IMG/VR virus record: IMGVR_UViG_3300000228_000004
Span: 1 to 64,000 of that record
Length of the DNA stretch: 64,000 nt
Direction: 5' to 3' (one strand)
DNA from: a virus
The position numbers were made by a program, and so were the translations under genes. Below, piece after piece: positions 1 through 64,000 of this stretch; position 1 is the first letter of the stretch; every line of letters begins with the position of its first letter. The notes under the pieces are model-generated. The model saw only the letters and a program-made list of their open reading frames with translations, did no database searches and had not been told where the DNA came from.

Positions 1-560
1 TGTTTAACGGCTTCAAGGCAAATCTCATGTGTTTGGTCTTTGACGAACTCTAAAACCGAACCATCTTGTTTGACAGCTTCTAGGCAAATCTCATGTGTTT
101 GGTCTTCAACGAACCGTAAAGCGTACCCGTCTTCTTTGATAGCTTCAAGGCAAAGCTCAGGTGTCTGGTCTTCAACGAACTCTAAAGTCCACCCATATCG
201 TCTAACAGCTTCAAGGCAAAGCTCAGGGGTTTGGATTTTAATATACCGTAACGCGTACCCATCTCGTTTAACGGCTTCTAGGCAAATCTCAGGGGTTTGG
301 ATTTTAATATACCGTAACGCGTACCCATCTCGTTTAACAGCTTCAAGGCAAATCTCAGGCGTTTGAACTTTAACGAACTCTAAAGCGTGACCGTTTTGTT
401 TAACAGCTTCAAGGCAAATCTCAGGCGTTTGAACTTTAACGAACTCTAAAGCGTGACCGTTTTGTTTAACCGCTTCAATGCAAATCTCAGGTGTTTGGTT
501 CTTTACATACTCTAAATCCCGCCCATCTTGATTGACTACTTCAAGGCAAATCTCTGGTGT
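1..560. repeat. 66-bp in-frame tandem repeats
   Basis: About eight copies of a 66-bp unit encode the 22-residue repeats. Neighbouring copies are close to identical in pairs: 227-292 with 293-358, and 361-426 with 427-492. Such pairs point to recent copy-number change by recombination or slippage. There are no unique spacers, so it is not a CRISPR array. Confidence 0.85.
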
Positions 561-603
561 TTGAACTTCAGGTCTTAGTTTTATAAATTGTTCTGTGGTC
601 ATC
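1..603 (-). CDS. Tandem-repeat protein, DUF4116-like (partial, runs off window start)
   Basis: The minus strand is open from an ATG at 603 to the window edge, so the C-terminus is missing. After a short leader (MTTEQFIKLRPEV) the protein is a chain of 22-residue repeats of the form QTPEICLEAVKQNGHALEFV. This resembles the DUF4116 repeat (AVKxNGxALxYA), for which I know no biochemical role. A shorter paralogue with the same leader lies at 21767-22028. The phage promoter element lies just upstream at 621-667. The open frame is certain; the family name is a resemblance judged by eye. Confidence 0.8.
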
Positions 604-620
604 TTTATCCCTTTCTTTAT

Positions 621-667
621 GCTATATAATATATTATACCGTAAGTTAGCTTAAAGAGAGGTTAAAC
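621..667 (-). promoter_or_regulatory. Phage promoter element (recurrent family)
   Basis: On the minus strand a TATAAT -10 box is preceded by ACGG and by two TTTAA half-sites 11 bp apart (GTTTAAC, then CTTTAAG). This is one of the best copies of the window-wide element and sits directly before the repeat-protein gene at 603. Confidence 0.75.
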
Positions 668-730
668 GAACAAATGTTTAAAATTATTTTTGTGGGAATT
701 AGTGTTTACGAGGAGTTTATATTGAAGTTG

Positions 731-747
731 GGGTGGTATAACCACCC
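731..747 (-). terminator. GC-rich hairpin after the 754 gene
   Basis: A perfect 7-bp inverted repeat (GGGTGGT/ACCACCC) with a 3-nt loop lies 7 bases past the stop of the 754-1005 gene. No U-run follows, so it may be an atypical terminator or an RNA-stabilising hairpin. Confidence 0.4.
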
Positions 748-753
748 ATATTA

Positions 754-1005
754 TTACATTTTTTCTATTTTCACCCAATTCGTTTCAACTTCCCATCGAC
801 CAACTTCGAAATCGTTTCCATCTTCGTCAGTAAATTGGTGAACAAATTTACCCTTATTCGCACCCTGTGTACCGCGTTTACTATCACCATTATAAGTAGC
901 GATTTTATCACCGTTACCAGGAAAATCAGTTGTCATTATCTTGTATTTTTTACCTTTAGTGAAAACCATCGGCGCTCCGAACATTTCTAATATTTCTCTT
1001 AACAT
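754..1005 (-). CDS. Small protein with MLREILE leader
   Basis: An 83-residue protein of unknown function; the ATG follows AAGGAAGAATT, a good ribosome site. It begins MLREILEMFG, the leader shared with small genes at 3294, 36056, 36385, 36722 and 36916. The body is rich in Lys, Gly and Asp. It lies where the C-terminal half of the fractured terminase might be expected, but shows no C-intein or terminase motif. Confidence 0.8.
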   Translation of the reverse strand: MLREILEMFGAPMVFTKGKKYKIMTTDFPGNGDKIATYNGDSKRGTQGANKGKFVHQFTDEDGNDFEVGRWEVETNWVKIEKM

Positions 1006-1050
1006 AATTCTTCCTTTTTTATTATTTAAGTCGGGAATTATGACAACCCA

Positions 1051-1072
1051 TATTTTATGATGTCATCTTCTT
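1051..1072. repeat. 22-bp direct repeat, copy 1 (downstream of endonuclease)
   Basis: Identical over 22 bp to 2954-2975. Read in the intein frame it encodes KEDDIIKY-like residues, then GLS and a stop. The two copies bracket the endonuclease gene and look like a footprint of its insertion. Confidence 0.85.
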
Positions 1073-2907
1073 ATTGTGTATTTTATGTTACCTGAGTCAA
1101 ATATAATTCTGTACCCGTTTAACATCATATTTTGTTCCTCAGTTAAACCACGCTCAAAATTATCAATTATACTAGCAAGTTTATGTTTCTGAAAGTGTAT
1201 TCTATTCTTCAAAGTGAATGTTTTATCAAAGTAGAATTTATTTGGTCCAGAAATGTTATCAAGATTGAATTCAGTACCATAAATATTTTCTTGTAAAAAA
1301 GTCCATCTTCTGTTCCCATATGAAACGAGGTCTCCGCCATATGTTTTCATATACTCGGATAGTAATTTCGAAAAACCGCCCCTGACTATTGTATCTTTTA
1401 ATGTACAAAATCTATGAAGTTCAATATCATTATTTTTAAATCTACTCTTCCCGACAGTGAAAACAGAAATCAAATTACCTTGATAAAATAACCCGAACCG
1501 AATACCAGAATTCATGGAACCCTGTAAGTGATTTTCTTCTAAGAAGATAATTGTATCTTTATGTTCTATATTTTCCACTGAACAATCTCTTGCGTTAATT
1601 CTGTTTTCACATTTATTCAGTTTTATTCTGATTTTACTCTTCCAAATATCCCTTTTAGTTTTATCGATCCATTCATCTTCAAATATATGGAATAAATGAA
1701 TCCCTTGTTCTTCACAATCATTGGTTTTATTTAGATGGTAGTTTTTATCATATTCAGGGGTATTAAATCTTTTGTATTTAGAAATTCCTCTACTGTGATA
1801 CATCAAGCCGTCATATTCTATGGCGAAATTTAATTCTGGTATATAAATGTCTAGTTCTTTACCATTAAGTATCTTTCTATCGTGTATGATTACTTCTCCA
1901 TCGTATATACTATGAATAAATTCAACTATCTCATTTGCTTGAGTTTCTTTCAGAAAATTCGTTTTATTGTACCCCAAACTTTCAAGTTCTGGTATAAGGA
2001 ATGTCCTTGATACAGAATAGAAATTTTCCATCTTAGATAGATTCATTCTTCCATTTTTCATGAAGTTTTCTTCTATATATTCTTTAGTTAGAAGTTCCCC
2101 GTTTTTAAAATCTTTAAAGTAGTAATGCCTGACACCATAATTTTCAATGAATGTGGATTGAAGGGTTTGGTACCAGTTCACATTCCTTTCATTCCATATC
2201 GATAAACCGATGTCTTCACCATATTTCGCAATACAAATTTCTTTACTGAATCTAGACTGGACTTCTGAAACTTTTTGTTTTGCTTCCGATGTACTAAGCC
2301 CCCTTTCTTCCCAGTATTTTGTTTGTGTCGGTATTAACCTCTCAGTCCTTTTTTCAGACCCCCAATATTTCTTGGCTCTATTTGATTGGATTTCACTTAC
2401 TTTATTATCAGCTTCTTTTTCGGTATTCCCTTTATCTAACCAAAATTGTTTTTTATTTTTTAGAGATTTATCAGTTCTTGATTTATTCGTTTCGTGATAA
2501 TTTTGTTCCCAATTACTACTGTGTTTTTTCTTATGGAATTCTTTTGAATTCGAGTCATACCTCATTTTCTTCTGTTCGTGTGTGAGCGATTTCATCTCTT
2601 CAGAAGCTAATTGACACATCAAATTATTATGTGTTTTGACCTTATTTTTGGCTTCTTCTTCAGAATAACCCCTAAATGTCCAGAATTTAGTTATAATTTT
2701 AGATTTAGGGAGTTTTCCATATATTGATTTATAGAGTGGTTTATAGAAGTATGTTATAGGGTATGATGAGTATTGGTTTTCTTTGAACCAATTTTCTAGT
2801 TCTGGGGTCAGTGAATTTAAAAATTTATCTTGCCCTTTAAGGAAATCTTTAAATTCTTCAGTGGTATAGAGTTGAAATATTGGTTTTCTTCTTGAAGTGA
2901 TTGTCAT
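1063..2907 (-). CDS. Large free-standing homing endonuclease (Vsr-like nuclease domain)
   Basis: A 614-residue protein whose C-terminal ~300 residues match the ORF at 34110-35903. The N-terminal half carries degenerate repeats of about 25 residues (KKQFWLDKGNTEKEADNKVSE and similar), probably for DNA recognition. A nuclease core follows (ELDIYIPELNFAIEYDGLMYH), resembling the Vsr/PD-(D/E)xK fold of fractured-gene homing endonucleases. Then comes a conserved module with HLQG, GKSRF and NRRW motifs that ends near YRIIFDSGN. It sits directly after the N-intein of the terminase-like gene and is flanked by 22-bp direct repeats, as expected for a mobile gene in a split-intein locus. Specificity is inferred, not visible. 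Confidence 0.8.
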   Translation of the reverse strand: MTITSRRKPIFQLYTTEEFKDFLKGQDKFLNSLTPELENWFKENQYSSYPITYFYKPLYKSIYGKLPKSKIITKFWTFRGYSEEEAKNKVKTHNNLMCQLASEEMKSLTHEQKKMRYDSNSKEFHKKKHSSNWEQNYHETNKSRTDKSLKNKKQFWLDKGNTEKEADNKVSEIQSNRAKKYWGSEKRTERLIPTQTKYWEERGLSTSEAKQKVSEVQSRFSKEICIAKYGEDIGLSIWNERNVNWYQTLQSTFIENYGVRHYYFKDFKNGELLTKEYIEENFMKNGRMNLSKMENFYSVSRTFLIPELESLGYNKTNFLKETQANEIVEFIHSIYDGEVIIHDRKILNGKELDIYIPELNFAIEYDGLMYHSRGISKYKRFNTPEYDKNYHLNKTNDCEEQGIHLFHIFEDEWIDKTKRDIWKSKIRIKLNKCENRINARDCSVENIEHKDTIIFLEENHLQGSMNSGIRFGLFYQGNLISVFTVGKSRFKNNDIELHRFCTLKDTIVRGGFSKLLSEYMKTYGGDLVSYGNRRWTFLQENIYGTEFNLDNISGPNKFYFDKTFTLKNRIHFQKHKLASIIDNFERGLTEEQNMMLNGYRIIFDSGNIKYTIRR

Positions 2908-2925
2908 TGGATTCTTTCTTATAGT

Positions 2926-3291
2926 TTATTTAGTGATGTATTCCGATAATCCGTATTTTATGATGTCATCTTCTTTGAGTTGAAATTCGACTTCTTGATT
3001 TTTTCCCAAACATTTTCCTATACCAGTAGCCCCAGATAATAATATCACCTTATATTTGTTGGTTTCATAAAATGGGGTTGGGTAGATGTCAACAAGTTGT
3101 TTTTTCCAAAAAGGGAATACCGCGTTACCTTTGTCTAAAGAACCACCCAGATAATATTCATCGGTTATGAACTCTTGAATAGTTGGTGGGGTTTCATTAT
3201 ACCCGTTTGCTTTGGAATATAAACTATAGAGGTACTTTCTTTCTTGTGAATTGATAGCCTTGACACCATTTTCATTGAGTTTATACGCCAT
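2926..3291 (-). CDS. Terminase large subunit, N-terminal fragment plus N-intein
   Basis: A 121-residue ORF. Residues 1-93 resemble the start of phage terminase large subunits (EYYLGGSL, FPFWKKQL) and end in a Walker A lead, GATGIGK. At Cys94 the extein stops and a 28-residue N-intein begins (CLGKNQEVEF...). It starts with the required Cys and resembles the shorter N-intein at 24344 (CLGSETQIPV). The insertion site is the residue after the Walker Lys. The matching C-intein and rest of the ATPase are not in this window: the next gene is an endonuclease, then an unrelated small gene. Terminase identity is by local similarity and is less certain than the intein. Confidence 0.65.
   Translation of the reverse strand: MAYKLNENGVKAINSQERKYLYSLYSKANGYNETPPTIQEFITDEYYLGGSLDKGNAVFPFWKKQLVDIYPTPFYETNKYKVILLSGATGIGKCLGKNQEVEFQLKEDDIIKYGLSEYITK
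2954..2975. repeat. 22-bp direct repeat, copy 2 (inside N-intein)
   Basis: This copy lies inside the N-intein coding sequence (EDDIIKY). It matches 1051-1072 exactly and marks the upstream edge of the inserted endonuclease module. Confidence 0.85.
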
Positions 3292-3293
3292 AA

Positions 3294-3479
3294 TTAATCT
3301 TCGTAAATATTACCATCAATGATGAGTGCTTTCTTTTGTTTTTCTTTATCTGTCGGACCGAAACCATTTCTGCTATACGGCGCAGTAGAAATCACGCCCA
3401 AGTCACCATAACCACCATCGGTATCTTCTTCTGTTGGTTTTTTCGTTTTTTCAACTTTTTCTATAATTTCTTTTAACAT
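3294..3479 (-). CDS. Small protein with MLKEIIE leader
   Basis: Sixty-one residues. I chose the internal ATG at 3479 because GGGAAGATT precedes it and the product then starts MLKEIIEKVE, like its leader-sharing relatives; a longer ORF to 3539 overlaps the upstream gene. The rest is acidic and glycine-rich (EEDTDGGYGDLG). Its stop is 2 bases from the terminase-fragment start, so the two are probably co-translated. It may be an internal head protein. Confidence 0.7.
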   Translation of the reverse strand: MLKEIIEKVEKTKKPTEEDTDGGYGDLGVISTAPYSRNGFGPTDKEKQKKALIIDGNIYED

Positions 3480-3495
3480 AATCTTCCCTGAATAT

Positions 3496-4086
3496 TTATT
3501 TTTCATACATTGAATTTCTGAGTTCTTCTTCAGCGTCACTTAGGAAATTTTCATCGGATAACAAAGTAGCTAATATACTATTCATTGTGTCATTCCCCTC
3601 AGCATCTTTAATAGATTCTTTAGCATGTAATGACATTAAGTTTGCCTCTAATGAACTGAAATCAACATCTTTTCTAATTTCCCTAATCATCCTAAAGGCA
3701 TCTGATCTCATCATCCTTGTATTGGTATATAGAAGGAGTAAATCACCTTTATTCATCTTATCAAGAATTTCATCATTAAACAGTTTATCTTCTATTTTAC
3801 CTAAAAACCCTTCTAGTTTTTGTAATTTAACCGCAGTCTGCTTTGCTATATTTGCCATAGCAAGGTCAATAGCAAGCTCTGCGGTCGCAACATCGCTAAT
3901 TATGCTTCTAGCTGGTATTTTTTTGTCCCTTACGAGGGACTCAGTTTCATCTTTTATCCCTTGCGTCATCAGAGAAACATCTGAATATTCTGTGTTTTCG
4001 ATAGATGCTTCTACTACTTCACCGCAAAACTCTTCAAGTTCTTTCATAGCAGCATCTAGCTCAAGTTCAATTATTTCTTCTTCCAT
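3496..4086 (-). CDS. Conserved-looking helical protein, unknown function
   Basis: A 196-residue, acidic, mostly helical protein (ELELDAAMKELEEF near the start; a long Ala/Leu-rich helix at about 75-110). It lies between gp52 and the terminase-like fragment. Position and helicity would fit a small terminase or scaffold protein, but no diagnostic motif is visible. Confidence 0.75.
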   Translation of the reverse strand: MEEEIIELELDAAMKELEEFCGEVVEASIENTEYSDVSLMTQGIKDETESLVRDKKIPARSIISDVATAELAIDLAMANIAKQTAVKLQKLEGFLGKIEDKLFNDEILDKMNKGDLLLLYTNTRMMRSDAFRMIREIRKDVDFSSLEANLMSLHAKESIKDAEGNDTMNSILATLLSDENFLSDAEEELRNSMYEK

Positions 4087-4104
4087 TTCATCACCCTCTT
4101 TAAA

Positions 4105-5448
4105 CTATTTAATTGATTTTTTGAGAGCTTCTAAGTCATCTTTCCATAATTGTTTTTCGGTTTTAGATTGAATGGTTTCTAGTTCAGATTTCTTTTCAGA
4201 CATCTTATTCATCAATTCATCTATTTTTTCCTTCGTTAAGCTATAAATCGGGAGCCTAAGTAGATAATCATACCCTCCGTCGAACTCTTTTATTTCGTTG
4301 AAATTCGATAATTGTGAAATGATTTCCGATTTAGTTCTTTTACTGATAATAATATTATCTTCGGTGACATTTTTTATAAATGAAATCTTAGAAACAAGAA
4401 ATATTATGTCTTCATTCAGTTGTTTGATTATATTTTCTTTTCTCTTGGTGTAAAACTCTTCCCTAATTTTCGCATATGTTAAAAAAAGTTCTTCTGGCGT
4501 TTCTGAAAGAAGGATTCTATTATCAACTCCCATCGTTGTATAGTTCTCAACAAACCGCTTGTCAGCGTCTCTTAATTTAAGTGCTGAAAGGATATCTTTT
4601 TCACTCATTGATGAAAAATTACGAGTGACCCTCACTCTAAAATTGAAAATATCATTTTCAGAACGGTCTTCATAATCAGAAATCACTTTATTGTCTTTCA
4701 GATCATCAAGTATATTCTGATAATCTTTAAGCGTGATACCGATTGGTATCTCTGTTATGTCAATGGTGGTTGAATTCACTATATTCATTGCGCCAGAAAC
4801 TATCCACTTTCTTTTATTAACTGTGTCGTTTTCTATAGTACCGTTAAAATTACTCCATCCTGGTTTAGGCACTTTTACTTTACCAGTATCAATGAATGTT
4901 TCCGTCATCTTTATAATTTGGGGCAAAGGTCTAGGCAATATGAGTTGCGCAAACCCGATGGCAATACCCATAGCACCATTCACTAATAACATTGGTATGA
5001 CTGGTACAAGGTATCTAGGTTCTATTGGAGTCCCTTCAAATTCTTGTTTCACTAAAATTTCATTGTCATCTTTATGAAATATGGTAGAAAGATATTTTTC
5101 AACAGAGGTCGATATATACCTATCCGCTGAAGACTCTGGTATGAACCTTTTACCAAAGTTTCCGTCTTCCTTTAAAAGGGGTAAATTATTTGAGCCTGTG
5201 TATCTTCTAGCCAAGTTCACAATTACTGGTGAAAGGTTATCTTCGCCGTGTATGTATTCTGTGTGCTCTGAAACAGTACTTTTTAATCTCGAAACTTTCA
5301 CTGAAGAATTCAAGTTCTTATCTAAAACAGTATAAATAACTTTCCTACCTGAATTTTTAAGCCCGTCTGACACTGATGCGATTTTTCTAAGACATTCATA
5401 AGAACTTGCGTCTATATACATCGTCGAAAAAAAATTAGAAATATCCAT
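4105..5448 (-). CDS. 52: DNA topoisomerase II medium subunit (gp52-like)
   Basis: A 447-residue protein of the GyrA/ParC breakage-reunion family. The N-terminus (KIASVSDGLKNSGRKVIYT) carries the conserved arginine region; the catalytic Tyr is expected in ESSADRYIST near residue 110. A GyrA-like core with PRYLVPVIPMLLVNG and GIAIGF follows, then a coiled-coil arm (about 290-420). It cuts and rejoins both DNA strands with the ATPase subunit encoded just upstream (5458-7272); the genes are 9 bp apart and probably co-expressed. The size agrees with T4 gp52 (about 440). Confidence 0.92.
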   Translation of the reverse strand: MDISNFFSTMYIDASSYECLRKIASVSDGLKNSGRKVIYTVLDKNLNSSVKVSRLKSTVSEHTEYIHGEDNLSPVIVNLARRYTGSNNLPLLKEDGNFGKRFIPESSADRYISTSVEKYLSTIFHKDDNEILVKQEFEGTPIEPRYLVPVIPMLLVNGAMGIAIGFAQLILPRPLPQIIKMTETFIDTGKVKVPKPGWSNFNGTIENDTVNKRKWIVSGAMNIVNSTTIDITEIPIGITLKDYQNILDDLKDNKVISDYEDRSENDIFNFRVRVTRNFSSMSEKDILSALKLRDADKRFVENYTTMGVDNRILLSETPEELFLTYAKIREEFYTKRKENIIKQLNEDIIFLVSKISFIKNVTEDNIIISKRTKSEIISQLSNFNEIKEFDGGYDYLLRLPIYSLTKEKIDELMNKMSEKKSELETIQSKTEKQLWKDDLEALKKSIK

Positions 5449-5457
5449 CTTAACCCC

Positions 5458-7272
5458 TTAAATCTTTATCAAGTCAAAATCATTCAAAATGATTTTTTCT
5501 TTTCTTTTGTCTGAATTTTTTGAATTTAGCCAAGTATCTATTGACTCCAACGCGTCTTCATCATAAGTGAAAAAATCGACCATTTTTTCTAGACCGTCTT
5601 TACTCACGATATATTTAAGTCCTTTTTCAGTATGTGAACCAAGACCTTTATAGTATTTCACATTTCCAGTTAGTTTACTACCCTCATTAATATCATACAC
5701 CCATTTCACTGGCATATCATTCTTAACTTCAGCCATAATAGGGGTTTGTAGCATACCGATAGAACCTTTTTTTAGTTCTTCTTTCATATACTTCTCGGCA
5801 AAACCAAGTAACTGTCCTCTGATAATGAACCCGTCTAGGTCTTGGTCTGTAGCCATAACCATATGGTCATACCCCTCTGATGTCATTATGCTATATAATT
5901 CAGACAATTCTCTATTTGCTCTGAACTTTTGTTGGCTGTGTTCATACGCATTAAGTGGTTTTCCTCTGAGTTCATAATACCCGCATTGTTTTCTGCCTAA
6001 AGCTGTCATTAAACCAACCGCCGCACTCAGACCTTCACACACCATAAGGTATTTCCGTTTTTCAGTGGGTGGGTAGTATTTATCAGATTTTATCTTTTTC
6101 TTGACATCTTTTAATTTAGAAAGTTCTTGTTTATTTTTATACGCTTCTTTTATTTGGAATATTTCTATTGCTTTGTCTACAATACCCTTGTTCTTATATA
6201 GAACTTCACCCCACTTAGCAAAATCAATTTTACCAATATGTTCCGTTATTTTAGCAGAGGTAGATGTTAGCATCTCTTTACTTTGAGAATCAAATTTAGG
6301 TTCTCTAAAATCCTTGAGAATAACGACCATAGACATTTTATTTTTTATGTCTGCATTTTTTATATCTTTGAACTTTCTAGCAATCTTATCTCTGATTAAT
6401 GGTAACATTTTATCAAGGAAGTAATCTATTTGAGTACCCCCTTTAGTATTCGCGAGACCATTAGTGTACGCGAAAAATGAAAAATCATCAGATTCATTCG
6501 GGAAGAATGCTACTGAATAGTTTTGCCCTTGAAATAAAGTTACTTCTTCACTGAACTTTGAAAAATAACTTTTGACATCTACTTTCAATACCTCACCATT
6601 AAAAGTGAATGTTATTCCAGGATAACTATATGAAATGTGGTATAACCTTTGTTTTATAGCATTTTTGTAATTTTCGGTTATTTTAGATAACCCAAATCTT
6701 TCAAAATCTGGTTTAAACTCAACTTGAGTACCTCTTAACCTACAAGACACTGGGGTAGAAATATGTTCATAATCCATATTGTCTTTAAATGTGACTACCA
6801 TTTTATTCGAGCCATCACAAGTAGTGCCGATGAATTCTTTTGAAAATACGGCAGTTGCGTAAGAACCTATGCCGTTAGCACCCAATTGGGCTTGATTATT
6901 CTTATCATCAAAATTTGAACCAGCCCTTGGTCGACCCCAAGCAATGTACGGTATATACTTCCCGTTTGCGTTCTTTTCAACGGGGATTCCGTAACCGTTG
7001 TCCCTGACCTTAACAGTGGTATCAGTCATAGTGATGTCAATCTTAGTGGCTGATTTCCCACCAGATTTAATAAAAACATCTACAGAGTTATCAATTATCT
7101 CATTACATATCTTTAAAAATCCTGGGACTATGTAATATTCACTGAATATGAATTTATCATTTTTTAGAATATACCCAGATTGTTTAATTTCCTGAACAGA
7201 CCCTATGATATTTTGTGGTCTAAGTAATAACCAATCTTTATCAGTGAGTTCTTGTATCACCCTATTATTCAT
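5458..7272 (-). CDS. 39: DNA topoisomerase II large subunit (gp39, ATPase plus TOPRIM)
   Basis: A 604-residue GyrB-like subunit. The GHKL ATPase has EIIDNSVD (~60), DNGYGIPV (~95) and the GANGIGS lid (~135). A transducer follows (GLANTKGGTQ, ~270), then TOPRIM with CEGLSAA (~410) and metal-binding DQDLDGF (~475). Both ATPase and TOPRIM are in one chain, unlike T4 where gp39 and gp60 are separate. It works with gp52 downstream to relax or decatenate phage DNA. The ATG at 7272 follows AAAGGGGTGTAG. Confidence 0.93.
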   Translation of the reverse strand: MNNRVIQELTDKDWLLLRPQNIIGSVQEIKQSGYILKNDKFIFSEYYIVPGFLKICNEIIDNSVDVFIKSGGKSATKIDITMTDTTVKVRDNGYGIPVEKNANGKYIPYIAWGRPRAGSNFDDKNNQAQLGANGIGSYATAVFSKEFIGTTCDGSNKMVVTFKDNMDYEHISTPVSCRLRGTQVEFKPDFERFGLSKITENYKNAIKQRLYHISYSYPGITFTFNGEVLKVDVKSYFSKFSEEVTLFQGQNYSVAFFPNESDDFSFFAYTNGLANTKGGTQIDYFLDKMLPLIRDKIARKFKDIKNADIKNKMSMVVILKDFREPKFDSQSKEMLTSTSAKITEHIGKIDFAKWGEVLYKNKGIVDKAIEIFQIKEAYKNKQELSKLKDVKKKIKSDKYYPPTEKRKYLMVCEGLSAAVGLMTALGRKQCGYYELRGKPLNAYEHSQQKFRANRELSELYSIMTSEGYDHMVMATDQDLDGFIIRGQLLGFAEKYMKEELKKGSIGMLQTPIMAEVKNDMPVKWVYDINEGSKLTGNVKYYKGLGSHTEKGLKYIVSKDGLEKMVDFFTYDEDALESIDTWLNSKNSDKRKEKIILNDFDLIKI

Positions 7273-7351
7273 CTACACCCCTTTTATTACAAACCTGAAA
7301 CGAATATTGGATTTCCGTCATAGGAAAACTCGGTTCATTTTTTATTCTTCA

Positions 7352-7369
7352 AATAACTTTTGGGTTATT
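7352..7369 (-). other. AT-rich hairpin upstream of gene 39
   Basis: A 6-bp inverted repeat (AATAAC/GTTATT, 6-nt loop) in the 126-bp gap before the topoisomerase genes. No U-run follows. It could be a weak terminator for the 7399 gene or part of the gene 39 leader. Confidence 0.3.
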
Positions 7370-7398
7370 TTAACTATTTCCCTTTAGTAGTAAACTAC

Positions 7399-7635
7399 TC
7401 AAAGGCTATATTGAGCCAACGCAATAACAATAGGTTCTTCATCATTGGCTAAATCAAGGGAAGTACCGTTGGGTTCTTTAAATTGACCGACTAAAGTATA
7501 CCATCCATGTACCTCGACTGCTGAAAAAACCATATCCGCTAAGAATGTTCTCCCCGAAAGTACTTCTTTATTTTTATAATACCCGTCCCTTGGGTGTATA
7601 TCTGTGATGGTTAATTCTAATTTTTTACTTGGCAT
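7399..7635 (-). CDS. Small protein, unknown function
   Basis: A 78-residue protein (MPSKKLELTITDIHPRDGYY...). The sequence suggests a small beta-rich domain; no motif is recognised. It has its own promoter element overlapping the end of the helicase gene upstream. The RBS AAAGGGAATAAAA precedes the ATG. Confidence 0.75.
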   Translation of the reverse strand: MPSKKLELTITDIHPRDGYYKNKEVLSGRTFLADMVFSAVEVHGWYTLVGQFKEPNGTSLDLANDEEPIVIALAQYSL

Positions 7636-7656
7636 TTTTATTCCCTTTTTTATGTA

Positions 7657-7690
7657 GTATATTACTATTATACCTTTTTAAACTTAAATA
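7657..7690 (-). promoter_or_regulatory. Phage promoter element
   Basis: Minus-strand ATTTAAGTTTAAAAAGG followed by TATAAT. The upstream part overlaps the 3' end of the helicase gene. The half-site to -10 distance is one base shorter than in the best copies. Confidence 0.55.
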
Positions 7691-10342
7691 TTACTTTAAA
7701 ATCTTTACTAGGTCAATATTTTTTTGATTTAAAATGTATGTATTCCCTCTTTTTTCAAACCCTATTTTAGCTATGAATTCCCTGAAATCACCCCACTGAA
7801 TTAATTCATCAATTTGCTTTATGTCATTATTGACAAATTTAGTTTTAAGGTGAACCCCGCGCTTTTTCAAATCTTTCATATATTTGAAATACCTAATTTG
7901 CCCTTTGTCGTGCAAAGTTTCAGAAACCATGTAGCTCAATAGTTGGTTTATATCGTTTTCGTTTTTCGTTAAGAAGTATTTCAACTTTTTGAGCCTAGAT
8001 ATAAATTTGAAGTTGCTCCTGATTTCTATATCCGTAACTTCTTTTAGTGTTTCTGGTGGCGTGCCGTGTTTGAGGTTTGAATTTATTTCTGACATCAATT
8101 TTACCATTTTGTCTTTATCATTTGAAAAGAATTTCCTACCAACGAATGATTCAAGATTCAATTCAGAATAATCACTTTCTTCTAGTGATTTTATTGTATC
8201 CATCATTATACCTAATTCCCTTTCTTTGATACTTTTTTTCACTAAATTAATGTCTATTTTATGTCTGTATTTTTCAACTGATTCTATATCAGAAGAAAAT
8301 TGATGCTTCAATAGTAATTTGAAGCTATGTTTATGATCATTCTCAAATTTATTATATAAAATTTCGGTCGCGTTCATAAACTCACCCACTGGGGAAAGAA
8401 CAAAATCACCAAATTCATCAACTGCTATTAACAAACTAGAGTGATTTTTGTAGTGTTTGTCTATGTTATTTTTTACTTCTTGGTTAAGTTGTGTCAATGA
8501 AGTTTCAAGAAATCTTTTTCTTTCCTTCACGAAATAGTGGATATTTTCAGCCTTCCTACTTCTTCGTATCATTTGTAGCGAACTTATTACATCAGTTGAC
8601 ATACTTTCATCTATGTGAAAATGGTGTTTAATTTGATTGATGATAGATACGCCCACTGTTAAAGCTGGTGTATATATTAGAACATCCCAGCTATTGTGGG
8701 TTTCTTTCACAAATTCACCATATATCAATTCTTTCTCGGCGTCCAGCGTTTCACCACTTAATAACATCGTTTTTAACCCGATATCATCTAATAATTGTTG
8801 TATTGATTTTGAAAGTATCTTAGAAGTACAGCTCACTGATACTTTTCTTCCCTCTTTCTTTTCACACAATGAAACTTCTAGTATTTTACTAATGATGTTT
8901 TCTAAATCAGAATAATCCTTTATGGTCGTATCTTCCCTGAAATTATTCACTATACCAAAGGTTGGTTTAGTATTTATGATATCATTCTCAAAACCGAAAA
9001 GAAATGCATCGGCTATTAAGCAATTTTTAGTTTTCATCGCATACAGTAACTTCACCTTATTAAGATTTGAGAATTCATTCATATTATTTCTAGAGTGTAA
9101 TGTAAGAGAAACGAATTCATCTAATATAACAACATCAAAGTTTTTAAGACTATAATGCCTAAGTGAGTCGAATTGGACGATAAGGTTATCCCCTACATTA
9201 TAGTCATAATCTGAATAGATCTTCATATTGTACTTTTTACTAAAATCATCAGCGACGGAAACTCTATTCGTTATCAATAATACTCTTTTACCCCTCGTAT
9301 CACATTCTTCTAGAACTCGTTCAATCACATTACTTTTACCAGTCCCCATAGGAGATTTTATCTTAAAAAGACCTTCTGTGTCCAACCATTCATTTATAAG
9401 GGAAATTTCCTTCTCAGTTACATCTAGGTATCGCTTGTTTACTGAGATACATTTTTGCATTTTTCCTGTACCGGAAAATTCACATTCTCTTTCTTTCATT
9501 TTAATTTCATCAAAATATTTCATCACCGATGATCTATGTTTAACCGAACTGAAAATATTAAAGCTTTTTGATTTATCAAAATGGTTCATAAAAAACGGGC
9601 TAGTGATAAAAATGAAATAGCCATTTTTCGTTCTTTCTGAATGGTGAGAGAATGTTACTATCCCATTTTCTTCATTAATACTTGAAACCGAAAACCCTCT
9701 CATCCTATATTCAGAAATACAAATGTCAACCACATCACTATGGCTATCTGAAATTTCGATTTCGAGGTGTTCTTTGATATCATCCTTAATCATAAATTTA
9801 GGGATATATTTCCCCTTTCTCAATAGCGTGATACCATTTGAATACGAAGGTGATTGGAACGCGCCCTCATTCATAGATGTCAAATCTATTTTGGCGTAAT
9901 TGAACAAATGCTCATTCATTTGTTCTAGGATGGCTCGTATAGAACCCTTGGAGTTTATCCCATTTACTTTGATAATACCCTTTAAATTAAATGAAGTTTT
10001 ACCGTTATGGCTCCTGGACGGTATTATTCCAACATAATAGTCATGCTTTATGAAAAAATCAATAATCATTTTTTCACTATATGCGTCTTTGACTCCATCG
10101 AAATCAACGATTATGAATTCTAATTTTTCATTCAAAAATGGGGCAAGATCTTTTTTTGTTCTTCTTAATCTAGTCGTGCTTTTAAAATCATAATCTCTAT
10201 TTAGAACAAATTCATTCCTAAGTAGTTCCAGAGCTCCTTCTAATGAAACTCTTGCGGTTTTAAACTCAAATGTTTTATCTAAAAACGGGGATTTCGGAAC
10301 TTTTGAAAATGTTTTATCTGAAATGAATGTAGTTATTTTCAA
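7691..10342 (-). CDS. Large SF2-type helicase, origin-binding-protein-like, possible primase-like N-domain
   Basis: An 883-residue protein. The N-terminal ~300 residues contain FIIVDFDGVKDAY and a downstream PSRSHNGKTSF, possibly an archaeo-eukaryotic primase-like fold (tentative). Helicase motifs follow: Walker A KSPMGTGKSN (~340), ITNRVSVADDF (Ia), QFDSLRHY, a DEFV box after VVIL (~415), and a C-terminal RecA-like domain with TPALTVGVSI and QMIRRSRKA (motif VI). The combination (SPMGTGK, QFDSL, ILDE) is that of the herpesvirus origin-binding-protein helicase family. A role in replication initiation or restart is inferred. The last ~250 residues are unassigned. Confidence 0.7.
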   Translation of the reverse strand: MKITTFISDKTFSKVPKSPFLDKTFEFKTARVSLEGALELLRNEFVLNRDYDFKSTTRLRRTKKDLAPFLNEKLEFIIVDFDGVKDAYSEKMIIDFFIKHDYYVGIIPSRSHNGKTSFNLKGIIKVNGINSKGSIRAILEQMNEHLFNYAKIDLTSMNEGAFQSPSYSNGITLLRKGKYIPKFMIKDDIKEHLEIEISDSHSDVVDICISEYRMRGFSVSSINEENGIVTFSHHSERTKNGYFIFITSPFFMNHFDKSKSFNIFSSVKHRSSVMKYFDEIKMKERECEFSGTGKMQKCISVNKRYLDVTEKEISLINEWLDTEGLFKIKSPMGTGKSNVIERVLEECDTRGKRVLLITNRVSVADDFSKKYNMKIYSDYDYNVGDNLIVQFDSLRHYSLKNFDVVILDEFVSLTLHSRNNMNEFSNLNKVKLLYAMKTKNCLIADAFLFGFENDIINTKPTFGIVNNFREDTTIKDYSDLENIISKILEVSLCEKKEGRKVSVSCTSKILSKSIQQLLDDIGLKTMLLSGETLDAEKELIYGEFVKETHNSWDVLIYTPALTVGVSIINQIKHHFHIDESMSTDVISSLQMIRRSRKAENIHYFVKERKRFLETSLTQLNQEVKNNIDKHYKNHSSLLIAVDEFGDFVLSPVGEFMNATEILYNKFENDHKHSFKLLLKHQFSSDIESVEKYRHKIDINLVKKSIKERELGIMMDTIKSLEESDYSELNLESFVGRKFFSNDKDKMVKLMSEINSNLKHGTPPETLKEVTDIEIRSNFKFISRLKKLKYFLTKNENDINQLLSYMVSETLHDKGQIRYFKYMKDLKKRGVHLKTKFVNNDIKQIDELIQWGDFREFIAKIGFEKRGNTYILNQKNIDLVKILK

Positions 10343-10379
10343 AGTTTCCCCTATGTGTTCAATATAACACAGTATTTTA

Positions 10380-11159
10380 TTAGACCCGTTTCGTTTTTGG
10401 CGTGTATACTTTCACCATTTTAGAAATTCTTTCACCGAATTCTTCATTAGTTTCTGGTTCACATAAGTCAGTTTTCCTATAATCGCAGTATTCACAAAGC
10501 TTTGATTCATTTTTTGGAAAATTGGTCGCTTTTTCAATTTGTGATATTTTTTCAACAACTTTTTTAACTAATGTACTAAAATGTTTTCTATGAAAAATGT
10601 ATTCTTTTTCTTCTAGATGTTCAACATACAAGAACGCGGTTCTCACCGTGTTTATGTCAGGGTATTTCATAAATGCCCAAGCAGAATACATAACAAGTTG
10701 AAGTGGGGCTGGGAATGCAGATATTTTACCAGTTTTGAAATCAAGAAGTTCAATTAGATCACCGTGAATAATTTGGTGGTCAATTTTACCCCTGAAAATT
10801 GCGCCTTTATTATAATATGAGCACGGGGCTAATTGTTTGCCCACTAACTTTACCCCGAATCCTACTTCAGCTTTAGTTTCACAAGTACCACTAAAATACT
10901 CCGCGCCCTTAGGGCTTGAAATATAATTCCTGAAAATATCATCACAAGCGTGAACATCATCTTCAGACATTGCGTCGAAATTAAAAACGGTATCTTTACC
11001 CTTAGTTTTGTTTTCGAACAGGGAGTGGATATAACTCCCCCTTTCGGTTGCTAAATTTTTCTCAAATGTCTTTATTTTTTCTATATAACTAAATTCGTAT
11101 TTTTTGGGGCAAGATAAGAATGTATTAATTTTAGAGAAACTATACGGCGCGAATTTCAA
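10380..11159 (-). CDS. RecB/Cas4-like PD-(D/E)XK nuclease
   Basis: A 259-residue single-domain nuclease. It has the start motif SFSKINTFLSCPKKYEFSY, then RGSYIHSLFE, then the catalytic GKIDHQ...LLDFKTGK (motifs II and III, ~125-150), then a QL.MY helix (QLVMYSAWAF). A C-terminal Cys cluster (CEYCDY, CEPE), with an upstream cysteine, could hold an iron-sulfur or zinc site as in AddB/Cas4 relatives. It likely processes DNA ends in recombination or host-DNA degradation. It overlaps the upstream gene by 20 bp. Confidence 0.88.
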   Translation of the reverse strand: MKFAPYSFSKINTFLSCPKKYEFSYIEKIKTFEKNLATERGSYIHSLFENKTKGKDTVFNFDAMSEDDVHACDDIFRNYISSPKGAEYFSGTCETKAEVGFGVKLVGKQLAPCSYYNKGAIFRGKIDHQIIHGDLIELLDFKTGKISAFPAPLQLVMYSAWAFMKYPDINTVRTAFLYVEHLEEKEYIFHRKHFSTLVKKVVEKISQIEKATNFPKNESKLCEYCDYRKTDLCEPETNEEFGERISKMVKVYTPKTKRV

Positions 11160-11565
11160 TTGTTTCCCGATCTACATAATCTTCTTTTGTTTTGATAAAA
11201 TATTTACAGAAAGCATTTATTACTCTCGGATCTTCTTCTTCTTCGACATGCCCTATATCAATTGTTTTTAGAATTTCTCTATAAGCTTTCATATTCTCAG
11301 GGAATTCATTTTCTATCTTATATTGATATCCTTGAAATTTACCATCGTAAACATAAACTTTTGGTATCCAACCGAAAGCGTTCCAAGTACCCAACCCATC
11401 TGGTGAATATTCTCCATCTTTCAATAATGCGTGCGGGAATATCTCGCCTCGTGTATTGAGCCTAGTTGCTTTACCAGATGATCTGTAAAACAACTGGTAT
11501 TTTCCTTCAATTTCAGTAAGGTATATAACCCTACCGTGATACAACCAAGTTTCAATCAATTTCAT
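11140..11565 (-). CDS. Unknown 141-residue protein
   Basis: A basic N-terminal half with many aromatic residues (MKLIETWLYHGRVIYL...FYRSSGKATRL) and an acidic stretch (VEEEEDP). The 3' end overlaps the RecB-like nuclease start by 20 bp, so the two are probably translated together. No family is recognised. Confidence 0.75.
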   Translation of the reverse strand: MKLIETWLYHGRVIYLTEIEGKYQLFYRSSGKATRLNTRGEIFPHALLKDGEYSPDGLGTWNAFGWIPKVYVYDGKFQGYQYKIENEFPENMKAYREILKTIDIGHVEEEEDPRVINAFCKYFIKTKEDYVDRETIEIRAV

Positions 11566-11567
11566 AA

Positions 11568-11894
11568 TTATTCCACTCTATCAAATATTTTTATTGGGTT
11601 ACCATTATTCAATTCAGAAAATCTGCTATCTGATGTATACACAAAATTTCCACCGAACATTACTTGTGCTTTGTTTTCAATTAAACTTTTTGGTACTGCT
11701 CTCAAAGAGTTGTATGGACCTTTCGTTATCACTAAATAATCAGTGTCTGTGATTTCGTTTGGGGTATAGTTACCTCTTAAAGATACTTCATCTGAAAACA
11801 CGAATGCTCTAGTTCTTTGTGAACTGAACCCTTTATTTGTGCAATCACCGTTATAATCTGAATCTTTGAATATACTTACTGATAACCCTGTCAT
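11568..11894 (-). CDS. Unknown 108-residue protein
   Basis: First gene of a small operon (11894 to 10380) behind a strong promoter element at 11911. The product (MTGLSVSIFKDSDYNGDCTN...) looks like a compact beta-rich domain. Its stop lies 2 bp before the next start. Function unknown. Confidence 0.75.
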   Translation of the reverse strand: MTGLSVSIFKDSDYNGDCTNKGFSSQRTRAFVFSDEVSLRGNYTPNEITDTDYLVITKGPYNSLRAVPKSLIENKAQVMFGGNFVYTSDSRFSELNNGNPIKIFDRVE

Positions 11895-11910
11895 GCTAGT
11901 TCCTTTAATT

Positions 11911-11957
11911 GTTATATAATATATTATACCGTAAGTTAGCTTAAAGTAAGGTTAAAC
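11911..11957 (-). promoter_or_regulatory. Phage promoter element
   Basis: A near-consensus copy: GTTTAACCTTA, CTTTAAGCTAA, CTTACGG, TATAATATATTATAT on the minus strand, 17 bp before the start at 11894. Confidence 0.75.
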
Positions 11958-11969
11958 GCGCGGAATTTA

Positions 11970-13157
11970 TTAATCTATATGTATAAATTCCACTTCATCG
12001 AATTCGTGTAGAGTTGGCGCTAAAAATGCCTTTTTCATATTTTCATACACAAGCCTATTGATGTGTTTCCCTTCAGTGATTCTAAGCATGTTTCTGGCGT
12101 TTAAAATCGATTCCCCAGAAAGAAATACGACCGCTTTCTTGTTATACCCTTTAATACCAGATATCCATTTATTTCTAGATTTTCTAGACATATTTGTCAT
12201 ATCTATGATGATGTCTTTTTTCAATTTCTTCGCTTCTGTAAATTTTTTAAACAGAATTTCATCGATTTCAAGGTGGTCTTCCTTAGTAAGGGACTTAAAA
12301 ATGTCTGAATAAGTAGACAAACCAATATTTCCGCCGAATTCAACTACGATTTCATCTCTTGAGATAATTTCGTGTTTCAAGAAACATTCCTTCTTGGTAT
12401 GTGTTGACTTCCCACTTGCTGGCAATCCAACCATTACTATCAACTCATTCGGCATTTTAGGCGTGATTACTTTTTTGTTATTTTCAAACACCGAAGGGGT
12501 ATATATACTTTCCCTCAATGACTCACCGAAATCACCATTACTTGAAGCACTTGGTTTACGGAATCTCCCTAAAGCATCATTTTTAGTATGTTTTATAAAT
12601 CTTTCATACCCTTCTCGTGTTTTGAATATATGGGTAATCTTTTCTGGTTCAAATTCAGCGCCATCTTTTATTCTATTGTATAAAATGCCGTGTAGAGATA
12701 TTATCACCAGAGTTTCGTTCATTTCATCTTCGTTGATCACTCCTTCAGATTTCAGTGAGTATAGTACATCTATTGATTTCCAAAATGATATGCCTTCGTG
12801 TCCCCTGAATAAGACCTTTTTAGTGGATGTCTCCTTTTCCCCCGACCTTTCTTCACCATTGTGTATTGGTTTGGGTTGATTTGCTTCTATTTCTTCCCGT
12901 GCTTCAGGTTTTCCGACATCGTGTAAAAGGGCTGAGAGTTTGACTATTTTATGATCGTTTCTCGCCTCTTGGCAAACCATCATCGTATGAGACCACACAC
13001 TATCTTCCATATGGTATAGGTTAGGGGTCTTATCCTCATGTGCATGGTTTGAATTTTTCATATCATTCGCCAATTCTGGAAATTTGGCTTGAAAAAAATA
13101 AATTATTTCACCCATCGTTGGTGAAGTTGGGTTATCAAAAAAAGTTCGTGTTCCCAT
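11970..13157 (-). CDS. HD-domain phosphohydrolase fused to polynucleotide kinase
   Basis: A 395-residue bifunctional protein. The N-terminal HD domain has the paired metal-binding motif in SALLHDVGKPEA (His79, Asp80) and an upstream H in VWSHTMM. The C-terminal half is a T4 Pnkp-like kinase: Walker A GLPASGKST (~244-252), SRDEIV, DMTNMSRKSR. In T4, Pnkp heals broken RNA ends before Rnl1 ligation; here the HD domain could supply the phosphatase or cyclic-phosphate activity (inference). Rnl1 (14300), Rnl2 (38579) and a cREC domain (17915) complete an RNA-repair set. Confidence 0.85.
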   Translation of the reverse strand: MGTRTFFDNPTSPTMGEIIYFFQAKFPELANDMKNSNHAHEDKTPNLYHMEDSVWSHTMMVCQEARNDHKIVKLSALLHDVGKPEAREEIEANQPKPIHNGEERSGEKETSTKKVLFRGHEGISFWKSIDVLYSLKSEGVINEDEMNETLVIISLHGILYNRIKDGAEFEPEKITHIFKTREGYERFIKHTKNDALGRFRKPSASSNGDFGESLRESIYTPSVFENNKKVITPKMPNELIVMVGLPASGKSTHTKKECFLKHEIISRDEIVVEFGGNIGLSTYSDIFKSLTKEDHLEIDEILFKKFTEAKKLKKDIIIDMTNMSRKSRNKWISGIKGYNKKAVVFLSGESILNARNMLRITEGKHINRLVYENMKKAFLAPTLHEFDEVEFIHID

Positions 13158-13170
13158 TTTTTACCTTTGT

Positions 13171-13209
13171 GTTATAATATCATAGACTTGGTTTAAATAG
13201 AGGTTAAAC
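13171..13209 (-). promoter_or_regulatory. Divergent copy of the promoter element
   Basis: GTTTAACCTCTATTTAAACC is followed at the usual distance by an AT-rich -10 region (TATGATATTATAAC). It lies just before the HD-kinase gene. Confidence 0.5.
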
Positions 13210-13244
13210 TTCGGTGTATTTTAATCCTCTTCTTAAATATTTTA

Positions 13245-13430
13245 TCATTTTAGCTTTTTTTCCCAGACAACGCGCATCATATCTTCTATTAATTTTTCAA
13301 CATTTTTTTCTTTCACGGTAACACATACTATCTTTGGTTGGGATTTTGAATCTTTCCCTAGAAAAAATGAAAATTTAAGATCACCATTTTCAGATACAGA
13401 AGCAGTTGAAATATGAGAGTTTAAATTCAT
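13245..13430 (-). CDS. Small protein, unknown function
   Basis: 61 residues (MNLNSHISTASVSENG...). Its start overlaps the stop of the 13427 gene (ATGA-type). It is the last gene of a five-gene run behind the promoter at 14261. No domain recognised. Confidence 0.65.
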   Translation of the reverse strand: MNLNSHISTASVSENGDLKFSFFLGKDSKSQPKIVCVTVKEKNVEKLIEDMMRVVWEKKLK

Positions 13431-13537
13431 ACCATATAACCGAGGCAGAAAGATATAAATGAAATACTTATAATGGTGAATATTATCGCACCGACCTCTT
13501 TTATATCTTCTTTAGCTCCTTGCTTTAAACATTTCAT
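13427..13537 (-). CDS. 36-residue single-pass membrane protein
   Basis: The product MKCLKQGAKEDIKEVGA is followed by one hydrophobic helix rich in Ile, Ser and Phe. ATGA overlaps on both sides (with 13534 and 13245) argue that it is translated. Function unknown. Confidence 0.6.
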   Translation of the reverse strand: MKCLKQGAKEDIKEVGAIIFTIISISFISFCLGYMV

Positions 13538-13761
13538 TGATTGTCTTCATTGAATTTGTAAAATTCTTCGGTATACTCTTTGCAAGATTTAACTAAAATT
13601 ATGTCCATTGATACGACTGAGTCCAAATTAGGACATTCTTCTAGTCCCGCTTTTATTGCTTCTATTGATTTATTAGTCGCGTTTGATTCACTCAAACTAA
13701 TCCCAATAACGCCACCTAACCCAGTAACCATCAAGAATATAAAAAACCATTTCATTTCCAT
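13534..13761 (-). CDS. Small membrane-anchored or exported protein
   Basis: 75 residues with an N-terminal hydrophobic segment (WFFIFLMVTGLGGVIGISL) followed by a polar domain with two Cys that could form a disulfide. Probably anchored with the domain outside the inner membrane. Part of the 14240-13245 operon. Confidence 0.7.
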   Translation of the reverse strand: MEMKWFFIFLMVTGLGGVIGISLSESNATNKSIEAIKAGLEECPNLDSVVSMDIILVKSCKEYTEEFYKFNEDNQ

Positions 13762-13776
13762 TTATTTTTCCTTTAC

Positions 13777-14040
13777 TTAAAATCTTATTGTTGAATTCTT
13801 GAAGAAAATTCCTGAACACACCGTACCTTCTATTGATTCCCCGCGGGTATTTTTAGCAGTGAACCCAGTATGATAAAAATCATCCTGCGAACAATCGAAA
13901 AACTGATACCCAGTGATTTTAACATCTGTGAACCCCTGAGAACTTAAAGCCCTTTTTGCATCTGTTTCTGATACACCGCCAGTTATAGCGAACGGTAGTA
14001 TACAAATCACCAGAATTGTCAAATGTGTTAAAAACTTCAT
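13777..14040 (-). CDS. Small secreted protein with signal peptide
   Basis: 87 residues. The signal peptide is MKFLTHLTILVICILPFAIT. The mature part has ALSSQGFTDVKITG, then FDCSQDDFYHTGF, GTVCSG and STIRF. This pattern (Gly-Phe-Thr-Ala with two Cys and a TIRF-like C-terminus) recurs in small periplasmic proteins of bacteria and phages, whose role I do not know. The start overlaps the previous stop by 4 bp. Confidence 0.75.
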   Translation of the reverse strand: MKFLTHLTILVICILPFAITGGVSETDAKRALSSQGFTDVKITGYQFFDCSQDDFYHTGFTAKNTRGESIEGTVCSGIFFKNSTIRF

Positions 14041-14240
14041 TTTCCGACCTTTTCGAAATAAATGATAACTTTATCATTGAAAGGTTCGAACGAGTCTATT
14101 GGGCATTTTTCATTAATTTCATTCAATTCTTTAAAAGTGGCAGATGTCACTATACAATATGTTATAGGGTCACTTTCATGAAATAATGAAATTTCGCCAG
14201 ATTTCATTATTTCATTCAGCATCAGTTTCAATTTCTTCAT
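14037..14240 (-). CDS. Small protein, unknown function
   Basis: 67 residues, first gene of the operon behind the promoter at 14261. No export signal; no motif recognised. The ATGA overlap with the secreted-protein gene suggests coupled translation. Confidence 0.7.
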   Translation of the reverse strand: MKKLKLMLNEIMKSGEISLFHESDPITYCIVTSATFKELNEINEKCPIDSFEPFNDKVIIYFEKVGK

Positions 14241-14260
14241 CCATCTTTAATCCTTTATGT

Positions 14261-14304
14261 TATATAATATATTATACCGTAAGTTACCTTAAAACAAGGT
14301 TAAA
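14261..14304 (-). promoter_or_regulatory. Phage promoter element
   Basis: TTTAACCTTG, TTTTAAGGTAA, CTTACGG, TATAATATATTATA on the minus strand. The distal half-site overlaps the last codons of the Rnl1 gene. Confidence 0.7.
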
Positions 14305-15439
14305 TGCTTTCTAAAAATTTCTTAGCATCGTTTAATCCAGAAGTTCTTGATAAAATATATATTTTCACTTGTTCTTCAGCAGTTTTTTCAATATCTCCGA
14401 ATGAATCAACAAGAGTTTTCATTACAGCTGAGAATAATTCATCTTTTGAATGTTTAATAGCAAAATCTTTTCGGACTTCTTTGAAATCTTGAAAATACTT
14501 TCTTCGCAATTCTATGAACTCTTTCACTAAATGGTTAAATTTACGGGTCACTTTAGATTCAATTTCAATGATTCTTTCTTTCTTATGACCTTCAACTAAA
14601 GCAGAAATCACATCATCTATATTTCCGTCTAAGATAGTTTTCACTAAAAGGTTTTCTCTAAATGCATCAGGACCGATTAATGAATGTTTTTGAATATATT
14701 TGTTTGTTTTGATTTTAGCCATTTGACCATCTTCAAAAGTGACAACCCACCCTTCAATATCATCAGTCCTTGTTTCTTTTTCTTTGAGTAATTCATCAAG
14801 AGTAAGGTTATCAAAATCTTGTGTGATTTTGATATCAAAATCACCTATGAAATTTTGCATGTTTTCTCTTGTTAGGTATCTACCACTTTCATCTCTGATT
14901 TGCAAAAGTACAAGCTCATCTTTTTCATAATTCACTACAATTTGATTTGATATTCCTACTAATTCAAATACAGGTGTTAATTTGTAAATGAAACAGTTAC
15001 CAATGAACATTTTCAGGTCATCGTCCGCCTCATAAATTTTTTGAGCCAACACCGCTTGGTCTGAATCAAAACTCATTTTAGATTTCATTCTCGTTATACT
15101 ATTAGAAAATAATACAGGCGATATAATTGAACCATCTTCTTTAGTTTGAACTCTTGCTATTTTTTTATCTTTTAGATCATCAAAAAGCCAAAAGTCAGTT
15201 TGTCCGACATTGAAGAATTTATTGAGAAGGATATTCCTGTCCCAATCTTGAATATCTTCATTATATACAAAGGTAAGCCCTCTTAATTCAAATGCATCAT
15301 TATCGACGAAATCTGATAAAGACGCTAAACGGTAGTCATACATCTCTACTTTTTGACCTTCCACAAACCTTTCAGTAACATAAAATGCTTCTGAATTTTC
15401 AGTAATATGTAATGCTTCTTCTCTTGTTGGTAGTCTCAT
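14300..15439 (-). CDS. rnlA: RNA ligase 1 (Rnl1, T4 gp63-like)
   Basis: A 379-residue ATP-dependent RNA ligase. The nucleotidyl-transferase motif I is KEDGS with Lys100 as the AMP-accepting residue. Upstream ELRGLTF and KFFNVGQTDF match the T4 Rnl1 pattern (CRGIMF, KFFN). Motif IV-like EGWVVTF and motif V-like AKIKTNKY lie near 225-240. The length is close to T4 Rnl1 (374). It seals 3'-OH/5'-phosphate breaks in RNA, classically cleaved anticodon loops. The HD-kinase gene lies about 1.1 kb downstream. Confidence 0.92.
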   Translation of the reverse strand: MRLPTREEALHITENSEAFYVTERFVEGQKVEMYDYRLASLSDFVDNDAFELRGLTFVYNEDIQDWDRNILLNKFFNVGQTDFWLFDDLKDKKIARVQTKEDGSIISPVLFSNSITRMKSKMSFDSDQAVLAQKIYEADDDLKMFIGNCFIYKLTPVFELVGISNQIVVNYEKDELVLLQIRDESGRYLTRENMQNFIGDFDIKITQDFDNLTLDELLKEKETRTDDIEGWVVTFEDGQMAKIKTNKYIQKHSLIGPDAFRENLLVKTILDGNIDDVISALVEGHKKERIIEIESKVTRKFNHLVKEFIELRRKYFQDFKEVRKDFAIKHSKDELFSAVMKTLVDSFGDIEKTAEEQVKIYILSRTSGLNDAKKFLESI

Positions 15440-15556
15440 TATGTTCCTTTATTTTATTTTCAATCATTGAGTGCGTTTCTTGGTTAAATTCAAATTATGG
15501 TTAATTGAAAAATCAGTAAGTTTGGCTTATACACATTAAGATAGATTAGAATGGTA

Positions 15557-15931
15557 TTAATTATCATATTCTTTTTTCCATTTTAAAGGTATTTTTCTTT
15601 CGAATATATATAACTTTGAATTTGTATCTTTTATAATATTTTGATAAAATCTTATGTATTCTTTTTTCTTTGAAGCAGAAGTTTCTTCTACCATGAGCCT
15701 GAATGCTTCTGAAATATTGTGTGAATCACACTCATTTGATTTCTTTTGCCAAGTTTCTTTGATATTATCCAAATACTCGTGAAGTTTTTTACTGTCATAA
15801 AAATCAAACTCTTTATGCTCTCCTTGATATCGTTTTTCTATTCCACTGGCGAATTTTTCGAAATCGTCATCGATTTCAGTGTAAAACCGCTCGTAATCTT
15901 TAAACCCATAATCTCTTATTAATGTATTCAT
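15557..15931 (-). CDS. Unknown 124-residue protein
   Basis: A charged, helical protein (MNTLIRDYGFKDYERFYTEIDDDFEKF...). A coiled coil is possible in the second half. It lies between Rnl1 and the structured tRNA region. The RBS AAGAGGAAC precedes the ATG. Confidence 0.7.
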   Translation of the reverse strand: MNTLIRDYGFKDYERFYTEIDDDFEKFASGIEKRYQGEHKEFDFYDSKKLHEYLDNIKETWQKKSNECDSHNISEAFRLMVEETSASKKKEYIRFYQNIIKDTNSKLYIFERKIPLKWKKEYDN

Positions 15932-15964
15932 TGTTCCTCTTTTTTAAAACCCAGAGTTTCTAAC

Positions 15965-16108
15965 CTCGTTTAATACGAGAAACTAATCTATCGAGACAAA
16001 CCATCATTGATGGTAATGTATGTCTCAATCGGAATAGCCACAATTAGAAGGGAATAGTTTTGTTAAATATCGTACCAGAAACACATTAATGTTTAAATAA
16101 TAAACATT
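15965..16108 (-). other. Run of stem-loops downstream of the tRNA, candidate structured RNA
   Basis: Three clear stem-loops lie between the 124-residue gene and the tRNA: CTCGT/ACGAG (15965-15979, with a possible outer GTTTC/GAAAC pair), ACCATC/GATGGT nested inside GAGACA/TGTCTC (15993-16026), and AATGTTTA/TAAACATT (16088-16108). No ORF fits this stretch. It could be a processed RNA or 3' trailer; no known class is recognised. Confidence 0.45.
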
Positions 16109-16121
16109 GATCTATTTCTGT

Positions 16122-16194
16122 TTCTCCATACCAGAGTTGAACTGACAACCTCTCCCTTTCAAGGGGAGTGCTCCACCAATTGAGCTAATGGAGA
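16122..16194 (-). tRNA. tRNA, anticodon read as UGA (Ser by code), class I shape
   Basis: A full cloverleaf on the minus strand: acceptor TCTCCAT/ATGGAGA (7 bp), D-stem GCTC/GAGC, anticodon stem CTCCC/GGGAG with loop CTTGAAA, a 5-nt variable loop, and a T-arm with loop TTCAACT. CCA is not encoded. The anticodon by position is TGA, which reads UCA (Ser), but bacterial tRNA-Ser has a long variable arm and this one does not. A one-base shift would give GAA (Phe) but breaks a stem pair. Confidence 0.85.
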
Positions 16195-16196
16195 GT

Positions 16197-16240
16197 GAAC
16201 CATAAATTCATATTTTTCTAGAGAAATAGGTTTATGGTTC
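16197..16240 (-). repeat. 10-bp inverted repeat in the tRNA 5' leader
   Basis: GAACCATAAA and its perfect complement TTTATGGTTC, separated by 24 nt that contain a smaller TTTCT..AGAAA palindrome. It ends 2 bases before the mature tRNA 5' end and could guide processing. Confidence 0.6.
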
Positions 16241-16407
16241 AGTACATTTCTCTTTTCTGGGCTTATCTGTGTTAACTCTAGAAATACAGAATAACTCACC
16301 ATAGTCTTTGTAAATGCGCAAACTTGGACTGCTTAAAGTACTTTAAAATATATTAAAAGTAATTTAAGTAGTTTAATAAATTCAAATAATTATTAGACTT
16401 CTCGGGG

Positions 16408-16842
16408 TTATTTAAAAAGATTTTGAAGTTTCCCCTTTAGAGTTGGGTCTTCTTTAAGTTCTTTTTTGAATGTTTTCAAATTATCAAATTTGAATTCGAT
16501 AATATTTCTTTCAGAATCAAAACCCCATATAGAACATTTTTTATCTTCATTATAGTGACCAGATTTCGGGCAGATACCACCTAGATATCTTTCTTCTAAA
16601 TCAAATGTAGAAAATCTGATATCATCATATAATACACCATTAACTGGGCAGTTATTTTTTAACCATACATAAGAAGTATCTGGGTTGATGATATTTTCTT
16701 TTACAAGAAATTTAATGACTGGGACGGCTTTAAGCATTTTATTTTCGAGGCTTGATTTTTTACAAAACCAATCATAAAAATTTGAATAACTGTCTGAATC
16801 TTGAATTGGATTTTCTAAGAACTCTCTAATTGATGTGGTCAT
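16408..16842 (-). CDS. Unknown 144-residue protein
   Basis: Starts MTTSIREFLENPI; contains several Cys (CPVNG, CPKSGHY, KKCSIWGF) that might bind metal. A near-consensus promoter element lies immediately upstream at 16861 and the tRNA lies downstream. Function unknown. Confidence 0.72.
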   Translation of the reverse strand: MTTSIREFLENPIQDSDSYSNFYDWFCKKSSLENKMLKAVPVIKFLVKENIINPDTSYVWLKNNCPVNGVLYDDIRFSTFDLEERYLGGICPKSGHYNEDKKCSIWGFDSERNIIEFKFDNLKTFKKELKEDPTLKGKLQNLFK

Positions 16843-16860
16843 CTTTAACCCTTTCTTTAT

Positions 16861-16907
16861 CTTATATAATATATTATACCGTATGTTAGCTTAAAGTAAG
16901 GTTAAAC
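16861..16907 (-). promoter_or_regulatory. Phage promoter element
   Basis: A near-perfect copy: GTTTAACCTTA, CTTTAAGCTAA, CATACGG, TATAATATATTATAT. It precedes the 144-residue gene and overlaps the end of the decayed ORF at 16905. Confidence 0.75.
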
Positions 16908-17240
16908 GAACAAAAATTTAAAATTTTCCCAAGCTTCGTCATTTATGGAGAGGTGGATCACTGTATATTTTTCCTACTCGGGGGTGACATTCATCAACTA
17001 AAGGACTCTTCGCGGCAGTACATATGCCCAAGAGTTCTAAATGTCGTCTAGTGTGTACCAGTCTTAAGCAATTTGTTCTATTTTTCTTCAAGTTTCGGTA
17101 TTAATCTCTTTGATATTTTGAATACTCAAAGCATCCATTAACACACCCAATGAATTAGTTTACCCAGCGTTATTGCTTCCGCTCATATAAGTTGGCATTT
17201 GTACTTTAAAGTCTTTAAGGTTCGCAGCATATACGCCATT
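16905..17240 (-). pseudogene. Decayed ORF, origin unknown
   Basis: This stretch has no intact ORF but one minus-strand frame looks protein-like, interrupted by about six stops: KVQMPTYMSGSNNAG stop, TNSLGVLMDALSIQNIKEI..., and near the end EKYTVIHLSINDEAWENF. Another frame is open for about 35 codons (SPLVDECHPRVGK). I read this as an old gene with substitutions and indels. No family is recognised, and chance similarity cannot be excluded. Confidence 0.4.
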
Positions 17241-17340
17241 TTACCCAATTTTTATTTCATAATGATTCCATTTATTCCCTTTAATCAATTAATAACAGTG
17301 GGTATCACAGCTTCACGCCTGAAGTTGGAATACAGTGAAT

Positions 17341-17547
17341 TTAATCTCTGGTTATATAAAATAACAAAAAGAGCGAAACGAAAGACACTATATTTATATA
17401 GATAAATAAACGAACCCCGTCGAAAACACTTTCAAAGATTGAATCCCCATTTTGGAATTTATTATATGCCCGAAATAACCCGAACGCCCACGAAAGGGAA
17501 ATTGATATGTAGCACCCCAACACCAAAATATTCAATACCATCATCAT
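17341..17547 (-). CDS. Small two-helix membrane protein
   Basis: 68 residues with hydrophobic segments at about 3-22 and 45-65 around a polar loop (RAYNKFQNGDS). The start overlaps the stop of the 17544 gene by 4 bp. No signal-cleavage site is obvious. Confidence 0.6.
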   Translation of the reverse strand: MMMVLNILVLGCYISISLSWAFGLFRAYNKFQNGDSIFESVFDGVRLFIYINIVSFVSLFLLFYITRD

Positions 17548-17918
17548 ATTATACCCTTCTCTTTTTTCATAAACCCTTGAAAGTCCCCAATGGCGACTCT
17601 TACGAAACCACCTTTGTCAACTAATACACTACTAACATTTCTTATTATTGAGTTTGAGACATCAACCCACCCATTCACGGGAGCCCTAGACTCAACTGAA
17701 ATACTCATTTTTCTGCGATTAATTACATAATCTATTTTCCTTTCGATTTTGTCTCCAGTAATAGACCAAATATTTGATGATATGGGTAGTAAAGAACAGC
17801 CACATACGATAGAGCCATCTTCATTAATATCAGCACTTTCCTTCTTTGGAATTAAATTATTGTAATAAAACACCTTTTTGTTATGTTCGATGTTGTTTTT
17901 TATGTAATGTATTTTCAA
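17544..17918 (-). CDS. Unknown 124-residue protein
   Basis: Starts MKIHYIKNNIEHNKK; contains DEDGS-like and CGCSLLP segments. It is linked by 4-bp overlaps to the cREC gene upstream and the membrane protein downstream, so all three form one operon behind the promoter at 18316. Function unknown. Confidence 0.7.
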   Translation of the reverse strand: MKIHYIKNNIEHNKKVFYYNNLIPKKESADINEDGSIVCGCSLLPISSNIWSITGDKIERKIDYVINRRKMSISVESRAPVNGWVDVSNSIIRNVSSVLVDKGGFVRVAIGDFQGFMKKEKGII

Positions 17919-18295
17919 TTTCTTCCTTTCGTTAGGTAATTCGTTAGTAAAGATTCGATATTAGAAGAACCCACTGGGTTTGCTGAATGAACATTGAAAT
18001 GAAAATCTCGGTTAAAAAACAAACCAACTGAATCTAAATCTTTTTCAATCATCCATTTAACTACTACCATCGAAGTATCGTCACCACCCAAATCATGATC
18101 AAATGAAATAAATAAAGGACACCCGTGGTTTTGTATATATGTTATGGCTTCTTTTGAAGACCTAGATATGACCCAAGAACCACTTTCGTATTTCGGGGAA
18201 CGGATATCATCGATATAGAGCCAATATGTATTATTTTCGTTTTCCGTTGTTCTGGCCCGATTTTCAGGAGTTTTCTCACTCATGGTTTGTTTCAC
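17915..18295 (-). CDS. Cyclic-phosphate processing receiver-like (cREC) domain protein
   Basis: A 126-residue protein. It has YIDDIRSPK near residue 28, a Ser-rich turn before EAITYI, SFDHDLGGDD (~85-95), and HSANPVGSSN near the end. These match the receiver-like cREC domain predicted by comparative genomics to act on cyclic phosphates in RNA repair. Here it accompanies two RNA ligases and an HD-kinase. The biochemical role is inferred; the domain pattern is clear. Confidence 0.75.
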   Translation of the reverse strand: MKQTMSEKTPENRARTTENENNTYWLYIDDIRSPKYESGSWVISRSSKEAITYIQNHGCPLFISFDHDLGGDDTSMVVVKWMIEKDLDSVGLFFNRDFHFNVHSANPVGSSNIESLLTNYLTKGRN

Positions 18296-18315
18296 CGTTT
18301 TGACCCTTTCTTTTT

Positions 18316-18360
18316 GTTATGTGATATTATACCGTAAGTTAACTTAAAGAAAGGTTAAAC
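18316..18360 (-). promoter_or_regulatory. Phage promoter element
   Basis: GTTTAACCTTT, CTTTAAGTTAA, CTTACGG, TATAATATCAC on the minus strand, about 20 bp before the cREC gene. It follows the NMN adenylyltransferase stop. Confidence 0.75.
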
Positions 18361-18391
18361 ATCACTGATTTATACAAAATTACATATTATA

Positions 18392-18940
18392 TCACCAACC
18401 CCATACTTTCAATTTTAGGTAAATCCTCGCGTCCAGAAGGTGTTTAAAATCTTCAAAGTTATCCCTGATATTGGTCGCGTCAGCGTCAACCCTGAGATCA
18501 GATCTTTCTATGAATTCAACTCGTTTCAATTTGAACCCATTATCCTCGAATATCTTGGTATAGAACTCATTTTTGTACTCTTTACCAGATACTTCGAAGT
18601 GATCGTACCTGTCAACTTCTTTGTTATTGAAAAATAGTGTGATGTTTTCTTTTGGAATTTTCCCATTAAAAGTGATTCCTTTCTCAATAGTTTCAAACCA
18701 AGAACCCCAATTCGGGTTATCACTTATTTTTATAAACAATATCTCACAATTTGGGTATATGAGAGTTATGAGCTCTTTTCTTTGTTCGAATGAAAGTGGG
18801 TTTCTTTTTGTGTTTCTGCCAGAATCATCACCTAAAACTATCAAAGGGATTTTACCATCGAGAAGAACTTCGTTCACGATGTGTTGGTGCCCATAGTGAA
18901 ATGGTTGAAATCTCCCGATTATAAGACCATAATCATTCAT
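18392..18940 (-). CDS. NMN adenylyltransferase (NadM/NatV-like)
   Basis: A 182-residue nucleotidyltransferase of the HIGH superfamily. The ATP site is GRFQPFHYGH (~9-18), followed by VLGDDSGRN and a C-terminal DATNIRDN corresponding to the ISxTxxR motif. It makes NAD from NMN and ATP. The gene lies 10 bp after the Nampt gene, so together they turn nicotinamide into NAD. There is no C-terminal kinase domain, unlike NadR. Confidence 0.88.
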   Translation of the reverse strand: MNDYGLIIGRFQPFHYGHQHIVNEVLLDGKIPLIVLGDDSGRNTKRNPLSFEQRKELITLIYPNCEILFIKISDNPNWGSWFETIEKGITFNGKIPKENITLFFNNKEVDRYDHFEVSGKEYKNEFYTKIFEDNGFKLKRVEFIERSDLRVDADATNIRDNFEDFKHLLDARIYLKLKVWGW

Positions 18941-18950
18941 AAATACCCCT

Positions 18951-20399
18951 TTAATTACAATTTCTTATTTCTTCGAGTGTAGTTTCTTTAGTAATCTTAC
19001 CGTTTTCGTAAACAATATTCAACATATCTGTTATTGGGAAATCACTTGAACTGAAATCAATTTTATCTGTAAAGTACTCTTTTGTAGCATGATTGAACCA
19101 TAGTGTTACTTTCCCCTTTTTTGATTTCTTTCCTGGGTCTGTTATGGGGTCTTTAAAAACTCCCATCGGAACAAAGAAATGTTCCATCTCAGCGCCCCCG
19201 TCACCGTTGTCTATTGGTGACCCCTCATCAACCGTAATTTCAGAACACTTGATGGCAAAACCGAGAGTATCTCTATTGTGATGTTGCATGAGCCAACCAC
19301 CTGAGCCAAACGATATATTTTCTGAACTATATCCCCTTTTAACAAGGATATCGAGCATTTCTCGCATAGAGTAAGTGTTAATACCATCACCCCAAATAAT
19401 TCTCATTTTATTGAATACCTTAAACCCCTTATTATTCATAGTATATGGCACACATTCTTTTTCCATTATATCCAAAGTCTGTGGTATGATTTTTTTAGGG
19501 TCTCCTGAGTCTGGTCTAATTACAAACACGGGGTAATCAGGGGAATTGATTTTTCTTTGAAATTCCCCGTCTTGCGCACATACGGTTCTCACCGCTTTGA
19601 AGTAATCATAAGAGTCCATAACTGCTGCGATCATAGGTTTTCCTTTATTCATTTCTATGTGTTTCATGATCATTTCAAACTCTTGTTCTTTTCCCCAAGA
19701 AGTAGTTGTGCTGTGTTCCGTGGCACTTATGCTATGTGCAATGGAAGTAGTGTCAGATACTGGGTAGAAGTTTTGGATACCCTTTATAGCTGAAAAGTTG
19801 CCAGTGCCCAAAAACCCAACAGCCAAGTGTGCCATACCACCCACCATCGCGGACTCGGCGCCAGTTGAGCCACGAGCACCAAAATTGTGAAATTGATACA
19901 ACACGAATGGTGTCTCTTGGGTTTTTACGGCGTATTCTTCAAGCATTTTTCTCACGAAATAGCTCCGAGTAGCGACAGTGGAAGTGTACCAAACTGTCAT
20001 AAGGATAGTTTCTAACCAAGATACCACCCAAAAAACATTTTGGTCTGTGCTTTCGACGGTAAAAAGAACATTACCGTTTGGCACAAGAAGCCCCTCTTGA
20101 ACTGCTCTAATTTTTACTGGGAGGTGACCACCGAGTTCTTTGACAATATAATCCCACCCAGTTTTATTGAATTCGATACCATGTGCTTTTGAGAATTCAT
20201 GTGCCTCGTCAACTTCATATTGTTCAATTGGTTCAGTGAAGTGTTCTTTGAGTATATATTGAAGCCCGAAAAATACAGTACTACCGTCTATTGAACGAGC
20301 CTCAGCGTAATCAAACATCGAAACAGTACCGACTGGGTACTGAACTGTGTGAGTGTACTTATAAGAGTCAGCAAGCATTATTCTATTTTCTTTAAACAT
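18951..20399 (-). CDS. nadV: Nicotinamide phosphoribosyltransferase (Nampt, NadV)
   Basis: A 482-residue protein typical of NadV. The N-terminus is ADSYKYTHTVQYP. GARGSTGAESAMVGG (~175) forms part of the nicotinamide pocket. RPDSGDP (~295) contacts the phosphoribosyl group, and FGSGGWLMQ (~370) completes the active site. It converts nicotinamide and PRPP to NMN. It is the first gene of the NAD pair. A hairpin lies in its leader (20437-20457). Confidence 0.95.
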   Translation of the reverse strand: MFKENRIMLADSYKYTHTVQYPVGTVSMFDYAEARSIDGSTVFFGLQYILKEHFTEPIEQYEVDEAHEFSKAHGIEFNKTGWDYIVKELGGHLPVKIRAVQEGLLVPNGNVLFTVESTDQNVFWVVSWLETILMTVWYTSTVATRSYFVRKMLEEYAVKTQETPFVLYQFHNFGARGSTGAESAMVGGMAHLAVGFLGTGNFSAIKGIQNFYPVSDTTSIAHSISATEHSTTTSWGKEQEFEMIMKHIEMNKGKPMIAAVMDSYDYFKAVRTVCAQDGEFQRKINSPDYPVFVIRPDSGDPKKIIPQTLDIMEKECVPYTMNNKGFKVFNKMRIIWGDGINTYSMREMLDILVKRGYSSENISFGSGGWLMQHHNRDTLGFAIKCSEITVDEGSPIDNGDGGAEMEHFFVPMGVFKDPITDPGKKSKKGKVTLWFNHATKEYFTDKIDFSSSDFPITDMLNIVYENGKITKETTLEEIRNCN

Positions 20400-20436
20400 T
20401 TTTTATCCTTTCTATTTTATTCGTGGAATATCTGGT

Positions 20437-20457
20437 ATTTACGGGTGTGCCGTAAAT
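20437..20457 (-). promoter_or_regulatory. Hairpin in the nadV leader
   Basis: A perfect 8-bp inverted repeat ATTTACGG/CCGTAAAT with a 5-nt loop between the Nudix stop and the nadV start. No U-run follows. Possibly an RNA processing site or a translational operator. Confidence 0.4.
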
Positions 20458-20465
20458 TATTCACG

Positions 20466-21044
20466 CTAAATCAACTCACTCATTTTCATCTTAGCGAAAA
20501 TCCAAATAGATTTCCAATCGTTATTTTCCAAGAGTTCGGTTGCATTCATCCAAACTGTCTTATCATTAACAAATTCAAGTGGGTCTACCAAATCGCTATT
20601 TATAATATCTGCTTCAGTTTTTCCAGGAATCAAACCAGTCACATCAACTAGATAACCAACGCAAAACTGGTTCATCTGAGAGGACACTAGAGTAGAACCA
20701 ACACATCTTATCTTACTCACATCAACATCATACCCAGCTTCTTCAAGAACTTCAGCTCTACAAATAAGTTCACGAGTCAAATTTGAGTCTATACTCCCCC
20801 CAAACGCCGTGGTCATCATGTGCCTTTCATTAAAGAGATGATCTAACGGTGGTTTGGACTCGTTTATTAACCCAAACTTCCCATTCTTTGAATCATAGAG
20901 GATGAATGCGATTGAGTCCACTCCGCCCCTTTCAGTGTAATAGTAGTAGTCCCTTGCTTTTTTGACCGTGATGTACGGGTCTCCGGCTGGGTTTTTTTCT
21001 TCAGAACTCCACAAAATCATTGGCGTGTAGTCTTCATTTTTCAT
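20466..21044 (-). CDS. Nudix hydrolase
   Basis: A 192-residue protein. The Nudix box spans about residues 82-105: Gly-Gly, then RELICRAEVLEEAGYD, with the REVxEExG core written AEVLEEAG. Upstream (AFILYD) and downstream strands fit the fold. The substrate is not visible. Next to Nampt and NMNAT, ADP-ribose or a dinucleotide is a reasonable guess. The C-terminal ~60 residues have no assignment. Confidence 0.85.
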   Translation of the reverse strand: MKNEDYTPMILWSSEEKNPAGDPYITVKKARDYYYYTERGGVDSIAFILYDSKNGKFGLINESKPPLDHLFNERHMMTTAFGGSIDSNLTRELICRAEVLEEAGYDVDVSKIRCVGSTLVSSQMNQFCVGYLVDVTGLIPGKTEADIINSDLVDPLEFVNDKTVWMNATELLENNDWKSIWIFAKMKMSELI

Positions 21045-21116
21045 TTCTTTCCTTTAATCAATTAATAACAGTGAACATCATATCACACGCCCGTGAAGTA
21101 CCCATAGAAATTAAAG

Positions 21117-21455
21117 TCAGCTTTGCAATACTGTCCTCAACTTCTTCCCGTAAGTAGGTGATTTCAATTTAGACAGTACTTTATTTTCTAATTCCATTGC
21201 CTGTCGTTTATTGATGCCCAACACTTTAGCTACATCTTCTATTTGATAATTCCCTGATACTCTTTCGGTTTTAAGAGTTCTGCGAATTTTATTTTCAAGT
21301 GATAACCTTTCCTGTACGATTTTATATTTTAAGATGAGCCTAAGTTCTTTTATTCTCACCGTAGTATATTCACTTCTATCCCCTGAATTTTCCAATAATT
21401 CGATTTTTCCTCTGACATCTTCTTTAGACAACAGTTCTTCTTCTTTTGTTAGCAT
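21117..21455 (-). CDS. Sigma-70 region-4-like DNA-binding protein
   Basis: A 112-residue protein. The C-terminal half (YQIEDVAKVLGINKRQAMEL, then ENKVLSKLK) has the layout of sigma-70 region 4 (helix-turn-helix EEVAxxLGIxxxxVxxIExxALxKL). The N-terminal half is charged and helical. No region 2 is visible. It could be a small phage sigma-like or -35-box regulator and is a candidate reader of the recurrent promoter element. The inference rests on the HTH pattern only. Confidence 0.6.
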   Translation of the reverse strand: MLTKEEELLSKEDVRGKIELLENSGDRSEYTTVRIKELRLILKYKIVQERLSLENKIRRTLKTERVSGNYQIEDVAKVLGINKRQAMELENKVLSKLKSPTYGKKLRTVLQS

Positions 21456-21505
21456 AATAACCCTTCATTGATTTAATTTTTTATTTTGAGAGAAAAAAAG
21501 CGCGT

Positions 21506-21712
21506 TTAGTATGTGTGGCCATTCCAATGTCTGTAATATGGTCTTTGTGGTTGTGGATAACATGGTTGTGGGTATGACCTGTAAGAGGAGTCAACAGCAA
21601 GAGCGCCAATAGAGGCACCAGCTACAGCACCTAACGCAACCCTTTCTTCATAAGAGCAACCATTTAGTAGTATTGCGATAGCGATTGCTGTAACGGTGAT
21701 TGTTTTCTTCAT
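21506..21712 (-). CDS. Small lipoprotein with glycine-zipper segment
   Basis: 68 residues. A signal peptide (MKKTITVTAIAIAILLNGC) ends in a lipobox-like LLNGC with Cys19 for lipidation. Next is a short helix (VALGAVAGASIGALAV) of glycine-zipper type and a Pro/Tyr/Gln-rich tail. Likely anchored in a membrane. The promoter element at 21729 precedes it. Confidence 0.75.
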   Translation of the reverse strand: MKKTITVTAIAIAILLNGCSYEERVALGAVAGASIGALAVDSSYRSYPQPCYPQPQRPYYRHWNGHTY

Positions 21713-21728
21713 CTTTTCCCTTTAATTG

Positions 21729-21771
21729 ATATGATATATTATACCGTAAGTTAGCTTAAAGAGAGGTTAAA
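21729..21771 (-). promoter_or_regulatory. Phage promoter element
   Basis: TTTAACCTCT, CTTTAAGCTAA, CTTACGG, TATAATATATC. It drives the lipoprotein gene and overlaps the restored end of the repeat gene at 21767. Confidence 0.75.
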
Positions 21772-22028
21772 TGAATAAATATTTAAATTTTTCTTCAACT
21801 AACCGTGAAGAGTGCTCGTTTTCTTTGGTTGCTTCTATGCAAATCTCATGTATTTTGGTCTTTAACATACTGCAAAGTATAACCATTTCGTTTAACGGCT
21901 TCTATGCAAATCTCATGTGTTTGGTCTTCAACGAACTGTAAACTATATCCGTTTCGTTTAACGGCTTCTAGGCAAATCTCATGTGTTTGGTCTTCAGGTC
22001 TTAGTTCTCTAAATTGTTCTATTGTCAT
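21767..22028 (-). pseudogene. Short DUF4116-like repeat gene with a frameshift
   Basis: The ATG at 22028 gives MTIEQFRELRPEDQ, the same leader as the 603 gene, then two 22-residue repeats, and stops at 21846 after KDQNT. Compared with the sister repeats there is one extra A in an AAAA run near 21863. Removing it restores HEICIEATKENEHS and a C-terminus that ends at 21767. It may be a truncated 60-residue protein, a phase-variable gene or an assembly error. Confidence 0.6.
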
Positions 22029-22040
22029 TTTAATGTCTTT

Positions 22041-22085
22041 TATATTATGTGTTGTATGTACAAGTTAGCTTAAAGCAAGGTTAGA
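22041..22085 (-). promoter_or_regulatory. Degenerate promoter element
   Basis: CTAACCTTG, CTTTAAGCTAA and CTTGTAC are present, but the -10 is weak (TACAACAC then ATAATATA). It sits before the short repeat gene at 22028. Confidence 0.45.
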
Positions 22086-22110
22086 TTTTTATTAAAATAT
22101 AGTTTGTGGT

Positions 22111-22575
22111 TTAAAAGTAGGAAAGGTCATTAGAAACAGTATCATAAACAAAAAACATCCTTCCGCATTCTATGTTTTTAAAATTACCATTTGGGGTGGG
22201 GACAGTATGAGCTAATAAGTACGCTTCTACTTCTTCGTCAACAAGAATATCTTCTATTCCTATTTTTATTTCTTCTTCTGTTAATTTCTTTTGGACTATA
22301 GGATTCGGTGGTTCTTCATAGAATTCACCGTTATCACCAACTCTCGTAAAAATGGCTGGGTGGTTTATGACATTCTCTTCGTTATTGATGCCCCATTGTA
22401 TCATAGCATACATAGACGGTATCATCTCATTGAACTTATCCGCTAGAATTTGTTGGTTTACATCCATTTCAAAATTGGTGTCCCAAGTATGCTCCATACC
22501 GAGCTTAAACATTTTCATAAAAAAGTGAGCGGACTTCCAATATTCCGCTGACCTTATTTTTACGCCGATTTTCAT
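22111..22575 (-). CDS. Unknown 154-residue protein
   Basis: Starts MKIGVKIRSAEYWKSAHFF; contains acidic helices (LTEEEIKIGIEDILVDEEVEA) and a C-terminal beta-looking stretch. It is the last of three genes (23137-22111) behind one promoter. Not recognised. Confidence 0.75.
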   Translation of the reverse strand: MKIGVKIRSAEYWKSAHFFMKMFKLGMEHTWDTNFEMDVNQQILADKFNEMIPSMYAMIQWGINNEENVINHPAIFTRVGDNGEFYEEPPNPIVQKKLTEEEIKIGIEDILVDEEVEAYLLAHTVPTPNGNFKNIECGRMFFVYDTVSNDLSYF

Positions 22576-22584
22576 ATTCTATCC

Positions 22585-22881
22585 TTAGATAGTCATCGCG
22601 ATTGAATCCATGATACCGTCATCAGATTTCAGTTGTTCTATTATATCTTCTTCCAGTTGAATGTCTGCTGGGTTAGTTTTCATCTCTTTCTTGATTCTAG
22701 ATATGGCTGAGTCAATTTCTTTAACCAATACTCCATTATCTTTCGCTTCAGTTTTAATTTGTTTGATATCATCTTGTATAGCTTTCATTTCAATTTGGCA
22801 TGCGATAATTGATTTCGCGTAATCAAGAAGATCTTTTTGTTCTTCAACTTTTACTGGTTCTATTTCTTCATAAATTTCCAT
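22585..22881 (-). CDS. Small coiled-coil protein
   Basis: A 98-residue, highly charged helical protein (IEMKAIQDDIKQIKTEAK, then SRIKKEMKTN). Heptad spacing of Ile/Leu/Val suggests a coiled coil over residues 25-75. In the same operon as the 81-residue membrane protein. Function unknown. Confidence 0.72.
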   Translation of the reverse strand: MEIYEEIEPVKVEEQKDLLDYAKSIIACQIEMKAIQDDIKQIKTEAKDNGVLVKEIDSAISRIKKEMKTNPADIQLEEDIIEQLKSDDGIMDSIAMTI

Positions 22882-22891
22882 TTTTCAATCC

Positions 22892-23137
22892 TTAAACATT
22901 AGTTACGATTATTAACACAGACCACAACATAGCAGTCAAGCCGAATAAACCCAAAGTATTCATTTCAGTAACTTTAGTTTTTGTCGCAATGAATACGATA
23001 TCTGAAATTACCAAAAGTGAACTAATTACCAGTGATGTGAAAAACACAAAATTGACTATTAACCACAATAAAATACCAACTTTACCAAGTACACCGTAAT
23101 CAGTCAATAAGCTGATTACTTCGTTTAAATATTCCAT
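22892..23137 (-). CDS. Small membrane protein
   Basis: 81 residues with probably two transmembrane helices (GILLWLIVNFVFFTSLVIS and the C-terminal segment LGLFGLTAMLWSVLIIV). First gene of its operon; promoter-like element at 23161. Confidence 0.7.
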   Translation of the reverse strand: MEYLNEVISLLTDYGVLGKVGILLWLIVNFVFFTSLVISSLLVISDIVFIATKTKVTEMNTLGLFGLTAMLWSVLIIVTNV

Positions 23138-23160
23138 GAAATACCCTTTCTATTTTTAAT

Positions 23161-23198
23161 TATTATACCTAGCATTGTTTAAAATCAACTTAAACAAT
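23161..23198 (-). promoter_or_regulatory. Divergent promoter element
   Basis: GTTTAAGTTGA, TTTTAAACAATG, CTAGG, TATAATAATTA on the minus strand. Half-sites and -10 keep the usual spacing. Confidence 0.55.
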
Positions 23199-23206
23199 GT
23201 AATTTA

Positions 23207-24280
23207 TTACGCGTATTCTTGAACCAATCTTTCCCAATCTGATAATCCAGCCTTTTTTATTGCTATAGCGGCGACAACTGCTCTCATAGTAAGTGGCGCA
23301 GTCCCAGCTGAAAGTCGCTCTAAAATAGTTAATTTCACATCCATGTCAACCTCTGGTTCAATATATGGAAGAATAGATTTTATTCTATATATTACATCTT
23401 CTCTTTTCAATTGAACATCCATAAAGAAACTTCTAGACATAATTGCTGACATATTCGGGTCTTTCTCAAAGTCTGTGGCTGGTTTATTGGTGATAAATAT
23501 GATTCTTGAGGAAAAGTCAAATTTACTTGGTAGCTTTATTTTAGTACCAACATCTTCAGGTCTTTCTCTTAGAGCAGTTTCCAGTTCAATTAGGTATTCT
23601 TCTTTATCACTAGGTTCCATGAGTTCTAGGTTCACCGTTGCTCTACTTGGCCACTCTACTTGTCTCACTTGATAAGTATCAATTGCACCCTTCAGTATAT
23701 TAACCGCATCTTTATCACTCCAAACTGAGTCACTGTCATCATAAACGATAGTTTTATCGTTTCTGTTGATGAATAAATCCATATATAACCCAAATGGTGA
23801 TAATTTAGCACCCTTTCTGTGTCTCCATTTAGCATCCGGACCTTCAGGGGAACCGAGAATATCTTTCATCGTTTTTTCAACATGGAAAGTGTTGTGGTGG
23901 ATAAATCCTTGAGAATCTTGGTAAAGGTGAGTTTCTGAATCAACTGCTAAGTCATATACTAATTCTTTTCCTGATTCTTCTATACCAGTAATGGTAGCTA
24001 ACCCGCGTTTCATAGGTAAAGTGTCACCGACCTTTAATTCTTTTACCCATTTTTGTGAATCCAATCCCATCAACGCGTGTTCATCAGCCACTCTAAATGT
24101 CGCTTTATCAGTTATTATTTTTAGGATTGGTTCTTCTTTTACTACCATCCCTACTACCCTTACAAATTCACCATTTTCATCTAAGACATGAAATTCTGTT
24201 TTAGGTGTGTAACTTTCGTATAATTTAAATTCGTGATTTTCTTTTTCTGATATTGTATCAAAAACTTTTTTTATTTCCAT
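23207..24280 (-). CDS. C-intein plus C-terminal half of an AAA-type ATPase
   Basis: A 357-residue ORF. Residues 1-130 are a large C-intein: a block B-like segment (KIITDKATFRVADEHALM, ~55-71) and blocks F/G (VYDLAVDSETHLYQ ... FIHHN), followed by Thr131 as +1 residue. The C-extein (227 residues) has IVYDDSDSVW as probable Walker B, then FSSRIIFITNK as a sensor-1-like strand, and an Arg-rich region. With the N-half encoded just upstream, trans-splicing would rebuild a Walker A of GAAGLGK-T and a 500-residue ATPase. The start has its own RBS (GGGAAGAC). The substrate of the ATPase is unknown. Confidence 0.85.
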   Translation of the reverse strand: MEIKKVFDTISEKENHEFKLYESYTPKTEFHVLDENGEFVRVVGMVVKEEPILKIITDKATFRVADEHALMGLDSQKWVKELKVGDTLPMKRGLATITGIEESGKELVYDLAVDSETHLYQDSQGFIHHNTFHVEKTMKDILGSPEGPDAKWRHRKGAKLSPFGLYMDLFINRNDKTIVYDDSDSVWSDKDAVNILKGAIDTYQVRQVEWPSRATVNLELMEPSDKEEYLIELETALRERPEDVGTKIKLPSKFDFSSRIIFITNKPATDFEKDPNMSAIMSRSFFMDVQLKREDVIYRIKSILPYIEPEVDMDVKLTILERLSAGTAPLTMRAVVAAIAIKKAGLSDWERLVQEYA

Positions 24281-24321
24281 AATGTCTTCCCATAGTATTT
24301 TATTTTTATTTAAGATATCGA

Positions 24322-24338
24322 GTGAACTTAGAGTTCAC
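24322..24338 (-). other. Hairpin between the two intein-split halves
   Basis: A perfect 7-bp inverted repeat GTGAACT/AGTTCAC with a 3-nt loop, 5 bases after the stop of the N-half gene and before the RBS of the C-half gene. It may tune relative translation of the two halves or stabilise the first message. Confidence 0.5.
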
Positions 24339-24343
24339 CCCTA

Positions 24344-25204
24344 TTATAGCCCGAAGACAGGTATTTGAGTTTCAGAACCTAAGCATTTACCCAACCCAGC
24401 TGCACCAGCGACGATAAGACCGTTTGCACCACCAGTTGCTACAATTTTTGTTAATTTCTCGATATCACCAAAAACAAGCTCTGGGTCAGACCATTTCTTT
24501 TCAGAAAGAACTTTTTCAGCACCTTTAAAAACAGCCTCTGTTGAATTTTTTTCAACCGTATTTTTTTCAACCTGGAAGCCCTTGTATTCTTCTTTATCCC
24601 ATTTTCCAGCATCTTCTAGTTTATTGATGTAACCTTGGTAGGTATCTTCAGCTTCTATGTATTCTACGCCCATTGCAGTACCGTAAGCAATCATCTTTTT
24701 AGGGGGTTTGTTACTATCTTTTATCGCTTCTGTTAATGGGTAACTCCCTTTCGAAGGTTCAAAAGTGTTATTTTCATTGACATGCCCACCGCTTAAAATG
24801 ACATCTTTCAACTCTTTAACCACATCAATAGCATTCATCCAGTCAGCTATTTTAATAGTTAAAGTCGGGGTATCCCATCTTTTTTTACCATCTTTCGGAT
24901 CCCAGTAATCAATAACATTGATTTGAAACAAAGAAGATTTTGCTTTTTGGAGCCAACCAAACCTAATCATAAACCCAGCTTCATTCATGAATTTAAAACC
25001 TTGACCAGCACCTAAGCCTTTTTTAGTGAAACTTTCTTTTCCCAAAGAACCACCCAACATTTTGAATTCACCACCATTTAAATGATGCCCAAGTACTGTA
25101 GCCAAAAGGGTTGATACCTTTTGCAGTGAAGCTTCACTGAACTTTGCTTCATTGAGCGAAGTTTCGCTAATTTCTAATTTTTCCAATATTCTTTTTAAAA
25201 CCAT
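24344..25204 (-). CDS. N-terminal half of AAA-type ATPase plus 13-residue N-intein
   Basis: A 286-residue ORF. Residues 1-273 form the N-extein, ending in GLIVAGAAGLGK, the start of a Walker A loop. Residues 274-286 (CLGSETQIPVFGL) are the N-intein, beginning with the nucleophilic Cys and followed at once by a stop. The N-terminus MVLKRILEKLE resembles the MLKEIxE leader of the small proteins. The partner lies 63 bp downstream, with no endonuclease gene between. A split this close to the start of an intein is atypical; I know of comparable N-pieces of about 16-25 residues. Confidence 0.85.
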   Translation of the reverse strand: MVLKRILEKLEISETSLNEAKFSEASLQKVSTLLATVLGHHLNGGEFKMLGGSLGKESFTKKGLGAGQGFKFMNEAGFMIRFGWLQKAKSSLFQINVIDYWDPKDGKKRWDTPTLTIKIADWMNAIDVVKELKDVILSGGHVNENNTFEPSKGSYPLTEAIKDSNKPPKKMIAYGTAMGVEYIEAEDTYQGYINKLEDAGKWDKEEYKGFQVEKNTVEKNSTEAVFKGAEKVLSEKKWSDPELVFGDIEKLTKIVATGGANGLIVAGAAGLGKCLGSETQIPVFGL

Positions 25205-25214
25205 TTTTATTTCC

Positions 25215-25439
25215 TTATATTTGATTCATTAATGTGTACTTTGGAGCTACTTGCGCTGACTTACCGAACAGATTAAGGTTAAGGATTTCGGCAGCAACTG
25301 CCTTACCACCCATTTTTGTTACCATTTTCTTAAAACCACTGATTATTTCTGGGTTTTCTTCTACATATTTTTGCGCGTCAATCTTACCTGTTCTTCCCAC
25401 AACGCCTACAGCTGATTCATTCAGTTTATACTTAATCAT
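25215..25439 (-). CDS. Small protein, unknown function
   Basis: 74 residues (MIKYKLNESAVGVVGR...). The first residues resemble the terminase-like fragment at 3291 (MAYKLNENGVKAI). It lies 10 bp before the split ATPase gene and may belong to the same complex. RBS GGGGAGAAT. Confidence 0.7.
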   Translation of the reverse strand: MIKYKLNESAVGVVGRTGKIDAQKYVEENPEIISGFKKMVTKMGGKAVAAEILNLNLFGKSAQVAPKYTLMNQI

Positions 25440-25466
25440 AATTCTCCCCTACTTTAATAAGAGTAT

Positions 25467-26483
25467 TTAATGTATTCTTTTCCCGAGTTTTATTTTTAGG
25501 ATCCCTTTACTGCCTGACATTAGGTTACTAAGTATGTTGAATGCTATTTGTTTTTTATTTTTAGAGTTTTGTAACCAACTATTGGTGTCCTTTTCTTCGA
25601 TCGAAACTGGCCAAACGAATACTCTGAAACCACTTTCTAATAACTCTATAGATTTTTCCTTTGAAGTATTATCCTTGAATTGGTTATCTAAACAAAAAAT
25701 CGCTTCACTAAGTTCACTAATACGGTCTCCATTTAAGTCACACCCCAGTGCAGCAACTACCCTGTCGTTGGGAAGCCCAGAGCTTAGTGCGTCGAATACG
25801 GATTCGAATATGAATGTCGGTTTAGTTTTGTCTACCCCAAACCAATTCCAGACTTTGTACCCAGTATTTTCTTCTGGTATGTATGTATAAAATCGTTTCT
25901 CTTTCATTGACCTTGCTTGGAACCCATAAGCTATTTTATCGTTTTCATTGTACCAAAGTGGTATTATAATTGAATTTTTCACTGGGATAAATGCGCCGTT
26001 GAGTTCTATACTATCGTTTGAAAAATATAAACCATCAGGTGAAAGTTCTCTACCGAGTAAGTATTCTTTAGCACTCTCATCTTCTTCAGCTGACATGAAT
26101 TCATCTGGGAATTTGAATGTGAATATGGGTTTCTTTTTCTTGTACTGGTAAGAAAACTCGAAGTCTTCTGGCTCTTCTTGTGCGTGTTTTTGTTTTAGGT
26201 GGTTAAATGAAGTTTCTTGTTTTTCTTTTTTATATTGCTCGAAAAGAATTTGGTTACATTCCTTGAGGTAGGAATACATATTCCCCTTAAAACCACAATT
26301 AAAACAGTTTATCGCGTCTTGGTCATAACTCGTTTTTCGATATAGGTGTAATCTCTTCTGTCGCTTATCTGTGTCCGAATCTCCGCAAATATTACATTTA
26401 GCTGAAATGTCATTGGGGGATTCTTTCCCTATGTCAGAACCAACAGCAAACTTGAAATATTTTACATTTATTGGGTCTAACAT
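25467..26483 (-). CDS. 61: DNA primase (gp61-like)
   Basis: A 338-residue DnaG-type primase. An N-terminal zinc finger has CNIC (~31-34) and a second pair CFNCGFKG (~59). The TOPRIM core shows TFIFESVFDALSSG, with the catalytic Glu in FES, then VAALGCD and IFCLDNQ, which supplies a metal-binding Asp. It makes primers for lagging-strand synthesis with the gp41 helicase (59789). The length is like T4 gp61 (342). Confidence 0.88.
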   Translation of the reverse strand: MLDPINVKYFKFAVGSDIGKESPNDISAKCNICGDSDTDKRQKRLHLYRKTSYDQDAINCFNCGFKGNMYSYLKECNQILFEQYKKEKQETSFNHLKQKHAQEEPEDFEFSYQYKKKKPIFTFKFPDEFMSAEEDESAKEYLLGRELSPDGLYFSNDSIELNGAFIPVKNSIIIPLWYNENDKIAYGFQARSMKEKRFYTYIPEENTGYKVWNWFGVDKTKPTFIFESVFDALSSGLPNDRVVAALGCDLNGDRISELSEAIFCLDNQFKDNTSKEKSIELLESGFRVFVWPVSIEEKDTNSWLQNSKNKKQIAFNILSNLMSGSKGILKIKLGKRIH

Positions 26484-26491
26484 TTCAATCC

Positions 26492-26854
26492 TTATTGTTC
26501 TTCTATTTTAGCGATCTCTTCTTCATTTTCTAAGTCTGGTTCTAAGTTTACACCATCTGGTAAATTATTTTTTGCTATTTCGTCCAGATTATGCGTAATT
26601 ATTTTGAATTTTTTGAACCCGATATCATTAATAATAATTTCAGTCAATTCAGAAACTTTTTTGATTTCAGTTTCAAATTTTAAGTTCAGATAATGAACCA
26701 AAAACCCTAAATCAACCCCTTGGATCAACTGACTGAAAACCCCAACCGTATTGATAATTTCTTCTTCACTTAGTCCTGAGTCATTATCAGTTATAACCGC
26801 TTCTTTTACTATCTTTACTAAGTCTTCTTCTTCGTGATTAAATTTAATTTCCAT
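26492..26854 (-). CDS. Unknown acidic 120-residue protein
   Basis: A helical, strongly acidic protein (MEIKFNHEEEDLVKIVKEA ... ENEEEIAKIEEQ). It lies between RNase H and primase genes, 8 bp before primase. A replication accessory role is possible from position only. Confidence 0.7.
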   Translation of the reverse strand: MEIKFNHEEEDLVKIVKEAVITDNDSGLSEEEIINTVGVFSQLIQGVDLGFLVHYLNLKFETEIKKVSELTEIIINDIGFKKFKIITHNLDEIAKNNLPDGVNLEPDLENEEEIAKIEEQ

Positions 26855-26855
26855 T

Positions 26856-27066
26856 TTATCTCCTGTTATATGCTTTAAATACCCAAATGTTCATCCCCTG
26901 TTCATAGAGGTATGCCTTTGAATTTATTTTGAGTTTCAATGACTCTTCCATGAATCTCTCAGCCGTCTTTGATTACGACATAGTAATCATTCATTCTATC
27001 ATAACTTGGTATTGCTTCCGTCATGTCAGAATTTTTCAGTGCCTGTTTAAATTTAGATTCTACCAA
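26856..27066 (-). pseudogene. Small gene split by a frameshift
   Basis: Two short frames fit one small protein: a TTG-started piece (LVESKFKQALKNSDMTEA ... YYVVIKDG, 26959-27066), and then in the next frame TAERFMEESLKLKINSKAYL to a stop at 26856, 2 bp before the next start. The second piece has its own ATG at 26950. An indel near 26962 would explain both; the joined product is about 68 residues. Confidence 0.5.
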
Positions 27067-27067
27067 A

Positions 27068-28147
27068 TCATACCCACTCCGAAAGACTTTCTTTTTTGTC
27101 ATGCCTTTCTTTCATTTTTCTACCATCTATGTAGAAGTCAGTTATGTTCACGATGTGTTGGGTCAGTGAATTTTTTACTAAAAATTCCATTATATCATTC
27201 GGGTCATATTGAAAAGATATCTCTTCAAAACCAGTTTCTATACTCGTTCTTATATCTTCTGGGATATGTTTGAACAGTACTAAATTTTTATTTCTTTCGA
27301 AATTTTCAACATATATTCTATTTTCAGTAAGTTTAGATTTCAAATCTGCTATGAACTTTTTAGCACCAGCTTCACCGAAAGGAGTTGCTTTGAATATGTC
27401 TAGCTCATCCAACACTTCACCTTTTTTATTGGTTTTATATGTATCGTATTCTGAGTACAGTTTTCTCGAAATGCTTAATTTATTGAATTTCTCTGGTTCA
27501 GTTAGATAAATTTCATTCTTCTTTAAATATGCTTTAAAGTTATCAGTGAATTCAGTACCCCTTTTTATATGTGGTACATTATCGCCTTCATCACCTAAAA
27601 GAACATGGATTAATTTCCACTCTTTTAATTCTTCAGGTGACATTTTAACAAACTCTTTCTTAATTGGGTCATATAACTCTACGCCGTACTCTAATACTTG
27701 TTTAAAGTCTTTGTCGCTAGAAACGACTACAGTTTTTTCAAGTGAGAACTTTTGTGCCAGAACGCCGATAATATCATCAGCTTCTGCTCTATGAACTTCA
27801 ATTACTTTATACGGAAATGATTTATCCAGCGTATCTGTAAATTTGGATACTTCTGAAAAGAACTCTTCAAAATTGACATCACTAGAATCCCTATCTTTTT
27901 TTCTATTACTCTTGTATTCAGGATAATAATCTTTCCGCCAATTATTCTTTGAATCAAGTGCTAACACCATATCACCATATTTTCCGAACTTATCCGAAAG
28001 ATGTCTCAGTGACTGTAGAATTATATGTTTATACATCTTGATAAACTCACTGGTCACATATAAACCACCCTCTTTTGACGGTTTTGATTGTGAAATTGCT
28101 ACATATAATGAACGCATACTCAAATGTGAAAAATCTATTAAAACGAT
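27068..28147 (-). CDS. rnh: Ribonuclease H, FEN-1-type 5' nuclease (T4 Rnh-like)
   Basis: About 360 residues. The 5'-nuclease motifs include KNNWRKDYYPEYKSNRKKD (arch region), EVHRAEADDIIGVLA and VVVSSDKDFKQ (metal site), then HVLLGDEGDNVP. It removes RNA primers behind the fork with gp32. Start problem: the first metal-binding Asp (VLIDFSHLSM) lies upstream of the first ATG (28117) or TTG (28123). The frame is open upstream but has no ATG or GTG. AAAAGGGGG lies 6 nt before an ATC at 28147, which I use as provisional start. A one-base loss after the nearby GTG is the alternative. Confidence 0.88.
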   Translation of the reverse strand: MVLIDFSHLSMRSLYVAISQSKPSKEGGLYVTSEFIKMYKHIILQSLRHLSDKFGKYGDMVLALDSKNNWRKDYYPEYKSNRKKDRDSSDVNFEEFFSEVSKFTDTLDKSFPYKVIEVHRAEADDIIGVLAQKFSLEKTVVVSSDKDFKQVLEYGVELYDPIKKEFVKMSPEELKEWKLIHVLLGDEGDNVPHIKRGTEFTDNFKAYLKKNEIYLTEPEKFNKLSISRKLYSEYDTYKTNKKGEVLDELDIFKATPFGEAGAKKFIADLKSKLTENRIYVENFERNKNLVLFKHIPEDIRTSIETGFEEISFQYDPNDIMEFLVKNSLTQHIVNITDFYIDGRKMKERHDKKESLSEWV

Positions 28148-28215
28148 ATCACACCCCCTTTTTTGTATTTTTCAGATATTATGTAACCAGACATAATATC
28201 TTATTATAGAACCAA

Positions 28216-29289
28216 TTAAAGATCGTTTAGGAGTGCTAAAATATCATCGTCATCAGTTGAAGAGCTCACTACTTCTCTTTTTACTGATTCTTTTGGTTTT
28301 TCAACGATTGTTTGAACAGGTTCCACTTCGTTGTCATTTGTCTCAACAGTGCCTTTAGCTGGTTTTTTGTCCTCTGTTACTTTAGGTTTGTGGGAACCGC
28401 CCATGATCGGTGTAGCGCCATAATCCACATCATCGGTATCGGTACCGACTTTGGTGGTCGATCCAGATGTTTTACTGTTTTTTTCGTATGGTTCAGTGAT
28501 TACGGCTGATCCAATACTCAGGAGGAAAGATTCAATAGGTGATTTTTCAATAACCCACGCGATTTTATCTTTTAATTCAGTGTATGTTTTGTAATTGTCA
28601 ACTGAAATAAACTCAGTTAAATCATAACATCTTTCTAAAACAGCTTCATCCATTTGTTCTTCATTTTCAAAAGCCTTTGATTTTGCCGCGATTGAAGTGT
28701 TATCATAGTTCACAAACTTGTCTTTTATTTTAGCATCTAAAATAATATCCGCGCCATCTTCTGGATCAAAAAGTTCAATTGGTTTTTTACCTACCTTTAT
28801 TTGATCTTCTGTTGGTTCGAGTGCTTGTTGGAATTTTTCAAACAAACTTTTACCATATTTCCAATAGAAAATTTTACCGTTATTTTCTGGGTTTGATGGG
28901 TCATTCACTACAAGGATATTAGAAATGAATGTTGTTCTTCTAGAAAAATTGTCTTGAATTTTTTTAGCTTCATCCGTTCCAATTTCACCCAATTCGTAAT
29001 AAATTTCAACCATCGGGCAATCTTCTTTAATTGAAGACGGGGATTGTTCGATATACCATCTGTATTTATTTGTTTTTTTATTGAACGACTTGAATGAATG
29101 TTCAAAAATTCTAACCACTGAAGCGGTATCTCCGCCCTTTCCAGGAAGCAACCTGATAACCGCAGTTCCGATACCTTGGTCATTCCTTTGTAATTTCCAC
29201 TCTCTTGGGTCATTATAGTCGTTTACTTGTTTCTCACCAACTCCTTTTTGGAGCTTGTCTTTCATATTTTTCCAGTCGTATTTTCCCAT
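28216..29289 (-). CDS. 32: Single-stranded DNA-binding protein (gp32-like)
   Basis: A 357-residue protein. The N-terminal region is basic (MGKYDWKNMKDKLQKG), as in the gp32 cooperativity domain. The core has TAVIRLLPGKGG, CPMVEIYYELGE, ISNILVVNDPSNPENNGKIF and WKYGKSLFEKF, matching the gp32 pattern (DPSxPENEGKIFxYKFGKKI). The last ~100 residues are acidic and low-complexity and end in STDDDDILALLNDL, typical of the partner-binding tail. It coats ssDNA and organises the replisome. Confidence 0.92.
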   Translation of the reverse strand: MGKYDWKNMKDKLQKGVGEKQVNDYNDPREWKLQRNDQGIGTAVIRLLPGKGGDTASVVRIFEHSFKSFNKKTNKYRWYIEQSPSSIKEDCPMVEIYYELGEIGTDEAKKIQDNFSRRTTFISNILVVNDPSNPENNGKIFYWKYGKSLFEKFQQALEPTEDQIKVGKKPIELFDPEDGADIILDAKIKDKFVNYDNTSIAAKSKAFENEEQMDEAVLERCYDLTEFISVDNYKTYTELKDKIAWVIEKSPIESFLLSIGSAVITEPYEKNSKTSGSTTKVGTDTDDVDYGATPIMGGSHKPKVTEDKKPAKGTVETNDNEVEPVQTIVEKPKESVKREVVSSSTDDDDILALLNDL

Positions 29290-29301
29290 TCTTTTTCCTT
29301 C

Positions 29302-30006
29302 TTAAAATAAATTATTTACACTGACCACTATTTGGATCGGCTCATCAGTTACTGTCCACATAGACACGCCATTACCAGTAGTACCTGATTTCTTGATAGA
29401 AACTGAATAATCTTTTTCTGGTAACTTCGCTATATTCTGTATATCAAATTCAACCCTGATACTTTCGGACGCGCTCATTTCAAAATTAGTCACGCTATCG
29501 TTTGACATATTATTATTTCTGTCCAATTTACATACTATGATAGAGCTTTCACCATCTTCTTTACTGTTTACGATAAATGATGTCGATTTCGTCAGGGATG
29601 CTAATTTCTTAAATCTTGCTATTTCACTTGAAGTGATTTCGAAACTAATAATTTCAGGAGTTCCTTGTACTTTTTCTATAGCCGAAACTGGTACATCATA
29701 AGAGCGCATAGAATCTAAGTCAGATGTTTCATATCGTTGTGTATTCTTCCCAGATTGAATTGTGACCAAATTTCCTTCAGCTGAAATTTCAGGTGACTTA
29801 TAAAAATCAATAATTGAAAGAAACTCACTTAGGTTGTCTTCTAGACCAAATTCTTCTAATGGTTCTTCGCCCAATTCTTCAATATTAACAAATGCTATGA
29901 TTGATTTATTTTTCTGTAGTACTGTCGTCCAAGGGTATCTCACGATCGCTGCGTTACCGACGGTGATAAGACTTTTTAAACTTTTTCTAGTTTGTTCATT
30001 TAACAT
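29302..30006 (-). CDS. 45: Sliding clamp (gp45-like)
   Basis: A 234-residue protein of the size of T4 gp45 (228). N-terminal TRKSLKSLITVGNAAIVR matches the first helix/strand of gp45; FLSIIDFYKSPEIS corresponds to FLGILSLVNDDAEIS. The second half begins near PVSAIEKVQ. It lies directly upstream of gene 32. It tethers the polymerase to DNA after loading by gp44/62. Assignment is by aligned motifs and order. Confidence 0.82.
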   Translation of the reverse strand: MLNEQTRKSLKSLITVGNAAIVRYPWTTVLQKNKSIIAFVNIEELGEEPLEEFGLEDNLSEFLSIIDFYKSPEISAEGNLVTIQSGKNTQRYETSDLDSMRSYDVPVSAIEKVQGTPEIISFEITSSEIARFKKLASLTKSTSFIVNSKEDGESSIIVCKLDRNNNMSNDSVTNFEMSASESIRVEFDIQNIAKLPEKDYSVSIKKSGTTGNGVSMWTVTDEPIQIVVSVNNLF

Positions 30007-30053
30007 TAATTCTCCTTTTTAGATTATTTTATTATATAATATTTCTCTTAATT

Positions 30054-30704
30054 TTAACTTAAATTATGTGTTTTTAAGCGTTCTATTATGTCTGAAATAT
30101 CTACATTATTTTTCATAAGGGCTGAAATTTCCCTGAGCATTTTCCTAATTTCTAAAGCCGTGCACGGATCTGTTTTTAAAGTTTTTACAACATCTTCCAT
30201 AGATATTCCTAGATTTCTAAAATAGGTTTCCGTCTCTCTCAACATTTCTTTATACTCAGATGGTACATTCCTTTGGTCTATCGGTACAATTCCTACTTGA
30301 ACTCTCCTGTAGTCTGAATTGTTATCATCTAAGTTTATCATTATAAAACTTTCAACATAACCAGCAAGCATCTTGAGTTCCCTGATACTGATATCATACC
30401 TAGATGCAAGTTTCATCACGACTGATATATAGTAACCGTTTTCTTTAACGAAATCCAAATTATCGAAATAGAAGCTCATCAATTGAGGATGGAACGAGAT
30501 ACCGCTTTTTTCTGGGTACACGAAAGATTTTGAAATCAAGTAATAATTTTTTTCAAAATTCACATTTGCCCAGAATCCACTATCTACCTCATCCTTCAAT
30601 ATACATTCCCATACCGCTTGTTGTATCTTATTTTCAAAGAAAATCATTGGTGAAAGAAGTTTTTTCCTTCGATCTGTTTTTATAACTGGTATGTCAATTT
30701 TCAT
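30054..30704 (-). CDS. Unknown 216-residue protein
   Basis: Starts MKIDIPVIKTDRRKKLLS; contains FHPQLMSFYFDNLDFV and a helical C-terminal half (MLREISALMKNNVDI). It lies between uvsW and the clamp gene with its own promoter. A replication or recombination accessory role is likely from context, but no family is recognised. Confidence 0.75.
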   Translation of the reverse strand: MKIDIPVIKTDRRKKLLSPMIFFENKIQQAVWECILKDEVDSGFWANVNFEKNYYLISKSFVYPEKSGISFHPQLMSFYFDNLDFVKENGYYISVVMKLASRYDISIRELKMLAGYVESFIMINLDDNNSDYRRVQVGIVPIDQRNVPSEYKEMLRETETYFRNLGISMEDVVKTLKTDPCTALEIRKMLREISALMKNNVDISDIIERLKTHNLS

Positions 30705-30740
30705 TTTACCCCCAAATTTAGAATTTTTGTTACACCACTT

Positions 30741-30782
30741 ATCGTATTATACCGAACCGCCCTTAAAACTGACTTAAACGGG
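30741..30782 (-). promoter_or_regulatory. Divergent promoter element
   Basis: GTTTAAGTCAG, TTTTAAGGGCGG, TTCGG, TATAATACGAT on the minus strand. Half-sites and -10 are conserved in position. Confidence 0.6.
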
Positions 30783-30804
30783 CTTTGTAAATTTGTGTGT
30801 ACGC

Positions 30805-31902
30805 CTATTCGAAGTTGACTTCTATCTCACGAATTGGATATCCAGCAGATATATATTCATTCAACCTTTCATAAGAATGTTTGAGAACATAATTCTTATT
30901 TGTCTCTCTACCAGATTTTGATTTCGTACTAAAGTCATCGATGAAATCAAAATATCTCATCATATCTTTGTCTTCGTGGAGCCTCATTCCTCTTCCGATT
31001 GATTGATTTAATCTGATTGATGATTTTGTACTAGAAGTCGCGAAAAAGTTATGTAATCTTTTGACATTCATCCCAGTCGAAACTGTTCCTGCGCTTCCTA
31101 TGATTATTCCGTCATCGACCTTCTCAAGTAATGATCTAATTTCATTCCTCATTTCTCCCTCAATAGACCCCTTTATAAGGTAAATATGGAAATCACTGAG
31201 TACCTTTATTCGTTCTATTTCACTATCACTAAAGAATTTTTTCAGTATTTTGATGTCTTTTTCGGTTAAATCAGTTAAGACAAACAGGTTATTAACATCA
31301 CTTGTTTTTGAAAGGAAAGTTTCAACCCGTTTTGGCGTCACTTTTTCCATAATTTCAGGGGCATCAACATTGAATTTTTCCATCAGAATTAACTCAAGTA
31401 AGTATGTACCATGTGATATAGAGTTATACATCACTAAAGAATTTCCATATTTTTGTGTAGTTTGTATTACCATTTTTGCTATAAACCTATTCCGCTTGGA
31501 GTGTTCTTCTATGAACTTAGTTTCCTTTTGGTAGTTGTTTAATTTCTTCACCACTGCCTTATCTGATAATGAATAATTCATATAAACTGTGACGATAGTG
31601 ACTGGTGTAGCTAACCCTCTTTCAATAAGCCCTTGGGGGGTGATTATTCTTTCAGATTTTCCCAAAGTTGATGAGAGCGAGAATCTTCCTTCGAATGTCT
31701 TCGGTAGAGTACCCGTGAGCCCAACTTTATAAAGGCAGTTATTTGATATCTCTAGGAGCTTCGTCAGTGACTCCCCTGTCGCAAGATGACAATTAGAAAC
31801 ATTTAAGCCTTCTGCAAAATAATTATGATTATCTTCAACGTGTAAATTATATGTGTCCCCTGAATAATCGATTTCTTTTATTGAAATTACATTAGACATC
31901 AT
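30805..31902 (-). CDS. uvsW: C-intein plus C-terminal half of UvsW helicase
   Basis: A 365-residue ORF. Residues 1-37 are a C-intein (DTYNLHVEDNHNYFAEGLNVSN) ending in Asn37, with Ser rather than the usual His before it; the +1 residue is Cys38. The extein starts CHLATGESLTKLLEISNNC, which lines up with T4 UvsW CHLATGKS...NNC, then KVGLTGTL, and ends with the motif VI-like QSIGRGMRLHEDKD. Splicing to the half at 33114 would rebuild the DECH box (VDE-CH). UvsW branch-migrates recombination intermediates and unwinds R-loops. The gene overlaps the endonuclease remnant by 11 bp. Confidence 0.92.
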   Translation of the reverse strand: MMSNVISIKEIDYSGDTYNLHVEDNHNYFAEGLNVSNCHLATGESLTKLLEISNNCLYKVGLTGTLPKTFEGRFSLSSTLGKSERIITPQGLIERGLATPVTIVTVYMNYSLSDKAVVKKLNNYQKETKFIEEHSKRNRFIAKMVIQTTQKYGNSLVMYNSISHGTYLLELILMEKFNVDAPEIMEKVTPKRVETFLSKTSDVNNLFVLTDLTEKDIKILKKFFSDSEIERIKVLSDFHIYLIKGSIEGEMRNEIRSLLEKVDDGIIIGSAGTVSTGMNVKRLHNFFATSSTKSSIRLNQSIGRGMRLHEDKDMMRYFDFIDDFSTKSKSGRETNKNYVLKHSYERLNEYISAGYPIREIEVNFE

Positions 31903-33074
31903 CGTAATCCTCGATGCTTTTTATGAGTTTTTCAAGAGAATTCTTATACCATATTTTAATTATTTTTTCTTTTTTAAAAATAGCCACTTTAAATGAATTC
32001 TCGCCATAAAAGGTTATTTGAAAAAATAGCCCCATTTCTTTCATCTTAAACTGTAAATTGTTTAATTGTTCTTTCAATTTTTCTCCTAGATTCTTTTTGA
32101 TGATATTATATTTTTCTTTGATTTCCGTTAAATGTTCGATAAAATATTTTTCCGTGATAATTTTAAAATTACCACTTGAAAATTCTTTTGCTGCGATAAA
32201 CTTGACGAAATTCATTTCTGAATTTATTTCTGAATTTGGTTTTATTTCATATAAAACCCCATCTTTTTCGAAATCAACTATATATTCTATTCGTTTTATG
32301 TAATTCATAAGGTATTCTTATATTTTCATAATTGTAAGTTGGGTGGAGTATGTGGAATATTGCTTCCCAAGAACTCCTAAATGGTAGACCATTCACATAA
32401 CACCTTGTTTTACCCCAAGAATTCGTTACTGCTGGGGTAAAATCACCATTTAATATTTTCTTTTTCATTATCATAGATAATTTTTCGTTCCTCTTTCTTA
32501 AAACTTCTCCTGACATCCTTGAGTTAGGGTTCCTGAGCCCAATAATATTTCGAGAATGTATTTTATTTTCACATTCAAGAGAACAAGTTTCCCGATACCT
32601 AACATGCCTCGTTTTAAACATTTCAAACATTTCGCTCCGTTTTAGACGTTTTTCACAATTTTTACAATTACCCAAAGGATCATAAAAATCTTCTACTTCG
32701 AGATCATTATTCCTATAAAGGGCAGTTTCTGATCTCCCATATTTTAGGAAAATTTTAAAATACTTATTGCCTGATAATAAATGCATACTTTCGTGTAATT
32801 TACTACTGCTGAATTTCAATTTTTTTAATTCTTTTTTAAAATCTTCATCAGAAATTTGTGTAATATTTTCTGGAAAAAATACGGAGTCCAATTTAATGAA
32901 ATCAAATTTTTTTAATTGCTTGAATGAGAATTTCAAATTATCATCGTCTCTTATGTTGTATATTTTTCTAAATTTTAATACTATTTTTGTTTTTATCGAA
33001 GGATGTTTGAATTGTTGAGGATTTTTGAAGAATTGTTTAAAATCTTCTTTTGTTTCGATGTTTTGGATAAGCAT
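31892..33074 (-). pseudogene. Homing endonuclease inside the split uvsW, broken by a 2-nt loss
   Basis: Two overlapping ORFs (32274-33074, 266 residues; 31892-32308, 138 residues) read as one nuclease. The first has paired zinc-knuckle Cys (CKNCEKRL, CSLEC), a DNA-binding segment (GLRNPNSRMSG), and the start of a nuclease domain (FRSSWEAIFHILHP, IRIPYELHKTNRI). The second continues YIVDFEKDGVLYEIKP with the catalytic D..EIK. The reading frame is lost in an ATATAT tract at the junction; one more AT would give NRIYIVDF. This may be a decayed homing gene, or two parts that still associate. Confidence 0.75.
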
Positions 33075-33113
33075 GTAATTTCCTTGCTTTATAATATAAG
33101 GTAGACCTTAAAT

Positions 33114-34094
33114 TTATTTAATTTCAAAAATACTATCTCCAACCACTAACTCATCAACTCTTTTCCAAACTTCCCCAGTAAAAACTTTATGGTTGCCAGT
33201 TATCCTCATAACTTTCCCGTTTTCAGTTTTCACCTCGAACATTTTTTCTTTGGAAATATTTTTGTGAATTTTCTTAATGGGTTTATATTCTAAAACGCCA
33301 GTTTCTTCGTTTCTAGTTAAAACTAGATTCCCAGTTTTTAAATCTTTAATCTTAACTTTATAATTCGGTACATCAACCAATGTATCTGGGTGTAGGCACT
33401 CATCAACTAAAACATAATCGAGAGCTGAAAATTCAGTACTATTCATCAACATAGCTGACTGCCAAGTAGAAGTTGTCATTAATTTATCGAATGTTTTGAC
33501 CTTCCCAGCAAATATGGTATGGAAATGTTTATCGAGGTCTTCTTCAGTCATTCCGTAACTAGAAAAATCCGAGCGCATTTGTTCAGCCAACCCAACATTC
33601 GGTACTATCAATAAACCTCTTCTTTTCTTCCTTGCGTGGAGCGTCATGATCAAATAACAAATAAGTGATTTTCCGCTCCCAGTAGCTGATACCAATATAG
33701 ATCTCGGGTGGTTAAATGAGTGTAAAACTGCGTCTATTTGATAATCATATGGTTCAAACGGTAAACCCACTACTTTGACATGTTCTAGTATTTCTTCTCT
33801 AGACACATTCTCTTGTACCCTGATTGGGGAATATTCTTCAGATATATTATCCGCGTATCGTTTTAATATAGTCGCAACCAATCCCTTTGGAATTTGCATA
33901 CTCATATCTTTGTTCATTTTAAAAAAATACTTTTTTCCGTCCCAAATTCCCGCACGAAATTTTGGAGAGAATCGATATCCTTCGACATAAACAGATAAAT
34001 CATCCATCAACTTTATTCTTAGTTTAAGAGCTTCTTCGTCATTTTCTTCAAACTTTATAACGGAGAAGCTTTCATTTTTATCTTCTATTGTCAA
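33114..34094 (-). CDS. uvsW: N-terminal half of UvsW helicase plus N-intein
   Basis: A 326-residue ORF with a TTG start. The extein (232 residues) contains the UvsW N-domain pattern (VEGYRFSPKFRAGIWDG), Walker A VSATGSGKSLICY, LIVPNVGLAEQM and TTSTWQSAM, and stops at YVLVDE, the first half of the DECH box. The N-intein (94 residues) starts CLHPDTLVDV (block A) and has MRITGNHKVFT as block B. The partner C-intein is at 31902. In between lies a homing endonuclease remnant, the classic fractured-gene order. Confidence 0.92.
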   Translation of the reverse strand: MTIEDKNESFSVIKFEENDEEALKLRIKLMDDLSVYVEGYRFSPKFRAGIWDGKKYFFKMNKDMSMQIPKGLVATILKRYADNISEEYSPIRVQENVSREEILEHVKVVGLPFEPYDYQIDAVLHSFNHPRSILVSATGSGKSLICYLIMTLHARKKRRGLLIVPNVGLAEQMRSDFSSYGMTEEDLDKHFHTIFAGKVKTFDKLMTTSTWQSAMLMNSTEFSALDYVLVDECLHPDTLVDVPNYKVKIKDLKTGNLVLTRNEETGVLEYKPIKKIHKNISKEKMFEVKTENGKVMRITGNHKVFTGEVWKRVDELVVGDSIFEIK

Positions 34095-34109
34095 TTAAAA
34101 TCCTTTATG

Positions 34110-35903
34110 TTATTTTACTTCATATTTCTTAAAGTAAACTTTGTTACCTGAGTCATATATCTTCCTATAACCATTATTGTACATATTCTCAGTTTCTGAT
34201 AAATCTTTGTCAAATATATCTAGGATTTTATGGAGCTTATGTTTTTGGCATTTGTTCCTTGACTCCAGAAGCATAGACCCGTCCTTAAAATAGAAGTAAT
34301 TCGCTTTGGATGAATGGCTATATGTGAAACCGATAGCATCATAAAGGTTTCCCTGTGACCATCTCCTATTCGCGTATGTGACCAATGATTCTGGGGAATA
34401 GTTTTTCTCGAAATATTTTAGTAACTTACTCCCAGCACCAACTACAGTATGGTTCAATTTTGAACAAAATCTAATCAATTCATATTGATATTCTTTTGAA
34501 AACCTCGACTTTCCGAAAGTCATCAAACTCACTAAAGAACCAGCGTGGTATAACCCTATTCGAATTGATGATAGCCCCTCACCTTGTAAGTGGTTTTCGT
34601 TTTCAAAATTACTAGCAACCCTGCTAGAAACTTCCATTATATCACATTTTCTAGCATATATTCGCTTAGTTTTACCAAGCTTCGAATTTAGGACTGATTC
34701 CCAAATCTCCCTCTTTTGCAACCATTCATTTTCAAATATATGAAATAGCTGAAAGCCATTTTCTTCACAAAGATCAGTTTTATCTTCGTGCACTGACTTT
34801 AATAGTTTCTCTTTCGTCGAATTATCGAACATAGAATACTTAGATTTCCCAAAAGAATGGAACATCAACCCGTCATATTCGACGCCAAACTTATGTTCGT
34901 AAGAGATGATATCTATTTCTTTCGGCTTTATTAAACTCCTGTCATTTAGTAAAAAAGACTTATTGCCCCCTAAAAAATTAAAAATTTCAACCTGAGTTTT
35001 CCATTTGTTATCAGGGGACACCCCGAATTTTAACATGGTTATATTTGCGTTTGAAAGTGACACATTGAAAAATTCCATATATTCACCCCTTTTGAATTTG
35101 TTGATGCCGTCTTTGGTCGTGATAAAATTTTTTGCTATGTATCGTTTATTATTGAAAAATACAAAATTTTTGATATGCGACTGAGAAGAATACGGTGTAC
35201 CGCATTTCTTTAAGTTCGTTTCTTTTATTTTATCCTTTACCTGTTCTGTCATAGCTGGGTTTATCACGCCATATTTTTTTAAGTTAGTTTCTTTTATTTT
35301 CTGCTTGACTTCTTCGTTCTGTAAGCTACATTCATAACCGTATCTAATGAGGCTTGTCTCTTTAACTTTTTGCTTTACCTGATCTGACTTTAATTGGTGT
35401 TCATGCCCATATTTTTTTAAGTTCGTTACTTTAGTCTTTTTATTAACTTCTTCGTTCTGTAAGCTACATTCAGAACCATACCTTTCAAGGTTCGTTTCTT
35501 TGGCTTTTTGCTTTACCTGTTCTGACTGAGAAGAATGTAGCGTCCCGTATTTCTTTAAGTTAGTTTCTTTTATTTTCTGCTTGACTTCTTCGTTCTGTAA
35601 GCTACATTCAGAACCATACCTTTCAAGGTTCGTTTCTTTTATTTTATTCTTTTTTTGATGAGACCCAGAACTACAATGAACCGAGCAAAAGGTTTTGTAT
35701 GATTTGTACTTAAATTTTATCGGTTTACCACATTCACGAAGTGGTGGTTCAAGTATTTGGTGTTTCACCGAGTACAAAAATTCTTGAATAGTTTCAAAAG
35801 GGCGTATGTCAATATTCAAGGATTTGATAATTTCTGTGGATTTTGTACTCATATGCCCAATTTTTGTGATAACCCCGATATCACTAAGATCTTCTATTGT
35901 CAA
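34110..35903 (-). CDS. Large homing endonuclease with KETNLxKYG repeats
   Basis: A 597-residue protein starting at TTG (35903) after AAGGGGATATTA. Residues ~100-240 are about six 24-residue repeats (QKIKETNLKKYG..., SEQVKQKAKETNLERYG), which are common in phage homing proteins and likely bind DNA. The nuclease core is KEIDIISYEHKFGVEYDGLMFH, and the C-terminal module (HLQGEG, FGKSRF, NRRWSQG, YRKIYDSGN) matches the 1063 ORF. The first 15 nt, TTGACAATAGAAGAT, are identical to the start of uvsW just downstream. Confidence 0.82.
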   Translation of the reverse strand: MTIEDLSDIGVITKIGHMSTKSTEIIKSLNIDIRPFETIQEFLYSVKHQILEPPLRECGKPIKFKYKSYKTFCSVHCSSGSHQKKNKIKETNLERYGSECSLQNEEVKQKIKETNLKKYGTLHSSQSEQVKQKAKETNLERYGSECSLQNEEVNKKTKVTNLKKYGHEHQLKSDQVKQKVKETSLIRYGYECSLQNEEVKQKIKETNLKKYGVINPAMTEQVKDKIKETNLKKCGTPYSSQSHIKNFVFFNNKRYIAKNFITTKDGINKFKRGEYMEFFNVSLSNANITMLKFGVSPDNKWKTQVEIFNFLGGNKSFLLNDRSLIKPKEIDIISYEHKFGVEYDGLMFHSFGKSKYSMFDNSTKEKLLKSVHEDKTDLCEENGFQLFHIFENEWLQKREIWESVLNSKLGKTKRIYARKCDIMEVSSRVASNFENENHLQGEGLSSIRIGLYHAGSLVSLMTFGKSRFSKEYQYELIRFCSKLNHTVVGAGSKLLKYFEKNYSPESLVTYANRRWSQGNLYDAIGFTYSHSSKANYFYFKDGSMLLESRNKCQKHKLHKILDIFDKDLSETENMYNNGYRKIYDSGNKVYFKKYEVK

Positions 35904-35920
35904 TAATATCCCCTTATATA

Positions 35921-35963
35921 TGTATCATAGTATTATAGCGGTTATTACTTAAAGTGGGCTTAT
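35921..35963 (-). promoter_or_regulatory. Divergent promoter element
   Basis: CACTTTAAGTAATAACCG followed by CTATAATACTATG; the distal half-site is poor. It precedes the homing endonuclease gene. Confidence 0.45.
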
Positions 35964-36055
35964 GTGAGAGTGATTTTGGTTATTAATTTACGACACACAA
36001 ATTAAGTTTGTGTGCCAGGAGTCAGTCGTATATAAAAGGTATTTTGTAGTGAGTA

Positions 36056-36373
36056 TTAATGTTTATCTTTTCTAAATTTCTTGGTATTGACTGCTGAAAT
36101 ATTGGCTCTTTTGGCAGCAGGAGTTTTATTGAAAATTTTTCTTGCTCTACTGACCTCTCTTGATTTTTCTTGGTCTTTGAGAGTACAAATATACCTCACT
36201 CTTGGTCCAGGAACTCTAGCTGGGGTCATATTCCCATGACACTTCGCCTTTTTCATCATAGCAACTCTTATCTTCGCAGTTCTTTTGTCGGCTAAAGAAC
36301 GATTACCGAGGAGTTTTGTTGCGTTGTTTTCTTCATTATGACCTTCAATGGTTTCGAGTATTTCTTTAAGCAT
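36056..36373 (-). CDS. Basic protein with MLKEILE leader, candidate internal head protein
   Basis: 105 residues: leader MLKEILETIEG, then a strongly basic body (RTAKIRVAMMKKAKCHG, SREVSRARKIFNKTPAAKRA). The charge fits a DNA-associated virion protein. The leader holds I-x-E sites like those cut by T4-type prohead proteases. Last of four leader-sharing genes in a row. The role is inference. Confidence 0.75.
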   Translation of the reverse strand: MLKEILETIEGHNEENNATKLLGNRSLADKRTAKIRVAMMKKAKCHGNMTPARVPGPRVRYICTLKDQEKSREVSRARKIFNKTPAAKRANISAVNTKKFRKDKH

Positions 36374-36384
36374 AATTACTTCTT

Positions 36385-36717
36385 TTAATTTTCGTAGAAA
36401 ATTTCAACAGAGTCATCTTTATAGGATGAACTATCTGGTACCCATTTTGCATAATAACTGGACGGTTTGTATTCTTTTATCCAAGCTTTCACTGAAGACA
36501 AAGTCGCCTTTCCTTTAGAATTTATTCTAGTTGATTTTGCTGATTTCTTAAATCCAGATATGCCCCTATTCGCGTTCACGAAATCACCGAAATTTGAACT
36601 TGAAGATAATTGAACCCCGTCTATTTTAATGGCGTAATTAAATTTTTCAATTTTACCAATAAACGAATTTTCTTTTGCTTCTAGTTTGGTAATTTGTTCA
36701 AATATTTCTCTTAACAT
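36385..36717 (-). CDS. Protein with MLREIFE leader
   Basis: 110 residues from the ATG at 36717 (a longer ORF reaches 36747, but the GGGAATAAAATT site and the leader MLREIFEQITKLE support the internal start). The body is Lys/Ser-rich (GFKKSAKSTRINSKGKATLS) and ends acidic. Candidate internal head protein with its neighbours. Confidence 0.7.
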   Translation of the reverse strand: MLREIFEQITKLEAKENSFIGKIEKFNYAIKIDGVQLSSSSNFGDFVNANRGISGFKKSAKSTRINSKGKATLSSVKAWIKEYKPSSYYAKWVPDSSSYKDDSVEIFYEN

Positions 36718-36721
36718 AATT

Positions 36722-36907
36722 TTATTCCCATTCTTTCTGAATTTCACTGAAAAATTTTCTTCTTTTTTCTTTATCTAATTCTGCTGGTGATTTAACGCCC
36801 CACTCTTTGAGTTTACTGTTAAAAAATTCCTGGTAATCTTTTTCTTCCATTAGCTCTTGGTGTTTATTGGTTTCAAACTCTATATTTTCAACTATTTCTT
36901 TTATCAT
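36722..36907 (-). CDS. Protein with MIKEIVE leader
   Basis: 61 residues, helical and highly charged (MIKEIVENIEFETNKHQELM...). Its stop lies 4 bp before the next start. Function unknown; grouped by leader and position. Confidence 0.7.
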   Translation of the reverse strand: MIKEIVENIEFETNKHQELMEEKDYQEFFNSKLKEWGVKSPAELDKEKRRKFFSEIQKEWE

Positions 36908-36915
36908 ATTTCTGC

Positions 36916-37092
36916 CTATTTTTTAATAATTTTTTCAAGTTCACTTTTTACCGCTTCTATTGATTGAAGCTTGTGCGCATCGATTTTCATGTTTTGTACC
37001 GAGTTAAGTTTTTGTAGAATGGCTTTAACTTCGAATAGGACAAGTTCAAAATCTTCTTTGTAATCAACGCCTTCTATAATTTCCTTTAACAT
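36916..37092 (-). CDS. Protein with MLKEIIE leader (58 residues)
   Basis: MLKEIIEGVDYKEDFELV followed by an amphipathic helix ending EKIIKK. The RBS AAAGGAG is 11 nt upstream. First of the four-gene leader cluster. The amphipathic pattern suggests a coiled coil. Confidence 0.65.
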   Translation of the reverse strand: MLKEIIEGVDYKEDFELVLFEVKAILQKLNSVQNMKIDAHKLQSIEAVKSELEKIIKK

Positions 37093-37123
37093 AACAAATG
37101 AACTCCTTTGAGTTTATTTAATT

Positions 37124-37516
37124 TTAGAAATCACCAGCCTTAAATTTTTCCCAATCAATTATTGATTTCAGTGTCCATCTCATAGAGTCAAGACCTTTTA
37201 GAACTATTTCGATCTGTTCTAATAGGTCTGTCACCTCTTGAAGTTTTTTCTTTATCATTAGGTATTCATAGTCTTTTTCTATGAAAGATTTAATCTCAGC
37301 ATTATTAAGAGTGTAGTTGAAATCATTTTTATAGTATAGAAATCTTTCTTGCCATTTATTATCTAGTTCAAAAGAATAAGTCGTGTGTTTTTTCTTAATG
37401 TTATAATACATTGATTGATAAAACCCCAATATTTCTGTGTGCTTCCTGAGCCTATCAGCTATATCCGTTGTGTCGAATTTTATAAAATCATAATACTTTT
37501 CGAATACCTTCTCCAT
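37124..37516 (-). CDS. Unknown helical protein
   Basis: 130 residues from the ATG at 37516 (MEKVFEKYYDFIKFDT); an upstream in-frame start at 37528 overlaps the previous gene. Rich in Lys, Tyr and Ile with a long helical region. Start 2 bases after the previous stop. Function unknown. Confidence 0.7.
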   Translation of the reverse strand: MEKVFEKYYDFIKFDTTDIADRLRKHTEILGFYQSMYYNIKKKHTTYSFELDNKWQERFLYYKNDFNYTLNNAEIKSFIEKDYEYLMIKKKLQEVTDLLEQIEIVLKGLDSMRWTLKSIIDWEKFKAGDF

Positions 37517-37518
37517 AA

Positions 37519-37983
37519 TCAATCCCAAAACATTTTCGATGCTATGATACTATAAATTTCTTTTCGTGTATGGTCTTCAGTTGAAGAAACATTCAAAAAT
37601 TTACCATCTTCACCGTAATCAACGACATATTCATTTTCGATCCTGAGTGATTCAAATAAGTCAACTATTTTGTTGAGTAGTTTTTCATCCTCTTCTGCCC
37701 CGACATAGTGGCTTTGGTGCCATTTTTCAGCTCTTTCCTTATACATTTCCCTGACTACTTCATCAGCGAAAGAATAGTCATACCACCTATGTCTCCAAAT
37801 TACACTTCTATAACGCCAGAAGTTCTTTAACCCAGCTACCATATCATATCTGAAAAAATCATAAATACCACCAAAACAACGGTGAAGTATAATTTCAACT
37901 TTTTCTAATGATGTAAACTCTTGAAAATGTTTATCGAACTCTTCTACCAAATAGTCCGCCATTTTATTCTTTTCAATTTTCAT
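37519..37983 (-). CDS. Unknown 154-residue protein
   Basis: The start at 37983 (MKIEKNKMADYLVEEF) is preferred over a GTG at 38004 because GGAG lies 10 nt before it and the overlap with the previous stop is ATGAAAATTGA. Aromatic-rich middle (RCFGGIYDFFRYD, FWRYRSVIWRHRWYD). Related phage small proteins use the same coupling. Function unknown. Confidence 0.7.
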   Translation of the reverse strand: MKIEKNKMADYLVEEFDKHFQEFTSLEKVEIILHRCFGGIYDFFRYDMVAGLKNFWRYRSVIWRHRWYDYSFADEVVREMYKERAEKWHQSHYVGAEEDEKLLNKIVDLFESLRIENEYVVDYGEDGKFLNVSSTEDHTRKEIYSIIASKMFWD

Positions 37984-38317
37984 TATATTCCAACTCCGTT
38001 TCACATTGTTTACATATTAACTCACCGAAACTATCTTCGTACAGTTCTGGTAAAATTTCATACTCTGATTGCGTAATTTCTTTTAGCCCCATCCTTTTCA
38101 GGAAACATCTAGTAATTTCTGTGTTTAAGTCGGTTAAAATGAATGGGATACCTTTTTGTTCTAGTCCTTCAACTGAACAATGCGCGCACCTATTTTTCTG
38201 AATACCTCTGAAAATGAAACCAGCTTCTTTAAAATATCGGTACTCTCGACCGATAATTTCTTTAAGTGTGATGTGATAATTGTAATCAAATTTGATTGTA
38301 GTAGAATCAAATTTCAT
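37973..38317 (-). CDS. Small protein with Cys pairs, possible zinc site
   Basis: 114 residues from the ATG at 38317, which overlaps the previous stop (ATGAAATTTGA); an upstream in-frame ATG at 38383 is less likely. NRCAHCSVEG and ELICKQCETEL form two CxxC pairs, suggesting a zinc-binding domain. Function unknown. Confidence 0.7.
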   Translation of the reverse strand: MKFDSTTIKFDYNYHITLKEIIGREYRYFKEAGFIFRGIQKNRCAHCSVEGLEQKGIPFILTDLNTEITRCFLKRMGLKEITQSEYEILPELYEDSFGELICKQCETELEYNEN

Positions 38318-38582
38318 CGGATTCCAAGGCATTAGACCAATTAACCTCATCGACAACCCTGAAAAGTGAATTTGGGTGAACATTCACTACAGTTCTTTTA
38401 TTTTTTATGGGCGTTATGTCGTTTTTACCCGAACCTCTACCCCTGTGAACCGCCTCTAATCTCACCACGCCATTATGGAAAGAAGTTGCTTTCCCTATCA
38501 TAACCTCGACATATCCACTTGCTCTGATAGAACTTCCATAAAGGAGACCTAAAACTAAATGGTTTCCATTGGCGTCTTTCAT
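38307..38582 (-). CDS. Unknown 91-residue protein
   Basis: MKDANGNHLVLGLLYGSS and a basic middle (VHRGRGSGKNDITPI) look like a small beta-barrel fold. Start overlaps the Rnl2 stop by 4 bp, stop overlaps the next gene. Function unknown. Confidence 0.7.
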   Translation of the reverse strand: MKDANGNHLVLGLLYGSSIRASGYVEVMIGKATSFHNGVVRLEAVHRGRGSGKNDITPIKNKRTVVNVHPNSLFRVVDEVNWSNALESDEI

Positions 38583-39616
38583 TTCATACCAGCTTCTTCG
38601 TTTAATTCACTCATCAAAAACTCTTTTGAAATCTTAGCAATGTACCCAAAAATTTCTTTAGGCTCTAACCCAGCTTCTGTGATAACATCGATTTCTTCTT
38701 TTAGGATATCTTTATTTACCGCTTTCAGGAAATCACCAGTCCTTTTGATATCACCTCGACCACCATTCAGTACATCGAAAGTTTCGTTGTACATTTGTGA
38801 TAGCCTATAAGCTGGCGTAACTTTTTGGGCAATGTTAATTTTCATTTGTTCTTTTTCATCATCAACTGGTTTAAGAGTTTTCACTTTTGATTTAGAGTGA
38901 GATTCACCTTTCACTTTAAATGTCTGGGCAGTATTTTTAAACCAACCTACCCACACCACCCCCTCACCGTGACCAGAAACACCAAACACTTTGCCGACTG
39001 GGCATTCTTTATCAACACTTTCAGTAATCGCAATGAGTTTATTATTGAAGAGCTCAGGCTTATTGAAGTCAATTTCCATTTCATAGGTTTCGAATTCATA
39101 TATGCTTCTAATATTTCTTTCTGAATCCAATATCAGTTCTAATGACGCTTCTGGGAATTCTACCCATTCATAATCTTCTTCAAGTTTATACTTAATAGAA
39201 AACATAAAAAAGTGTTTAGGTATCTCTGTTACAGCAACACCCTTTTGGATACCTTTCCCTGCCCATTCTCCGTAAATACAAACTTCTTCAACACCAAGAG
39301 CTTCTCTTAATTCCGCGAGTTTACCAGTGAAGTATTCTTTGTTAGTTTCTACAAAAAACGCAAACCCAGCATTGTCTTTTTCTACAGTAATGATGTTTTC
39401 TTTAGATTGTGCCCAAAGATCACCCCCGTTATAACAAATACTTGCATTAGTTCCGTGTAGCTTCACTGTACCAGTGAATTTAATTACTGGGAGGGGTTTC
39501 ATATTATCATATACGGGATTCTCGGCTTCATCTAAACTAACAAACCTTGCTTGATGAGATATGTTTCTTATTGTTTCCCTAAATTGAGAAATACTCGGCA
39601 TTTTAATTAATTTCAT
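38579..39616 (-). CDS. RNA ligase 2 (Rnl2-like)
   Basis: A 345-residue ligase. Motif I is VKLHGTNASI with Lys52 as the AMP acceptor (T4 Rnl2 uses KIHGTNFS). Upstream VIKFTGT, then EVCIYGEWAGKGIQ as motif III and EGVVWVGW as motif IV are all visible. The C-terminal ~100 residues are helical, as in the Rnl2 C-domain. Rnl2 enzymes seal nicks in duplex RNA. A second RNA ligase of another family (Rnl1) is at 14300. Confidence 0.9.
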   Translation of the reverse strand: MKLIKMPSISQFRETIRNISHQARFVSLDEAENPVYDNMKPLPVIKFTGTVKLHGTNASICYNGGDLWAQSKENIITVEKDNAGFAFFVETNKEYFTGKLAELREALGVEEVCIYGEWAGKGIQKGVAVTEIPKHFFMFSIKYKLEEDYEWVEFPEASLELILDSERNIRSIYEFETYEMEIDFNKPELFNNKLIAITESVDKECPVGKVFGVSGHGEGVVWVGWFKNTAQTFKVKGESHSKSKVKTLKPVDDEKEQMKINIAQKVTPAYRLSQMYNETFDVLNGGRGDIKRTGDFLKAVNKDILKEEIDVITEAGLEPKEIFGYIAKISKEFLMSELNEEAGMK

Positions 39617-39822
39617 TCAGTCTTCTTAAATATGTTTAATACATTAGTAATGTTTACCATTGAGTCATCATCCAACTTAGTAGTCTTGAGAGCAATAATA
39701 TCTTCAATCATAGAGCTATATATCCTATCAACCGCTACTTTGTAATCGATTGCTTCCATTCCTTCTTCGTTTATTGATATTAGTGTCCCTATCCCTATTT
39801 TTTCTGCTTCAGTTCTAGTCAT
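39613..39822 (-). CDS. Unknown 69-residue protein
   Basis: MTRTEAEKIGIGTLISI..., a small mixed fold, overlapping the Rnl2 start by 4 bp. Function unknown. Confidence 0.65.
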   Translation of the reverse strand: MTRTEAEKIGIGTLISINEEGMEAIDYKVAVDRIYSSMIEDIIALKTTKLDDDSMVNITNVLNIFKKTE

Positions 39823-39833
39823 TTTTTGTTCCT

Positions 39834-40007
39834 TTAAATTTCTGGCTTATCATTGAGTAAATAATCAGATGATATAAATCTCAACCACATAATATTGAAT
39901 GGGTTATAAGTTTTAAACTCTTTAACATTAGAATTTCCCAATTTAGCCCACTTCTTAGCGTTTTCATTGTTCTTAAAGTAGTGACCTGACACTTTATAAT
40001 ATTTCAT
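39834..40007 (-). CDS. Unknown 57-residue protein
   Basis: MKYYKVSGHYFKNNENAKKW, a basic N-terminal half. The RBS AGAGGAGAATAA is strong; the start overlaps the previous stop by 14 bp. Confidence 0.65.
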   Translation of the reverse strand: MKYYKVSGHYFKNNENAKKWAKLGNSNVKEFKTYNPFNIMWLRFISSDYLLNDKPEI

Positions 40008-40230
40008 TTATTCTCCTCTGAACCATTTTGTCTAATTTTGATTTTGATAGTACAGAAATACTACGCATGGCTAAAAGTAATAAAATAATAATCACCGAAA
40101 ACCATGAAAAAATTGATACTAAGATTGCATCAGCAAAACCTATATTTACATCATCCATAAATCGATTCATTAGAAAAGATATGATGATTACAAGGATGGT
40201 ACCACTAAAATATATTGCAAAAAAACCCAT
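39994..40230 (-). CDS. Two-helix membrane protein
   Basis: 78 residues with hydrophobic segments MGFFAIYFSGTILVIIISFL and ILVSIFSWFSVIIILLLLAM, then a basic tail (SKSKLDKMVQRRINE). First gene behind the promoter at 40251. Inner-membrane location inferred. Confidence 0.7.
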   Translation of the reverse strand: MGFFAIYFSGTILVIIISFLMNRFMDDVNIGFADAILVSIFSWFSVIIILLLLAMRSISVLSKSKLDKMVQRRINEIL

Positions 40231-40250
40231 TTGATATCCTTTTATTGTTT

Positions 40251-40293
40251 ATATGATATATTACACCGCGAGTTAGTTTAAAGTAAGGTTAAA
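40251..40293 (-). promoter_or_regulatory. Phage promoter element
   Basis: TTTAACCTTA, CTTTAAACTAA, CTCGCGG, TGTAATATATC on the minus strand, before the small membrane-protein gene. Confidence 0.65.
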
Positions 40294-40313
40294 TCGAGAA
40301 ACTTTATATTATT

Positions 40314-40513
40314 TCATTTTTTCTTTCCTTTAATTTTAAGAATTTTTTCACAACAACTATCACAAATACCATACTGTGAAGTTCTACCACCGACAACCTC
40401 ACCACTGAAATCTTCAAACTCTTCATTATATGAAAACTTTCCTGGAAGTTCACTAACTTCATTTTTGTAAATATCACAAAATAGTATGCGTTTTCAGGTA
40501 TAACTATGATCAT
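40314..40513 (-). pseudogene. Small Cys-rich protein gene, frameshifted near the start
   Basis: From the ATG at 40513 the frame reads MIIVIPENAYYF. The protein-like continuation lies in the next frame (CDIYKNEVSELPGKFSYN, then YGICDSCCEKI) to a stop at 40314. One T missing in a TTTT run near 40477 would explain it. The CDSCC motif suggests metal binding. The 69-residue in-frame alternative looks like a shadow. Confidence 0.55.
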
Positions 40514-40514
40514 T

Positions 40515-40646
40515 CTAATCCTTTAAAATCCATTCACATGCCTTAAAAATGGCTTCTTGTTCAGTATCAGCATCAACAATTTCAAGAGAAGATTCTCCAG
40601 AAGAAATGAATTCACTATCGTCACTATGAGTGAACCACCTCGTCAT
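40515..40646 (-). CDS. Unknown 43-residue acidic protein
   Basis: MTRWFTHSDDSEFISSGESS followed by an acidic helix and ACEWILKD. No strong RBS is seen; it fits the gap between the dNMP kinase and the Cys-rich gene. Confidence 0.5.
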   Translation of the reverse strand: MTRWFTHSDDSEFISSGESSLEIVDADTEQEAIFKACEWILKD

Positions 40647-40659
40647 TTATAGCGAGGGT

Positions 40660-41214
40660 TTACGAAACTGATACTAAGTAATTTTCTATAAAAGAGCGTA
40701 TTTCATTTTCGCCATCAAAATTATTAGTGAATTCATGATCATATAGACCATCTTTTTCGATGTTTCTCACGAAATCATCGAAACCATTTTCACGGTGTAT
40801 TGGTGTTTTTGTTTTTATTAATACGAAAGTGAAACCATTTTCCTTACACCAATCATATTCGTTCTGTGTCCTTACATCAGAAATGACAATACTATCCACA
40901 TTTAAAAGTAATAGTTCTTCTTGTAACATTCTCACAAACAACCCGTCTTCAGAATTCCTCAGAGAATTTAAACTCAGCCAAATTTCCCTTGGAGTTTTAG
41001 AGATAAGTTCCCCTGTCTTCGGTACTACTATATTCAATGGTTTTTCTTTTTCTTCAGGTGGGTAGTCCTTTTTCATCCAAGGGTAGATCTTAACTGCTAA
41101 TTTTTTTAATTGGTCACTGAAACTAATTCTGTTAAAACCATATTTTGTTACCATGGTTTTTACTACATAGTCTTTCCCAACACCGCTCACCCCCAATATT
41201 GCTATCTTATTCAT
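40660..41214 (-). CDS. Deoxynucleoside monophosphate kinase (T4 gp1-like)
   Basis: A 184-residue P-loop kinase. Walker A-like GVSGVGKDYV has Asp in place of the usual Ser/Thr, as seen in phage dNMP kinases. DVRTQNEYDW is the probable Walker B region, then FVLIKTKTP. It converts dNMPs, possibly including modified ones, to diphosphates. It overlaps the ATPase gene upstream by 8 bp and lies at the downstream end of the base-modification cluster. Confidence 0.75.
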   Translation of the reverse strand: MNKIAILGVSGVGKDYVVKTMVTKYGFNRISFSDQLKKLAVKIYPWMKKDYPPEEKEKPLNIVVPKTGELISKTPREIWLSLNSLRNSEDGLFVRMLQEELLLLNVDSIVISDVRTQNEYDWCKENGFTFVLIKTKTPIHRENGFDDFVRNIEKDGLYDHEFTNNFDGENEIRSFIENYLVSVS

Positions 41215-41749
41215 AATCTCGTACCGCCTTTAATATTTCTAAAATTTCACTCACTGCGTTTTCACCAATCTTAACTATATGGAATGGTTGATTATTTTTT
41301 ATTAACATATCTTTTATCCTTTCATCTAGCTCTTCTGACTCTGATAGAGTTTGTCTTCTTCCGTATGTTTGGTATGGGTGCTCTTTGGTATCTCTCTGTA
41401 AGAATATATTCAGGTGGTCATACGAATTCCAAATACCTAAAATAAGAGCTTCGAATTCTTTTTCTGGGAGATGTTTACTTTCTTGTAGGTAAACAGAACC
41501 CAGTAAAAATGGTCCATCATTAACTGTATAGTCAACTTGCTCTTCAAGTTTGAACCAATGGTGATGTTGTTTAGCCAATATCATCAATTGATCTTTTAAT
41601 TTATAGAAATCCTTACTGTATACAAGCCCTTTTGCGTATTCAGTAACGAACTCAACCTCGTACCCAAGCTTTTTCATTGAATGGAAAACCCCTGCGGCAG
41701 TCGTTGATTTTCCGGAAGACGGACCTCCGAATAGGTTGATATTCAACAT
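41207..41749 (-). CDS. P-loop ATPase, NadR kinase-like (AAA_28 type)
   Basis: 180 residues. Walker A FGGPSSGKSTTAAG at the N-terminus, then EFVTEYAKG, which resembles the ribosylnicotinamide kinase domain of NadR. NDGPFLLG and FLQRDTKEHPYQTYGRRQ follow, typical of a phage ATPase family whose substrate is unsettled. With Nampt and NMNAT elsewhere in the window, nicotinamide-riboside kinase is possible. Confidence 0.65.
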   Translation of the reverse strand: MLNINLFGGPSSGKSTTAAGVFHSMKKLGYEVEFVTEYAKGLVYSKDFYKLKDQLMILAKQHHHWFKLEEQVDYTVNDGPFLLGSVYLQESKHLPEKEFEALILGIWNSYDHLNIFLQRDTKEHPYQTYGRRQTLSESEELDERIKDMLIKNNQPFHIVKIGENAVSEILEILKAVRDYE

Positions 41750-41936
41750 TTACCATCCTCTAAAATTTCATAATTTAGTGTTATTTCGTTTCCTCGACAA
41801 ACGGGACAGGCGTAATATTCGTTTTCACCAAACGCGCCATACCCTTAATTTTACCATTTCCAGAACATTCAGTGCATAGTATTACGACACCATCATTTAG
41901 TAAATCTTCCAATTTCACTTTTTTATTTTCAATCAT
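41743..41936 (-). pseudogene. Small zinc-ribbon gene, frameshifted
   Basis: From the ATG at 41936: MIENKKVKLEDLLNDG, then CTECSGNGKIKG. Shifting frame at GGG (one G fewer than needed) gives YGAFGENEYYACPVCRGNE and a stop that overlaps the next ATG. The two CxxC pairs make a plausible zinc ribbon. Without the shift the product ends after about 51 residues. Confidence 0.6.
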
Positions 41937-42735
41937 AGTACCACCCTTTTTTTACCAACATTTCTTTCGCCTCTTCAGTCGTTAATTCAATTGCTTCACC
42001 TTGCATAAATGGGGTATCTATTTTGATAAGAACTTCTTTCGAAAGTAGGCTACCTTTTTTGAAATACAGTGGTTTACTTTCGAAGCACCTGAACCCAATA
42101 ATTGTCCTTTTATTCGGGAGATCATTCGGAACCCCGTGTAAAAACTTCGTGTTATCAAAAATAATAGTATCACCAGGAGCTAAGTTTAGCTCAAATACTT
42201 CTCCAGCATGATTCATGAGACATAAACCTTTACCGCCATTTTCATTTTCAAGGACAACCACCATAACCAACCGTGGGATGAGCCCTTCCCTTATTTCAAT
42301 CTTATCTTTCCCCCATTCACCGTCAAACACTTCGGCATCAAAATGATATGGTATAGAATTACTATAATGGGATCCTTCTTTGTAATATTGGTAGTTGAAA
42401 AGAGACTTACTGTTTCCAGAAACAACTTCACCTATAAAACCGCCTAATATATCATTATATAATGAAAACAGCCCACCGAGAAGACCGTCTATTTTCAGAA
42501 ATGGTGCAGTATCTGGTTCACCCAAAGAAACCATTACTGCGCCACCGACCCTTCCTTCAGTTTCTTCCCTTTTTCTATATAATTTGCGCTCGACCAAATA
42601 ATCACTATACCCTATATCTATATTTGGTATAATATCATCAGTTAATTTTTTAGTATCCAACTCAGACAGAATGTCATAAATGACACAAAACCCATTCAAC
42701 TTCAGATCTGAAATATAATCTTCTATGTATTCCAT
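41929..42735 (-). CDS. 2OG-Fe(II) dioxygenase
   Basis: A 268-residue protein. The iron ligands are His131 and Asp133 (PYHFDAE) and His200 (KFLHGVP), with Arg210 (NKRTIIGF) for 2-oxoglutarate. LAPGDTIIFDN precedes the distal His, as in the double-stranded beta-helix fold. It would hydroxylate a small molecule or a base. In this cluster, DNA hypermodification or amino-acid hydroxylation is plausible. Confidence 0.8.
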   Translation of the reverse strand: MEYIEDYISDLKLNGFCVIYDILSELDTKKLTDDIIPNIDIGYSDYLVERKLYRKREETEGRVGGAVMVSLGEPDTAPFLKIDGLLGGLFSLYNDILGGFIGEVVSGNSKSLFNYQYYKEGSHYSNSIPYHFDAEVFDGEWGKDKIEIREGLIPRLVMVVVLENENGGKGLCLMNHAGEVFELNLAPGDTIIFDNTKFLHGVPNDLPNKRTIIGFRCFESKPLYFKKGSLLSKEVLIKIDTPFMQGEAIELTTEEAKEMLVKKGWYYD

Positions 42736-42950
42736 TAATTATCCCTGTATTCTGAGAATAATATTGTTATTTCTTCTTTTGACAATCTTTTTGGACCTGC
42801 CAATGAGAAATGATATACAAACTCATTCCCGAGAAAAGTGGTCATGCCGTATAAGTTATTCTCTACTATTTGGACTTCTAGTGGTATGTTTATTTCTTCT
42901 GGGGTGGAAATAAATACTTCATTTCCTATTGTTAATTCAAACGAAATCAT
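42735..42950 (-). CDS. Unknown 71-residue protein
   Basis: MISFELTIGNEVFISTPEEI, mostly beta. Overlaps its neighbours by 1 and 4 bp within the modification cluster. Confidence 0.65.
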   Translation of the reverse strand: MISFELTIGNEVFISTPEEINIPLEVQIVENNLYGMTTFLGNEFVYHFSLAGPKRLSKEEITILFSEYRDN

Positions 42951-44041
42951 CTTTCTACCCTTACAAACTCAAATTTTCTGAAAAATGAATTCTCTAAACT
43001 ATGGTACAATTCATCAGAACATTTGATTTTGACCGTGTCTGTGGAAAGTGAGAATTGTTCTTCATATTTTTTATGTAAAATATATGTAAGCACTAAATTG
43101 GAATATAAATATAAAAGATTATCTGTTGTTGGAACATTAAACCGCTCAAATAAATCATCCAAGCCCGTGTATTCTTCACCACTGAAATCAGTATCGGTCG
43201 TGATTATTGAGGATAAATGAGAAACCAACCCCTGAAAAAATTCATGAATTTTTTCAATTTCAGGAAATTCTATTTCATCATCTGCTAGTAATCCATTTTC
43301 TTGTGAAATTTTATTCGTGATAACATCATACCCCTGTTTCCCTGAAAAATCATAAAGGTGCATATTAGTCACATGGTGATTATAAACGCCTAAAGTAACT
43401 TCTGGGTCAATTTCAGATTTGATATATTGAAGAATCATTTCTTGTAAAAATGTCCATTCAAAAATATTTATACTACCTAGCCCCCAAACAATATCACCGC
43501 TCCTAGATTTGACATTCATATTCAATTTCTTATCAGGTGTAACGAAAAAATCTAATACCATGTTACACGGTCTGTCTTTTCCTTTTTCTATACCATCTTC
43601 TTGAAGTGCTGAAGTAGAGTCAATAGACGGGTCTGAAATAACCATCACGGCTCTTCTCGTGTAAATTCCTTCGTTCCTGAATTGCTGAAGGACGTCATTT
43701 ATCTGCTCATTACTGGAAATCCTTTCTGGATAACCCCCTCTCCACGAAATACCGTCATCAGAATAATCACTTGCTCTGGGCAGGAAAAAACTTAGGTACG
43801 GGTCTATTTTATTAGAACCAGCAAATACCCAAAATGTTTCTGCTATCGTAGCAAATATATTGTTTTTTCTACCAATGAGAGAAAGATGCCTTGCTTTAGG
43901 ATTTTCTAGAGTGATGAACGCATTATATACTGAAAGAATTCCACCATTCCTAGATTTGGTTCTATGCCCCTCGCTGATAAGTTTATCCAATGATTTGTAA
44001 ACAACTTCATTGATAGTTTTCCCTTTGATTTGGTTCAACAT
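42947..44041 (-). CDS. Thymidylate-synthase-family dUMP/dCMP hydroxymethylase
   Basis: A 364-residue protein. The catalytic Cys159 lies in KDRPCNMVLDF. MNVKSRSGDIVWGLGSIN (~175-192) matches the RSxD..G..N nucleotide-binding motif, and EMILQYI follows. YNHHVTNMHLYD corresponds to the C-terminal HVYxNHxD-type motif. Such phage enzymes add hydroxymethyl (or methyl) at C5. The neighbouring hmU-type kinases and dUTPase favour 5-hydroxymethyl-dUMP over hydroxymethyl-dCMP (inference). Confidence 0.85.
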   Translation of the reverse strand: MLNQIKGKTINEVVYKSLDKLISEGHRTKSRNGGILSVYNAFITLENPKARHLSLIGRKNNIFATIAETFWVFAGSNKIDPYLSFFLPRASDYSDDGISWRGGYPERISSNEQINDVLQQFRNEGIYTRRAVMVISDPSIDSTSALQEDGIEKGKDRPCNMVLDFFVTPDKKLNMNVKSRSGDIVWGLGSINIFEWTFLQEMILQYIKSEIDPEVTLGVYNHHVTNMHLYDFSGKQGYDVITNKISQENGLLADDEIEFPEIEKIHEFFQGLVSHLSSIITTDTDFSGEEYTGLDDLFERFNVPTTDNLLYLYSNLVLTYILHKKYEEQFSLSTDTVKIKCSDELYHSLENSFFRKFEFVRVER

Positions 44042-44232
44042 TCGTGTAACTCCTTTTTTGAATTTATATGGGCGGATGGTATTTTAATAAAATATTGGGT
44101 ATACCCGTATTTTTCAATGCACTCACCGCAAATTTTGATATCTCTATTGAACTCTATTGAAATAAAACCTGAAAAATGAAATATTCCATTTTCTTCTTTT
44201 GTAGAACCACACACATCACATTTAATGCACAA
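44035..44232 (-). CDS. Small zinc-ribbon protein
   Basis: 65 residues with CIKCDVCGS and ICGECIE. Start 2 bp from the window's ordinary spacing; stop overlaps the hydroxymethylase start by 7 bp, so they are translationally coupled. Confidence 0.7.
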   Translation of the reverse strand: MCIKCDVCGSTKEENGIFHFSGFISIEFNRDIKICGECIEKYGYTQYFIKIPSAHINSKKELHEC

Positions 44233-44277
44233 ACCGACCCCTTGTTTAAAATATATTGACTTATCGGGATTGAATTA

Positions 44278-44907
44278 TCAATCCCTTTTTCTTGGTTTGG
44301 TTGATAACCTTGTTTTACCGAGCTTCGTTTTCTTGTTACTGAAAATTAGGTTAGTTAATCTATCCGAATATTTCTTATACTGAAAACAATCTGGGATGTA
44401 AATAACCTCAAGTTTATCTGGGAAATGTATGGCACTTATTGATACTGTCGTATTTTCACGAATTCTATCTTCGCCATCAGGAAAAACTTTCATGAGACTT
44501 TCTTCAAGAACAGGTAGTATGTGCTTGATATCAAATGCTACAGCATAAAGTAAAACGCCTTCTCTTGAGTAACCAGCTGAAATATATAACCCATTTTCAT
44601 TCTTATACTTCTGGAAAGATTTCCAAGTCAAATTATTGAAAATTCCTCTCCCCGAAACTGGTTTATTCTCCCCAATAGTTTCATTTTTTACTTCTAGGAA
44701 CAAGTTGCCTCTCTTACCATCCCAACCATGTTTTTCTGATATGTGGTGTCCGTGTATAAGATCTACTGTTATTCTTTCCCTCACAGAGTCTCCGCCACCA
44801 GTCATAAGGTTTTCACAAGAAAACCTCGAAAATGCGTTCGCTTCTTCTAAGTTGTCAAAATCAGATAATACCCCAGTCTTAGCATAATTCATTATATTAT
44901 GGTACAA
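44278..44907 (-). CDS. Possible PD-(D/E)XK-type nuclease
   Basis: 209 residues. KRGNLFLEVKNE gives an ExK catalytic pair after a strand, preceded by VDLIHGHHISEK with several His; the basic C-terminus (KKTKLGKTRLSTKPRKRD) fits DNA binding. The assignment is weak and rests on the ExK motif and context beside modification genes. Confidence 0.5.
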   Translation of the reverse strand: MYHNIMNYAKTGVLSDFDNLEEANAFSRFSCENLMTGGGDSVRERITVDLIHGHHISEKHGWDGKRGNLFLEVKNETIGENKPVSGRGIFNNLTWKSFQKYKNENGLYISAGYSREGVLLYAVAFDIKHILPVLEESLMKVFPDGEDRIRENTTVSISAIHFPDKLEVIYIPDCFQYKKYSDRLTNLIFSNKKTKLGKTRLSTKPRKRD

Positions 44908-44910
44908 AAG

Positions 44911-45090
44911 TCACCCTTTAGTTGAAATTCTAGAGGTAGACCATTCTTTGGTTGAGCGACGAGAAAGATAGTAACCCATCCCGAATGCTGACATACGGTA
45001 TTCTTTCAGCATTTGTAACGCTTCTTTTCTTGTTTCAAATTGGTCAACTGTTTCAACCACCCCATTTGTTTTAGTGTTGATGTATAGCAT
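44911..45090 (-). CDS. Small protein, unknown function
   Basis: 59 residues: MLYINTKTNGVVETVDQFET, helix, then GYYLSRRSTKEW. RBS GAAAGGTG. Own promoter element at 45111, overlapping the end of the upstream gene. Confidence 0.65.
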   Translation of the reverse strand: MLYINTKTNGVVETVDQFETRKEALQMLKEYRMSAFGMGYYLSRRSTKEWSTSRISTKG

Positions 45091-45110
45091 TTTTCACCTT
45101 TCTTATCATA

Positions 45111-45157
45111 TAATATCTTATATTATACCGTAATTTGGTTTAAAATAAACTTAACCG
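45111..45157 (-). promoter_or_regulatory. Phage promoter element
   Basis: GTTAAGTTTA, TTTTAAACCAA, ATTACGG, TATAATATAAG on the minus strand, inside the 3' end of the 45140 gene; internal start for the downstream part of the cluster. Confidence 0.65.
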
Positions 45158-45733
45158 ATCACCATTTATTTGAGCCGCAGTTGATTGATAATAGTGAGTA
45201 GTACCAGTTCCGTTATCACTAGAAACCCTCACATATTCATTGAAATTTTTAGCGTTCATAATCCATTTGAATTTTACCAAATAATCACCACTGGGGGTAT
45301 TTTCATAGTACCCAACCACGATATAATCAACAAGTCTATTGTATTTTAAAAAAGTGGTTAAATTCGCCCTTGTCAGTTGGTGTTCATTTGGGTTATTTGC
45401 CCCAGAAATATTGAAATTGAACCATCTATCGTTTTTATTGGAAGGCTTCACTTCTATAAAAGAACCGTCGACCTCAACATCATAAGCAAAAGAGAGAGGA
45501 TTCAACGGGTCATGCTTTTGGGTATTAAGTTTACCGCCAAGAAGTGATGCTAAAGCAACTTCTAGTATTACACCACTTTCGCAGTTTTTCATCAGAACTT
45601 CATCCGTTCTACCGTGTGTTTGACCATTTTCCTTTATCTCTTGAAACAAATTAAGTGATAATTCTGAAATATCTTCTTTAGTGACCACGATTGGTTTTCG
45701 AAGCTTAATTAAAATATTGTTGGTTAAAACCAT
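45140..45733 (-). CDS. Putative PD-(D/E)XK endonuclease
   Basis: 197 residues. The core AYDVEVDGSFIEVKPSNK shows D and E-V-K in the spacing of PD-(D/E)XK enzymes (Asp ~105, ExK ~113). Upstream GVILEVALASLLGG gives the helix with a conserved Glu. It overlaps the kinase gene by 10 bp, so it is expressed with the modification operon. A nuclease that acts on unmodified DNA would make sense here; that is inference. Confidence 0.7.
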   Translation of the reverse strand: MVLTNNILIKLRKPIVVTKEDISELSLNLFQEIKENGQTHGRTDEVLMKNCESGVILEVALASLLGGKLNTQKHDPLNPLSFAYDVEVDGSFIEVKPSNKNDRWFNFNISGANNPNEHQLTRANLTTFLKYNRLVDYIVVGYYENTPSGDYLVKFKWIMNAKNFNEYVRVSSDNGTGTTHYYQSTAAQINGDRLSLF

Positions 45734-46410
45734 TCTGTATCCTTTGATGGTGCTGTTTCTTTAATTGAATTTACAATTTCCCAATTTTCGTTAAAATACA
45801 TTTTTACTAACGCGTCTCGACTTTCCTTGAAATCTATATGTTTTACTAGATTATTTTCAGAAGCACCCATATTATTTTTGTAATATATTAACAGGGTTTT
45901 AAAAAGTTCATTGTCCGACCACCCAGATGAATTTTCAGCCCAATCAAGACCTCTGGTTTTTCCAGTTCTCTCGTTCGTTCTTTGCAAAAACTCAGTTATA
46001 TCATCATAATAAGAAGCAATCAAGTGTACTTCATCACACCCATTGGCTTCCCAACTCGGAATATCGCCTCGCTTAGAACGGTTGTTAAAATAACCCTCCA
46101 TAAAAATAGTGGTTATTTCTGGGTATTGTTTTGCTAACGCTGGTATCTTTTCTAACCGTTGTTCCCAATTTGAAAACATTGCTGTATCAAGACTGACCCA
46201 TTGTGTACCACCTTTGGCAAATCTACCCAATACGAACCAACCATTTTCGAATAGGAATCCTATATCTTCTTGCTTAGGTTCTTTACCCTTTCTTTCAATT
46301 TTACCGCGTATCACTGAATACTCGAATTTTGAAATCAAGTAGTTCACTAAGAAATATGTTCTTGTTGATTTCCCGGAACCATTTGACCCCATATAATTGA
46401 TTAGTCTCAC
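45724..46410 (-). CDS. P-loop kinase, 5-hmU DNA kinase-like
   Basis: 228 residues. Walker A MGSNGSGKSTRTYFLV at the N-terminus; TTIFMEGYF supplies the Walker B-like Glu; NERTGKTRGLDW is the basic lid. The organisation fits the P-loop kinases that phosphorylate 5-hydroxymethyluracil in DNA in thymidine-hypermodifying phages. The same fold occurs as the C-terminal half of the next protein upstream (46444). Confidence 0.7.
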   Translation of the reverse strand: MRLINYMGSNGSGKSTRTYFLVNYLISKFEYSVIRGKIERKGKEPKQEDIGFLFENGWFVLGRFAKGGTQWVSLDTAMFSNWEQRLEKIPALAKQYPEITTIFMEGYFNNRSKRGDIPSWEANGCDEVHLIASYYDDITEFLQRTNERTGKTRGLDWAENSSGWSDNELFKTLLIYYKNNMGASENNLVKHIDFKESRDALVKMYFNENWEIVNSIKETAPSKDTEWF

Positions 46411-46430
46411 TATTTATCCTTTACTTTCAA

Positions 46431-46467
46431 ATATTATACCATATCATTCTTTTGTTTGACTTAAACC
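46431..46467 (-). promoter_or_regulatory. Promoter-like element
   Basis: GGTTTAAGTCAAAC, a longer spacer, then GGTATAATATT before the kinase gene at 46410. Half-site spacing differs from the main family, so confidence is lower. Confidence 0.4.
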
Positions 46468-48234
46468 AATTTGTGAAAATTCACCTTTCACGAACCTAGA
46501 AAAAACTTCTTTTATCGTTCCAGATGTATCTAATTCTAATAATTGAACCACATTTCCACCGAGATCGTTGTGTTCTTGATAAACTTTCTTCGCAGTTGAA
46601 AGTCTCTCGTATTTTTTTTCTACTGCTTTAAGTTGGTTCATTTCTTCATCAGATTTACCAGTCCTGTTTTTAATTCTTACCAGTGCTTCTTCGTAGGAAG
46701 TACTTAAAAAAAGTACCACTGGCTTCCTTAGTGTCATATTCTTTAGTGTATCAAAATATGCAGCTATTGTATCTGATGGTATTGAACCCTCTAGATACAC
46801 GCTAAAATCACTGAACTCTTTCCTGTTTAATACTTCTATGGCATACATGATTTCTTTCTTCTTGAGCGTGTCACATCCCCCAAAATTAGATTCCACTCCA
46901 TAGTTACCCAAAGAGATGAAGTTATATTTCGGAAAAACCGTGAAAATGGTTTTCTTAAAATAATTTGAATAAATTTTATACGAAAGAGAATCAGTTGCAA
47001 GCATTTGCTTGGGGATAGTTGATTTTCCGGCACCGTTCCCCCCCTTGACATACATGAAAGTTGGTTCACTTTTTTTAATTATTTCAAAAAAACTTTCATC
47101 AAATTTTTCGACTGGTGTATCAAACCAGTCATCATATAAATTAGGCGCGTAAACTTCTTTCTTAACGATGTCGAGTTCGATGTCCCCAACGAAGTTGAAT
47201 GTTTCTTCGTACTCGTAAATTTCTACTTCAGTGGGCATCTTTCTATTCAAATTTTCGGCGGAAGTTTTAAGGTCTGGTACTGACCCAACTACCCAAAACA
47301 GGGTTTTATCGTTTATCAGTTCTGGGTGATTTTTTAATAGGTATTCGTAAACTTTCGCTTCATATCTATAATGAAATGTTATGTCATCTATTTGAATACC
47401 CTTAATGGTTTTAGAATACGGTTGTTTCGTGTCGTGCCAAATGAATTCAAACATCGATGTGTCAGCACCCATTAAAGAAAGCCTTTCAAACATATAGTCA
47501 CGCTTATCGACCCCCACATTTATGAGGTGTATTCTTTTCAATGCCTTTGGCGTATCTTTATCATCACTTAACCCCAATAATATAGAAGTTGCTGAATTCG
47601 CTGAGCCGAATGGTATGATTAGATCAGTGATAAAGGTTGGTATATTCTTTACCTGATGAGCGCCAACTTTATGGAAATCAGTTACCATCTTAGCTGAATT
47701 CACAGAAAGCCTATGATCCAGAGTGATATCTCTTTCAATGGTAAATGATTTCGGGAACTTTTCCATAACTTCCCCGACCCTCTTTTGTATATTCACATTA
47801 AACCCAGAGCCACTTGATATTTCATACTTAGTACCAAACATAGTCGCGAATAAAGGAAGTTGGTGTTTATTTATAGCGTCGAAACTTGTCCCACCAGCCA
47901 CTTGAATACACCGAAGCCCGTAATGCTCTGCCATTGCGGCAGCCATAATGGTCTGTGGTGATGAGTTGACATTCGTTGCGTGTATTACTGTATCAGCACC
48001 CGTTGGTCTATTTTCAAATAAGTGAAGGAGTTGTCTACACTTAGACCCGTTCGCGGTGTTTATCCCGAAAAGAGAGAATTTATCTTCTCTCTTATAGTAC
48101 ATACCATCTGATTTCTGTTCCACTGGGGTTAGTTCCCACATATAATCTTTCCACCGTTTACCTTCCGGAAGAGGAAAGGGTACAACGGAATCTCGTAAAT
48201 CTTCATTCAGTGTAATTCTTTCTGTCATAACCAC
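46444..48234 (-). CDS. PLP-dependent enzyme (fold type II) fused to P-loop DNA-base kinase
   Basis: 596 residues, two domains. Residues 1-~330 follow the tryptophan-synthase-beta/ACC-deaminase fold: YYKREDKFSLFG, then NGSKCRQL with PLP Lys65 (family GGNKxRKL), NSSPQTIMAAAMAEHYGL, and a phosphate loop in IPFGSANSATS (~210). Residues ~390-580 are a kinase: YVKGGNGAGKST, GGCDTLKKKE, VYLEGSIPSD, RIKNRTGK, like 5-hmU DNA kinases. PLP enzymes act in some thymine hypermodifications, but a fold-II/kinase fusion is unfamiliar to me. It may make or process the group attached to the activated base. Confidence 0.75.
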   Translation of the reverse strand: MVMTERITLNEDLRDSVVPFPLPEGKRWKDYMWELTPVEQKSDGMYYKREDKFSLFGINTANGSKCRQLLHLFENRPTGADTVIHATNVNSSPQTIMAAAMAEHYGLRCIQVAGGTSFDAINKHQLPLFATMFGTKYEISSGSGFNVNIQKRVGEVMEKFPKSFTIERDITLDHRLSVNSAKMVTDFHKVGAHQVKNIPTFITDLIIPFGSANSATSILLGLSDDKDTPKALKRIHLINVGVDKRDYMFERLSLMGADTSMFEFIWHDTKQPYSKTIKGIQIDDITFHYRYEAKVYEYLLKNHPELINDKTLFWVVGSVPDLKTSAENLNRKMPTEVEIYEYEETFNFVGDIELDIVKKEVYAPNLYDDWFDTPVEKFDESFFEIIKKSEPTFMYVKGGNGAGKSTIPKQMLATDSLSYKIYSNYFKKTIFTVFPKYNFISLGNYGVESNFGGCDTLKKKEIMYAIEVLNRKEFSDFSVYLEGSIPSDTIAAYFDTLKNMTLRKPVVLFLSTSYEEALVRIKNRTGKSDEEMNQLKAVEKKYERLSTAKKVYQEHNDLGGNVVQLLELDTSGTIKEVFSRFVKGEFSQIGLSQTKE

Positions 48235-49460
48235 TCACTTATTTGTTTTTCTATGGTTGGGGTGATTTTATTATTGGTTTTCTTCCCATACCATTCTTTT
48301 TCTTTTTCTTCGTGATTAATGAAGAAATTATTTTTAAAAACTGGGTTATAATTTTCCATCATAATAACTTCCCCTGTTTTCTTATACCAATTCTGTTTGA
48401 CCTTAACCAATCCTGGGTCATTCGGGTTATCTTCCATCCTAAGTTCAGAAGGAAGATATTTTCTTCTTGCTTCCCAAAAATCTTTGAAATCTATATCAGA
48501 CCCATCAATTTCTTTCCAATCCCTTGTTTCTGCTTTTTTTATTCTATCATGGAACATATCATTATAAACATTAGGATATCTTCTATTTTCCCTGTGCCAA
48601 CTCTTATAGCAACAAAGCGTGGACTCAAGGGTGAAGTAGTTCACATCTTCAAAGAACGGTTCTTGTGAAAATCTTTCCTTGGCATCTGATAATAGTACCG
48701 CGCCCTCTTTTTCTAGCCAAATCATAACTTCTTTGTTATGCCCGTTGACTATTTCTGTTGGTAAATCTTGGTTATCTTTTCTAACATCAAGATCATCCCT
48801 ACCACTCACTACACAAAGACCGTTCCGGTGTGATTTTGAACCAGATTTATCATAAATGAAGAGACTACCGCAATCTATGTTTAATCCCATAATTTTAAGA
48901 TACTCAAGGTATGAAAATGTTGAAAGCCTTCCATACATAAAAAAATCGTTAAAAACGGTATCCCAAACTTTTTCAAAATTTCCATAAACATCACCAGTAT
49001 CACAAAGGTCTGAAAAATACCCTTCTTGCGTTTTACCACCCAATAATTCTAGGTAATTTTGGTACATTTCAATGAAGTGACCCTTTTGGTATCTTCTGTC
49101 GATATCATAGTCGAGGTTTTTCCAATATTCTCTATGCCATTTTTCCATGTCTTCTATAGAAGAAGACCTTAAAGAAGGGAAATGTTTAAATAACACCCAG
49201 GAAGTGAGTGGGTTTTGTGTTGCTCCGTTTATAAACGCGAACCACAATCTTGTCTCAAAATCCCAATCATGTTTCTTAGCCAAGAAAGGCATCACATAAT
49301 ATACTGCCCCTGGATGAGATTTATACTTTAAATGGAACCCATAAAAATTAAGGAAAACTTCTCTTCTATATTCAGGCAACCGAAAATCAACGCCCTCTGC
49401 TAATTCCCTTTCTTCGACCCCATTTATGTGACAAAATCTACCCAATACCATTGATATCAC
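48225..49460 (-). CDS. Amino-acid:DNA transferase / pyrophosphorylase-like protein of hypermodification type
   Basis: A 411-residue, mostly helical protein (GFHLKYKSHPGAVYYVMPFL, then WFAFINGATQNPLTSWVLFK, HFPSL). The helical scaffold, lack of other domains, and tight overlaps with the PLP-kinase (10 bp) and HAD (23 bp) genes fit the amino-acid:DNA transferase / alpha-glutamyl-putrescinyl-thymine pyrophosphorylase families proposed by comparative genomics. That family assignment is from recalled patterns and needs a profile search. The likely role is to replace the phosphate on 5-phosphomethyl-dU with an amine or other nucleophile. Confidence 0.6.
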   Translation of the reverse strand: MISMVLGRFCHINGVEERELAEGVDFRLPEYRREVFLNFYGFHLKYKSHPGAVYYVMPFLAKKHDWDFETRLWFAFINGATQNPLTSWVLFKHFPSLRSSSIEDMEKWHREYWKNLDYDIDRRYQKGHFIEMYQNYLELLGGKTQEGYFSDLCDTGDVYGNFEKVWDTVFNDFFMYGRLSTFSYLEYLKIMGLNIDCGSLFIYDKSGSKSHRNGLCVVSGRDDLDVRKDNQDLPTEIVNGHNKEVMIWLEKEGAVLLSDAKERFSQEPFFEDVNYFTLESTLCCYKSWHRENRRYPNVYNDMFHDRIKKAETRDWKEIDGSDIDFKDFWEARRKYLPSELRMEDNPNDPGLVKVKQNWYKKTGEVIMMENYNPVFKNNFFINHEEKEKEWYGKKTNNKITPTIEKQISEWL

Positions 49461-49983
49461 CTTTTATGAATTCATAAATTTCCACCCATTCAACATAAGG
49501 GAATTCGTCACTGGGCGAGTTAAGGAAACTTTTAATTTGAAAAACTTTAGAATGAGGGGAAACATCCCTACAATATTTCTTATAGTCATCAACGAAATAA
49601 TCACATCTCACGAATTTCTTATCAGAAGTGGACACAAACCCCTTAGAGTATGGGAAATTTCTTCTTATGAAATGTCGTTTCGATTCTTCATGCTCTGGGA
49701 TACAACTTGATACGAATATTATACCAATACCGAGTTCGTGGATTTTTTGTAAGTATATTTTAGCATGTTCAAATGCTTCTAATTTATCATATAACTTAGG
49801 GTCTCTCCAAAATTTCATTGGGTCATTATGATTTTTCATCAAGGTTTCTAGGTCATTATTCTCAGATGAAAGTGACCCTAAATCATCCCCAGTCAAATCT
49901 TTGTACCAATTTACCCAAGGGGTAACTGAGTCAACCACTGTTAAATCAACATCGACCGCGATTATTTTATTCATTTCAGACAT
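49438..49983 (-). CDS. HAD-family phosphatase, deoxynucleotidase-like
   Basis: 181 residues. Motif I is VDVDLTVVDS (Asp nucleophile), motif II Ser in FVSSCIPEH, and motif IV FVDDYKK. The spacing fits 5'(3')-deoxyribonucleotidases. In phages that replace or modify T, such enzymes can deplete dTMP. It overlaps the transferase-like gene by 23 bp. Confidence 0.8.
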   Translation of the reverse strand: MSEMNKIIAVDVDLTVVDSVTPWVNWYKDLTGDDLGSLSSENNDLETLMKNHNDPMKFWRDPKLYDKLEAFEHAKIYLQKIHELGIGIIFVSSCIPEHEESKRHFIRRNFPYSKGFVSTSDKKFVRCDYFVDDYKKYCRDVSPHSKVFQIKSFLNSPSDEFPYVEWVEIYEFIKGDINGIG

Positions 49984-50006
49984 TTTTCACCTTTTTGTTC
50001 ATTTTA

Positions 50007-50141
50007 CTAAAGTAACCTTTCAGAAACCTTAAATCTTTTTAATAAACCACGCTTAGTATGTTTCATAGATTTAAGGTCAGTATAAGTTTCAGTTCCGACT
50101 TTAATTTTATTTGAATAATTTGGTGTTATCTTCGTTACCAT
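50007..50141 (-). CDS. Possible small basic protein
   Basis: A 44-residue frame starting inside the dUTPase 3' end (MVTKITPNYSNKIK...) and continuing past its stop with SMKHTKRGLLKRFKVSERLL. The stretch after the dUTPase looks coding, but the start is uncertain. Confidence 0.35.
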   Translation of the reverse strand: MVTKITPNYSNKIKVGTETYTDLKSMKHTKRGLLKRFKVSERLL

Positions 50142-50748
50142 TTTCATCAAATTTTGCATATGCATCAGCTGATTCAGTATAACCGCCGTCAACTCTTTCG
50201 TGGTTCAGTTTATTCTTCCCCATATATAATTGATACATATATTCAGGTGTCATATTCGCGTACCACCCAAGTGAATTTATCAGGTACACGAACGCGGTCA
50301 ATGATTCTTCCCTTTGGTCTAAAAGAGAAGATAATGAAAATGAATTGATATCTAACATCAATCCACTAGATAAATTTTCCCCATTTTCATCAAATTCCGC
50401 TTTAGAGAACTCCTCGTGGCAAGAAATATAATCACCTAACAATTGTTCTATATTAGACCCGTAATTCATAATCAATACACTGATCGCAAAGTGGATAATA
50501 TCAACTGCTTCTACTTGCATGTTATTAAAGTCATTCTCTAGGAAAATTTTCCACCACTTCCAACCAGTTCCTGTATCACCAGTCCTAGGGGAACTTTCCA
50601 ATAGTTCCCCTAACTCAGCCATCATTGCTGAAATAAAGTGTGATTTTGGGATAATCTCAGCCCAATCTTCCCCTGAATACTTCTCATTTAATAATACCTG
50701 TGCGCTCAAAATTTCACTAAATTCATTTACTTTCATTATGTTAAACAT
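50107..50748 (-). CDS. Dimeric dUTPase (all-alpha NTP pyrophosphatase)
   Basis: 213 residues. AMMAELGELLESS and WKWWK, then VEAVDIIHFAIS form the E..E...E..D metal site of the dimeric dUTPase/dCTPase group; KNKLNHERVDGGY near 180 matches KN.LN..R...GY. It removes dUTP and supplies dUMP to the hydroxymethylase. Confidence 0.85.
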   Translation of the reverse strand: MFNIMKVNEFSEILSAQVLLNEKYSGEDWAEIIPKSHFISAMMAELGELLESSPRTGDTGTGWKWWKIFLENDFNNMQVEAVDIIHFAISVLIMNYGSNIEQLLGDYISCHEEFSKAEFDENGENLSSGLMLDINSFSLSSLLDQREESLTAFVYLINSLGWYANMTPEYMYQLYMGKNKLNHERVDGGYTESADAYAKFDENGNEDNTKLFK

Positions 50749-50759
50749 TATTTTTCCTT

Positions 50760-51189
50760 TTATTTATGATTTGAAGTACTCAGTACTTCACCGTCCTTAT
50801 CAACCCATTTTCTCAGTTTGAAATCCAGTATATACATAGTTTTATCTGAATTTTCTTTGGCATCAATCGTGTGTTTTGTGCCCTTAGATTCCCCATCCCA
50901 GATAACCAAGAACATACCCGAATTATCCCAGATGGTTTTGTTTCTTATAAAACCAGCACTTTCCATATTTTTCCCAATCAGCTGGGTAAATTTCAGTGGG
51001 AATATCATTTACTTCAGTATAATATTCAGCCATAGAATCTATCCCTCTTGCGCCACCTGATACTATAGTGTCAAATTGTGTTTTTAAACGCATAGAGTCT
51101 AAAATTTTTACCAAAAGGTCAAAATCTTCAAACCCACGGGAACCAATGACCGCTAATCTTATCACGGGGGGGAGAACCACTTTTTTCAA
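50760..51189 (-). pseudogene. SLOG-domain (DUF2493/DprA-like) protein with a frameshift
   Basis: The first frame (51189-50923) has RLAVIGSRGFEDFD and IVSGGARGIDSMAEYY, the Rossmann-like SLOG nucleotide-binding motifs, then PADWEKYGK. The continuation AGFIRNKTIWDNSGMFLVIW and SKGTKHTI lies in the next frame (to 50760). One A missing in the AAA run after GG at about 50966 explains this. SLOG proteins bind or cleave nucleotides. Confidence 0.75.
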
Positions 51190-51206
51190 TCACTGTCTCA
51201 TCCTTA

Positions 51207-52388
51207 TCAATGCGTTTTCAACCACTCATCGGTTTGTTTTATTTCAGTATCTGAATCATTTGGATTTCGTTTATACCTATTTCTTGGTCTTCCAGTTTTC
51301 TGTTTCACAGAGACTATTTTTTGTAATTCACAGAAACTGTTTTCACACATCATAACATTTAATTTTCGATCTTCCTCTGGTAAATGGTCAAAAAGTTCAC
51401 TATAATCAATGTGAAGTCCGCGTTTTTCCCATTCAGTCTCTATATTATCCCTGACCCAGAATAATGCTTCTTCGTGGGTCATACCGTCCCTGTCTTCCAT
51501 TAAAAGGTCTATCCCTCTATCACATCCTGGCCCAGACACTACGAATTCATTTTCACTGAACTTGAATTCTGGTATATATGTTAAGTCAACAAATACTTGG
51601 TACGCCAAAAACCCAGCCAATCCTGGGATTTCTCTCAAAATATTGAATACTTCCTCTTGAGTATTCGCCCCTTGAACTCGAGTGGATATATCCGTGTTTT
51701 TAACCCATTGTATCATGTGTATCATCCTAGTTGGCATATTTTTTTCTACACCAACTATTTCATACCCTTCATTTTCTTTAATATACCCCTTTGCTTCTTT
51801 CCAGGTCATTTCTTCTGTGTCAATATGACCTTCTTTTCTTACCTCAACCACCATACCCGAATTCGTGCATTCGTACTCTAATGTTTTAGGGAAAGCCCAA
51901 CTTGCTTTGAGCCCACCAGTGTTAAATGCTGGTGTGAAAAATGCATATTTCGGATTTTCTTTAGCATATTCGATAAATATTTCACGGAACGCGTCTATGT
52001 CTAAATTGTCAAAATCTTCTATGTAACCACCAAATAATTCTGATGTACTAGACTTGTTATATGTTCTGAAGAAGATAGAATTGAGGATCTTTACTTCTAG
52101 TGTTAGATTCGGGTTTGTGCTAATATTCTTAATCAACCATTTAGACTCTCTATCGAGTTCACGCCTTACATTAGTGAATCTATAATTCTTGAACACTTCA
52201 TCGTCTGTCCATTCTTGTTGTGGTAATTTTTCAATTTCTTTTCTTTTGTGTATATTGTGTCTTTCAGACATGAACAAATTATGATATCTTAGCACCTCTT
52301 CATTTAAAATCGGTTTCGCGTTTTTTATCTTTTCGATATCAACACCACAATATCTAATATCGGCTTCCTTTGTTTTCATTAAAACCAT
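51207..52388 (-). CDS. Alpha-glutamyl/putrescinyl-thymine pyrophosphorylase-like protein
   Basis: 393 residues. A DNA-glycosylase-like helical fold: FRTYNKSSTSELFGGY (~105), then a helix-hairpin-helix-like LREIPGLAGFLAYQVF (~255) and VVSGPGCDRGID (~290), the GPG..RG motif of the aGPT-Pplase group. Such proteins are proposed to displace pyrophosphate from activated hmU and attach glutamate or putrescine. It lies between polymerase and dUTPase genes and overlaps the polymerase start by 10 bp. Confidence 0.75.
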   Translation of the reverse strand: MVLMKTKEADIRYCGVDIEKIKNAKPILNEEVLRYHNLFMSERHNIHKRKEIEKLPQQEWTDDEVFKNYRFTNVRRELDRESKWLIKNISTNPNLTLEVKILNSIFFRTYNKSSTSELFGGYIEDFDNLDIDAFREIFIEYAKENPKYAFFTPAFNTGGLKASWAFPKTLEYECTNSGMVVEVRKEGHIDTEEMTWKEAKGYIKENEGYEIVGVEKNMPTRMIHMIQWVKNTDISTRVQGANTQEEVFNILREIPGLAGFLAYQVFVDLTYIPEFKFSENEFVVSGPGCDRGIDLLMEDRDGMTHEEALFWVRDNIETEWEKRGLHIDYSELFDHLPEEDRKLNVMMCENSFCELQKIVSVKQKTGRPRNRYKRNPNDSDTEIKQTDEWLKTH

Positions 52389-53548
52389 TCCTCAAGTTTA
52401 AAATTTTGCTTCATATCATAACCAACTGCTTCTAACATAAGGTTAAGTGGTGATATGAAATAATCTTCCCACATTTTACCCCTATCAACATATTTTTCAA
52501 GCCCAGAGTCTGTTATAAAGTCAGAATCTAGAAACCCGATTATATCATCACCTAAAATGTTGGGTTTCTTTAAAATACAATATTTTATTTTATCACTGTC
52601 TGTTATTTTAGGGTATTTGGATAACCCAGTTCTTTCTAAAAAAATATTGTAATTCATTGCCGCCCTTACATTCATTGGCGCAGTTAAAATTTTTCCATTT
52701 TTCTTAGTGGTGAATTTACCTATACCCCCCTTATAATCCAAAGACCCGATACCAGAAACCCTGCATATGTCACCCAATGGTGCTTTGTAGAATTTCTCTT
52801 CTATCTCAGATATAGAAGCAATCGTTTCTTTTGCATCGTTATCTAGAATTACATTCACCATATCTTTGAGATATTTCCTACAAAAGGGCGGAGTAGAAGA
52901 TCGTACTATCTCCAACCCAGTGACCGCCAATTTAGGGTCATCGACAAGTATAGACCCTTCGTCCCAAACGGCACGCAAAGCATATTTTTTCTTTGCAACA
53001 AACATCCCTTTATCGGCAATTTTTTCAAGTTTTGCCCCGATGGGCTTGGCACTAAATGCGTTGAAATTGTCTGAGAAAGAATCTATGTATTCTTGGACCC
53101 ATACATCGAGGTATTTATGATCAAAATTAACAAGTTTATCAAGTATTTCGTGATTATTAGCGGTGTCGAATTTTTTTACTAATTCATTAAGAGTAAAATA
53201 CACAGAGTCGGTGTCACCATAAACTACAAAGTCAATATTGGTATTAAGAACACTTCGTAACTTCCCATTTACATAATTCGCCAATCCTTGTATAAATATC
53301 CTACCGTTCCCAGTGATACTTGCAGCAACATCTCGATTGAATAGTAAAAAGTGTATATTTGCTAGAGCACCATATAATGAGTTCATCGAAATCTTTAGAG
53401 CCATCTGATATACATCGAAATAAGCAATTCTAGTGTCTATATATTTCATATCTGCCGTTAAACCACTAACATCCAAATCGTTGATTTTATCAATCGTCAT
53501 TGAACCGTCTTCTATACCATCGTAAATTTCTTCTATTGTCATGTTCAC
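52379..53548 (-). CDS. 43: DNA polymerase, C-terminal piece (gp43C)
   Basis: 389 residues: a leader (MTIEEIYDGIEDGSMT) then family B motif B, KISMNSLYGALANIH (~55); motif C, FVVYGDTDSV (~108); a KKKYAL thumb motif (~180); and a C-terminus with LMLEAVGYD. It corresponds to the half of T4 gp43 from the fingers tip onwards. It must pair with the 58401-57136 piece. No intein is visible at either edge. Confidence 0.92.
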   Translation of the reverse strand: MNMTIEEIYDGIEDGSMTIDKINDLDVSGLTADMKYIDTRIAYFDVYQMALKISMNSLYGALANIHFLLFNRDVAASITGNGRIFIQGLANYVNGKLRSVLNTNIDFVVYGDTDSVYFTLNELVKKFDTANNHEILDKLVNFDHKYLDVWVQEYIDSFSDNFNAFSAKPIGAKLEKIADKGMFVAKKKYALRAVWDEGSILVDDPKLAVTGLEIVRSSTPPFCRKYLKDMVNVILDNDAKETIASISEIEEKFYKAPLGDICRVSGIGSLDYKGGIGKFTTKKNGKILTAPMNVRAAMNYNIFLERTGLSKYPKITDSDKIKYCILKKPNILGDDIIGFLDSDFITDSGLEKYVDRGKMWEDYFISPLNLMLEAVGYDMKQNFKLEEWF

Positions 53549-53559
53549 CTCTTAATTAA

Positions 53560-53602
53560 GTTAAATTATAGTAAAAATGACTTAATTAAAACTTAATTAA
53601 CA
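53560..53602 (-). promoter_or_regulatory. AT-rich repeats and promoter-like element before the polymerase C-piece
   Basis: Three TTAATTAA(G) repeats surround CTATAATTTAAC on the minus strand; the CTATAAT could be a -10 box with TTTTAATTAAG upstream. About 20-35 bp before the polymerase C-piece start. Confidence 0.4.
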
Positions 53603-53613
53603 ATCATTAAAGA

Positions 53614-53629
53614 ACCGTCACTCGACGGT
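53614..53629 (-). terminator. Hairpin, possible terminator
   Basis: A perfect 6-bp stem ACCGTC/GACGGT with a 4-nt loop, followed on the minus strand by TCTTTAA. A weak intrinsic terminator between the decayed cargo gene and the polymerase C-piece. Confidence 0.45.
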
Positions 53630-53698
53630 ATTATTCTTTTCTACTTTACCGCAGTAATTTTCCTCAGCTGTCACATTTTATGCTTAACAAAAATACCA

Positions 53699-53940
53699 TC
53701 AATCTTGCTCTTCCCAATTACCCCAATCGTTATTCTGATATGCATTAAACCCTTCTGACCATAATATGGCTAGAACTCGTTTCGAAATGTCCTTGTAAAC
53801 ATTAAATGAGTCAGCTTCAAAAAGGGTCACAAAGGGCGAGTGTCAATTTTTCTCGAACCCCGACCACTTTCAAGGCATAGATCAGCAACTCTTTCAGCTT
53901 CTTCCTGAAGCATTTTTTCAAATTGAGTAAATGTATTCAC
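53699..53940 (-). pseudogene. Second copy of the 54578 gene, frameshifted
   Basis: A GTG start gives NTFTQFEKMLQEEAERVADL, then after about 35 codons the match to the 54578 protein moves to another frame (FEADSFNVYKDISKRVLAIL, then WSEGFNAYQNNDWGNWEEQD). Length 242 bp against 240 bp in the intact copy. A one-base indel near 53830 explains it. Confidence 0.75.
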
Positions 53941-53959
53941 GCCACATCCTCACAATTCA

Positions 53960-54268
53960 TTAAGCTACTTTCTTTTCAGCCATATAAGTTTCTATTTCTT
54001 CTTGAGTAAGAACTCCTTCTGAGTATATAATACCAGAATAACCGTCACTAGCAGCATTATTTTTAGCGTTGTAAATGTTTGTTATAAGTGAACCGATACT
54101 TTTAGGGCTTCTGTTGATTTTCTTGTTACCCTTTTCATGTTCCCAAGACTGCCCTACCTCTAACACATAACTGAAATATTTGATCAACTCTTCTAGAGTA
54201 CCGATTTCTGAGGGATAATCTCTTCCTGATTTTCTCTGGTTGATTTTGAATATTTTTACTTTTGCCAT
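53960..54268 (-). CDS. Unknown 102-residue protein
   Basis: MAKVKIFKINQRKSGRDYPS, then a helical domain (GTLEELIKYFSYVLEVG) and a basic loop (KKINRSPKS). Its 31-bp leader region is identical to that of the 57074 gene. Cargo of the polymerase gap; function unknown. Confidence 0.75.
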   Translation of the reverse strand: MAKVKIFKINQRKSGRDYPSEIGTLEELIKYFSYVLEVGQSWEHEKGNKKINRSPKSIGSLITNIYNAKNNAASDGYSGIIYSEGVLTQEEIETYMAEKKVA

Positions 54269-54290
54269 TTTAGACCCTTTATGTTTAATT

Positions 54291-54336
54291 ATTATATAAT
54301 ATTATACCGTAAGTTAGCTTAAACCTTGCTTAATTT
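54291..54336 (-). promoter_or_regulatory. Phage promoter element
   Basis: ATTAAGCAAGG, TTTAAGCTAA, CTTACGG, TATAATATTATATAATAA on the minus strand, before the 54268 gene. Confidence 0.7.
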
Positions 54337-54353
54337 TAAAAAATTCCACTTAT

Positions 54354-54436
54354 TTATGCATCGACTTCTTTCAATTTACCCTGAAGTACCTCATATATAA
54401 GCATGCGTCTTCTAGGAAGTTTAATTCTTTTTGAGA
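54354..54436 (-). pseudogene. Fragment of the polymerase middle-piece 3' end
   Basis: The frame RRRMLIYEVLQGKLKEVDA, then stop, matches the C-terminus of the polymerase middle piece (KRKMLMYKALQAKLKTV) at about 10 of 17 positions, and the similarity extends a little upstream (ISKRIKL). It is followed by a promoter element and a MAK... gene, the same order as after the real end at 57136. Confidence 0.75.
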
Positions 54437-54448
54437 TATGCCGAAATC

Positions 54449-54523
54449 TCAAGAAGTTTCGTTAATCTCTTTTATGGTCATTTCACCATTTTCTATTTTC
54501 AGACAAAGTTCATTGAAATCCAT
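54449..54523 (-). pseudogene. 24-codon ORF resembling the polymerase C-piece start
   Basis: MDFNELCLKIENGEMTIKEI and four more residues. IENGEMTIKEIN parallels IEDGSMTIDKIN at the start of the polymerase C-piece. It lies after the intact 54578 gene, as the real C-piece start lies after the frameshifted copy. Probably the 5' scar of a second C-piece. Confidence 0.55.
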
Positions 54524-54550
54524 TTAATAAACCTTACATTATTTTCATCT

Positions 54551-54577
54551 ATTATACCAAAAAATATTAAAGTTTGC
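54551..54577 (-). promoter_or_regulatory. Promoter-like element
   Basis: ACTTTAATATTTTTTGG followed by TATAATAGATG on the minus strand: one half-site plus -10 with the usual spacing. Confidence 0.45.
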
Positions 54578-54817
54578 TTAATACTGGTCTTCACCTGGAT
54601 ACTGATTTCCAAAACCTTGGATGGTACTGACTCCTTCTGAATTTAGGATTATCCTAATTCTTCTGTAAATTTCGTTTGTCACATCTATCGAATTTACGTC
54701 GAATATTGAAATGATCTGAAGAACATTTACCTTAGTTTGGCCACAGCCGTCTAAATATACATCGACTACCCTTTCAGCTTCGGCTTGTATCATTTGTTCA
54801 AGTTCAGAAATACGCAT
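54578..54817 (-). CDS. Unknown 79-residue helical protein (intact copy)
   Basis: MRISELEQMIQAEAERVVDV, then a second helical half ending GFGNQYPGEDQY. Paralogue of the frameshifted copy at 53699. Function unknown. Confidence 0.72.
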   Translation of the reverse strand: MRISELEQMIQAEAERVVDVYLDGCGQTKVNVLQIISIFDVNSIDVTNEIYRRIRIILNSEGVSTIQGFGNQYPGEDQY

Positions 54818-54903
54818 TTGCCCCTCGATAAAAATTTATAATATTTACACCGAATATAGTTTATTGAGATTAATAACCATTCGTGATCTCATTTCTTTGT
54901 TTT

Positions 54904-55359
54904 TTAAAGTTCTTCCTCTATCGCGGTTTCTTCTATCTTACATATAAACAGTGCACCCTCTTCTTTACCTTCCTCTCCTGTATAAAAACCACTTGTGATA
55001 AAATAATTACAAGTTTCACTGTCGTATATAACCCACTTCCACTTAGTCACCGTTTTCGGTTTTATGCGATAAGAATACTCAGCATATAGATGCTGAGTGA
55101 ACATATCCAAATCAGTGAGTGTAGTTATTTCCCACTCTCCGTGCAGTGTATTGAGCCATTCAATTTGCGTTTTGTCATCTACGAATTGCTTTCGTAGTGA
55201 TGCATATTCATCGTCTAGTATGTAGATTAAATCCTTATCCCAGCTTGGTAATGTTGTTACATCCCAAAGTTCATCAGTTGGCATCTTACACCATACTATT
55301 GTTCCAACTGGACTATTTGCGAATTTAATCATCTCTTCTTTATGTACTCTGCCCATCAT
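54904..55359 (-). CDS. Tandem paralogue 3 of 3, unknown function
   Basis: 151 residues. Shares with the next two genes a fold marked by W.K (VWCKMPTDELW), LRKQFVDDKTQIEW and YRIKPKTVTKWKWVIYDSET. The stretch TVTKWKWVIYDSET to TGEEG is almost identical to gene 2 (55356), while the rest diverges. Start overlaps gene 2 stop by 4 bp. Confidence 0.75.
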   Translation of the reverse strand: MMGRVHKEEMIKFANSPVGTIVWCKMPTDELWDVTTLPSWDKDLIYILDDEYASLRKQFVDDKTQIEWLNTLHGEWEITTLTDLDMFTQHLYAEYSYRIKPKTVTKWKWVIYDSETCNYFITSGFYTGEEGKEEGALFICKIEETAIEEEL

Positions 55360-55805
55360 TCAACTTCCTTTCTTGTTTCTTCTATCTTACATATAAAAAA
55401 TGCGTTACCATTACCTTCCTCTCCTGTATAAAAACCACTTGTGATAAAATAATTACGAGTTTCACTGTCGTATATAACCCACTTCCACTTAGTCACCGTT
55501 TTTGGTTTTATGCGGTAACAGTCTGATGTATGATTCCACAAGAACCCATCAAATTTTAACAGATTTTCAAAATTGTTTGGAACCCATTTACTTGAACACT
55601 CATCATATATCTCAATCTGTGATGCATTATCTATGAATTGCTTTCGTATTTCTGAGTGCTCGTCATCTACGATGTAGTGGAAATTATTATACCATCCTGG
55701 TTCTACTACCTTAACCCACTCTGTGTGCCTTTTTTCCCTATACCAAACATTTGTACCATCAGGTCTATCCGCCCATCTATTAATTTCTCTTCTATGGTGT
55801 TTCAT
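55356..55805 (-). CDS. Tandem paralogue 2 of 3, unknown function
   Basis: 149 residues (MKHHRREINRWADRPDGTNV). Same motifs as its neighbours (IRKQFIDNASQIEI, YRIKPKTVTKWKWV, FITSGFYTGEEGN). ATGA-type overlaps on both sides. Such TVTKWKWV proteins occur in several phages; their role is unknown to me. Confidence 0.75.
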   Translation of the reverse strand: MKHHRREINRWADRPDGTNVWYREKRHTEWVKVVEPGWYNNFHYIVDDEHSEIRKQFIDNASQIEIYDECSSKWVPNNFENLLKFDGFLWNHTSDCYRIKPKTVTKWKWVIYDSETRNYFITSGFYTGEEGNGNAFFICKIEETRKEVE

Positions 55806-56266
55806 ACTTCAAACTCTCTTTCAGTTTCTTCGATTTTACAAACAAATATATGGAATTTACTTTTTGAACCATCTACATAGTAACCATTTGATATTCTATG
55901 TTCATTCGTTAAGATATCTTTTATAACCCACTTCCACATAGTTACCGTTTTCGGTTTTACCCGATACCTATGCCCCATATCAAGAAATTTCGTTAGGCTA
56001 TCTAGCTCCCGTCTATCAGTTGCTACCCACTTATCATCGATATAGTGGTGCCACTCGACCCTTGTCGGGTCATCAAGGAATTGCTTTCGTATTTTAGCGT
56101 GTTTGTCATCTACTATGTATAAGAGATCTGTATTCCAACTCGGGTGGGCTGTTAGTATCCACTCCAGTTCATTTTGTCTTTTAAACCATACACCAGTTGC
56201 TTCTGGTGCGTCAGCCCAGCGTATTATTTCACTTCTATGCTTTTTCATCTTTTGAATATCCCCCAT
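55802..56266 (-). CDS. Tandem paralogue 1 of 3, unknown function
   Basis: 154 residues from 56266; an alternative start is the ATG at 56248 (MKKHRSEIIRWADAPEATG), which aligns better with gene 2. The C-terminal part (YRVKPKTVTMWKWV) is more diverged than in the other two. First of the tandem set. Confidence 0.72.
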   Translation of the reverse strand: MGDIQKMKKHRSEIIRWADAPEATGVWFKRQNELEWILTAHPSWNTDLLYIVDDKHAKIRKQFLDDPTRVEWHHYIDDKWVATDRRELDSLTKFLDMGHRYRVKPKTVTMWKWVIKDILTNEHRISNGYYVDGSKSKFHIFVCKIEETEREFEV

Positions 56267-56303
56267 GATTTTAATAGCGTATATTCCAGTTCGGTGATAT
56301 CAC

Positions 56304-56384
56304 TTATTTCTCCCCGAGACAGTGAGATTCACTAATCTTATATCCTGCTTCCTGGAGCTTTTTAATCGCTTTTTCTATTTTCAT
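56304..56384 (-). CDS. Possible 26-residue peptide gene
   Basis: MKIEKAIKKLQEAGYKISES and six more residues. Start overlaps the preceding stop (ATGA). Coupling supports translation, but it is very short. Confidence 0.4.
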   Translation of the reverse strand: MKIEKAIKKLQEAGYKISESHCLGEK

Positions 56385-56464
56385 TTTTTATCCTCTGAAT
56401 CTTTCAGGGCATACTCTGTTCCCGTTCCGTACCTGTTTGTCTTTTGCTCGATACCTTTGTACAT
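56381..56464 (-). CDS. Possible 27-residue peptide gene
   Basis: MYKGIEQKTNRYGTGTEYAL and seven more residues, 8 bp after the stop of the 56715 gene and overlapping the next start by 4 bp. A decayed relative may lie at 56840-56930. Confidence 0.4.
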   Translation of the reverse strand: MYKGIEQKTNRYGTGTEYALKDSEDKK

Positions 56465-56472
56465 CAGGTATA

Positions 56473-56715
56473 TCAGTCCAATTTTAATTCAAATTTGGTA
56501 CAACCATTGCAGTATTCAAGTATCATTGAACAATCACCGTCTATAATGCTGCAATATTCGATAGACATGAACCCTTCACAGTTTTTGCAGTTTATGCTTT
56601 TATCAAACCCATCATAGTTTTCTATTGTGAAATCTACCACATCATGTAACATCAAACTCATAACCCTTGGTTGGTCAACCAATATAAATTTATTTTTTAT
56701 TTCATCTACTGTCAT
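56473..56715 (-). CDS. Small zinc-ribbon protein
   Basis: 80 residues from the ATG at 56715 (MTVDEIKNKFILVDQ), preferred over the GTG at 56736 because GGAGATATAAG precedes it. CKNCEGF and EYCNGC give two Cys pairs. Function unknown. Confidence 0.68.
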   Translation of the reverse strand: MTVDEIKNKFILVDQPRVMSLMLHDVVDFTIENYDGFDKSINCKNCEGFMSIEYCSIIDGDCSMILEYCNGCTKFELKLD

Positions 56716-56945
56716 CTTATATCTCCAAAAGTTCACTATATAAATTTAATCACTTTTTATAGTGATACCTCTGCTTTTTCGTGTATACCTGCCTCTTTAA
56801 GCCTTTTAACCACTAACTTCTTTCACCGTTTTTATATCTATCGTGTTAGATATATCAGGGTATATAGCGAACACGCCATACCATACCCAAAGTACTGTTT
56901 GGATAAATGGTATTCAGGCAAATTCACGATTTCAATAATTTCATA

Positions 56946-57074
56946 TTAAACGCCGAATTTTGCCCTAAAATCATTTAACATTTCAAGTAAGTCTTCTACT
57001 TGAAATTGATTCAACCATTCTCTAGTCAATCCGAACTCATTTGCTAATGTATTCACTACTTGTGATTTTGCCAT
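56946..57074 (-). CDS. 42-residue protein, unknown function
   Basis: MAKSQVVNTLANEFGLTREW, helical. RBS AAAGGGTCTAAA and the whole 31-bp leader match the 54268 gene exactly. First cargo gene after the polymerase middle piece. Confidence 0.6.
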   Translation of the reverse strand: MAKSQVVNTLANEFGLTREWLNQFQVEDLLEMLNDFRAKFGV

Positions 57075-57096
57075 TTTAGACCCTTTATGTTTAATT

Positions 57097-57141
57097 GTTA
57101 TAATATATTATACCGCAAGTTAGCTTAAAGTAAGGTTAAAC
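57097..57141 (-). promoter_or_regulatory. Phage promoter element
   Basis: GTTTAACCTTA, CTTTAAGCTAA, CTTGCGG, TATAATATATTATAA. The distal half-site overlaps the stop region of the polymerase middle piece. Confidence 0.75.
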
Positions 57142-58401
57142 AGTCTTCAATTTAGCTTGTAATGCTTTATACATTAACATTTTTCTCTTTACTTCTTTCC
57201 TAGTAGAATAAATGTTCCCTACTATTTCGGGTATTATACCCTCATTGTCACGCCTAAAGAAAGCATTCATGCCAAAAGCAACATCATATTTATGCGTAAC
57301 TTCTCTAATTTCAGCAAGGCTATCAGGATTAAGGTACACTTCTTCATGCTCGTGTGTGTGATACTTAGCTCGTAAATTTTTCAATTCTTGAGGCAACTCA
57401 TATTCATTTATATATGTTTCTGGTGACATATTAAAAGCGCGCATACCAAGTAACGGGTACATTGAGTTGACGTCGACTGAAACCAACCAATTATGTTTAC
57501 CCTTTTGTGGTTGTCGAACATAACCACCAATAATTGTTTTATCTAGGCGGCTATGTCTGTCGAACGGCATTACAAGTCCCTCTTTCATAGCAAGGTTAGT
57601 CAGATATTGCCCCCAAGGTTTAACAGTGCCGAAGGAGTCATCCATATTAATACCCATCATTGAAGATAAAATTTTCATAAGCTCTATTAACTTCAGTTTA
57701 TCCTCTAGTTTTTTCAGGAGCAAAACATCTTGTATAGAATATTCTATGAATAAGTCTTTATCCCCGTGATAGAAATCTACTATATCATCAAACTTCCCAT
57801 AGTCAACCTTACCCTCACCAACACCAAGTTCCACTTTAACGATGTTGTCCAATGCGTATGACACTTGTGGCTTAGTTACGAACTTTTTGTATGCTTTCAT
57901 CATATCGATTAGATAAATTCCTTCCCAGTCATAGTTCATCCCTTCCATCGTTTTTATCTCTTTAACTTTATTAATTGGGGATAATCTTCTATAATTCACC
58001 CCGTCCAATTTCATTGCTCTGTTAGTGATATATGGGAAGTCGAATGAATCACCATTCCAAGCAGTTATAACCGTCGGTTTTAAATTTTCAAGTAATTTAA
58101 TAAAATCTTTAAAAAGTTCTTTTTCATCATAGTAGTGTTTGAATATCAAATTATCATATTTCTTAAATTTGGTTTCGTCGACCATTTTGTCTAAACTTAG
58201 AATTATTATCTTGTTGCTATAACTGTCGTATATCTGTATTTGTGAAACTGTCTTTTCAGCAAGCTGAGGATCTGGGAATGACTTATCTGCGTAATAACAT
58301 GAATTTTTAAATAAAACCCATTCATTCAATTCTTCATCGAATACTTCATAGTCAGTATAATCTTCAGCAAGAATCTCCGACATTTTCATTATTTTTTCCA
58401 T
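57136..58401 (-). CDS. 43: DNA polymerase, middle piece (gp43B)
   Basis: 421 residues. It starts with its own GGAGGAA site. SFPDPQLAEKTVSQIQIYD (~38) resumes the exonuclease domain; VITAWNGDSFDFPYI (~112) is Exo II; YSIQDVLLLKKL (~225) is Exo III. Motif A is VSVDVNSMYPLLGM (~310), followed by the start of the fingers (RKEVKRKMLMYKAL). Exo I is on the N-piece (59099); motifs B and C are on the C-piece (52379). Three polypeptides must assemble. Confidence 0.92.
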   Translation of the reverse strand: MEKIMKMSEILAEDYTDYEVFDEELNEWVLFKNSCYYADKSFPDPQLAEKTVSQIQIYDSYSNKIIILSLDKMVDETKFKKYDNLIFKHYYDEKELFKDFIKLLENLKPTVITAWNGDSFDFPYITNRAMKLDGVNYRRLSPINKVKEIKTMEGMNYDWEGIYLIDMMKAYKKFVTKPQVSYALDNIVKVELGVGEGKVDYGKFDDIVDFYHGDKDLFIEYSIQDVLLLKKLEDKLKLIELMKILSSMMGINMDDSFGTVKPWGQYLTNLAMKEGLVMPFDRHSRLDKTIIGGYVRQPQKGKHNWLVSVDVNSMYPLLGMRAFNMSPETYINEYELPQELKNLRAKYHTHEHEEVYLNPDSLAEIREVTHKYDVAFGMNAFFRRDNEGIIPEIVGNIYSTRKEVKRKMLMYKALQAKLKTV

Positions 58402-59058
58402 CTTTCATTTCCTCCATTAATTTTCTTTCAGAATGTTTCTTTTTTACTGCTTCAGATATTCTTTTCCTTTGTTCAGGGGTTCCTTTTCTTATCAGAATTA
58501 CTTTCGACAATATTTTTATACCTTTTGTCTCTTTCTTCCTTTTGGGCGTCCGTGAGGTTTTCCGTATATACATATACTGAATCTGATCGTCGCCTAATCG
58601 TTTCCTCTGAAGCCTTCGTACCTCTTCTTTTCTCAATCATTTTTTCTACGCGTTCTTCTAATTGCTCTTTAGAAAGGGATTCGATATATTTTTTCTGTGC
58701 TTTTGAATTTACACTTCTTCGCCAACTACTCTTATTCATCTCCGAAAGAAATTTCCCTTGTTCTTTAGCCCAAGTTTCTCTTATCAACGCAAAATCTCTA
58801 TTATTAGTAACATACCTATTCTGATTTTCACTTTGCATTAACACACAATTCAATAAGTATTCCTCTTTCATTCGTGTAAATTTTCACTAATGACTTATGA
58901 GCTATAAAATGTTCTCTAGCAGTTAAGTAAACTAAGTTTGAATTTTCGTTATCACCGCCCATACAAGATGGAACAATATGATGAACTTCACCATACCCTT
59001 CAAAACAAATTTCTCTTCTCTTTTTAACCAATTCTTGGTAAATTTTCAAATAATCCAT
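58364..59058 (-). pseudogene. HNH homing endonuclease in the polymerase gene, two frameshifts
   Basis: ORF 1 (58828-59058) has EVHHIVPSCMGG and LTAREHFIAHKSL, a clear HNH core. ORF 2 (58473-58871) continues in a new frame (EEYLLNCVLMQSENQNRY, then coiled repeats with Arg/Lys/Glu). ORF 3 (58364-58636) supplies KGTPEQRKRISEAVKKKH, a NUMOD3-like tail. Each junction lies at an A-rich run. It separates polymerase pieces N and middle, so it is the probable cause of that split. Now probably inactive. Confidence 0.78.
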
Positions 59059-59098
59059 AAATACTCCTTTTAAGTAATTAATGCTCGATATCTAAAAA

Positions 59099-59512
59099 CT
59101 AACTTTTCACCCTAACTCGTATTTCATAGTCTCTTCCGTACTTATTTTCTTCAACAGTTTCTATATCGAAAAACCATATTCGCATATCGTTGTTTTTTCC
59201 ATTATTGAAAAAATTATCTCTTATGTGTTTGTACTCTGGTCTCTGTCCGCCGTATAGTTCTTTACCGAGTGAATCCATCAACCCCTTAAACTCTTTTTCT
59301 TCTTTTGAAGAAGTAAATTCCCTTTTAGACAATTTCACGGATGGGTCTAGTATATATGAAAATTCACCATTTTTATTTTTTTCAAAGTATTCGTATTTTG
59401 GTGATATTTCTTCTATTCTTACTTGGTTCGTGTCAGTGTTCCTTGTTCTGCAAAAGTATTTAAAATCACTTTTCCATACTTTTTCATATTGTTCATTTTC
59501 GTAATCTCTCAT
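59099..59512 (-). CDS. 43: DNA polymerase, N-terminal piece (gp43A)
   Basis: 137 residues. The N-domain (EEISPKYEYFEKNKNGEFSY, LYGGQRPEYKHI) is followed by Exo I, MRIWFFDIETVEEN (~112). The chain then ends (YEIRVRVKS). T4 gp43 continues from DIE directly into the FPDP segment, which is found here on the next polypeptide. The start overlaps the upstream stop (TAATG). Confidence 0.88.
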   Translation of the reverse strand: MRDYENEQYEKVWKSDFKYFCRTRNTDTNQVRIEEISPKYEYFEKNKNGEFSYILDPSVKLSKREFTSSKEEKEFKGLMDSLGKELYGGQRPEYKHIRDNFFNNGKNNDMRIWFFDIETVEENKYGRDYEIRVRVKS

Positions 59513-59781
59513 TATATACCACCGAATAGTTTTCTTAATATGATCTGATAATTCCTTCCCTTTCTAGTACTATAATCTATCGCAGTGACGACCACCATAG
59601 AATAAGGGACTGAAAGGTTTGGATGTGATATCCAAGAGCTATATAATTCACCCAAACCAAATTTTATAGAAGCATCTTTTATTTGTGAAAGATAAAAATT
59701 TATTTTTCTAAAATTAAACATAACAAATAACCAGCCCATCCTAGAAGAAATTTTCCTAAAAAACATTATTTTCTCTTTCAT
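59512..59781 (-). CDS. Unknown 89-residue basic protein
   Basis: MKEKIMFFRKISSRMGWLFV, basic, with an aromatic/hydrophobic segment. Lies between helicase and polymerase genes, where T4 has regA in a similar neighbourhood, but the sequence does not resemble RegA. Confidence 0.65.
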   Translation of the reverse strand: MKEKIMFFRKISSRMGWLFVMFNFRKINFYLSQIKDASIKFGLGELYSSWISHPNLSVPYSMVVVTAIDYSTRKGRNYQIILRKLFGGI

Positions 59782-59788
59782 ACTAATC

Positions 59789-61147
59789 CTAATTGAAATT
59801 TATTACTGAAGTATCCATATCTCGTTCAGTCGCTTTTTGTAAAACATGTGTATTCGCTTTCGCCACTTGTTGCTCGACACCATCTTCATCAAGGTCACTG
59901 AACCTGACAGTAGAAAAATCCGTTTCAACTAAATGCGATGAAAGCATACCTGTGTTCCTATTCTTTAAGAACTTAATTAGGCTTTGATTCATTTCCCTTA
60001 ATTGTGGGTTAGAAAGTAACGCGATTACATTGTCAGCGGTCTGTATAACACCAAGTGAGTCAGCGATAGAGTCCAACCCTGACTCTAAGTTATCAAAACT
60101 CCCTCTGTTTAACTGGGCAGCAGTTAGTGCGATTATATCCTCTTTCTTGCTAAAACCATGTAATTCTTCCGCGATAGACTTGTAATAGGCATACCCACCA
60201 GCCGTACCTAAAGAAACCCTTGTTGACGCCATTAAGCCTATGTAATCAATACATATTAAGTCTGGCGTGAAACCATCCTTTGACTTCAATTCATTTAAAA
60301 GTGCTTTTAATGTCAATGTACTGAAAGTACCAGATGGAAAATCCTTAATGACCAAATTCCCAGCTATTTCTGAAATGGATTTCATCCTACTTTCAAATTC
60401 TTTTCTATCTAATTTACCCAAATCGTTAGCAGGGTGGTTCAAAAGATTAGCGTCTATCCTTCTAGCGATTTCCATATCAGTCATTTCCAGTGAAATGAAT
60501 AAAACATTCTTCCCAGATAAGTAAGCCGAACTTGCCGCCGACATAAGGATCGCACTTTTACCGCCGTGTGAAGGTGCTACGATTAAATTCAATGTTTTAG
60601 ACCTCAACCCACTACCAAGTGCCAAATCTACCGACGGGAGCCCGATACTAAGCCCAGATATTCTTTGAGTATAGTAATCATATCTTTCTAGTGTGGCTTT
60701 TTCTTCCTTGTATTTCATCCCTATATCATAGTCAAATGAAATACTCAGTGCTTTCTCTATCATACCAATAATAGGTTCGAATGGCTGGTCATTTTCTATT
60801 AAATCGGCTGATTTAAAAATTGCTTCAGATAATTCTTCTTTTTGGATATATTTTTCAGTTTGGTCAATTAAAAATTCTTTATTTTCAACAGATGGTTCAA
60901 GAATAACTTCTTTGAATTGCCCAATAACTTTAAGTTTGATATTCTCACTCACCTCACCTGAATTTTTAATAAAAATACCAAGTTCTTTAGGGTTTGGGGT
61001 AGCATCGTATTCTTTGTTATATTGTACTAGAGCCTTAAATATCTCAGAATTTTCTAAGTTCGAAAAATGTGAACTCTTTAAGTGCGGGAAAACCTTTGCG
61101 AAATATTCTGGGTCAACTATCAAATTTTTCAGTATTACACTTTCCAC
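59789..61147 (-). CDS. 41: Replicative DNA helicase (gp41, DnaB family)
   Basis: 452 residues. The N-terminal helical domain is followed by a RecA-like core: Walker A LIVAPSHGGKSAILM (~195), VLFISLEMTDMEIARR (~220), Walker B-like DLICIDYIGLM (~300), TAAQLNRGSFD (~340), and KFLKNRNTG (~395). It forms a hexamer that unwinds the fork and works with the primase at 25467. Confidence 0.92.
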   Translation of the reverse strand: MESVILKNLIVDPEYFAKVFPHLKSSHFSNLENSEIFKALVQYNKEYDATPNPKELGIFIKNSGEVSENIKLKVIGQFKEVILEPSVENKEFLIDQTEKYIQKEELSEAIFKSADLIENDQPFEPIIGMIEKALSISFDYDIGMKYKEEKATLERYDYYTQRISGLSIGLPSVDLALGSGLRSKTLNLIVAPSHGGKSAILMSAASSAYLSGKNVLFISLEMTDMEIARRIDANLLNHPANDLGKLDRKEFESRMKSISEIAGNLVIKDFPSGTFSTLTLKALLNELKSKDGFTPDLICIDYIGLMASTRVSLGTAGGYAYYKSIAEELHGFSKKEDIIALTAAQLNRGSFDNLESGLDSIADSLGVIQTADNVIALLSNPQLREMNQSLIKFLKNRNTGMLSSHLVETDFSTVRFSDLDEDGVEQQVAKANTHVLQKATERDMDTSVINFN

Positions 61148-61226
61148 ATCAATCCTTTTATTACAACGCGATGTATATTATTTTCACATGCGCGTTACCA
61201 CCCATAACGGGGGTGTTTGTTTTGGT

Positions 61227-61262
61227 TATTATACCACATTAATATAAAATCAAACTTAATCA
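61227..61262 (-). promoter_or_regulatory. Promoter-like element before the helicase gene
   Basis: GATTAAGTTTGA, TTTTATATTAATG, GG, TATAATAACC on the minus strand; a partial match to the main family. Confidence 0.45.
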
Positions 61263-61269
61263 ACCTTTG

Positions 61270-62080
61270 CTAAAACCACTCAGAAACTAACTCTAAATTT
61301 TCACTGAAAAATAAACATTCCAAATTTCCATTTTTTTGTTTGTTGGTTGAAGGAGCAGTTGAATTCATTTCCCTTATTTTTTCGAATTTTAAATCACCAT
61401 TTATATTGTTCAGTATATCTGTATAAACATAATCAAAATCCCCTTTTTTTAAAAAGTCAATGAATTCGCGTAAATCGTTTTCAGAAAACCCACTATAAGA
61501 TGAAGCTTGTGAAAAATAAGGGGATCTAAAAAATACAGCGCATCGGTGTTCCCCATCAGGGTTTTATATGATAGATTAGTAATCTTTGTCTTTCTTAATA
61601 CATCTTTCACTGAATTGAAATCCGTTTCATTTAAAGTGTAAAATCTACCCCCGAAGCTTTGATTCATACCGTTTGGTCCAAATCTTAAAAATGAATTAAT
61701 ACAAGAATTTGTTAAAAAATGTAGATATACCCCTTCCTCTTCTACCCCAGTCTTCCAGAAATTTTGATTGAACCAATCCCTGAAAGCATAATAAGAATTT
61801 TTGTCTTCTTTTATATATCCCCAAATTTCTCTAGTACGAACCGTTGTTCTTGGGTATATTCTTTGAAATTTATTATTTTAAATGTTTCGTACATTCTATA
61901 TATATTTTCGTCTAAATCATTTACCGAATATTCATCAAATGATTTATCCAAATTAAACAAAACCGCACCTGAACCGACGAAAGGTTCTATATAAATTTCC
62001 TTTTTCGTATTATTGATGTATTCATTTATGATACCGACAAACTTAGATTTACTGCCGGAATACCTAAAAAATTTTAACAT
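61270..62080 (-). pseudogene. dam: Dam-type adenine methyltransferase, two frameshifts
   Basis: The N-terminal part (62080-61811) has FFRYSGSKSKFV and YIEPFVGSGAVLFNL, the AdoMet motif. The middle continues in another frame (REIWGYIKEDKNSYYAFRDW, then FGGRFYTL). The DPPY catalytic motif is broken: FLDP followed by a C-run one base short, after which the third frame gives YFSQASSYSGFSENDL to a stop at 61270. Joined length is about 270 residues, like T4 Dam (259). Probably inactive if the sequence is right. Confidence 0.82.
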
Positions 62081-62095
62081 TTTTTGTCCTTGTTA

Positions 62096-63076
62096 TTAAA
62101 ACGGGGTGTTTATGTGGTCTTCAATAATTTCAATGATCCCCTCTATTATACCCAAGTGGTCATCCCTCAACATATTATCATCAATAGTAATACCGAAAGC
62201 ATGATCATGTCCACCACTTGATATTACCATCGGGTTTTGTCTCACATACCACAGGATAGTATCTTTCAATTGCTTAGCGTCGGTGTTATCTACCCTATGT
62301 GAAAATCGTATAGAAATATTCTTACCTTTTGTCTCATAAGGTAAAACATAATAATCGAAATCTGGGTAGTCATTTTGCCAAAATGACTTATGTTTATCAC
62401 AAAAAGCAAGTAAAATAGAATTTTCTTCGTCAAACACCGCTATATTGTTTTCTATAAGTGATTTGAAATACCTATCTTTATCTTCCAAAATTTTAACATA
62501 TATATCTTTGAACATTTTAGGTATTTTATATTGGTTTCTTATGATGTTTGATTTGAATGCCGAAAGCTTCAATTCCCAGAATACTGAATTTAAAAACCAA
62601 CCTATTTTGAAATTAGTTGGGTCTTCAAACTCTTTGTATATATCAAATGCATTAATAAACCCAACCAACTTTCCTAAATCTTCATTTACTGAGTGCGTAA
62701 ATTCATAAGTCAATAGGGTAGCTGACTTCCCTATCTCGTGCTTACAGTAAACATTAGGGAAACTCGCCAATTCATTAAATGTTTCTAATACATCACCCTC
62801 ATATGGGTGATGGTCTATGAATATAATTTTAATATGTGGGTGCCCTTCCGCTACTCTCATCAATTCTAGAAAAGCATCTTTATCGAAACTTAAATCAGTC
62901 ACGAATAGGGTTTTAGTTAAATGATTGATGTCCAAGTCTATTGATTTCAGTGTATCTGTTACTGACCCATACGATACATGAAAGGTATCCATATCCCCGA
63001 ATTTTTCTCTTAGTACTATGTTCGACCCAGCGCCATCAAGATCATTATGCGTCAAGTTAATTCTTTCTTTCATCAA
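62096..63076 (-). CDS. DHH-family phosphoesterase
   Basis: 326 residues. THNDLDGAGSN near the start, LFVTDLSF, and FIDHHPYEGD (~97) are DHH motifs I-III; ISSGGHDHAFG near the C-terminus is a DHHA1-like GGH motif. NrnA/RecJ relatives degrade short oligonucleotides or cyclic dinucleotides, so the likely substrate is nanoRNA or pApA. The stop lies 15 bp before dam. Confidence 0.85.
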   Translation of the reverse strand: MMKERINLTHNDLDGAGSNIVLREKFGDMDTFHVSYGSVTDTLKSIDLDINHLTKTLFVTDLSFDKDAFLELMRVAEGHPHIKIIFIDHHPYEGDVLETFNELASFPNVYCKHEIGKSATLLTYEFTHSVNEDLGKLVGFINAFDIYKEFEDPTNFKIGWFLNSVFWELKLSAFKSNIIRNQYKIPKMFKDIYVKILEDKDRYFKSLIENNIAVFDEENSILLAFCDKHKSFWQNDYPDFDYYVLPYETKGKNISIRFSHRVDNTDAKQLKDTILWYVRQNPMVISSGGHDHAFGITIDDNMLRDDHLGIIEGIIEIIEDHINTPF

Positions 63077-63510
63077 ACTTTACCCTTTGAATATTTTTTG
63101 TTAATTCTTTCTATTTCGATTTCAGGCATCATTTCTATATATTCTAACGCAGTACTTTCATTACACCTATAATATCTCATTACATTATCGATGGAACCGC
63201 TTTCGAATTTTTTCTTCCCTTTTTCAAACGGTATAAAACTTTTCGAGACCATGTTTCGTATTATATCCCATTGCTTATCAACTGGTATAGTTTTAGTCGT
63301 GAACATCAAAGCAAAATCTAAAGTATTCTCGAATCTAGCCAATAATTTATGAAACATAAATTCACTTATTTTCTCTTTTTCTTTTTGGGGGGGTTTTATT
63401 TTTTTATCAATACTAGCATTCATTACGCTCCACATAGAAGTTTCTTTTGGCGGCATATACTCTGGTATACTGGTTTCAGTATGGGTTATACCCCATTCAT
63501 CAGCCAACAT
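63073..63510 (-). CDS. Probable clamp-loader small subunit (gp62-like)
   Basis: 145 residues. ARFENTLDFALMFTTKTIP, then DKQWDIIRNMV, GKKKFESGS and RYYRCNESTALEYIEMM resemble the gp62 subunits of cyanophage T4 relatives in layout. It overlaps the DHH gene by 4 bp. gp44 would be expected upstream, beyond the window. Low sequence conservation makes this a tentative call. Confidence 0.5.
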   Translation of the reverse strand: MLADEWGITHTETSIPEYMPPKETSMWSVMNASIDKKIKPPQKEKEKISEFMFHKLLARFENTLDFALMFTTKTIPVDKQWDIIRNMVSKSFIPFEKGKKKFESGSIDNVMRYYRCNESTALEYIEMMPEIEIERINKKYSKGKV

Positions 63511-63895
63511 CCGATACCTCAGATGTTCGTTTTGAATTAGCGGAAACTGGGGCTACTGGGTCAGGCGTTTCCTGACCTTTACCCTCACGCGGAATTCCTT
63601 TCTTTTTCATTAGGTCGTGAACACCTAGATTGGCTTCTTCACCAAATATGTCATAGTAATAAGAAATCGCGTCATTGATATTAGAGCTATGAAATTTATA
63701 AGACTCTTGTGCTTTTTCAACGATACTCTTGAGGTTTTCATCTTCTGGGGTTTTATCCAGGACACCAGCCATATGTGAGTGAACAGACATTGCTTGTGAC
63801 GCAAGGTGTGAATTTGACAAGGTACTGAAAACTAAATCTAACCTCACTGTAATTTCTTCTAATTTTTTTCTTAACTCTTTCATTTCATTTTCCAT
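63500..63895 (-). CDS. Unknown 131-residue protein
   Basis: A coiled-coil-like start (MENEMKELRKKLEEITVRLD), then a helical domain and a Pro/Ser/Thr-rich tail. It overlaps the gp62-like gene by 11 bp. No family is recognised; a replication accessory role fits the location. Confidence 0.7.
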   Translation of the reverse strand: MENEMKELRKKLEEITVRLDLVFSTLSNSHLASQAMSVHSHMAGVLDKTPEDENLKSIVEKAQESYKFHSSNINDAISYYYDIFGEEANLGVHDLMKKKGIPREGKGQETPDPVAPVSANSKRTSEVSDVG

Positions 63896-63933
63896 TTCAT
63901 TCCCTTAAAATTGTTGATATTATTACAACATAA

Positions 63934-63957
63934 GACCATATGTAGCTACATATGGTC
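63934..63957. repeat. 24-bp perfect palindrome
   Basis: GACCATATGTAG followed directly by its complement. It lies about 40 bp before the 63895 start. It may be a hairpin in the transcript or a protein-binding site. Confidence 0.85.
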
Positions 63958-64000
63958 GATCTCTCCCAATCCTCTGCATATGACTCCAAAGTACATTGTA

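Follow-up and report, generated by a model that had tools for sequence, protein, structure and literature searches.

A candidate split intein with a 13-residue N-fragment at the Walker A motif of a phage nrdC.10-like ATPase

In the 64,000-nt stretch of viral DNA analyzed here (the window; positions 1 to 64,000 of IMG/VR record IMGVR_UViG_3300000228_000004), the gene for a T4 nrdC.10-like AAA+ ATPase is divided between two ORFs whose facing ends, taken together, resemble a class 1 intein. Based on sequence comparison, we assign a probability of about 0.86 to the reading of this arrangement as a natural, atypically (S1) split intein that would splice in trans, in which case two separately made proteins would probably join into one working enzyme. 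An ATPase split at its Walker A motif by an intein had been proposed in an earlier note on this DNA, and the ORFs, the junctions and the empty and contiguous alleles of related phages agree with that proposal. S1 split inteins are already known as a kind of element; what appears to be new is an N-fragment shorter than any natural one that we found reported.

Organization of the split gene

Both ORFs lie on the minus strand in the same orientation, the first (25204..24344) encoding 286 aa and the second (24280..23207) encoding 357 aa. The N-terminal ORF ends in GAAGLGKCLGSETQIPVFGL followed by a stop codon, with a Cys at residue 274, and its boundary GAAGLGK/CLGSETQIPVFGL-stop (a slash marks extein-intein junctions throughout) leaves the 13-residue N-piece that the earlier note had described. 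The C-terminal ORF starts with MEIKKVF and presents HHN at residues 128-130, with TFHVEK coming next; coordinates and translation likewise bear out the 130-residue C-intein ending in FIHHN, the Thr that follows it and the 63-nt gap between the ORFs (24343..24281). The two halves share one reading frame, in which TAA, TAG and TGA codons lie between them, and a 9-bp hairpin stands directly after the first two of these three stops; a second perfect copy of this hairpin was not found within the window. Joined to one another, the exteins amount to 273 + 227 = 500 aa (Table 1).

Table 1. Features of the divided ATPase gene, in window coordinates.
Feature	Position	Strand	Basis
N-extein: N-terminal 273 aa of T4 nrdC.10-like AAA+ ATPase, Walker A end GAAGLGK	24386..25204	-	ORF; 59-67% aa identity with L001-L004 region; phrog_1250 (weak)
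Putative N-intein, 13 aa, CLGSETQIPVFGL; Cys1 and CLG motif	24347..24385	-	ORF; CLG start common to related inteins
Stop codon and 63-nt in-frame gap, stops TAA/TAG/TGA	24281..24346	-	ORF-free; similarity search against fetched loci
Hairpin GGGGTGAACT-CTA-AGTTCACTC after tandem stops	24320..24340	-	MFE -11.5 kcal/mol, z -2.3
Weak Shine-Dalgarno-like GGGAAGAC 5' of C-half ATG	24284..24291	-	Duplex energy and 100-nt fold
Putative C-intein, 130 aa, MEIKKVF...VADEHALMG (block B)...VYDLAVDSETHLYQDSQGFIHHN (blocks F and G)	23891..24280	-	54% identity with L006 intein; profile matches to inteins
Block B (motif N3) TFRVADEHALMG; His68 present, Ala65 at N3:7	24065..24100	-	Alignment
C-extein, 227 aa: Thr+1 completing Walker A, then IVYDDSD (Walker B-like), rest of ATPase	23210..23890	-	74-78% identity with L001-L004, 62% with L006; phrog_1250 E=3e-22

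The host gene and its uninterrupted homologues

The phrog_1250 matches of the two halves, weak for the N-half, are accompanied by tblastn relatives in 1154 phage records, including an Aeromonas phage 25 homologue annotated as nrdC.10, and the host gene is identified by sequence as a T4 nrdC.10-like AAA+ ATPase of phrog_1250. The insertion point is uninterrupted in eight other phages from the same part of the family, namely the four closest IMG/VR homologues (L001-L004) and four more distant ones that also enter the count (L040-L042, L063). This empty site reads GK/TFHVEK in seven of the eight and GN/PFHVEK in L003, and the P-loop is likewise uninterrupted in still more distant family members (L043, L065-L068). 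The exteins therefore meet exactly where the intein would leave them, with Thr+1 completing the Walker A motif, and the GK/T junction named in the earlier note falls precisely at this point. That note had also held that homologues contiguous over the region and free of intein blocks would speak against a split intein; such homologues exist, and since they display the empty site while a further relative (L006) carries a contiguous intein, they support it instead. Two of the intein-free homologues show peculiarities of their own. In L003 (3990-4010), the motif reads GIGNP, not GIGKT, so that either the Walker A is damaged or the sequence is in error at two bases, and in L063 (3989-4945) the homologue stops inside the Walker B-like motif (IVYDDS-KLLAA-stop), possibly marking another insertion or intron site.

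The contiguous intein of L006

The same ATPase gene in L006 (IMGVR_UViG_3300026521_000291) harbors, at the same GK/T point, a contiguous mini-intein of 147 aa with junctions GIGK/CLGGGTPIKTTLDKSAHTIQDIF...YGYVHHN/TFHVEK. Over 130 codons, the window C-intein shares 54% identity with it, and the proportions of matches at the three codon positions (0.64/0.75/0.48) indicate that the intein is constrained as protein rather than as DNA. Given this identity at the same site and the uninterrupted state of homologues at the proposed junction, the resemblance of the C-piece to inteins is judged to exceed chance. The ATG of the C-half lies precisely at the point from which homology with the L006 intein continues, and a direct join of the 13- and 130-aa pieces aligns with the L006 intein, being a few residues shorter. 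Divergence between the two alleles is similar throughout (N-extein 54%, intein 54%, C-extein 62% identity).

In searches for relatives, this split allele turned up in no other phage. By sequence, L001-L004 are closer to the window gene than L006 is, yet they lack the intein, and in a tree of the exteins, whose inner branches are weakly supported, none of 200 bootstrap trees joined the two genes that carry an intein as sisters. The distribution of the intein across ATPase relatives thus appears patchy. That the element is settled rather than invading can be taken only as a suggestion, given this patchiness, its absence from the closest relatives by extein sequence, and the presence in the same record of split genes in which homing endonuclease genes are retained.

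Intein motifs, profiles and fold models

The candidate intein has Cys at position 1, following GLGK, as does the L006 intein, and its C-terminus (FIHHN/T) provides the terminal Asn130, the penultimate His129 and a Thr as +1 nucleophile. Block F (VYD110...ETH118LY) contains both Asp110 and His118. Block B reads AxxH in place of TxxH, with His68 kept and the Thr replaced by Ala65, and the same is seen in L006 and L008. The block B Thr is commonly conserved in class 1 inteins and is not strictly defining for them. Nevertheless, Ala65 constitutes a real caveat for splicing, because the T106A substitution in the PolB16 intein badly impaired splicing (PMC10189870). The window N-intein begins with CLG, a start common to the inteins of L006, L007, L008, L026 and L027 and to the TerL-like N-half of the window.

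Single-sequence scans against Pfam and NCBIfam gave weak intein matches or none, and a family profile was required. The profile used to search the PDB was built from four relatives; a further alignment, with the L032 intein, was misaligned and set aside. Inteins stood at the top of the profile matches, with PolB16 as the best sequence match (2e-6), followed by Pho RadA (8e-5), gp41-1, Cat and VidaL. For the model of the L006 intein (pLDDT 74), all 42 of 42 Foldseek matches at E <= 0.001 were inteins or, in one instance, an intein-like Hint domain. AlphaFold models of the L006 and window inteins both have Hint-like C-parts, and the N-piece is not placed confidently in either; in the window model, which was tethered by the normally untranslated gap, its pLDDT is below 50. 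When bacterial and archaeal genomes were scanned with the intein alignment, no relatives were found. Taken together, motifs, profile matches and models identify the element as a class 1 intein (Hint domain) that is predicted to splice.

Split type and length of the N-fragment

Natural atypical splits occur either after strand 2 (S1; VidaL, 16 aa, and PolB16, 15 aa) or after helix 1 (S2; AceL TerL, 25 aa) (PMC13014065). Alignment of the window C-piece to PolB16 begins at chain residue 32-34, a few positions inside the C-fragment of that intein, and the split site is therefore assigned to the S1 type. The 15-aa N-fragment of PolB16 was described in 2023 as the shortest characterized (PMC10189870) and was still termed "record-short" in 2026 (PMC13014065), so that the predicted 13-aa N-fragment lies two residues below the shortest natural one we found reported in the open literature. 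The earlier note was right to consider 13 residues very short, but the range of 16-25 residues that it gave for known short N-pieces has too high a lower bound, PolB16 having 15 (PMC10189870, PMC13014065). A fragment of 13 aa is feasible, since the artificially split M86 intein works with an N-fragment of 11 aa (PMC13014065). The other N-pieces that we counted are all longer, at 20 aa in the UvsX-like gene of L007, 28 in the ClpA/B-like gene of L008, 28 and 31 in the clamp-loader genes of L026 and L027, and 28 in the TerL-like N-half of the window.

Proposed splicing and alternative explanations

In the proposed working, both halves would be translated from one message, the C-half from its own ATG and perhaps with help from coupling to termination of the N-half. 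The 13-residue strand would dock on the C-intein and complete the Hint fold, after which Cys1 would perform the N-S acyl shift, Thr+1 would receive the N-extein and Asn130 would cyclize with the participation of His129 and Asp110. Ligation of the exteins would then yield a 500-aa ATPase with its Walker A motif (GAAGLGKT) intact. Neither half alone contains a complete P-loop, and ATPase activity should therefore depend on splicing. Initiation at the C-half appears weak: its Shine-Dalgarno sequence (GGGAAG) forms a duplex of -4.2 kcal/mol, versus a gene median of -5.65, and an equally good duplex is found at 26% of all ATGs. When 100 nt are folded in isolation, this site is paired with GTCTTC, which belongs to the final codons of the N-intein (P about 0.9, z -2.6), and we might guess that such pairing couples translation of the two halves; because the pairing is lost once longer upstream sequence is folded, sequestration of the ribosome binding site is to be taken as a hint.

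The same weak ribosome binding site, together with an in-frame gap containing three stops and the missing block B Thr, would also be expected of a decaying gene, in which a contiguous intein had been disrupted by stops and production of the ATPase had ceased. We consider this improbable, given that both halves are otherwise open and well conserved, with a C-extein 74-78% identical to that of intact homologues, that the catalytic residues of the intein are retained, that the C-half ATG coincides with the resumption of homology to the L006 intein, and that related split inteins whose halves have no gene between them occur in L027 and in the UvsX gene of the same record.

The common frame of the two halves, the CTA codon that precedes the stop and recurs in frame before the C-half start, and the hairpin behind the stop could alternatively point to ribosome hopping or read-through across the gap, which would produce a contiguous, cis-splicing intein. 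A shared frame has a one-in-three chance, however, and three in-frame stops would have to be passed; the would-be landing site for hopping matches over only three bases, and hopping would add residues to a direct join that already fits the L006 intein. With no real landing match and the better fit of the direct join, this explanation was rejected as very improbable. Even less credence is given to a sequencing or assembly artefact of the metagenome contig: the allele comes from a single contig, and a second copy was not found, but a base error cannot create a 63-nt non-coding stretch with its three stops, its hairpin and a start codon, and both flanks are intact. A split intein acting in trans thus remains the preferred reading.

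Origin of the split and other divided genes

The absence of an endonuclease gene reported in the earlier note was confirmed: the 63-nt gap contains no ORF, and a similarity search of it against all fetched loci, including those with homing endonuclease genes, returned no meaningful match and no endonuclease relic. Because the gap is free of such a relic and the contiguous L006 allele also lacks an endonuclease, direct conversion of a contiguous mini-intein to the split form is possible. Under the full proposition, which is tentative and which we rate somewhat short of even odds, the natural split intein works, has in its 13 residues the shortest N-fragment known from nature, derives directly from a same-site contiguous mini-intein without endonuclease insertion, and makes a two-gene ATPase dependent on trans-splicing.

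Related inteins split near their N-terminus were observed at the P-loops of ClpA/B-like, clamp-loader and UvsX-like genes. In L008-L011 (around 2700-5245), a related intein whose N-piece has 28 aa splits the ClpA/B-like ATPase at the P-loop, and an endonuclease-like ORF lies between the two halves. Clamp-loader genes at L026:6439 and L027:3108 (minus strand) carry atypically split inteins at GK/T, with an endonuclease-like ORF between the halves in L026, absent in L027, where the gap is 86 nt; the two are possibly successive stages of one element. The record itself contains several further divided genes. Just beyond the window, a UvsX-like recombinase (L044:363-1902; record 64363-65902, minus strand) has a canonical split intein (N-part CGTNKMTVKTKEGRKS..., C-part MKVKSVNIKG...LISHN/S) with a 91-nt gap and no endonuclease. 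A canonical split intein also divides the UvsW helicase (window 30805-35903). Between the helicase halves lies an endonuclease-like ORF (33074-32274), and upstream is a large homing endonuclease gene of phrog_3339 (35903-34110). A TerL-like N-half (window 1026-3291) ends in GIGK/CLGKNQEVEFQLKEDDIIKYGLSEYITK, a 28-aa N-intein, and is followed by a phrog_3339 endonuclease gene with 47-nt direct repeats on both sides (1026-1072 and 2929-2975), one of them within N-intein codons; the corresponding C-half was not found in the record. The DNA polymerase (window 52379-59512) appears to be distributed over three ORFs (59512-59099, 58401-57136 and 53548-52379), with a small ORF between the first two, and this first break may represent a degenerate intein or intron. 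Proteins with tandem PEICLEAVKxxGxxLxFVxxQ repeats are encoded at window positions 40-700, near the contig start, and 21846-22028 (minus strand).

Significance and comparison with known systems

A natural N-fragment of 13 residues, within reach of peptide synthesis, would offer a useful basis for developing protein ligation tools. The occurrence of split, contiguous and empty alleles at one site of one phage gene makes the origin of a split intein directly testable, and the host would be a phage ATPase whose P-loop is completed only after translation.

A close counterpart of the window allele is the L006 mini-intein, which has the same host gene and site, a similar C-part and no endonuclease, but is encoded in a single uninterrupted ORF. 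Among characterized elements, the PolB16 OarG intein (PMC10189870) has the same atypical S1 split after the first strands, a long C-intein and class 1 motifs; it differs in its 15-aa N- and 168-aa C-fragments, its Ser1/Ser+1 nucleophiles and its DNA polymerase host, compared with 13 + 130 aa, Cys1/Thr+1 and an AAA+ ATPase in the window. The atypically split VidaL, AceL TerL, GOS TerL and Cat inteins share the short N-fragment, Cys1 and a metagenomic origin, VidaL (16 aa) being also of the S1 type, whereas their N-fragments span 16-30 aa and AceL and GOS TerL are split at S2, after the first helix. Fractured genes of the AceL NrdHF type (PMC7891396) are likewise divided into two ORFs, each bearing an intein half at the break, but carry a homing endonuclease gene where the window has only 63 nt. 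Finally, the P-loop inteins of phage TerL (PMC5050341) are inserted, as here, between the invariant Lys and Thr of Walker A (GK/T); their host is a terminase, whereas the window intein is split and lies in an nrdC.10-like ATPase.

Follow-up and report, generated by a model that had tools for sequence, protein, structure and literature searches.

A putative naturally split class-1 intein in the DECH motif of uvsW in a T4-like phage, with an apparently frameshifted endonuclease gene between its halves

Described split inteins

The closest described arrangement is that of the "fractured genes" which Dassa et al. reportedly presented in 2009 with the split inteins gp41-1, NrdJ-1 and IMPDH-1. As in the locus analyzed here, a split intein interrupts a conserved replication gene, a free-standing endonuclease gene lies between the pieces, and an N-intein of about 100 aa is combined with a C-intein of about 40 aa. 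The present locus differs in that the host gene is uvsW and that the endonuclease appears to be frameshifted. It is of a known kind, a split intein around an endonuclease gene.

Two other systems share some of these features. The Npu DnaE intein is split at the canonical place and has Ser-Asn before Cys+1 (4kl5, 2keq), as the present intein has, but it is cyanobacterial, has no endonuclease between its halves and keeps the block-F Asp. The Aes123 PolB1 intein of T4-like Aeromonas phages is split as well and likewise interrupts a replication gene of T4-like phages; it differs by being cysteine-less and by having another host gene (PMC11923092).

The uvsW locus

The window, i.e. the whole stretch of DNA that was analyzed, is 64,000 nucleotides long and comprises bases 1-64,000 of a T4-like phage record of 110,523 bp. 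In this record uvsW consists of two minus-strand ORFs with two endonuclease ORFs between them. The features are listed below in the direction of transcription; a slash marks the border between intein and extein, and the basis of each assignment is given in brackets.

34101..34106, minus strand: Shine-Dalgarno-like AAAGGA of the N-half (sequence upstream of the TTG)
33114-34094, minus strand: UvsW N-half ORF, start TTG, encoding ...ALDYVLVDE/CLHPDTLV...ITGNHKVF...IFEIK and stop
33399..34094, minus strand: UvsW N-extein, 232 aa, TTG start, C-terminal LVDE (Pfam and alignment to T4 UvsW 2OCA)
33396-33398, minus strand: Cys1 codon of the intein (sequence)
33117..33398, minus strand: N-intein, 94 aa, with Cys1 and block B TGNH (TIGR01445, PF14890)
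33114-33116, minus strand: stop codon of the N-intein
33081..33085, minus strand: Shine-Dalgarno-like AAGGA of endonuclease ORF 1 (sequence)
32274..33074, minus strand: homing endonuclease ORF 1, 266 aa (alignment and matches to phrog_15427 and phrog_22417)
31892..32308, minus strand: homing endonuclease ORF 2, 138 aa (alignment with relatives, sequence)
31908..31912, minus strand: Shine-Dalgarno-like GAGGA of the C-half, within the 3' end of endonuclease ORF 2 (sequence)
30805-31902, minus strand: UvsW C-half ORF, start ATG, encoding MMSNVISIKEIDYSGDTYNLHVEDNHNYFAEGLNVSN/CHLATGESL
31792..31902, minus strand: C-intein, 37 aa, MMSNVI...NHNYFAEGLNVSN, C-terminal VSN (TIGR01443); its start overlaps the 3' end of endonuclease ORF 2
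31789-31791, minus strand: Cys+1 codon of the C-extein (sequence)
30808..31791, minus strand: UvsW C-extein, 328 aa, from Cys+1 (CHLATG) (2OCA, phrog_9690)
30805-30807, minus strand: stop codon of the C-half

The host gene, which codes for the repair helicase UvsW, was identified with phmmer. Residues 28-233 of the N-half align to T4 UvsW (2OCA/1RIF; E 1e-17), reaching residue 234 of ...NDEC, and from this motif on the C-half aligns to 2OCA (CHLATGKS; E 1e-38). Since the halves align on either side of the DECHLATG motif of T4 UvsW, the break is located exactly inside DECH. The N-half matches UvsW_N PF21241 (38.6 bits), ResIII and DEAD, all above the Pfam gathering cut-offs, and the C-half matches the DNA helicase family phrog_9690 (E 3e-63). 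The two halves contain the N-terminal UvsW domain, the SF2 motifs and the DECH box, collinear with T4 UvsW. An earlier note on this DNA had placed the intein in the helicase DECH motif, and it was right on this point; the N-half ends LVDE and the C-half begins CHLATG, which matches T4 UvsW on both sides. The same note held that a second intact uvsW, together with absence of the spliced product, would refute its interpretation. When the 110,523-bp record, which is metagenomic and perhaps incomplete, was searched for a second uvsW or a UvsW-like ResIII helicase, none was found.

Both intein halves are recognized by NCBIfam models: the N-half scores 34.2 with intein_Nterm TIGR01445 (cut-off 24.5) and the C-half 22.5 with intein_Cterm TIGR01443 (cut-off 15.6), and the N-half is also above the gathering cut-off of Pfam Intein_splicing PF14890. 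The class-1 residues Cys1, TGNH, the C-terminal Asn and Cys+1 are all present in the window. The penultimate His, which is usual in class 1 but not obligatory, is replaced by Ser, and the common block-F Asp by Asn. A group I intron was considered as an alternative to the intein and rejected, since Rfam gave nothing but the tRNA in the window.

A structure was predicted for a relative in which the same intein is continuous (L086, see below), and the intein halves of the window align with this cis intein with 44 and 52% identity. The AlphaFold model has a mean pLDDT of 69, with values of 77-90 across most of the intein. It matches solved inteins with E-values of 1e-10 to 1e-6, among them gp41-1 (6qaz), NrdJ-1 (8ubs), Npu DnaE and Aes123 PolB1; against gp41-1 E is 3e-9 and TM 0.79 on the target. 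The predicted Hint fold is that of the cis relative.

Directly upstream of uvsW, at 34110-35903 on the minus strand, lies a free-standing DUF7487/homing-endonuclease-like gene of 597 aa. This gene and uvsW (at 34094) begin with the same 15 bases, TTGACAATAGAAGAT, which occur in only two copies in the window, and it looks as if the DUF7487 gene was inserted at the start of uvsW, copying that start. In T4 the matching place is taken by segE.

The endonuclease gene between the halves

The two endonuclease ORFs, at 32274-33074 and 31892-32308, are read in different frames and overlap. ORF 1 carries a Cys cluster, a DNA-binding part and the first half of the nuclease domain before its frame ends in ...NRIYS and a stop; ORF 2 carries the remaining nuclease domain (motifs YIVDF and YEIKP) and is not preceded by a clear ribosome-binding site. 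ORF 1 matches the endonuclease family phrog_15427 (E 1e-16) and phrog_22417, the family of the Salmonella phage S16 homing endonuclease (E 5e-12). In relatives with one ORF (L004, S16, Proteus phage PM2) the nuclease domain reads RS.WE ... YE..RI.Y ... YI.DF ... E.(K/R)P, and the change of frame in the window is located in a short AT-repeat. If this change is not due to an error in sequencing, the endonuclease is frameshifted inside its nuclease domain, and it is probably dead. The earlier note gave the order as N-half, homing gene and C-half. The order stands, but the gene is not intact, being two frameshifted ORFs here and one ORF in most relatives. As in the fractured genes there are two enzyme ORFs with intein halves and, by homology, an endonuclease gene between them; a single endonuclease ORF is found in S16, PM2, L004, L010 and others, not in the window.

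It can be argued that the endonuclease is still active, either as a two-chain protein or through ribosomal frameshifting at the overlap of ORF 1 and ORF 2. The ATG of ORF 2 is situated inside ORF 1 and the frame stays open for 138 aa, and ORF 1 has a good Shine-Dalgarno sequence. However, the break separates the catalytic Glu (ORF 1) from the YIxDF and ExKP motifs (ORF 2), ORF 2 is without a Shine-Dalgarno sequence, and the related loci are either broken elsewhere (L058, L019) or have a single frame. We consider an active endonuclease unlikely.

The family of the endonuclease was approached through the intact gene of L004. Its AlphaFold model has a mean pLDDT of 80, with values exceeding 90 over most of the nuclease portion, and a PD-(D/E)XK-type core. 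As Foldseek alone gave no match with E <0.01 for the endonuclease, VIA-align was used, and it gave 3hrl with Z 8.5, TnsA with 8.3, I-Bth0305I (3r3p) with 7.7 and Vsr with 6.8. It should be noted that these Z values are moderate, that a Z below 8 can reflect a common arrangement, and that mitoribosomal proteins rank beside these hits (Z 9.8 and 8.8). When the family was compared with PDB sequences there was no match to I-Bth0305I at E <= 1; the single match, with E 0.78, was T7 endonuclease I, and it covers the stretch Y-E / D-F / E-x-K. From the model the endonuclease may be Vsr/I-Bth0305I-like. The nuclease domain of the intact relative may have a fold similar to that of I-Bth0305I, an EDxHD / Vsr-like enzyme, but the conserved residues, W-E ... 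Y-I-x-D-F ... E-x-K-P, are closer to PD-(D/E)XK, and the conserved E, D and ExK suggest a PD-(D/E)XK variant.

Relatives at the DE/CH site

IMG/VR was scanned with the pattern HNYFA, six residues, N/CH, which gave at least 119 loci; the letters HNYFA and NCH are demanded by the pattern, so their conservation is no independent evidence. A UvsW-like C-extein is found in at least 57 of the listed loci, and at least 29 distinct loci, including S16, PM2 and the window, are split in both halves at DE/CH. All of these 29 listed split loci have Cys1 and TGNH in block B, and Asn precedes Cys+1-His in all of them, the latter by design of the scan. The 28 loci other than the window, split in both halves at the same site and with the catalytic residues kept, strengthen the reading of the earlier note, a split uvsW in which one Cys serves both as +1 splicing residue and as residue of the DECH motif. 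At the penultimate position 23 of the 29 have Ser, 3 Ala, 2 (S16 and PM2) His and 1 Lys, and the Asn in block F where Asp is usual occurs in 28. The Ser seen by the earlier note is real, but it is not unusual: it is the norm of the lineage (23/29 listed loci) and is also present in Npu DnaE, and we have rejected it as an anomaly. Splicing without the penultimate His is already established (references in PMC4031507).

Most of the 29 listed split loci have a single endonuclease ORF between the halves. It is broken in the window, in L058 and in L019; the break of L002/L058 is at another position than that of the window, and that of L019 at a third. L031 has a short remnant, and three loci are without an endonuclease ORF and yet still split, the gap between the halves being 10 bp in L030, 27 bp in L101 and 69 bp in L075. 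Finally, cis mini-inteins of 130 aa occupy the DE/CH site in two lineages, L086/L125/L065 and L003/L042; in L086 and L003 the Asn is preceded by Ser or Ala. The gene order around the locus in an independent 140-kb contig (L002/L058) is the same as in the window, and the C-halves of the two are 76-77% identical.

Some matches of the scan belong elsewhere. L014 and L091, tried as DE/CH loci, were rejected and excluded from the counts; they are UvsW C-halves with the C-intein at a second site deeper in the gene (HN/CHKLVLEGLFG). L014 also has an HNH-type endonuclease ORF (MNYQRIYENI...; on the minus strand, near position 7501 in the reverse complement). In L055 and L087 inteins are found at a DEC/H site in other SF2 helicases, with an endonuclease-like domain inside one continuous ORF, and L087 apparently has a second intein further along the same protein.

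The order N-half, homing endonuclease, C-half is also found in cultured phages, namely the Salmonella phages S16 and SEA1 and the Proteus phage PM2. S16 (NC_020416; gp114 / gp114.1 / gp115) and PM2 (NC_055727; gp180-182) have the host gene, the DE/CH site, the split and the endonuclease family of the window; they differ by an intact single-ORF endonuclease (291 aa) and by the penultimate His (AHN/C). In their annotation, as in that of SEA1, a hypothetical protein accompanies two or three genes called "DNA helicase", and no intein is named. The same is true of PHROGs, where families exist for the halves (phrog_16259, phrog_9690) and for the S16 endonuclease (phrog_22417). The locus type is thus already present in public genomes; in the open papers examined we found no description of it, nor of an intein in this host gene at this site.

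Selection and movement

The dN/dS of the intein halves (Nei-Gojobori) is below 1 in every pair for which it could be computed, ranging from 0.02 to 0.46. For the window and L058 it is about 0.2, a rough value because the synonymous sites are near saturation.

The identities of inteins and exteins do not follow each other. In S16/PM2 the inteins are 0.90 identical and the exteins about 0.6, and in L010/L032 the values are 0.90 and 0.6-0.7; the opposite is seen in L076/L078 (intein 0.64, extein 0.87) and in window/L058 (intein 0.56, extein 0.70). Among the matches listed the intein of the window has its nearest counterpart in L016, with an identity of 0.60, whereas the extein of L016 is just 0.33 identical. 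This mismatch points to horizontal movement of the kind that a mobile intein homing into one site leaves, and unequal rates of change could be a partial cause. The Mantel correlation between intein and extein similarity is 0.54, and the correlation that remains implies that inheritance and exchange both contribute.

Other loci in the record

Several other genes in the record appear to be interrupted. At 24344-25204 and 23207-24280 (minus strand) of the window there is an apparent split intein in a P-loop, GAAGLGK/C ... HHN/TFHV, the C-half of which matches phrog_1250. The split is atypically early, with an N-intein of just 13 aa (CLGSETQIPVFGL) and a C-intein of about 130 aa, and the ORFs are 63 bp apart. 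An ORF at 2926-3291 (minus), possibly terminase, ends in the P-loop GATGIGK/CLGKNQEVEF... and resembles an N-half with N-intein; after it follows a homing endonuclease of 614 aa (1063-2907, minus; phrog_3339). Beyond the window, at 64363-64920 and 65012-65902 (minus) of the record (G000:C1; L134), uvsX is present in two ORFs with intein halves (VYD/C ... HN/SMNQFD), 91 bp apart and without endonuclease. A Family B DNA polymerase is found in three ORFs (59099-59512, 57136-58401 and 52379-53548, minus) with other genes between them, and Rfam found no intron there. The window also contains three tandem paralogues of about 150 aa (54904-56266, minus) with the common motif RIKPKTVT(K/M)WKWVI, to which a fourth ORF, at 207-554 of L134, is related.

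Discussion

We consider it very probable that uvsW carries a naturally split class-1 intein in its DECH motif, that full-length UvsW is made by obligatory trans-splicing, and that the element was spread by a homing endonuclease whose gene is now frameshifted. The anatomy, the homology, the exact site, the conserved catalytic residues, the stages of endonuclease loss and the mismatch between intein and extein are computed; from these sequences we infer the splicing, the need of UvsW for it, the cutting of uvsW by the endonuclease and the past homing. The proposed mechanism is as follows. The class-1 split intein interrupts uvsW between DE and CH of the Walker B (DECH) motif, and the halves would be translated separately, each from a separate ribosome-binding site. 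The N-intein of 94 aa and the C-intein of 37 aa would then dock to form one Hint domain. Cys1 would form a thioester, which Cys+1, identical to the Cys of DECH, would attack, and Asn37 would cyclise. The Glu of DE would in this way be joined to the Cys of CH, giving a scarless full-length UvsW with ...LVDECHLATG... intact; an unspliced ATPase/helicase would have no continuous motif II. The Vsr/PD-(D/E)XK-like homing endonuclease between the halves may have carried the element from phage to phage, and in the window its gene would have been frameshifted and the splicing halves retained.

The halves are still separate in the endonuclease-less loci L030, L101 and L075, which raises the possibility that staying split is of benefit. 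The split might be kept because dependence on trans-splicing helps the phage, for instance by delaying active UvsW until both halves have accumulated late in the infection, an idea to which we give little credence.

The main alternative is that the halves assemble non-covalently, unspliced, into an active helicase. Unspliced split T4-like genes do have precedent, since NrdA of Aeromonas phage Aeh1 and gp43A/B of phage 25 are split proteins that function by such assembly (PMC2988022). In uvsW, however, the break sits within the catalytic DECH motif, the intein also occurs at this site in cis form, and unspliced assembly offers no reason for keeping intein tails of 94 and 37 aa with their catalytic residues in 29/29 listed loci. 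We regard it as very unlikely. That uvsW is a decaying pseudogene left by a failed homing event is highly improbable: the endonuclease gene is already frameshifted, as this explanation would have it, but the helicase and intein halves are all open and conserved against L002 (the C-half at 76-77%), exteins as well as inteins have a dN/dS far below 1, and both halves have ribosome-binding sites. An assembly artefact in a single metagenomic record is practically out of the question, since the order is repeated in the independent contig L002 and in the complete cultured genomes of S16, SEA1 and PM2.

Obligatory trans-splicing of UvsW is the preferred explanation. The locus has significance in several respects. 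Phage annotation at present treats each half of this gene as a "DNA helicase" gene in its own right and calls the endonuclease hypothetical. The relatives provide about thirty unannotated natural split inteins, mostly without the penultimate His, for work on splicing. Finally, one helicase site presents in related phages a series of states, with the endonuclease intact, broken, or absent from a still split gene, and with a cis mini-intein, so that phylogeny can be used to test individual steps of homing and whether the intein became split or, conversely, fused at the uvsW DE/CH site.

What the first reader, a model, noticed from the sequence alone, without database searches (positions are those of the whole stretch)
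40660..52388. A large DNA base hypermodification operon
Seen: a thymidylate-synthase-fold hydroxymethylase (42947), dUTPase (50107), HAD deoxynucleotidase (49438), dNMP kinase (40660), a stand-alone P-loop kinase (45724), a PLP-enzyme/kinase fusion (46444), an aGPT-Pplase-like protein (51207), a helical transferase-like protein (48225), and a 2OG oxygenase (41929), many overlapping. Known: thymidine-hypermodifying phages (phiW-14, SP10, ViI, M6 types) make hmdU, phosphorylate it in DNA, then substitute it by pyrophosphorylase or amino-acid-transferase enzymes. Inference: this phage carries a hypermodified T or U whose final side chain cannot be predicted from this enzyme combination.
Basis: partly seen in the sequence, partly recalled or inferred. 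Interest (0 to 1): 0.88.

Follow-up and report, generated by a model that had tools for sequence, protein, structure and literature searches.

The report
Phage operon decorating DNA thymines
This phage carries a compact set of genes that should replace many thymines in its DNA with a bulky, amino-acid-derived base, as Salmonella phage ViI does, but the parts are rearranged: a tailoring enzyme is fused to a DNA kinase, and an unstudied oxygenase and a homologue of a host-DNA-cutting nuclease have been added.

Summary
Every named gene is present, and profile or fold searches place the core enzymes in 5-hydroxymethyl-dU (5-hmdU) hypermodification families. These are a dUMP hydroxymethylase (42947), two 5-hmdU DNA kinases (the C-terminal domain of 46444, and 45724), the kinase-associated helical protein (51207), an amino acid:DNA transferase (48225) and an ACC-deaminase-fold PLP enzyme (N-terminal domain of 46444). 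Each has a homologue in Salmonella phage Vi01. The transferase model (pLDDT 91) has one credible match among solved structures, the 5-PmdU glycinyltransferase PUGT. So the combination is readable as ViI-type: 5-hmdU is phosphorylated, the phosphate is displaced by an amino acid, and a PLP enzyme trims the adduct. The exact amino acid stays open, because the transferase and PLP domains fall in clades well separated from ViI's. New here are a PLP-kinase fusion not seen elsewhere in the collections searched; a 2OG-Fe(II) oxygenase found in only three contigs; a DenB-like endonuclease and a second D-x8-ExK protein; and a slot beside the transferase that relatives fill with PLP or GNAT/amidoligase modules, sometimes fused to kinases. 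Verdict: a new variant of a known kind. Nothing was tested chemically.

The parts
51207..52388 (-). Helical partner protein of the 5-hmdU DNA kinase (HMUDK_hel, PF18723); homologue of Vi01_130c
   Evidence: PF18723 9.8e-61, phrog_2396 1e-76; 40% to Vi01, 42% to Vibrio phage 1.244.A
50107..50748 (-). dUTPase_2-family pyrophosphatase (clears dUTP, supplies dUMP)
   Evidence: PF08761 1.2e-17
49438..49983 (-). HAD 5'-deoxynucleotidase (NT5C); homologue of Vi01_194
   Evidence: PF06941 6.8e-8; tblastn to Vi01 4e-18
48225..49460 (-). Amino acid:5-PmdU-DNA transferase (ADDT-like); displaces the phosphate with an amino acid
   Evidence: tblastn 3e-27 to Vi01_199 (PF18724); fold pLDDT 91; only credible PDB match is 5-PmdU glycinyltransferase PUGT, prob 1.00; BFVD best match a phage ADDT-domain protein 2.6e-22
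46444..48234 (-). Fusion: N-terminal fold-type-II PLP enzyme (about aa 1-345, K65 = Schiff-base lysine) and C-terminal 5-hmdU DNA kinase (HMUDK1, about aa 390-590); ATG at 48228 is the likelier start
   Evidence: K65 aligns with the ACC deaminase lysine K51; PF18748 6.5e-25 with intact Walker A GGNGAGKST
45724..46410 (-). Stand-alone 5-hmdU DNA kinase 2 (HMUD2-like)
   Evidence: PF18747 2.1e-5; orthologues in relatives 1e-6 to 9e-10; invariant P-loop residues with Vi01_196
45140..45733 (-). DenB-like endonuclease IV; overlaps the kinase gene by 10 nt
   Evidence: phrog_1360 5e-14; D85-x8-E94-x-K96 invariant; similar to annotated denB of T4-like phages
44278..44907 (-). Second nuclease-like protein (D63-x8-E72-x-K74 invariant), unknown family
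   Evidence: alignment A7; phrog_3210 2.7e-5, function unknown
42947..44041 (-). dUMP hydroxymethylase (thymidylate-synthase fold); catalytic C159, dUMP-selecting N192
   Evidence: phrog_3676 1.2e-80; alignment A4
41929..42735 (-). Putative 2OG-Fe(II) oxygenase next to the hydroxymethylase; candidate additional tailoring enzyme
   Evidence: H131, D133, H200, R210 invariant in 3 homologues; homologues lie directly after the TS gene in L016 and L097; fold hits 2OG oxygenases
41207..41749 (-). P-loop nucleotide kinase-like protein (AAA_28), conserved in the operon of relatives
   Evidence: PF13521 1.6e-12, phrog_2107 1e-16; present in L016 and L097
40660..41214 (-). dNMP kinase (hmdUMP to the diphosphate); homologue of Vi01_059c
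   Evidence: phrog_139 7e-28; tblastn to Vi01 1.7e-15

Best explanation
This is a ViI-type thymidine hypermodification operon. dUMP is hydroxymethylated (42947), raised to 5-hmdUTP (40660 and host kinases) with dUTP removed (50107), and incorporated by the phage polymerase. In DNA, 5-hmdU is phosphorylated to 5-PmdU by the P-loop kinases (46444 C-terminal domain and/or 45724, with helical partner 51207). The transferase 48225 displaces the phosphate with an amino acid. The PLP domain of 46444, tethered to the kinase, then trims the adduct, most likely by decarboxylation to an aminoalkyl base such as 5-(2-aminoethoxy)methyl-dU. DenB-like 45140 (and perhaps 44278) would cut DNA lacking the modification. 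Shown here: gene identities, conserved catalytic residues, the fold match to a 5-PmdU glycinyltransferase, synteny. Inferred: order of steps, amino acid, final base, roles of the 2OG oxygenase and nucleases.
For: Each core enzyme maps to Vi01; the Ackermannviridae set is the same (PMC6336734). The transferase fold matches only 8z2m/8z2n 5-PmdU glycinyltransferase (prob 1.00, next 0.02). PLP lysine aligned to ACC deaminase K51. Hydroxymethylase Cys and dUMP Asn conserved. Gene order conserved in independent contigs. A transferase gene is fused to, or lies within about 10 kb on the same strand of, most PLP genes found: 42 of 80 within 300 bases or fused, and most of the rest within 10 kb. Radical SAM absent from the record.
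Against: The transferase is only 24-27% identical to Ackermannviridae ADDTs, and both transferase and PLP domains fall in clades separated from ViI's by long branches, so amino acid and product may differ. Close relatives G001 (155 kb) and G004 (141 kb) show no HMUDK1 kinase, so the two-kinase scheme is not universal in this lineage. The 2OG oxygenase has no counterpart in annotated phage records, ViI included. The decarboxylase role of the ViI-type PLP enzyme rests on recalled papers (Lee 2018, 2022) not held in the library. No nucleoside analysis exists.
Confidence: 0.7

Rival explanations
1. The early steps are the same, but the product is a different side chain: another amino acid (glycine or other) is attached and the 2OG oxygenase hydroxylates the adduct or its precursor, giving an undescribed base.
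For: The 2OG gene directly follows the hydroxymethylase gene in L016 and L097 with its metal site invariant. The transferase clade is distinct and includes mycobacteriophage Fortunato. The nearest solved enzyme uses glycine.
Against: The oxygenase was found in only three contigs; the other syntenic contigs are truncated at that end or lack it, so it may do something unrelated. The PLP active site is conserved with ViI's.
Confidence: 0.25
2. The operon is partly decayed or redeployed: the fused kinase acts on free nucleosides and the DNA carries only 5-hmdU.
For: The fused kinase also shows a weak deoxynucleoside-kinase match (PF01712 2.5e-5). One neighbouring gene is frameshifted in the window.
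Against: PF18748 outscores dNK by about 20 orders of magnitude. All core ORFs are intact, with conserved motifs and conserved order.
Confidence: 0.05

Closest known systems
Salmonella phage ViI (Vi01, Ackermannviridae) 5-NeOmdU pathway
   Same: dUMP hydroxymethylase, HMUDK1, HMUD2, HMUDK_hel, ADDT, PLP enzyme, NT5C and dNMP kinase all have homologues
   Different: In Vi01 the genes are scattered (about 37, 87, 140, 148-152 kb) and PLP and kinase are separate; identities about 22-40%; no match to the 2OG oxygenase or DenB-like protein
Vibrio phage 1.244.A hypermodification cluster
   Same: Clustered TS, kinase, hel, ADDT, HAD, with a split B-family polymerase nearby
   Different: PLP gene separate and about 10 kb away, no fusion; kinase 2 closer to the ViI form
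Pseudomonas phage PaMx11 5-PmdU glycinyltransferase gp46 (PUGT; PDB 8z2m, 8z2n)
   Same: Same fold by Foldseek (prob 1.00, TM 0.57-0.62 by target length)
   Different: 11-13% identity; no sequence-level match found in PDB sequences; amino acid may differ
IMG/VR relatives L095, L096, L097 and variants L106, L138
   Same: Same gene order; transferase 70-77% identical in the first three
   Different: None has the PLP-kinase fusion; L106 and L138 carry an amidoligase, with GNAT (L106) or a glutamine amidotransferase (L138), and no detected PLP enzyme

Membership tests
ViI-type thymidine hypermodification (5-NeOmdU) | dUMP hydroxymethylase with catalytic Cys and dUMP-selecting Asn | tested here: met
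   C159, N192 invariant in A4
ViI-type thymidine hypermodification (5-NeOmdU) | 5-hmdU DNA kinases HMUDK1 and HMUD2 | tested here: met
   PF18748 6.5e-25; PF18747 2e-5, just under cut-off, supported by orthologues over it
ViI-type thymidine hypermodification (5-NeOmdU) | Helical kinase partner protein (HMUDK_hel) | tested here: met
   PF18723 1e-60
ViI-type thymidine hypermodification (5-NeOmdU) | Amino acid:DNA transferase (PF18724) | tested here: met
   No direct PF18724 hit, but homologous to Vi01_199 (3e-27), and the fold matches PUGT and ADDT-domain proteins
ViI-type thymidine hypermodification (5-NeOmdU) | PLP enzyme of the Vi01_182 family with active-site Lys | tested here: met
   33% identity, 4e-50; K65 invariant
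ViI-type thymidine hypermodification (5-NeOmdU) | Virion DNA contains 5-(2-aminoethoxy)methyl-dU | not testable with these tools
   needs LC-MS of virion DNA
M6-type (5-NedU) hypermodification | Radical SAM enzyme in the pathway (recalled from Lee 2022) | tested here: not met
   PF04055 absent from G000 (110.5 kb, possibly incomplete)
SP10/phiW-14-type aGPT-PPlase systems | aGPT-Pplase family domain | tested here: not met
   no aGPT-Pplase hit at E<=1 among the ten operon proteins scanned
T4 DenB endonuclease IV | sequence homology to DenB family phrog_1360 | tested here: met
   5e-14 for 45140
T4 DenB endonuclease IV | cleavage of DNA lacking the phage modification | not testable with these tools
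   needs nuclease assay

The most novel reading that the evidence does not exclude
The operon makes an undescribed thymine derivative: a kinase-tethered PLP enzyme and a dedicated 2OG-Fe(II) oxygenase act on an amino acid newly attached to DNA, and a DenB-type endonuclease re-targeted from modified C to modified T destroys DNA that lacks it. The slot beside the transferase is a plug-in site where relatives swap PLP for GNAT/amidoligase modules.
Probability: 0.22. Interest if true: 0.8.

Novelty: new variant of a known kind. Interest (0 to 1): 0.52.

Why it matters
It puts a complete amino-acid-on-DNA pathway into about 12 kb, with domain fusions (PLP-kinase here; PLP-transferase, hel-kinase and GNAT-amidoligase-kinase in other phages) that point to channelled multi-enzyme complexes, and it exposes a swappable tailoring slot. 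If the oxygenase acts on the base, 2OG hydroxylation would join radical SAM, PLP, flavin and acetyltransferase enzymes (as I recall them from Lee 2022) as a tailoring class for thymidine hypermodification. A DenB homologue in a T-modifying operon makes self/non-self discrimination on T testable.

Tried and rejected
A single-protein scan of viral contigs for the fusion found nothing; alignment-based scans worked. The 2OG protein has no hit among annotated phages, no relative among bacterial genomes and only two further viral contigs; its structure model is poor (pLDDT 48.6), so only the fold class is used. Homology between 44278 and the DenB-like protein was tested and not supported (hhalign prob 2%). 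The PDB search with A4 is not used because E. coli ThyA was in the alignment. Lee 2018, Lee 2022 and Iyer 2013 are not held, so pathway details from them are recollection. M6-type and aGPT-type readings were rejected: no radical SAM, no aGPT-Pplase domain.

Full report
What is there. The window is part of a 110,523-base virus record. On the minus strand between 52.4 and 40.7 kb lies a tightly packed gene run. Profile searches give a dUMP hydroxymethylase of the thymidylate-synthase fold (42947), dUTPase_2 (50107), an NT5C-type HAD nucleotidase (49438), a dNMP kinase (40660), another P-loop kinase-like protein (41207), a 5-hmdU DNA kinase 2-like protein (45724), a PLP-5-hmdU-kinase fusion (46444), the kinase-associated helical family (51207) and a transferase-like protein (48225). 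The run also holds a DenB-like endonuclease (45140; phrog_1360 5e-14) and a second protein with an invariant D-x8-E-x-K signature (44278).

Mapping to a known pathway. Each core protein was compared with the whole Vi01 genome: the hydroxymethylase matches Vi01_060c, the PLP domain Vi01_182, the kinase domain Vi01_061c, 48225 Vi01_199, 51207 Vi01_130c, 49438 Vi01_194, 40660 Vi01_059c. In Pfam, Vi01_061c is HMUDK_HMUD1, Vi01_196 HMUD2, Vi01_199 ADDT (amino acid:DNA transferase) and Vi01_130c HMUDK_hel. Published annotation of Dickeya phage PP35 gives the Ackermannviridae set as dUMP hydroxymethyltransferase, two kinases, a PLP enzyme and two aGPT-PPlase-type proteins (PMC6336734); ViI DNA carries 5-(2-aminoethoxy)methyl-dU (PMC6449724). 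From recollection of Lee et al. 2018 and 2022, not held here, five ViI proteins suffice to make the base from 5-hmdU DNA, and amino acids are attached and then decarboxylated by a PLP enzyme.

Catalytic residues. The hydroxymethylase keeps the nucleophilic Cys (C159) and the Asn that selects dUMP (N192, at E. coli ThyA N177). The PLP domain keeps K65, which aligns with K51 of ACC deaminase. The fused kinase keeps its Walker A motif GGNGAGKST. The 45724 kinase scores 24.3 bits against a cut-off of 25, but its orthologues in three close relatives and one variant score 28.7-38.7.

The transferase. With a 16-sequence alignment the model of 48225 reaches pLDDT 91. Among solved structures the only credible match is 8z2m/8z2n, a 5-PmdU glycinyltransferase from phage PaMx11 (probability 1.00; the next is 0.02); among viral models the best is the ADDT-domain protein of mycobacteriophage Fortunato. 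This supports a phosphorylated intermediate displaced by an amino acid.

Relatives. Viral-contig scans found independent contigs with the same order: polymerase halves, helical protein, dUTPase, HAD, transferase, PLP, kinase 2, nuclease(s), hydroxymethylase, then oxygenase and kinases (L095, L096, L097). Transferases there are 70-77% identical to the window's. L106, L138 and L099 lack a detectable PLP enzyme; L138 has an amidoligase and a glutamine amidotransferase beside the transferase, and L106 a 700-aa GNAT-amidoligase-HMUD2 fusion. So the slot beside the transferase looks swappable.

Fusions. Among the loci fetched, PLP-HMUDK1 occurs only in the window; PLP-ADDT fusions occur in L017-L021, L025 and L026, and an HMUDK_hel-HMUDK1 fusion in L133. 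A PF18748 kinase was not found in G001 (155 kb) or G004 (141 kb), so the window phage may have gained HMUDK1 by this fusion, or the relatives use kinase 2 alone.

How far the product can be predicted. Trees put the window's transferase and PLP domains in clades separated by long branches from the ViI pair. Amino acid attachment followed by PLP trimming is likely, but 5-NeOmdU itself is only the leading guess. The oxygenase 41929 keeps H131-x-D133...H200...R210 with two homologues, both directly after the hydroxymethylase gene; its low-confidence model (pLDDT 48.6) still hits 2OG oxygenases first. It may hydroxylate the adduct or a precursor; nothing here shows that.

Self versus non-self. T4 DenB degrades DNA lacking the phage's modified C, and DenB homologues have been proposed as markers of non-canonical bases (PMC8056088). 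A DenB homologue overlapping the kinase gene in a T-modifying operon, also present in L095, L097 and L106, suggests discrimination on modified T. This is inference.

Verdict. The operon is real and is a new variant of a known kind, ViI-type thymidine hypermodification, with a new fusion, an unexplained oxygenase and nuclease partners. The chemistry is untested.

Noticed in passing
50760-51189 (-): A YspA/SLOG-family gene is broken by a frameshift into two overlapping ORFs (50923-51189, 50760-51008); relatives L098, L015, L106 and L138 have it as one ORF in the same operon. Assembly error or real lesion not resolved.
   Followed up: partly
L007:363-1902 (record 64363-65902, just right of the window): A UvsX/RecA gene is split into two ORFs whose abutting ends match the two halves of the intein splicing domain, with a stop and a short spacer between them: probably an adjacent naturally split intein.
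   Followed up: partly
52379-53548 and 57136-58401 (-): The family-B DNA polymerase is split into two ORFs about 3.6 kb apart, as in relatives; Vibrio phage 1.244.A also has a split polymerase.
   Followed up: partly
L138:6463-9484: A relative carries a GDP-mannose/GDP-fucose-type sugar nucleotide gene set between its polymerase and the hypermodification genes; purpose unknown.
   Followed up: no
L008:7274-7834 (record 91274-91834): A dCMP deaminase in the same record could supply dUMP to the hydroxymethylase.
   Followed up: no
18951-20399 (-): Nicotinamide phosphoribosyltransferase (NAMPT) gene in the phage, perhaps part of an NAD-salvage function.
   Followed up: no
L017-L021, L025, L026: PLP enzyme fused with the amino acid:DNA transferase (about 720 aa where complete), with PLP domains about 62-66% identical to the window's.
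   Followed up: partly
L010:1258-2826: Mycobacteriophage Fortunato gp02, annotated hypothetical, is an ADDT-domain protein 42% identical to the window transferase; its downstream 'terminase small subunit' label may deserve a check, since phrog_800 of that name covers the 5-hmdU kinase.
   Followed up: no
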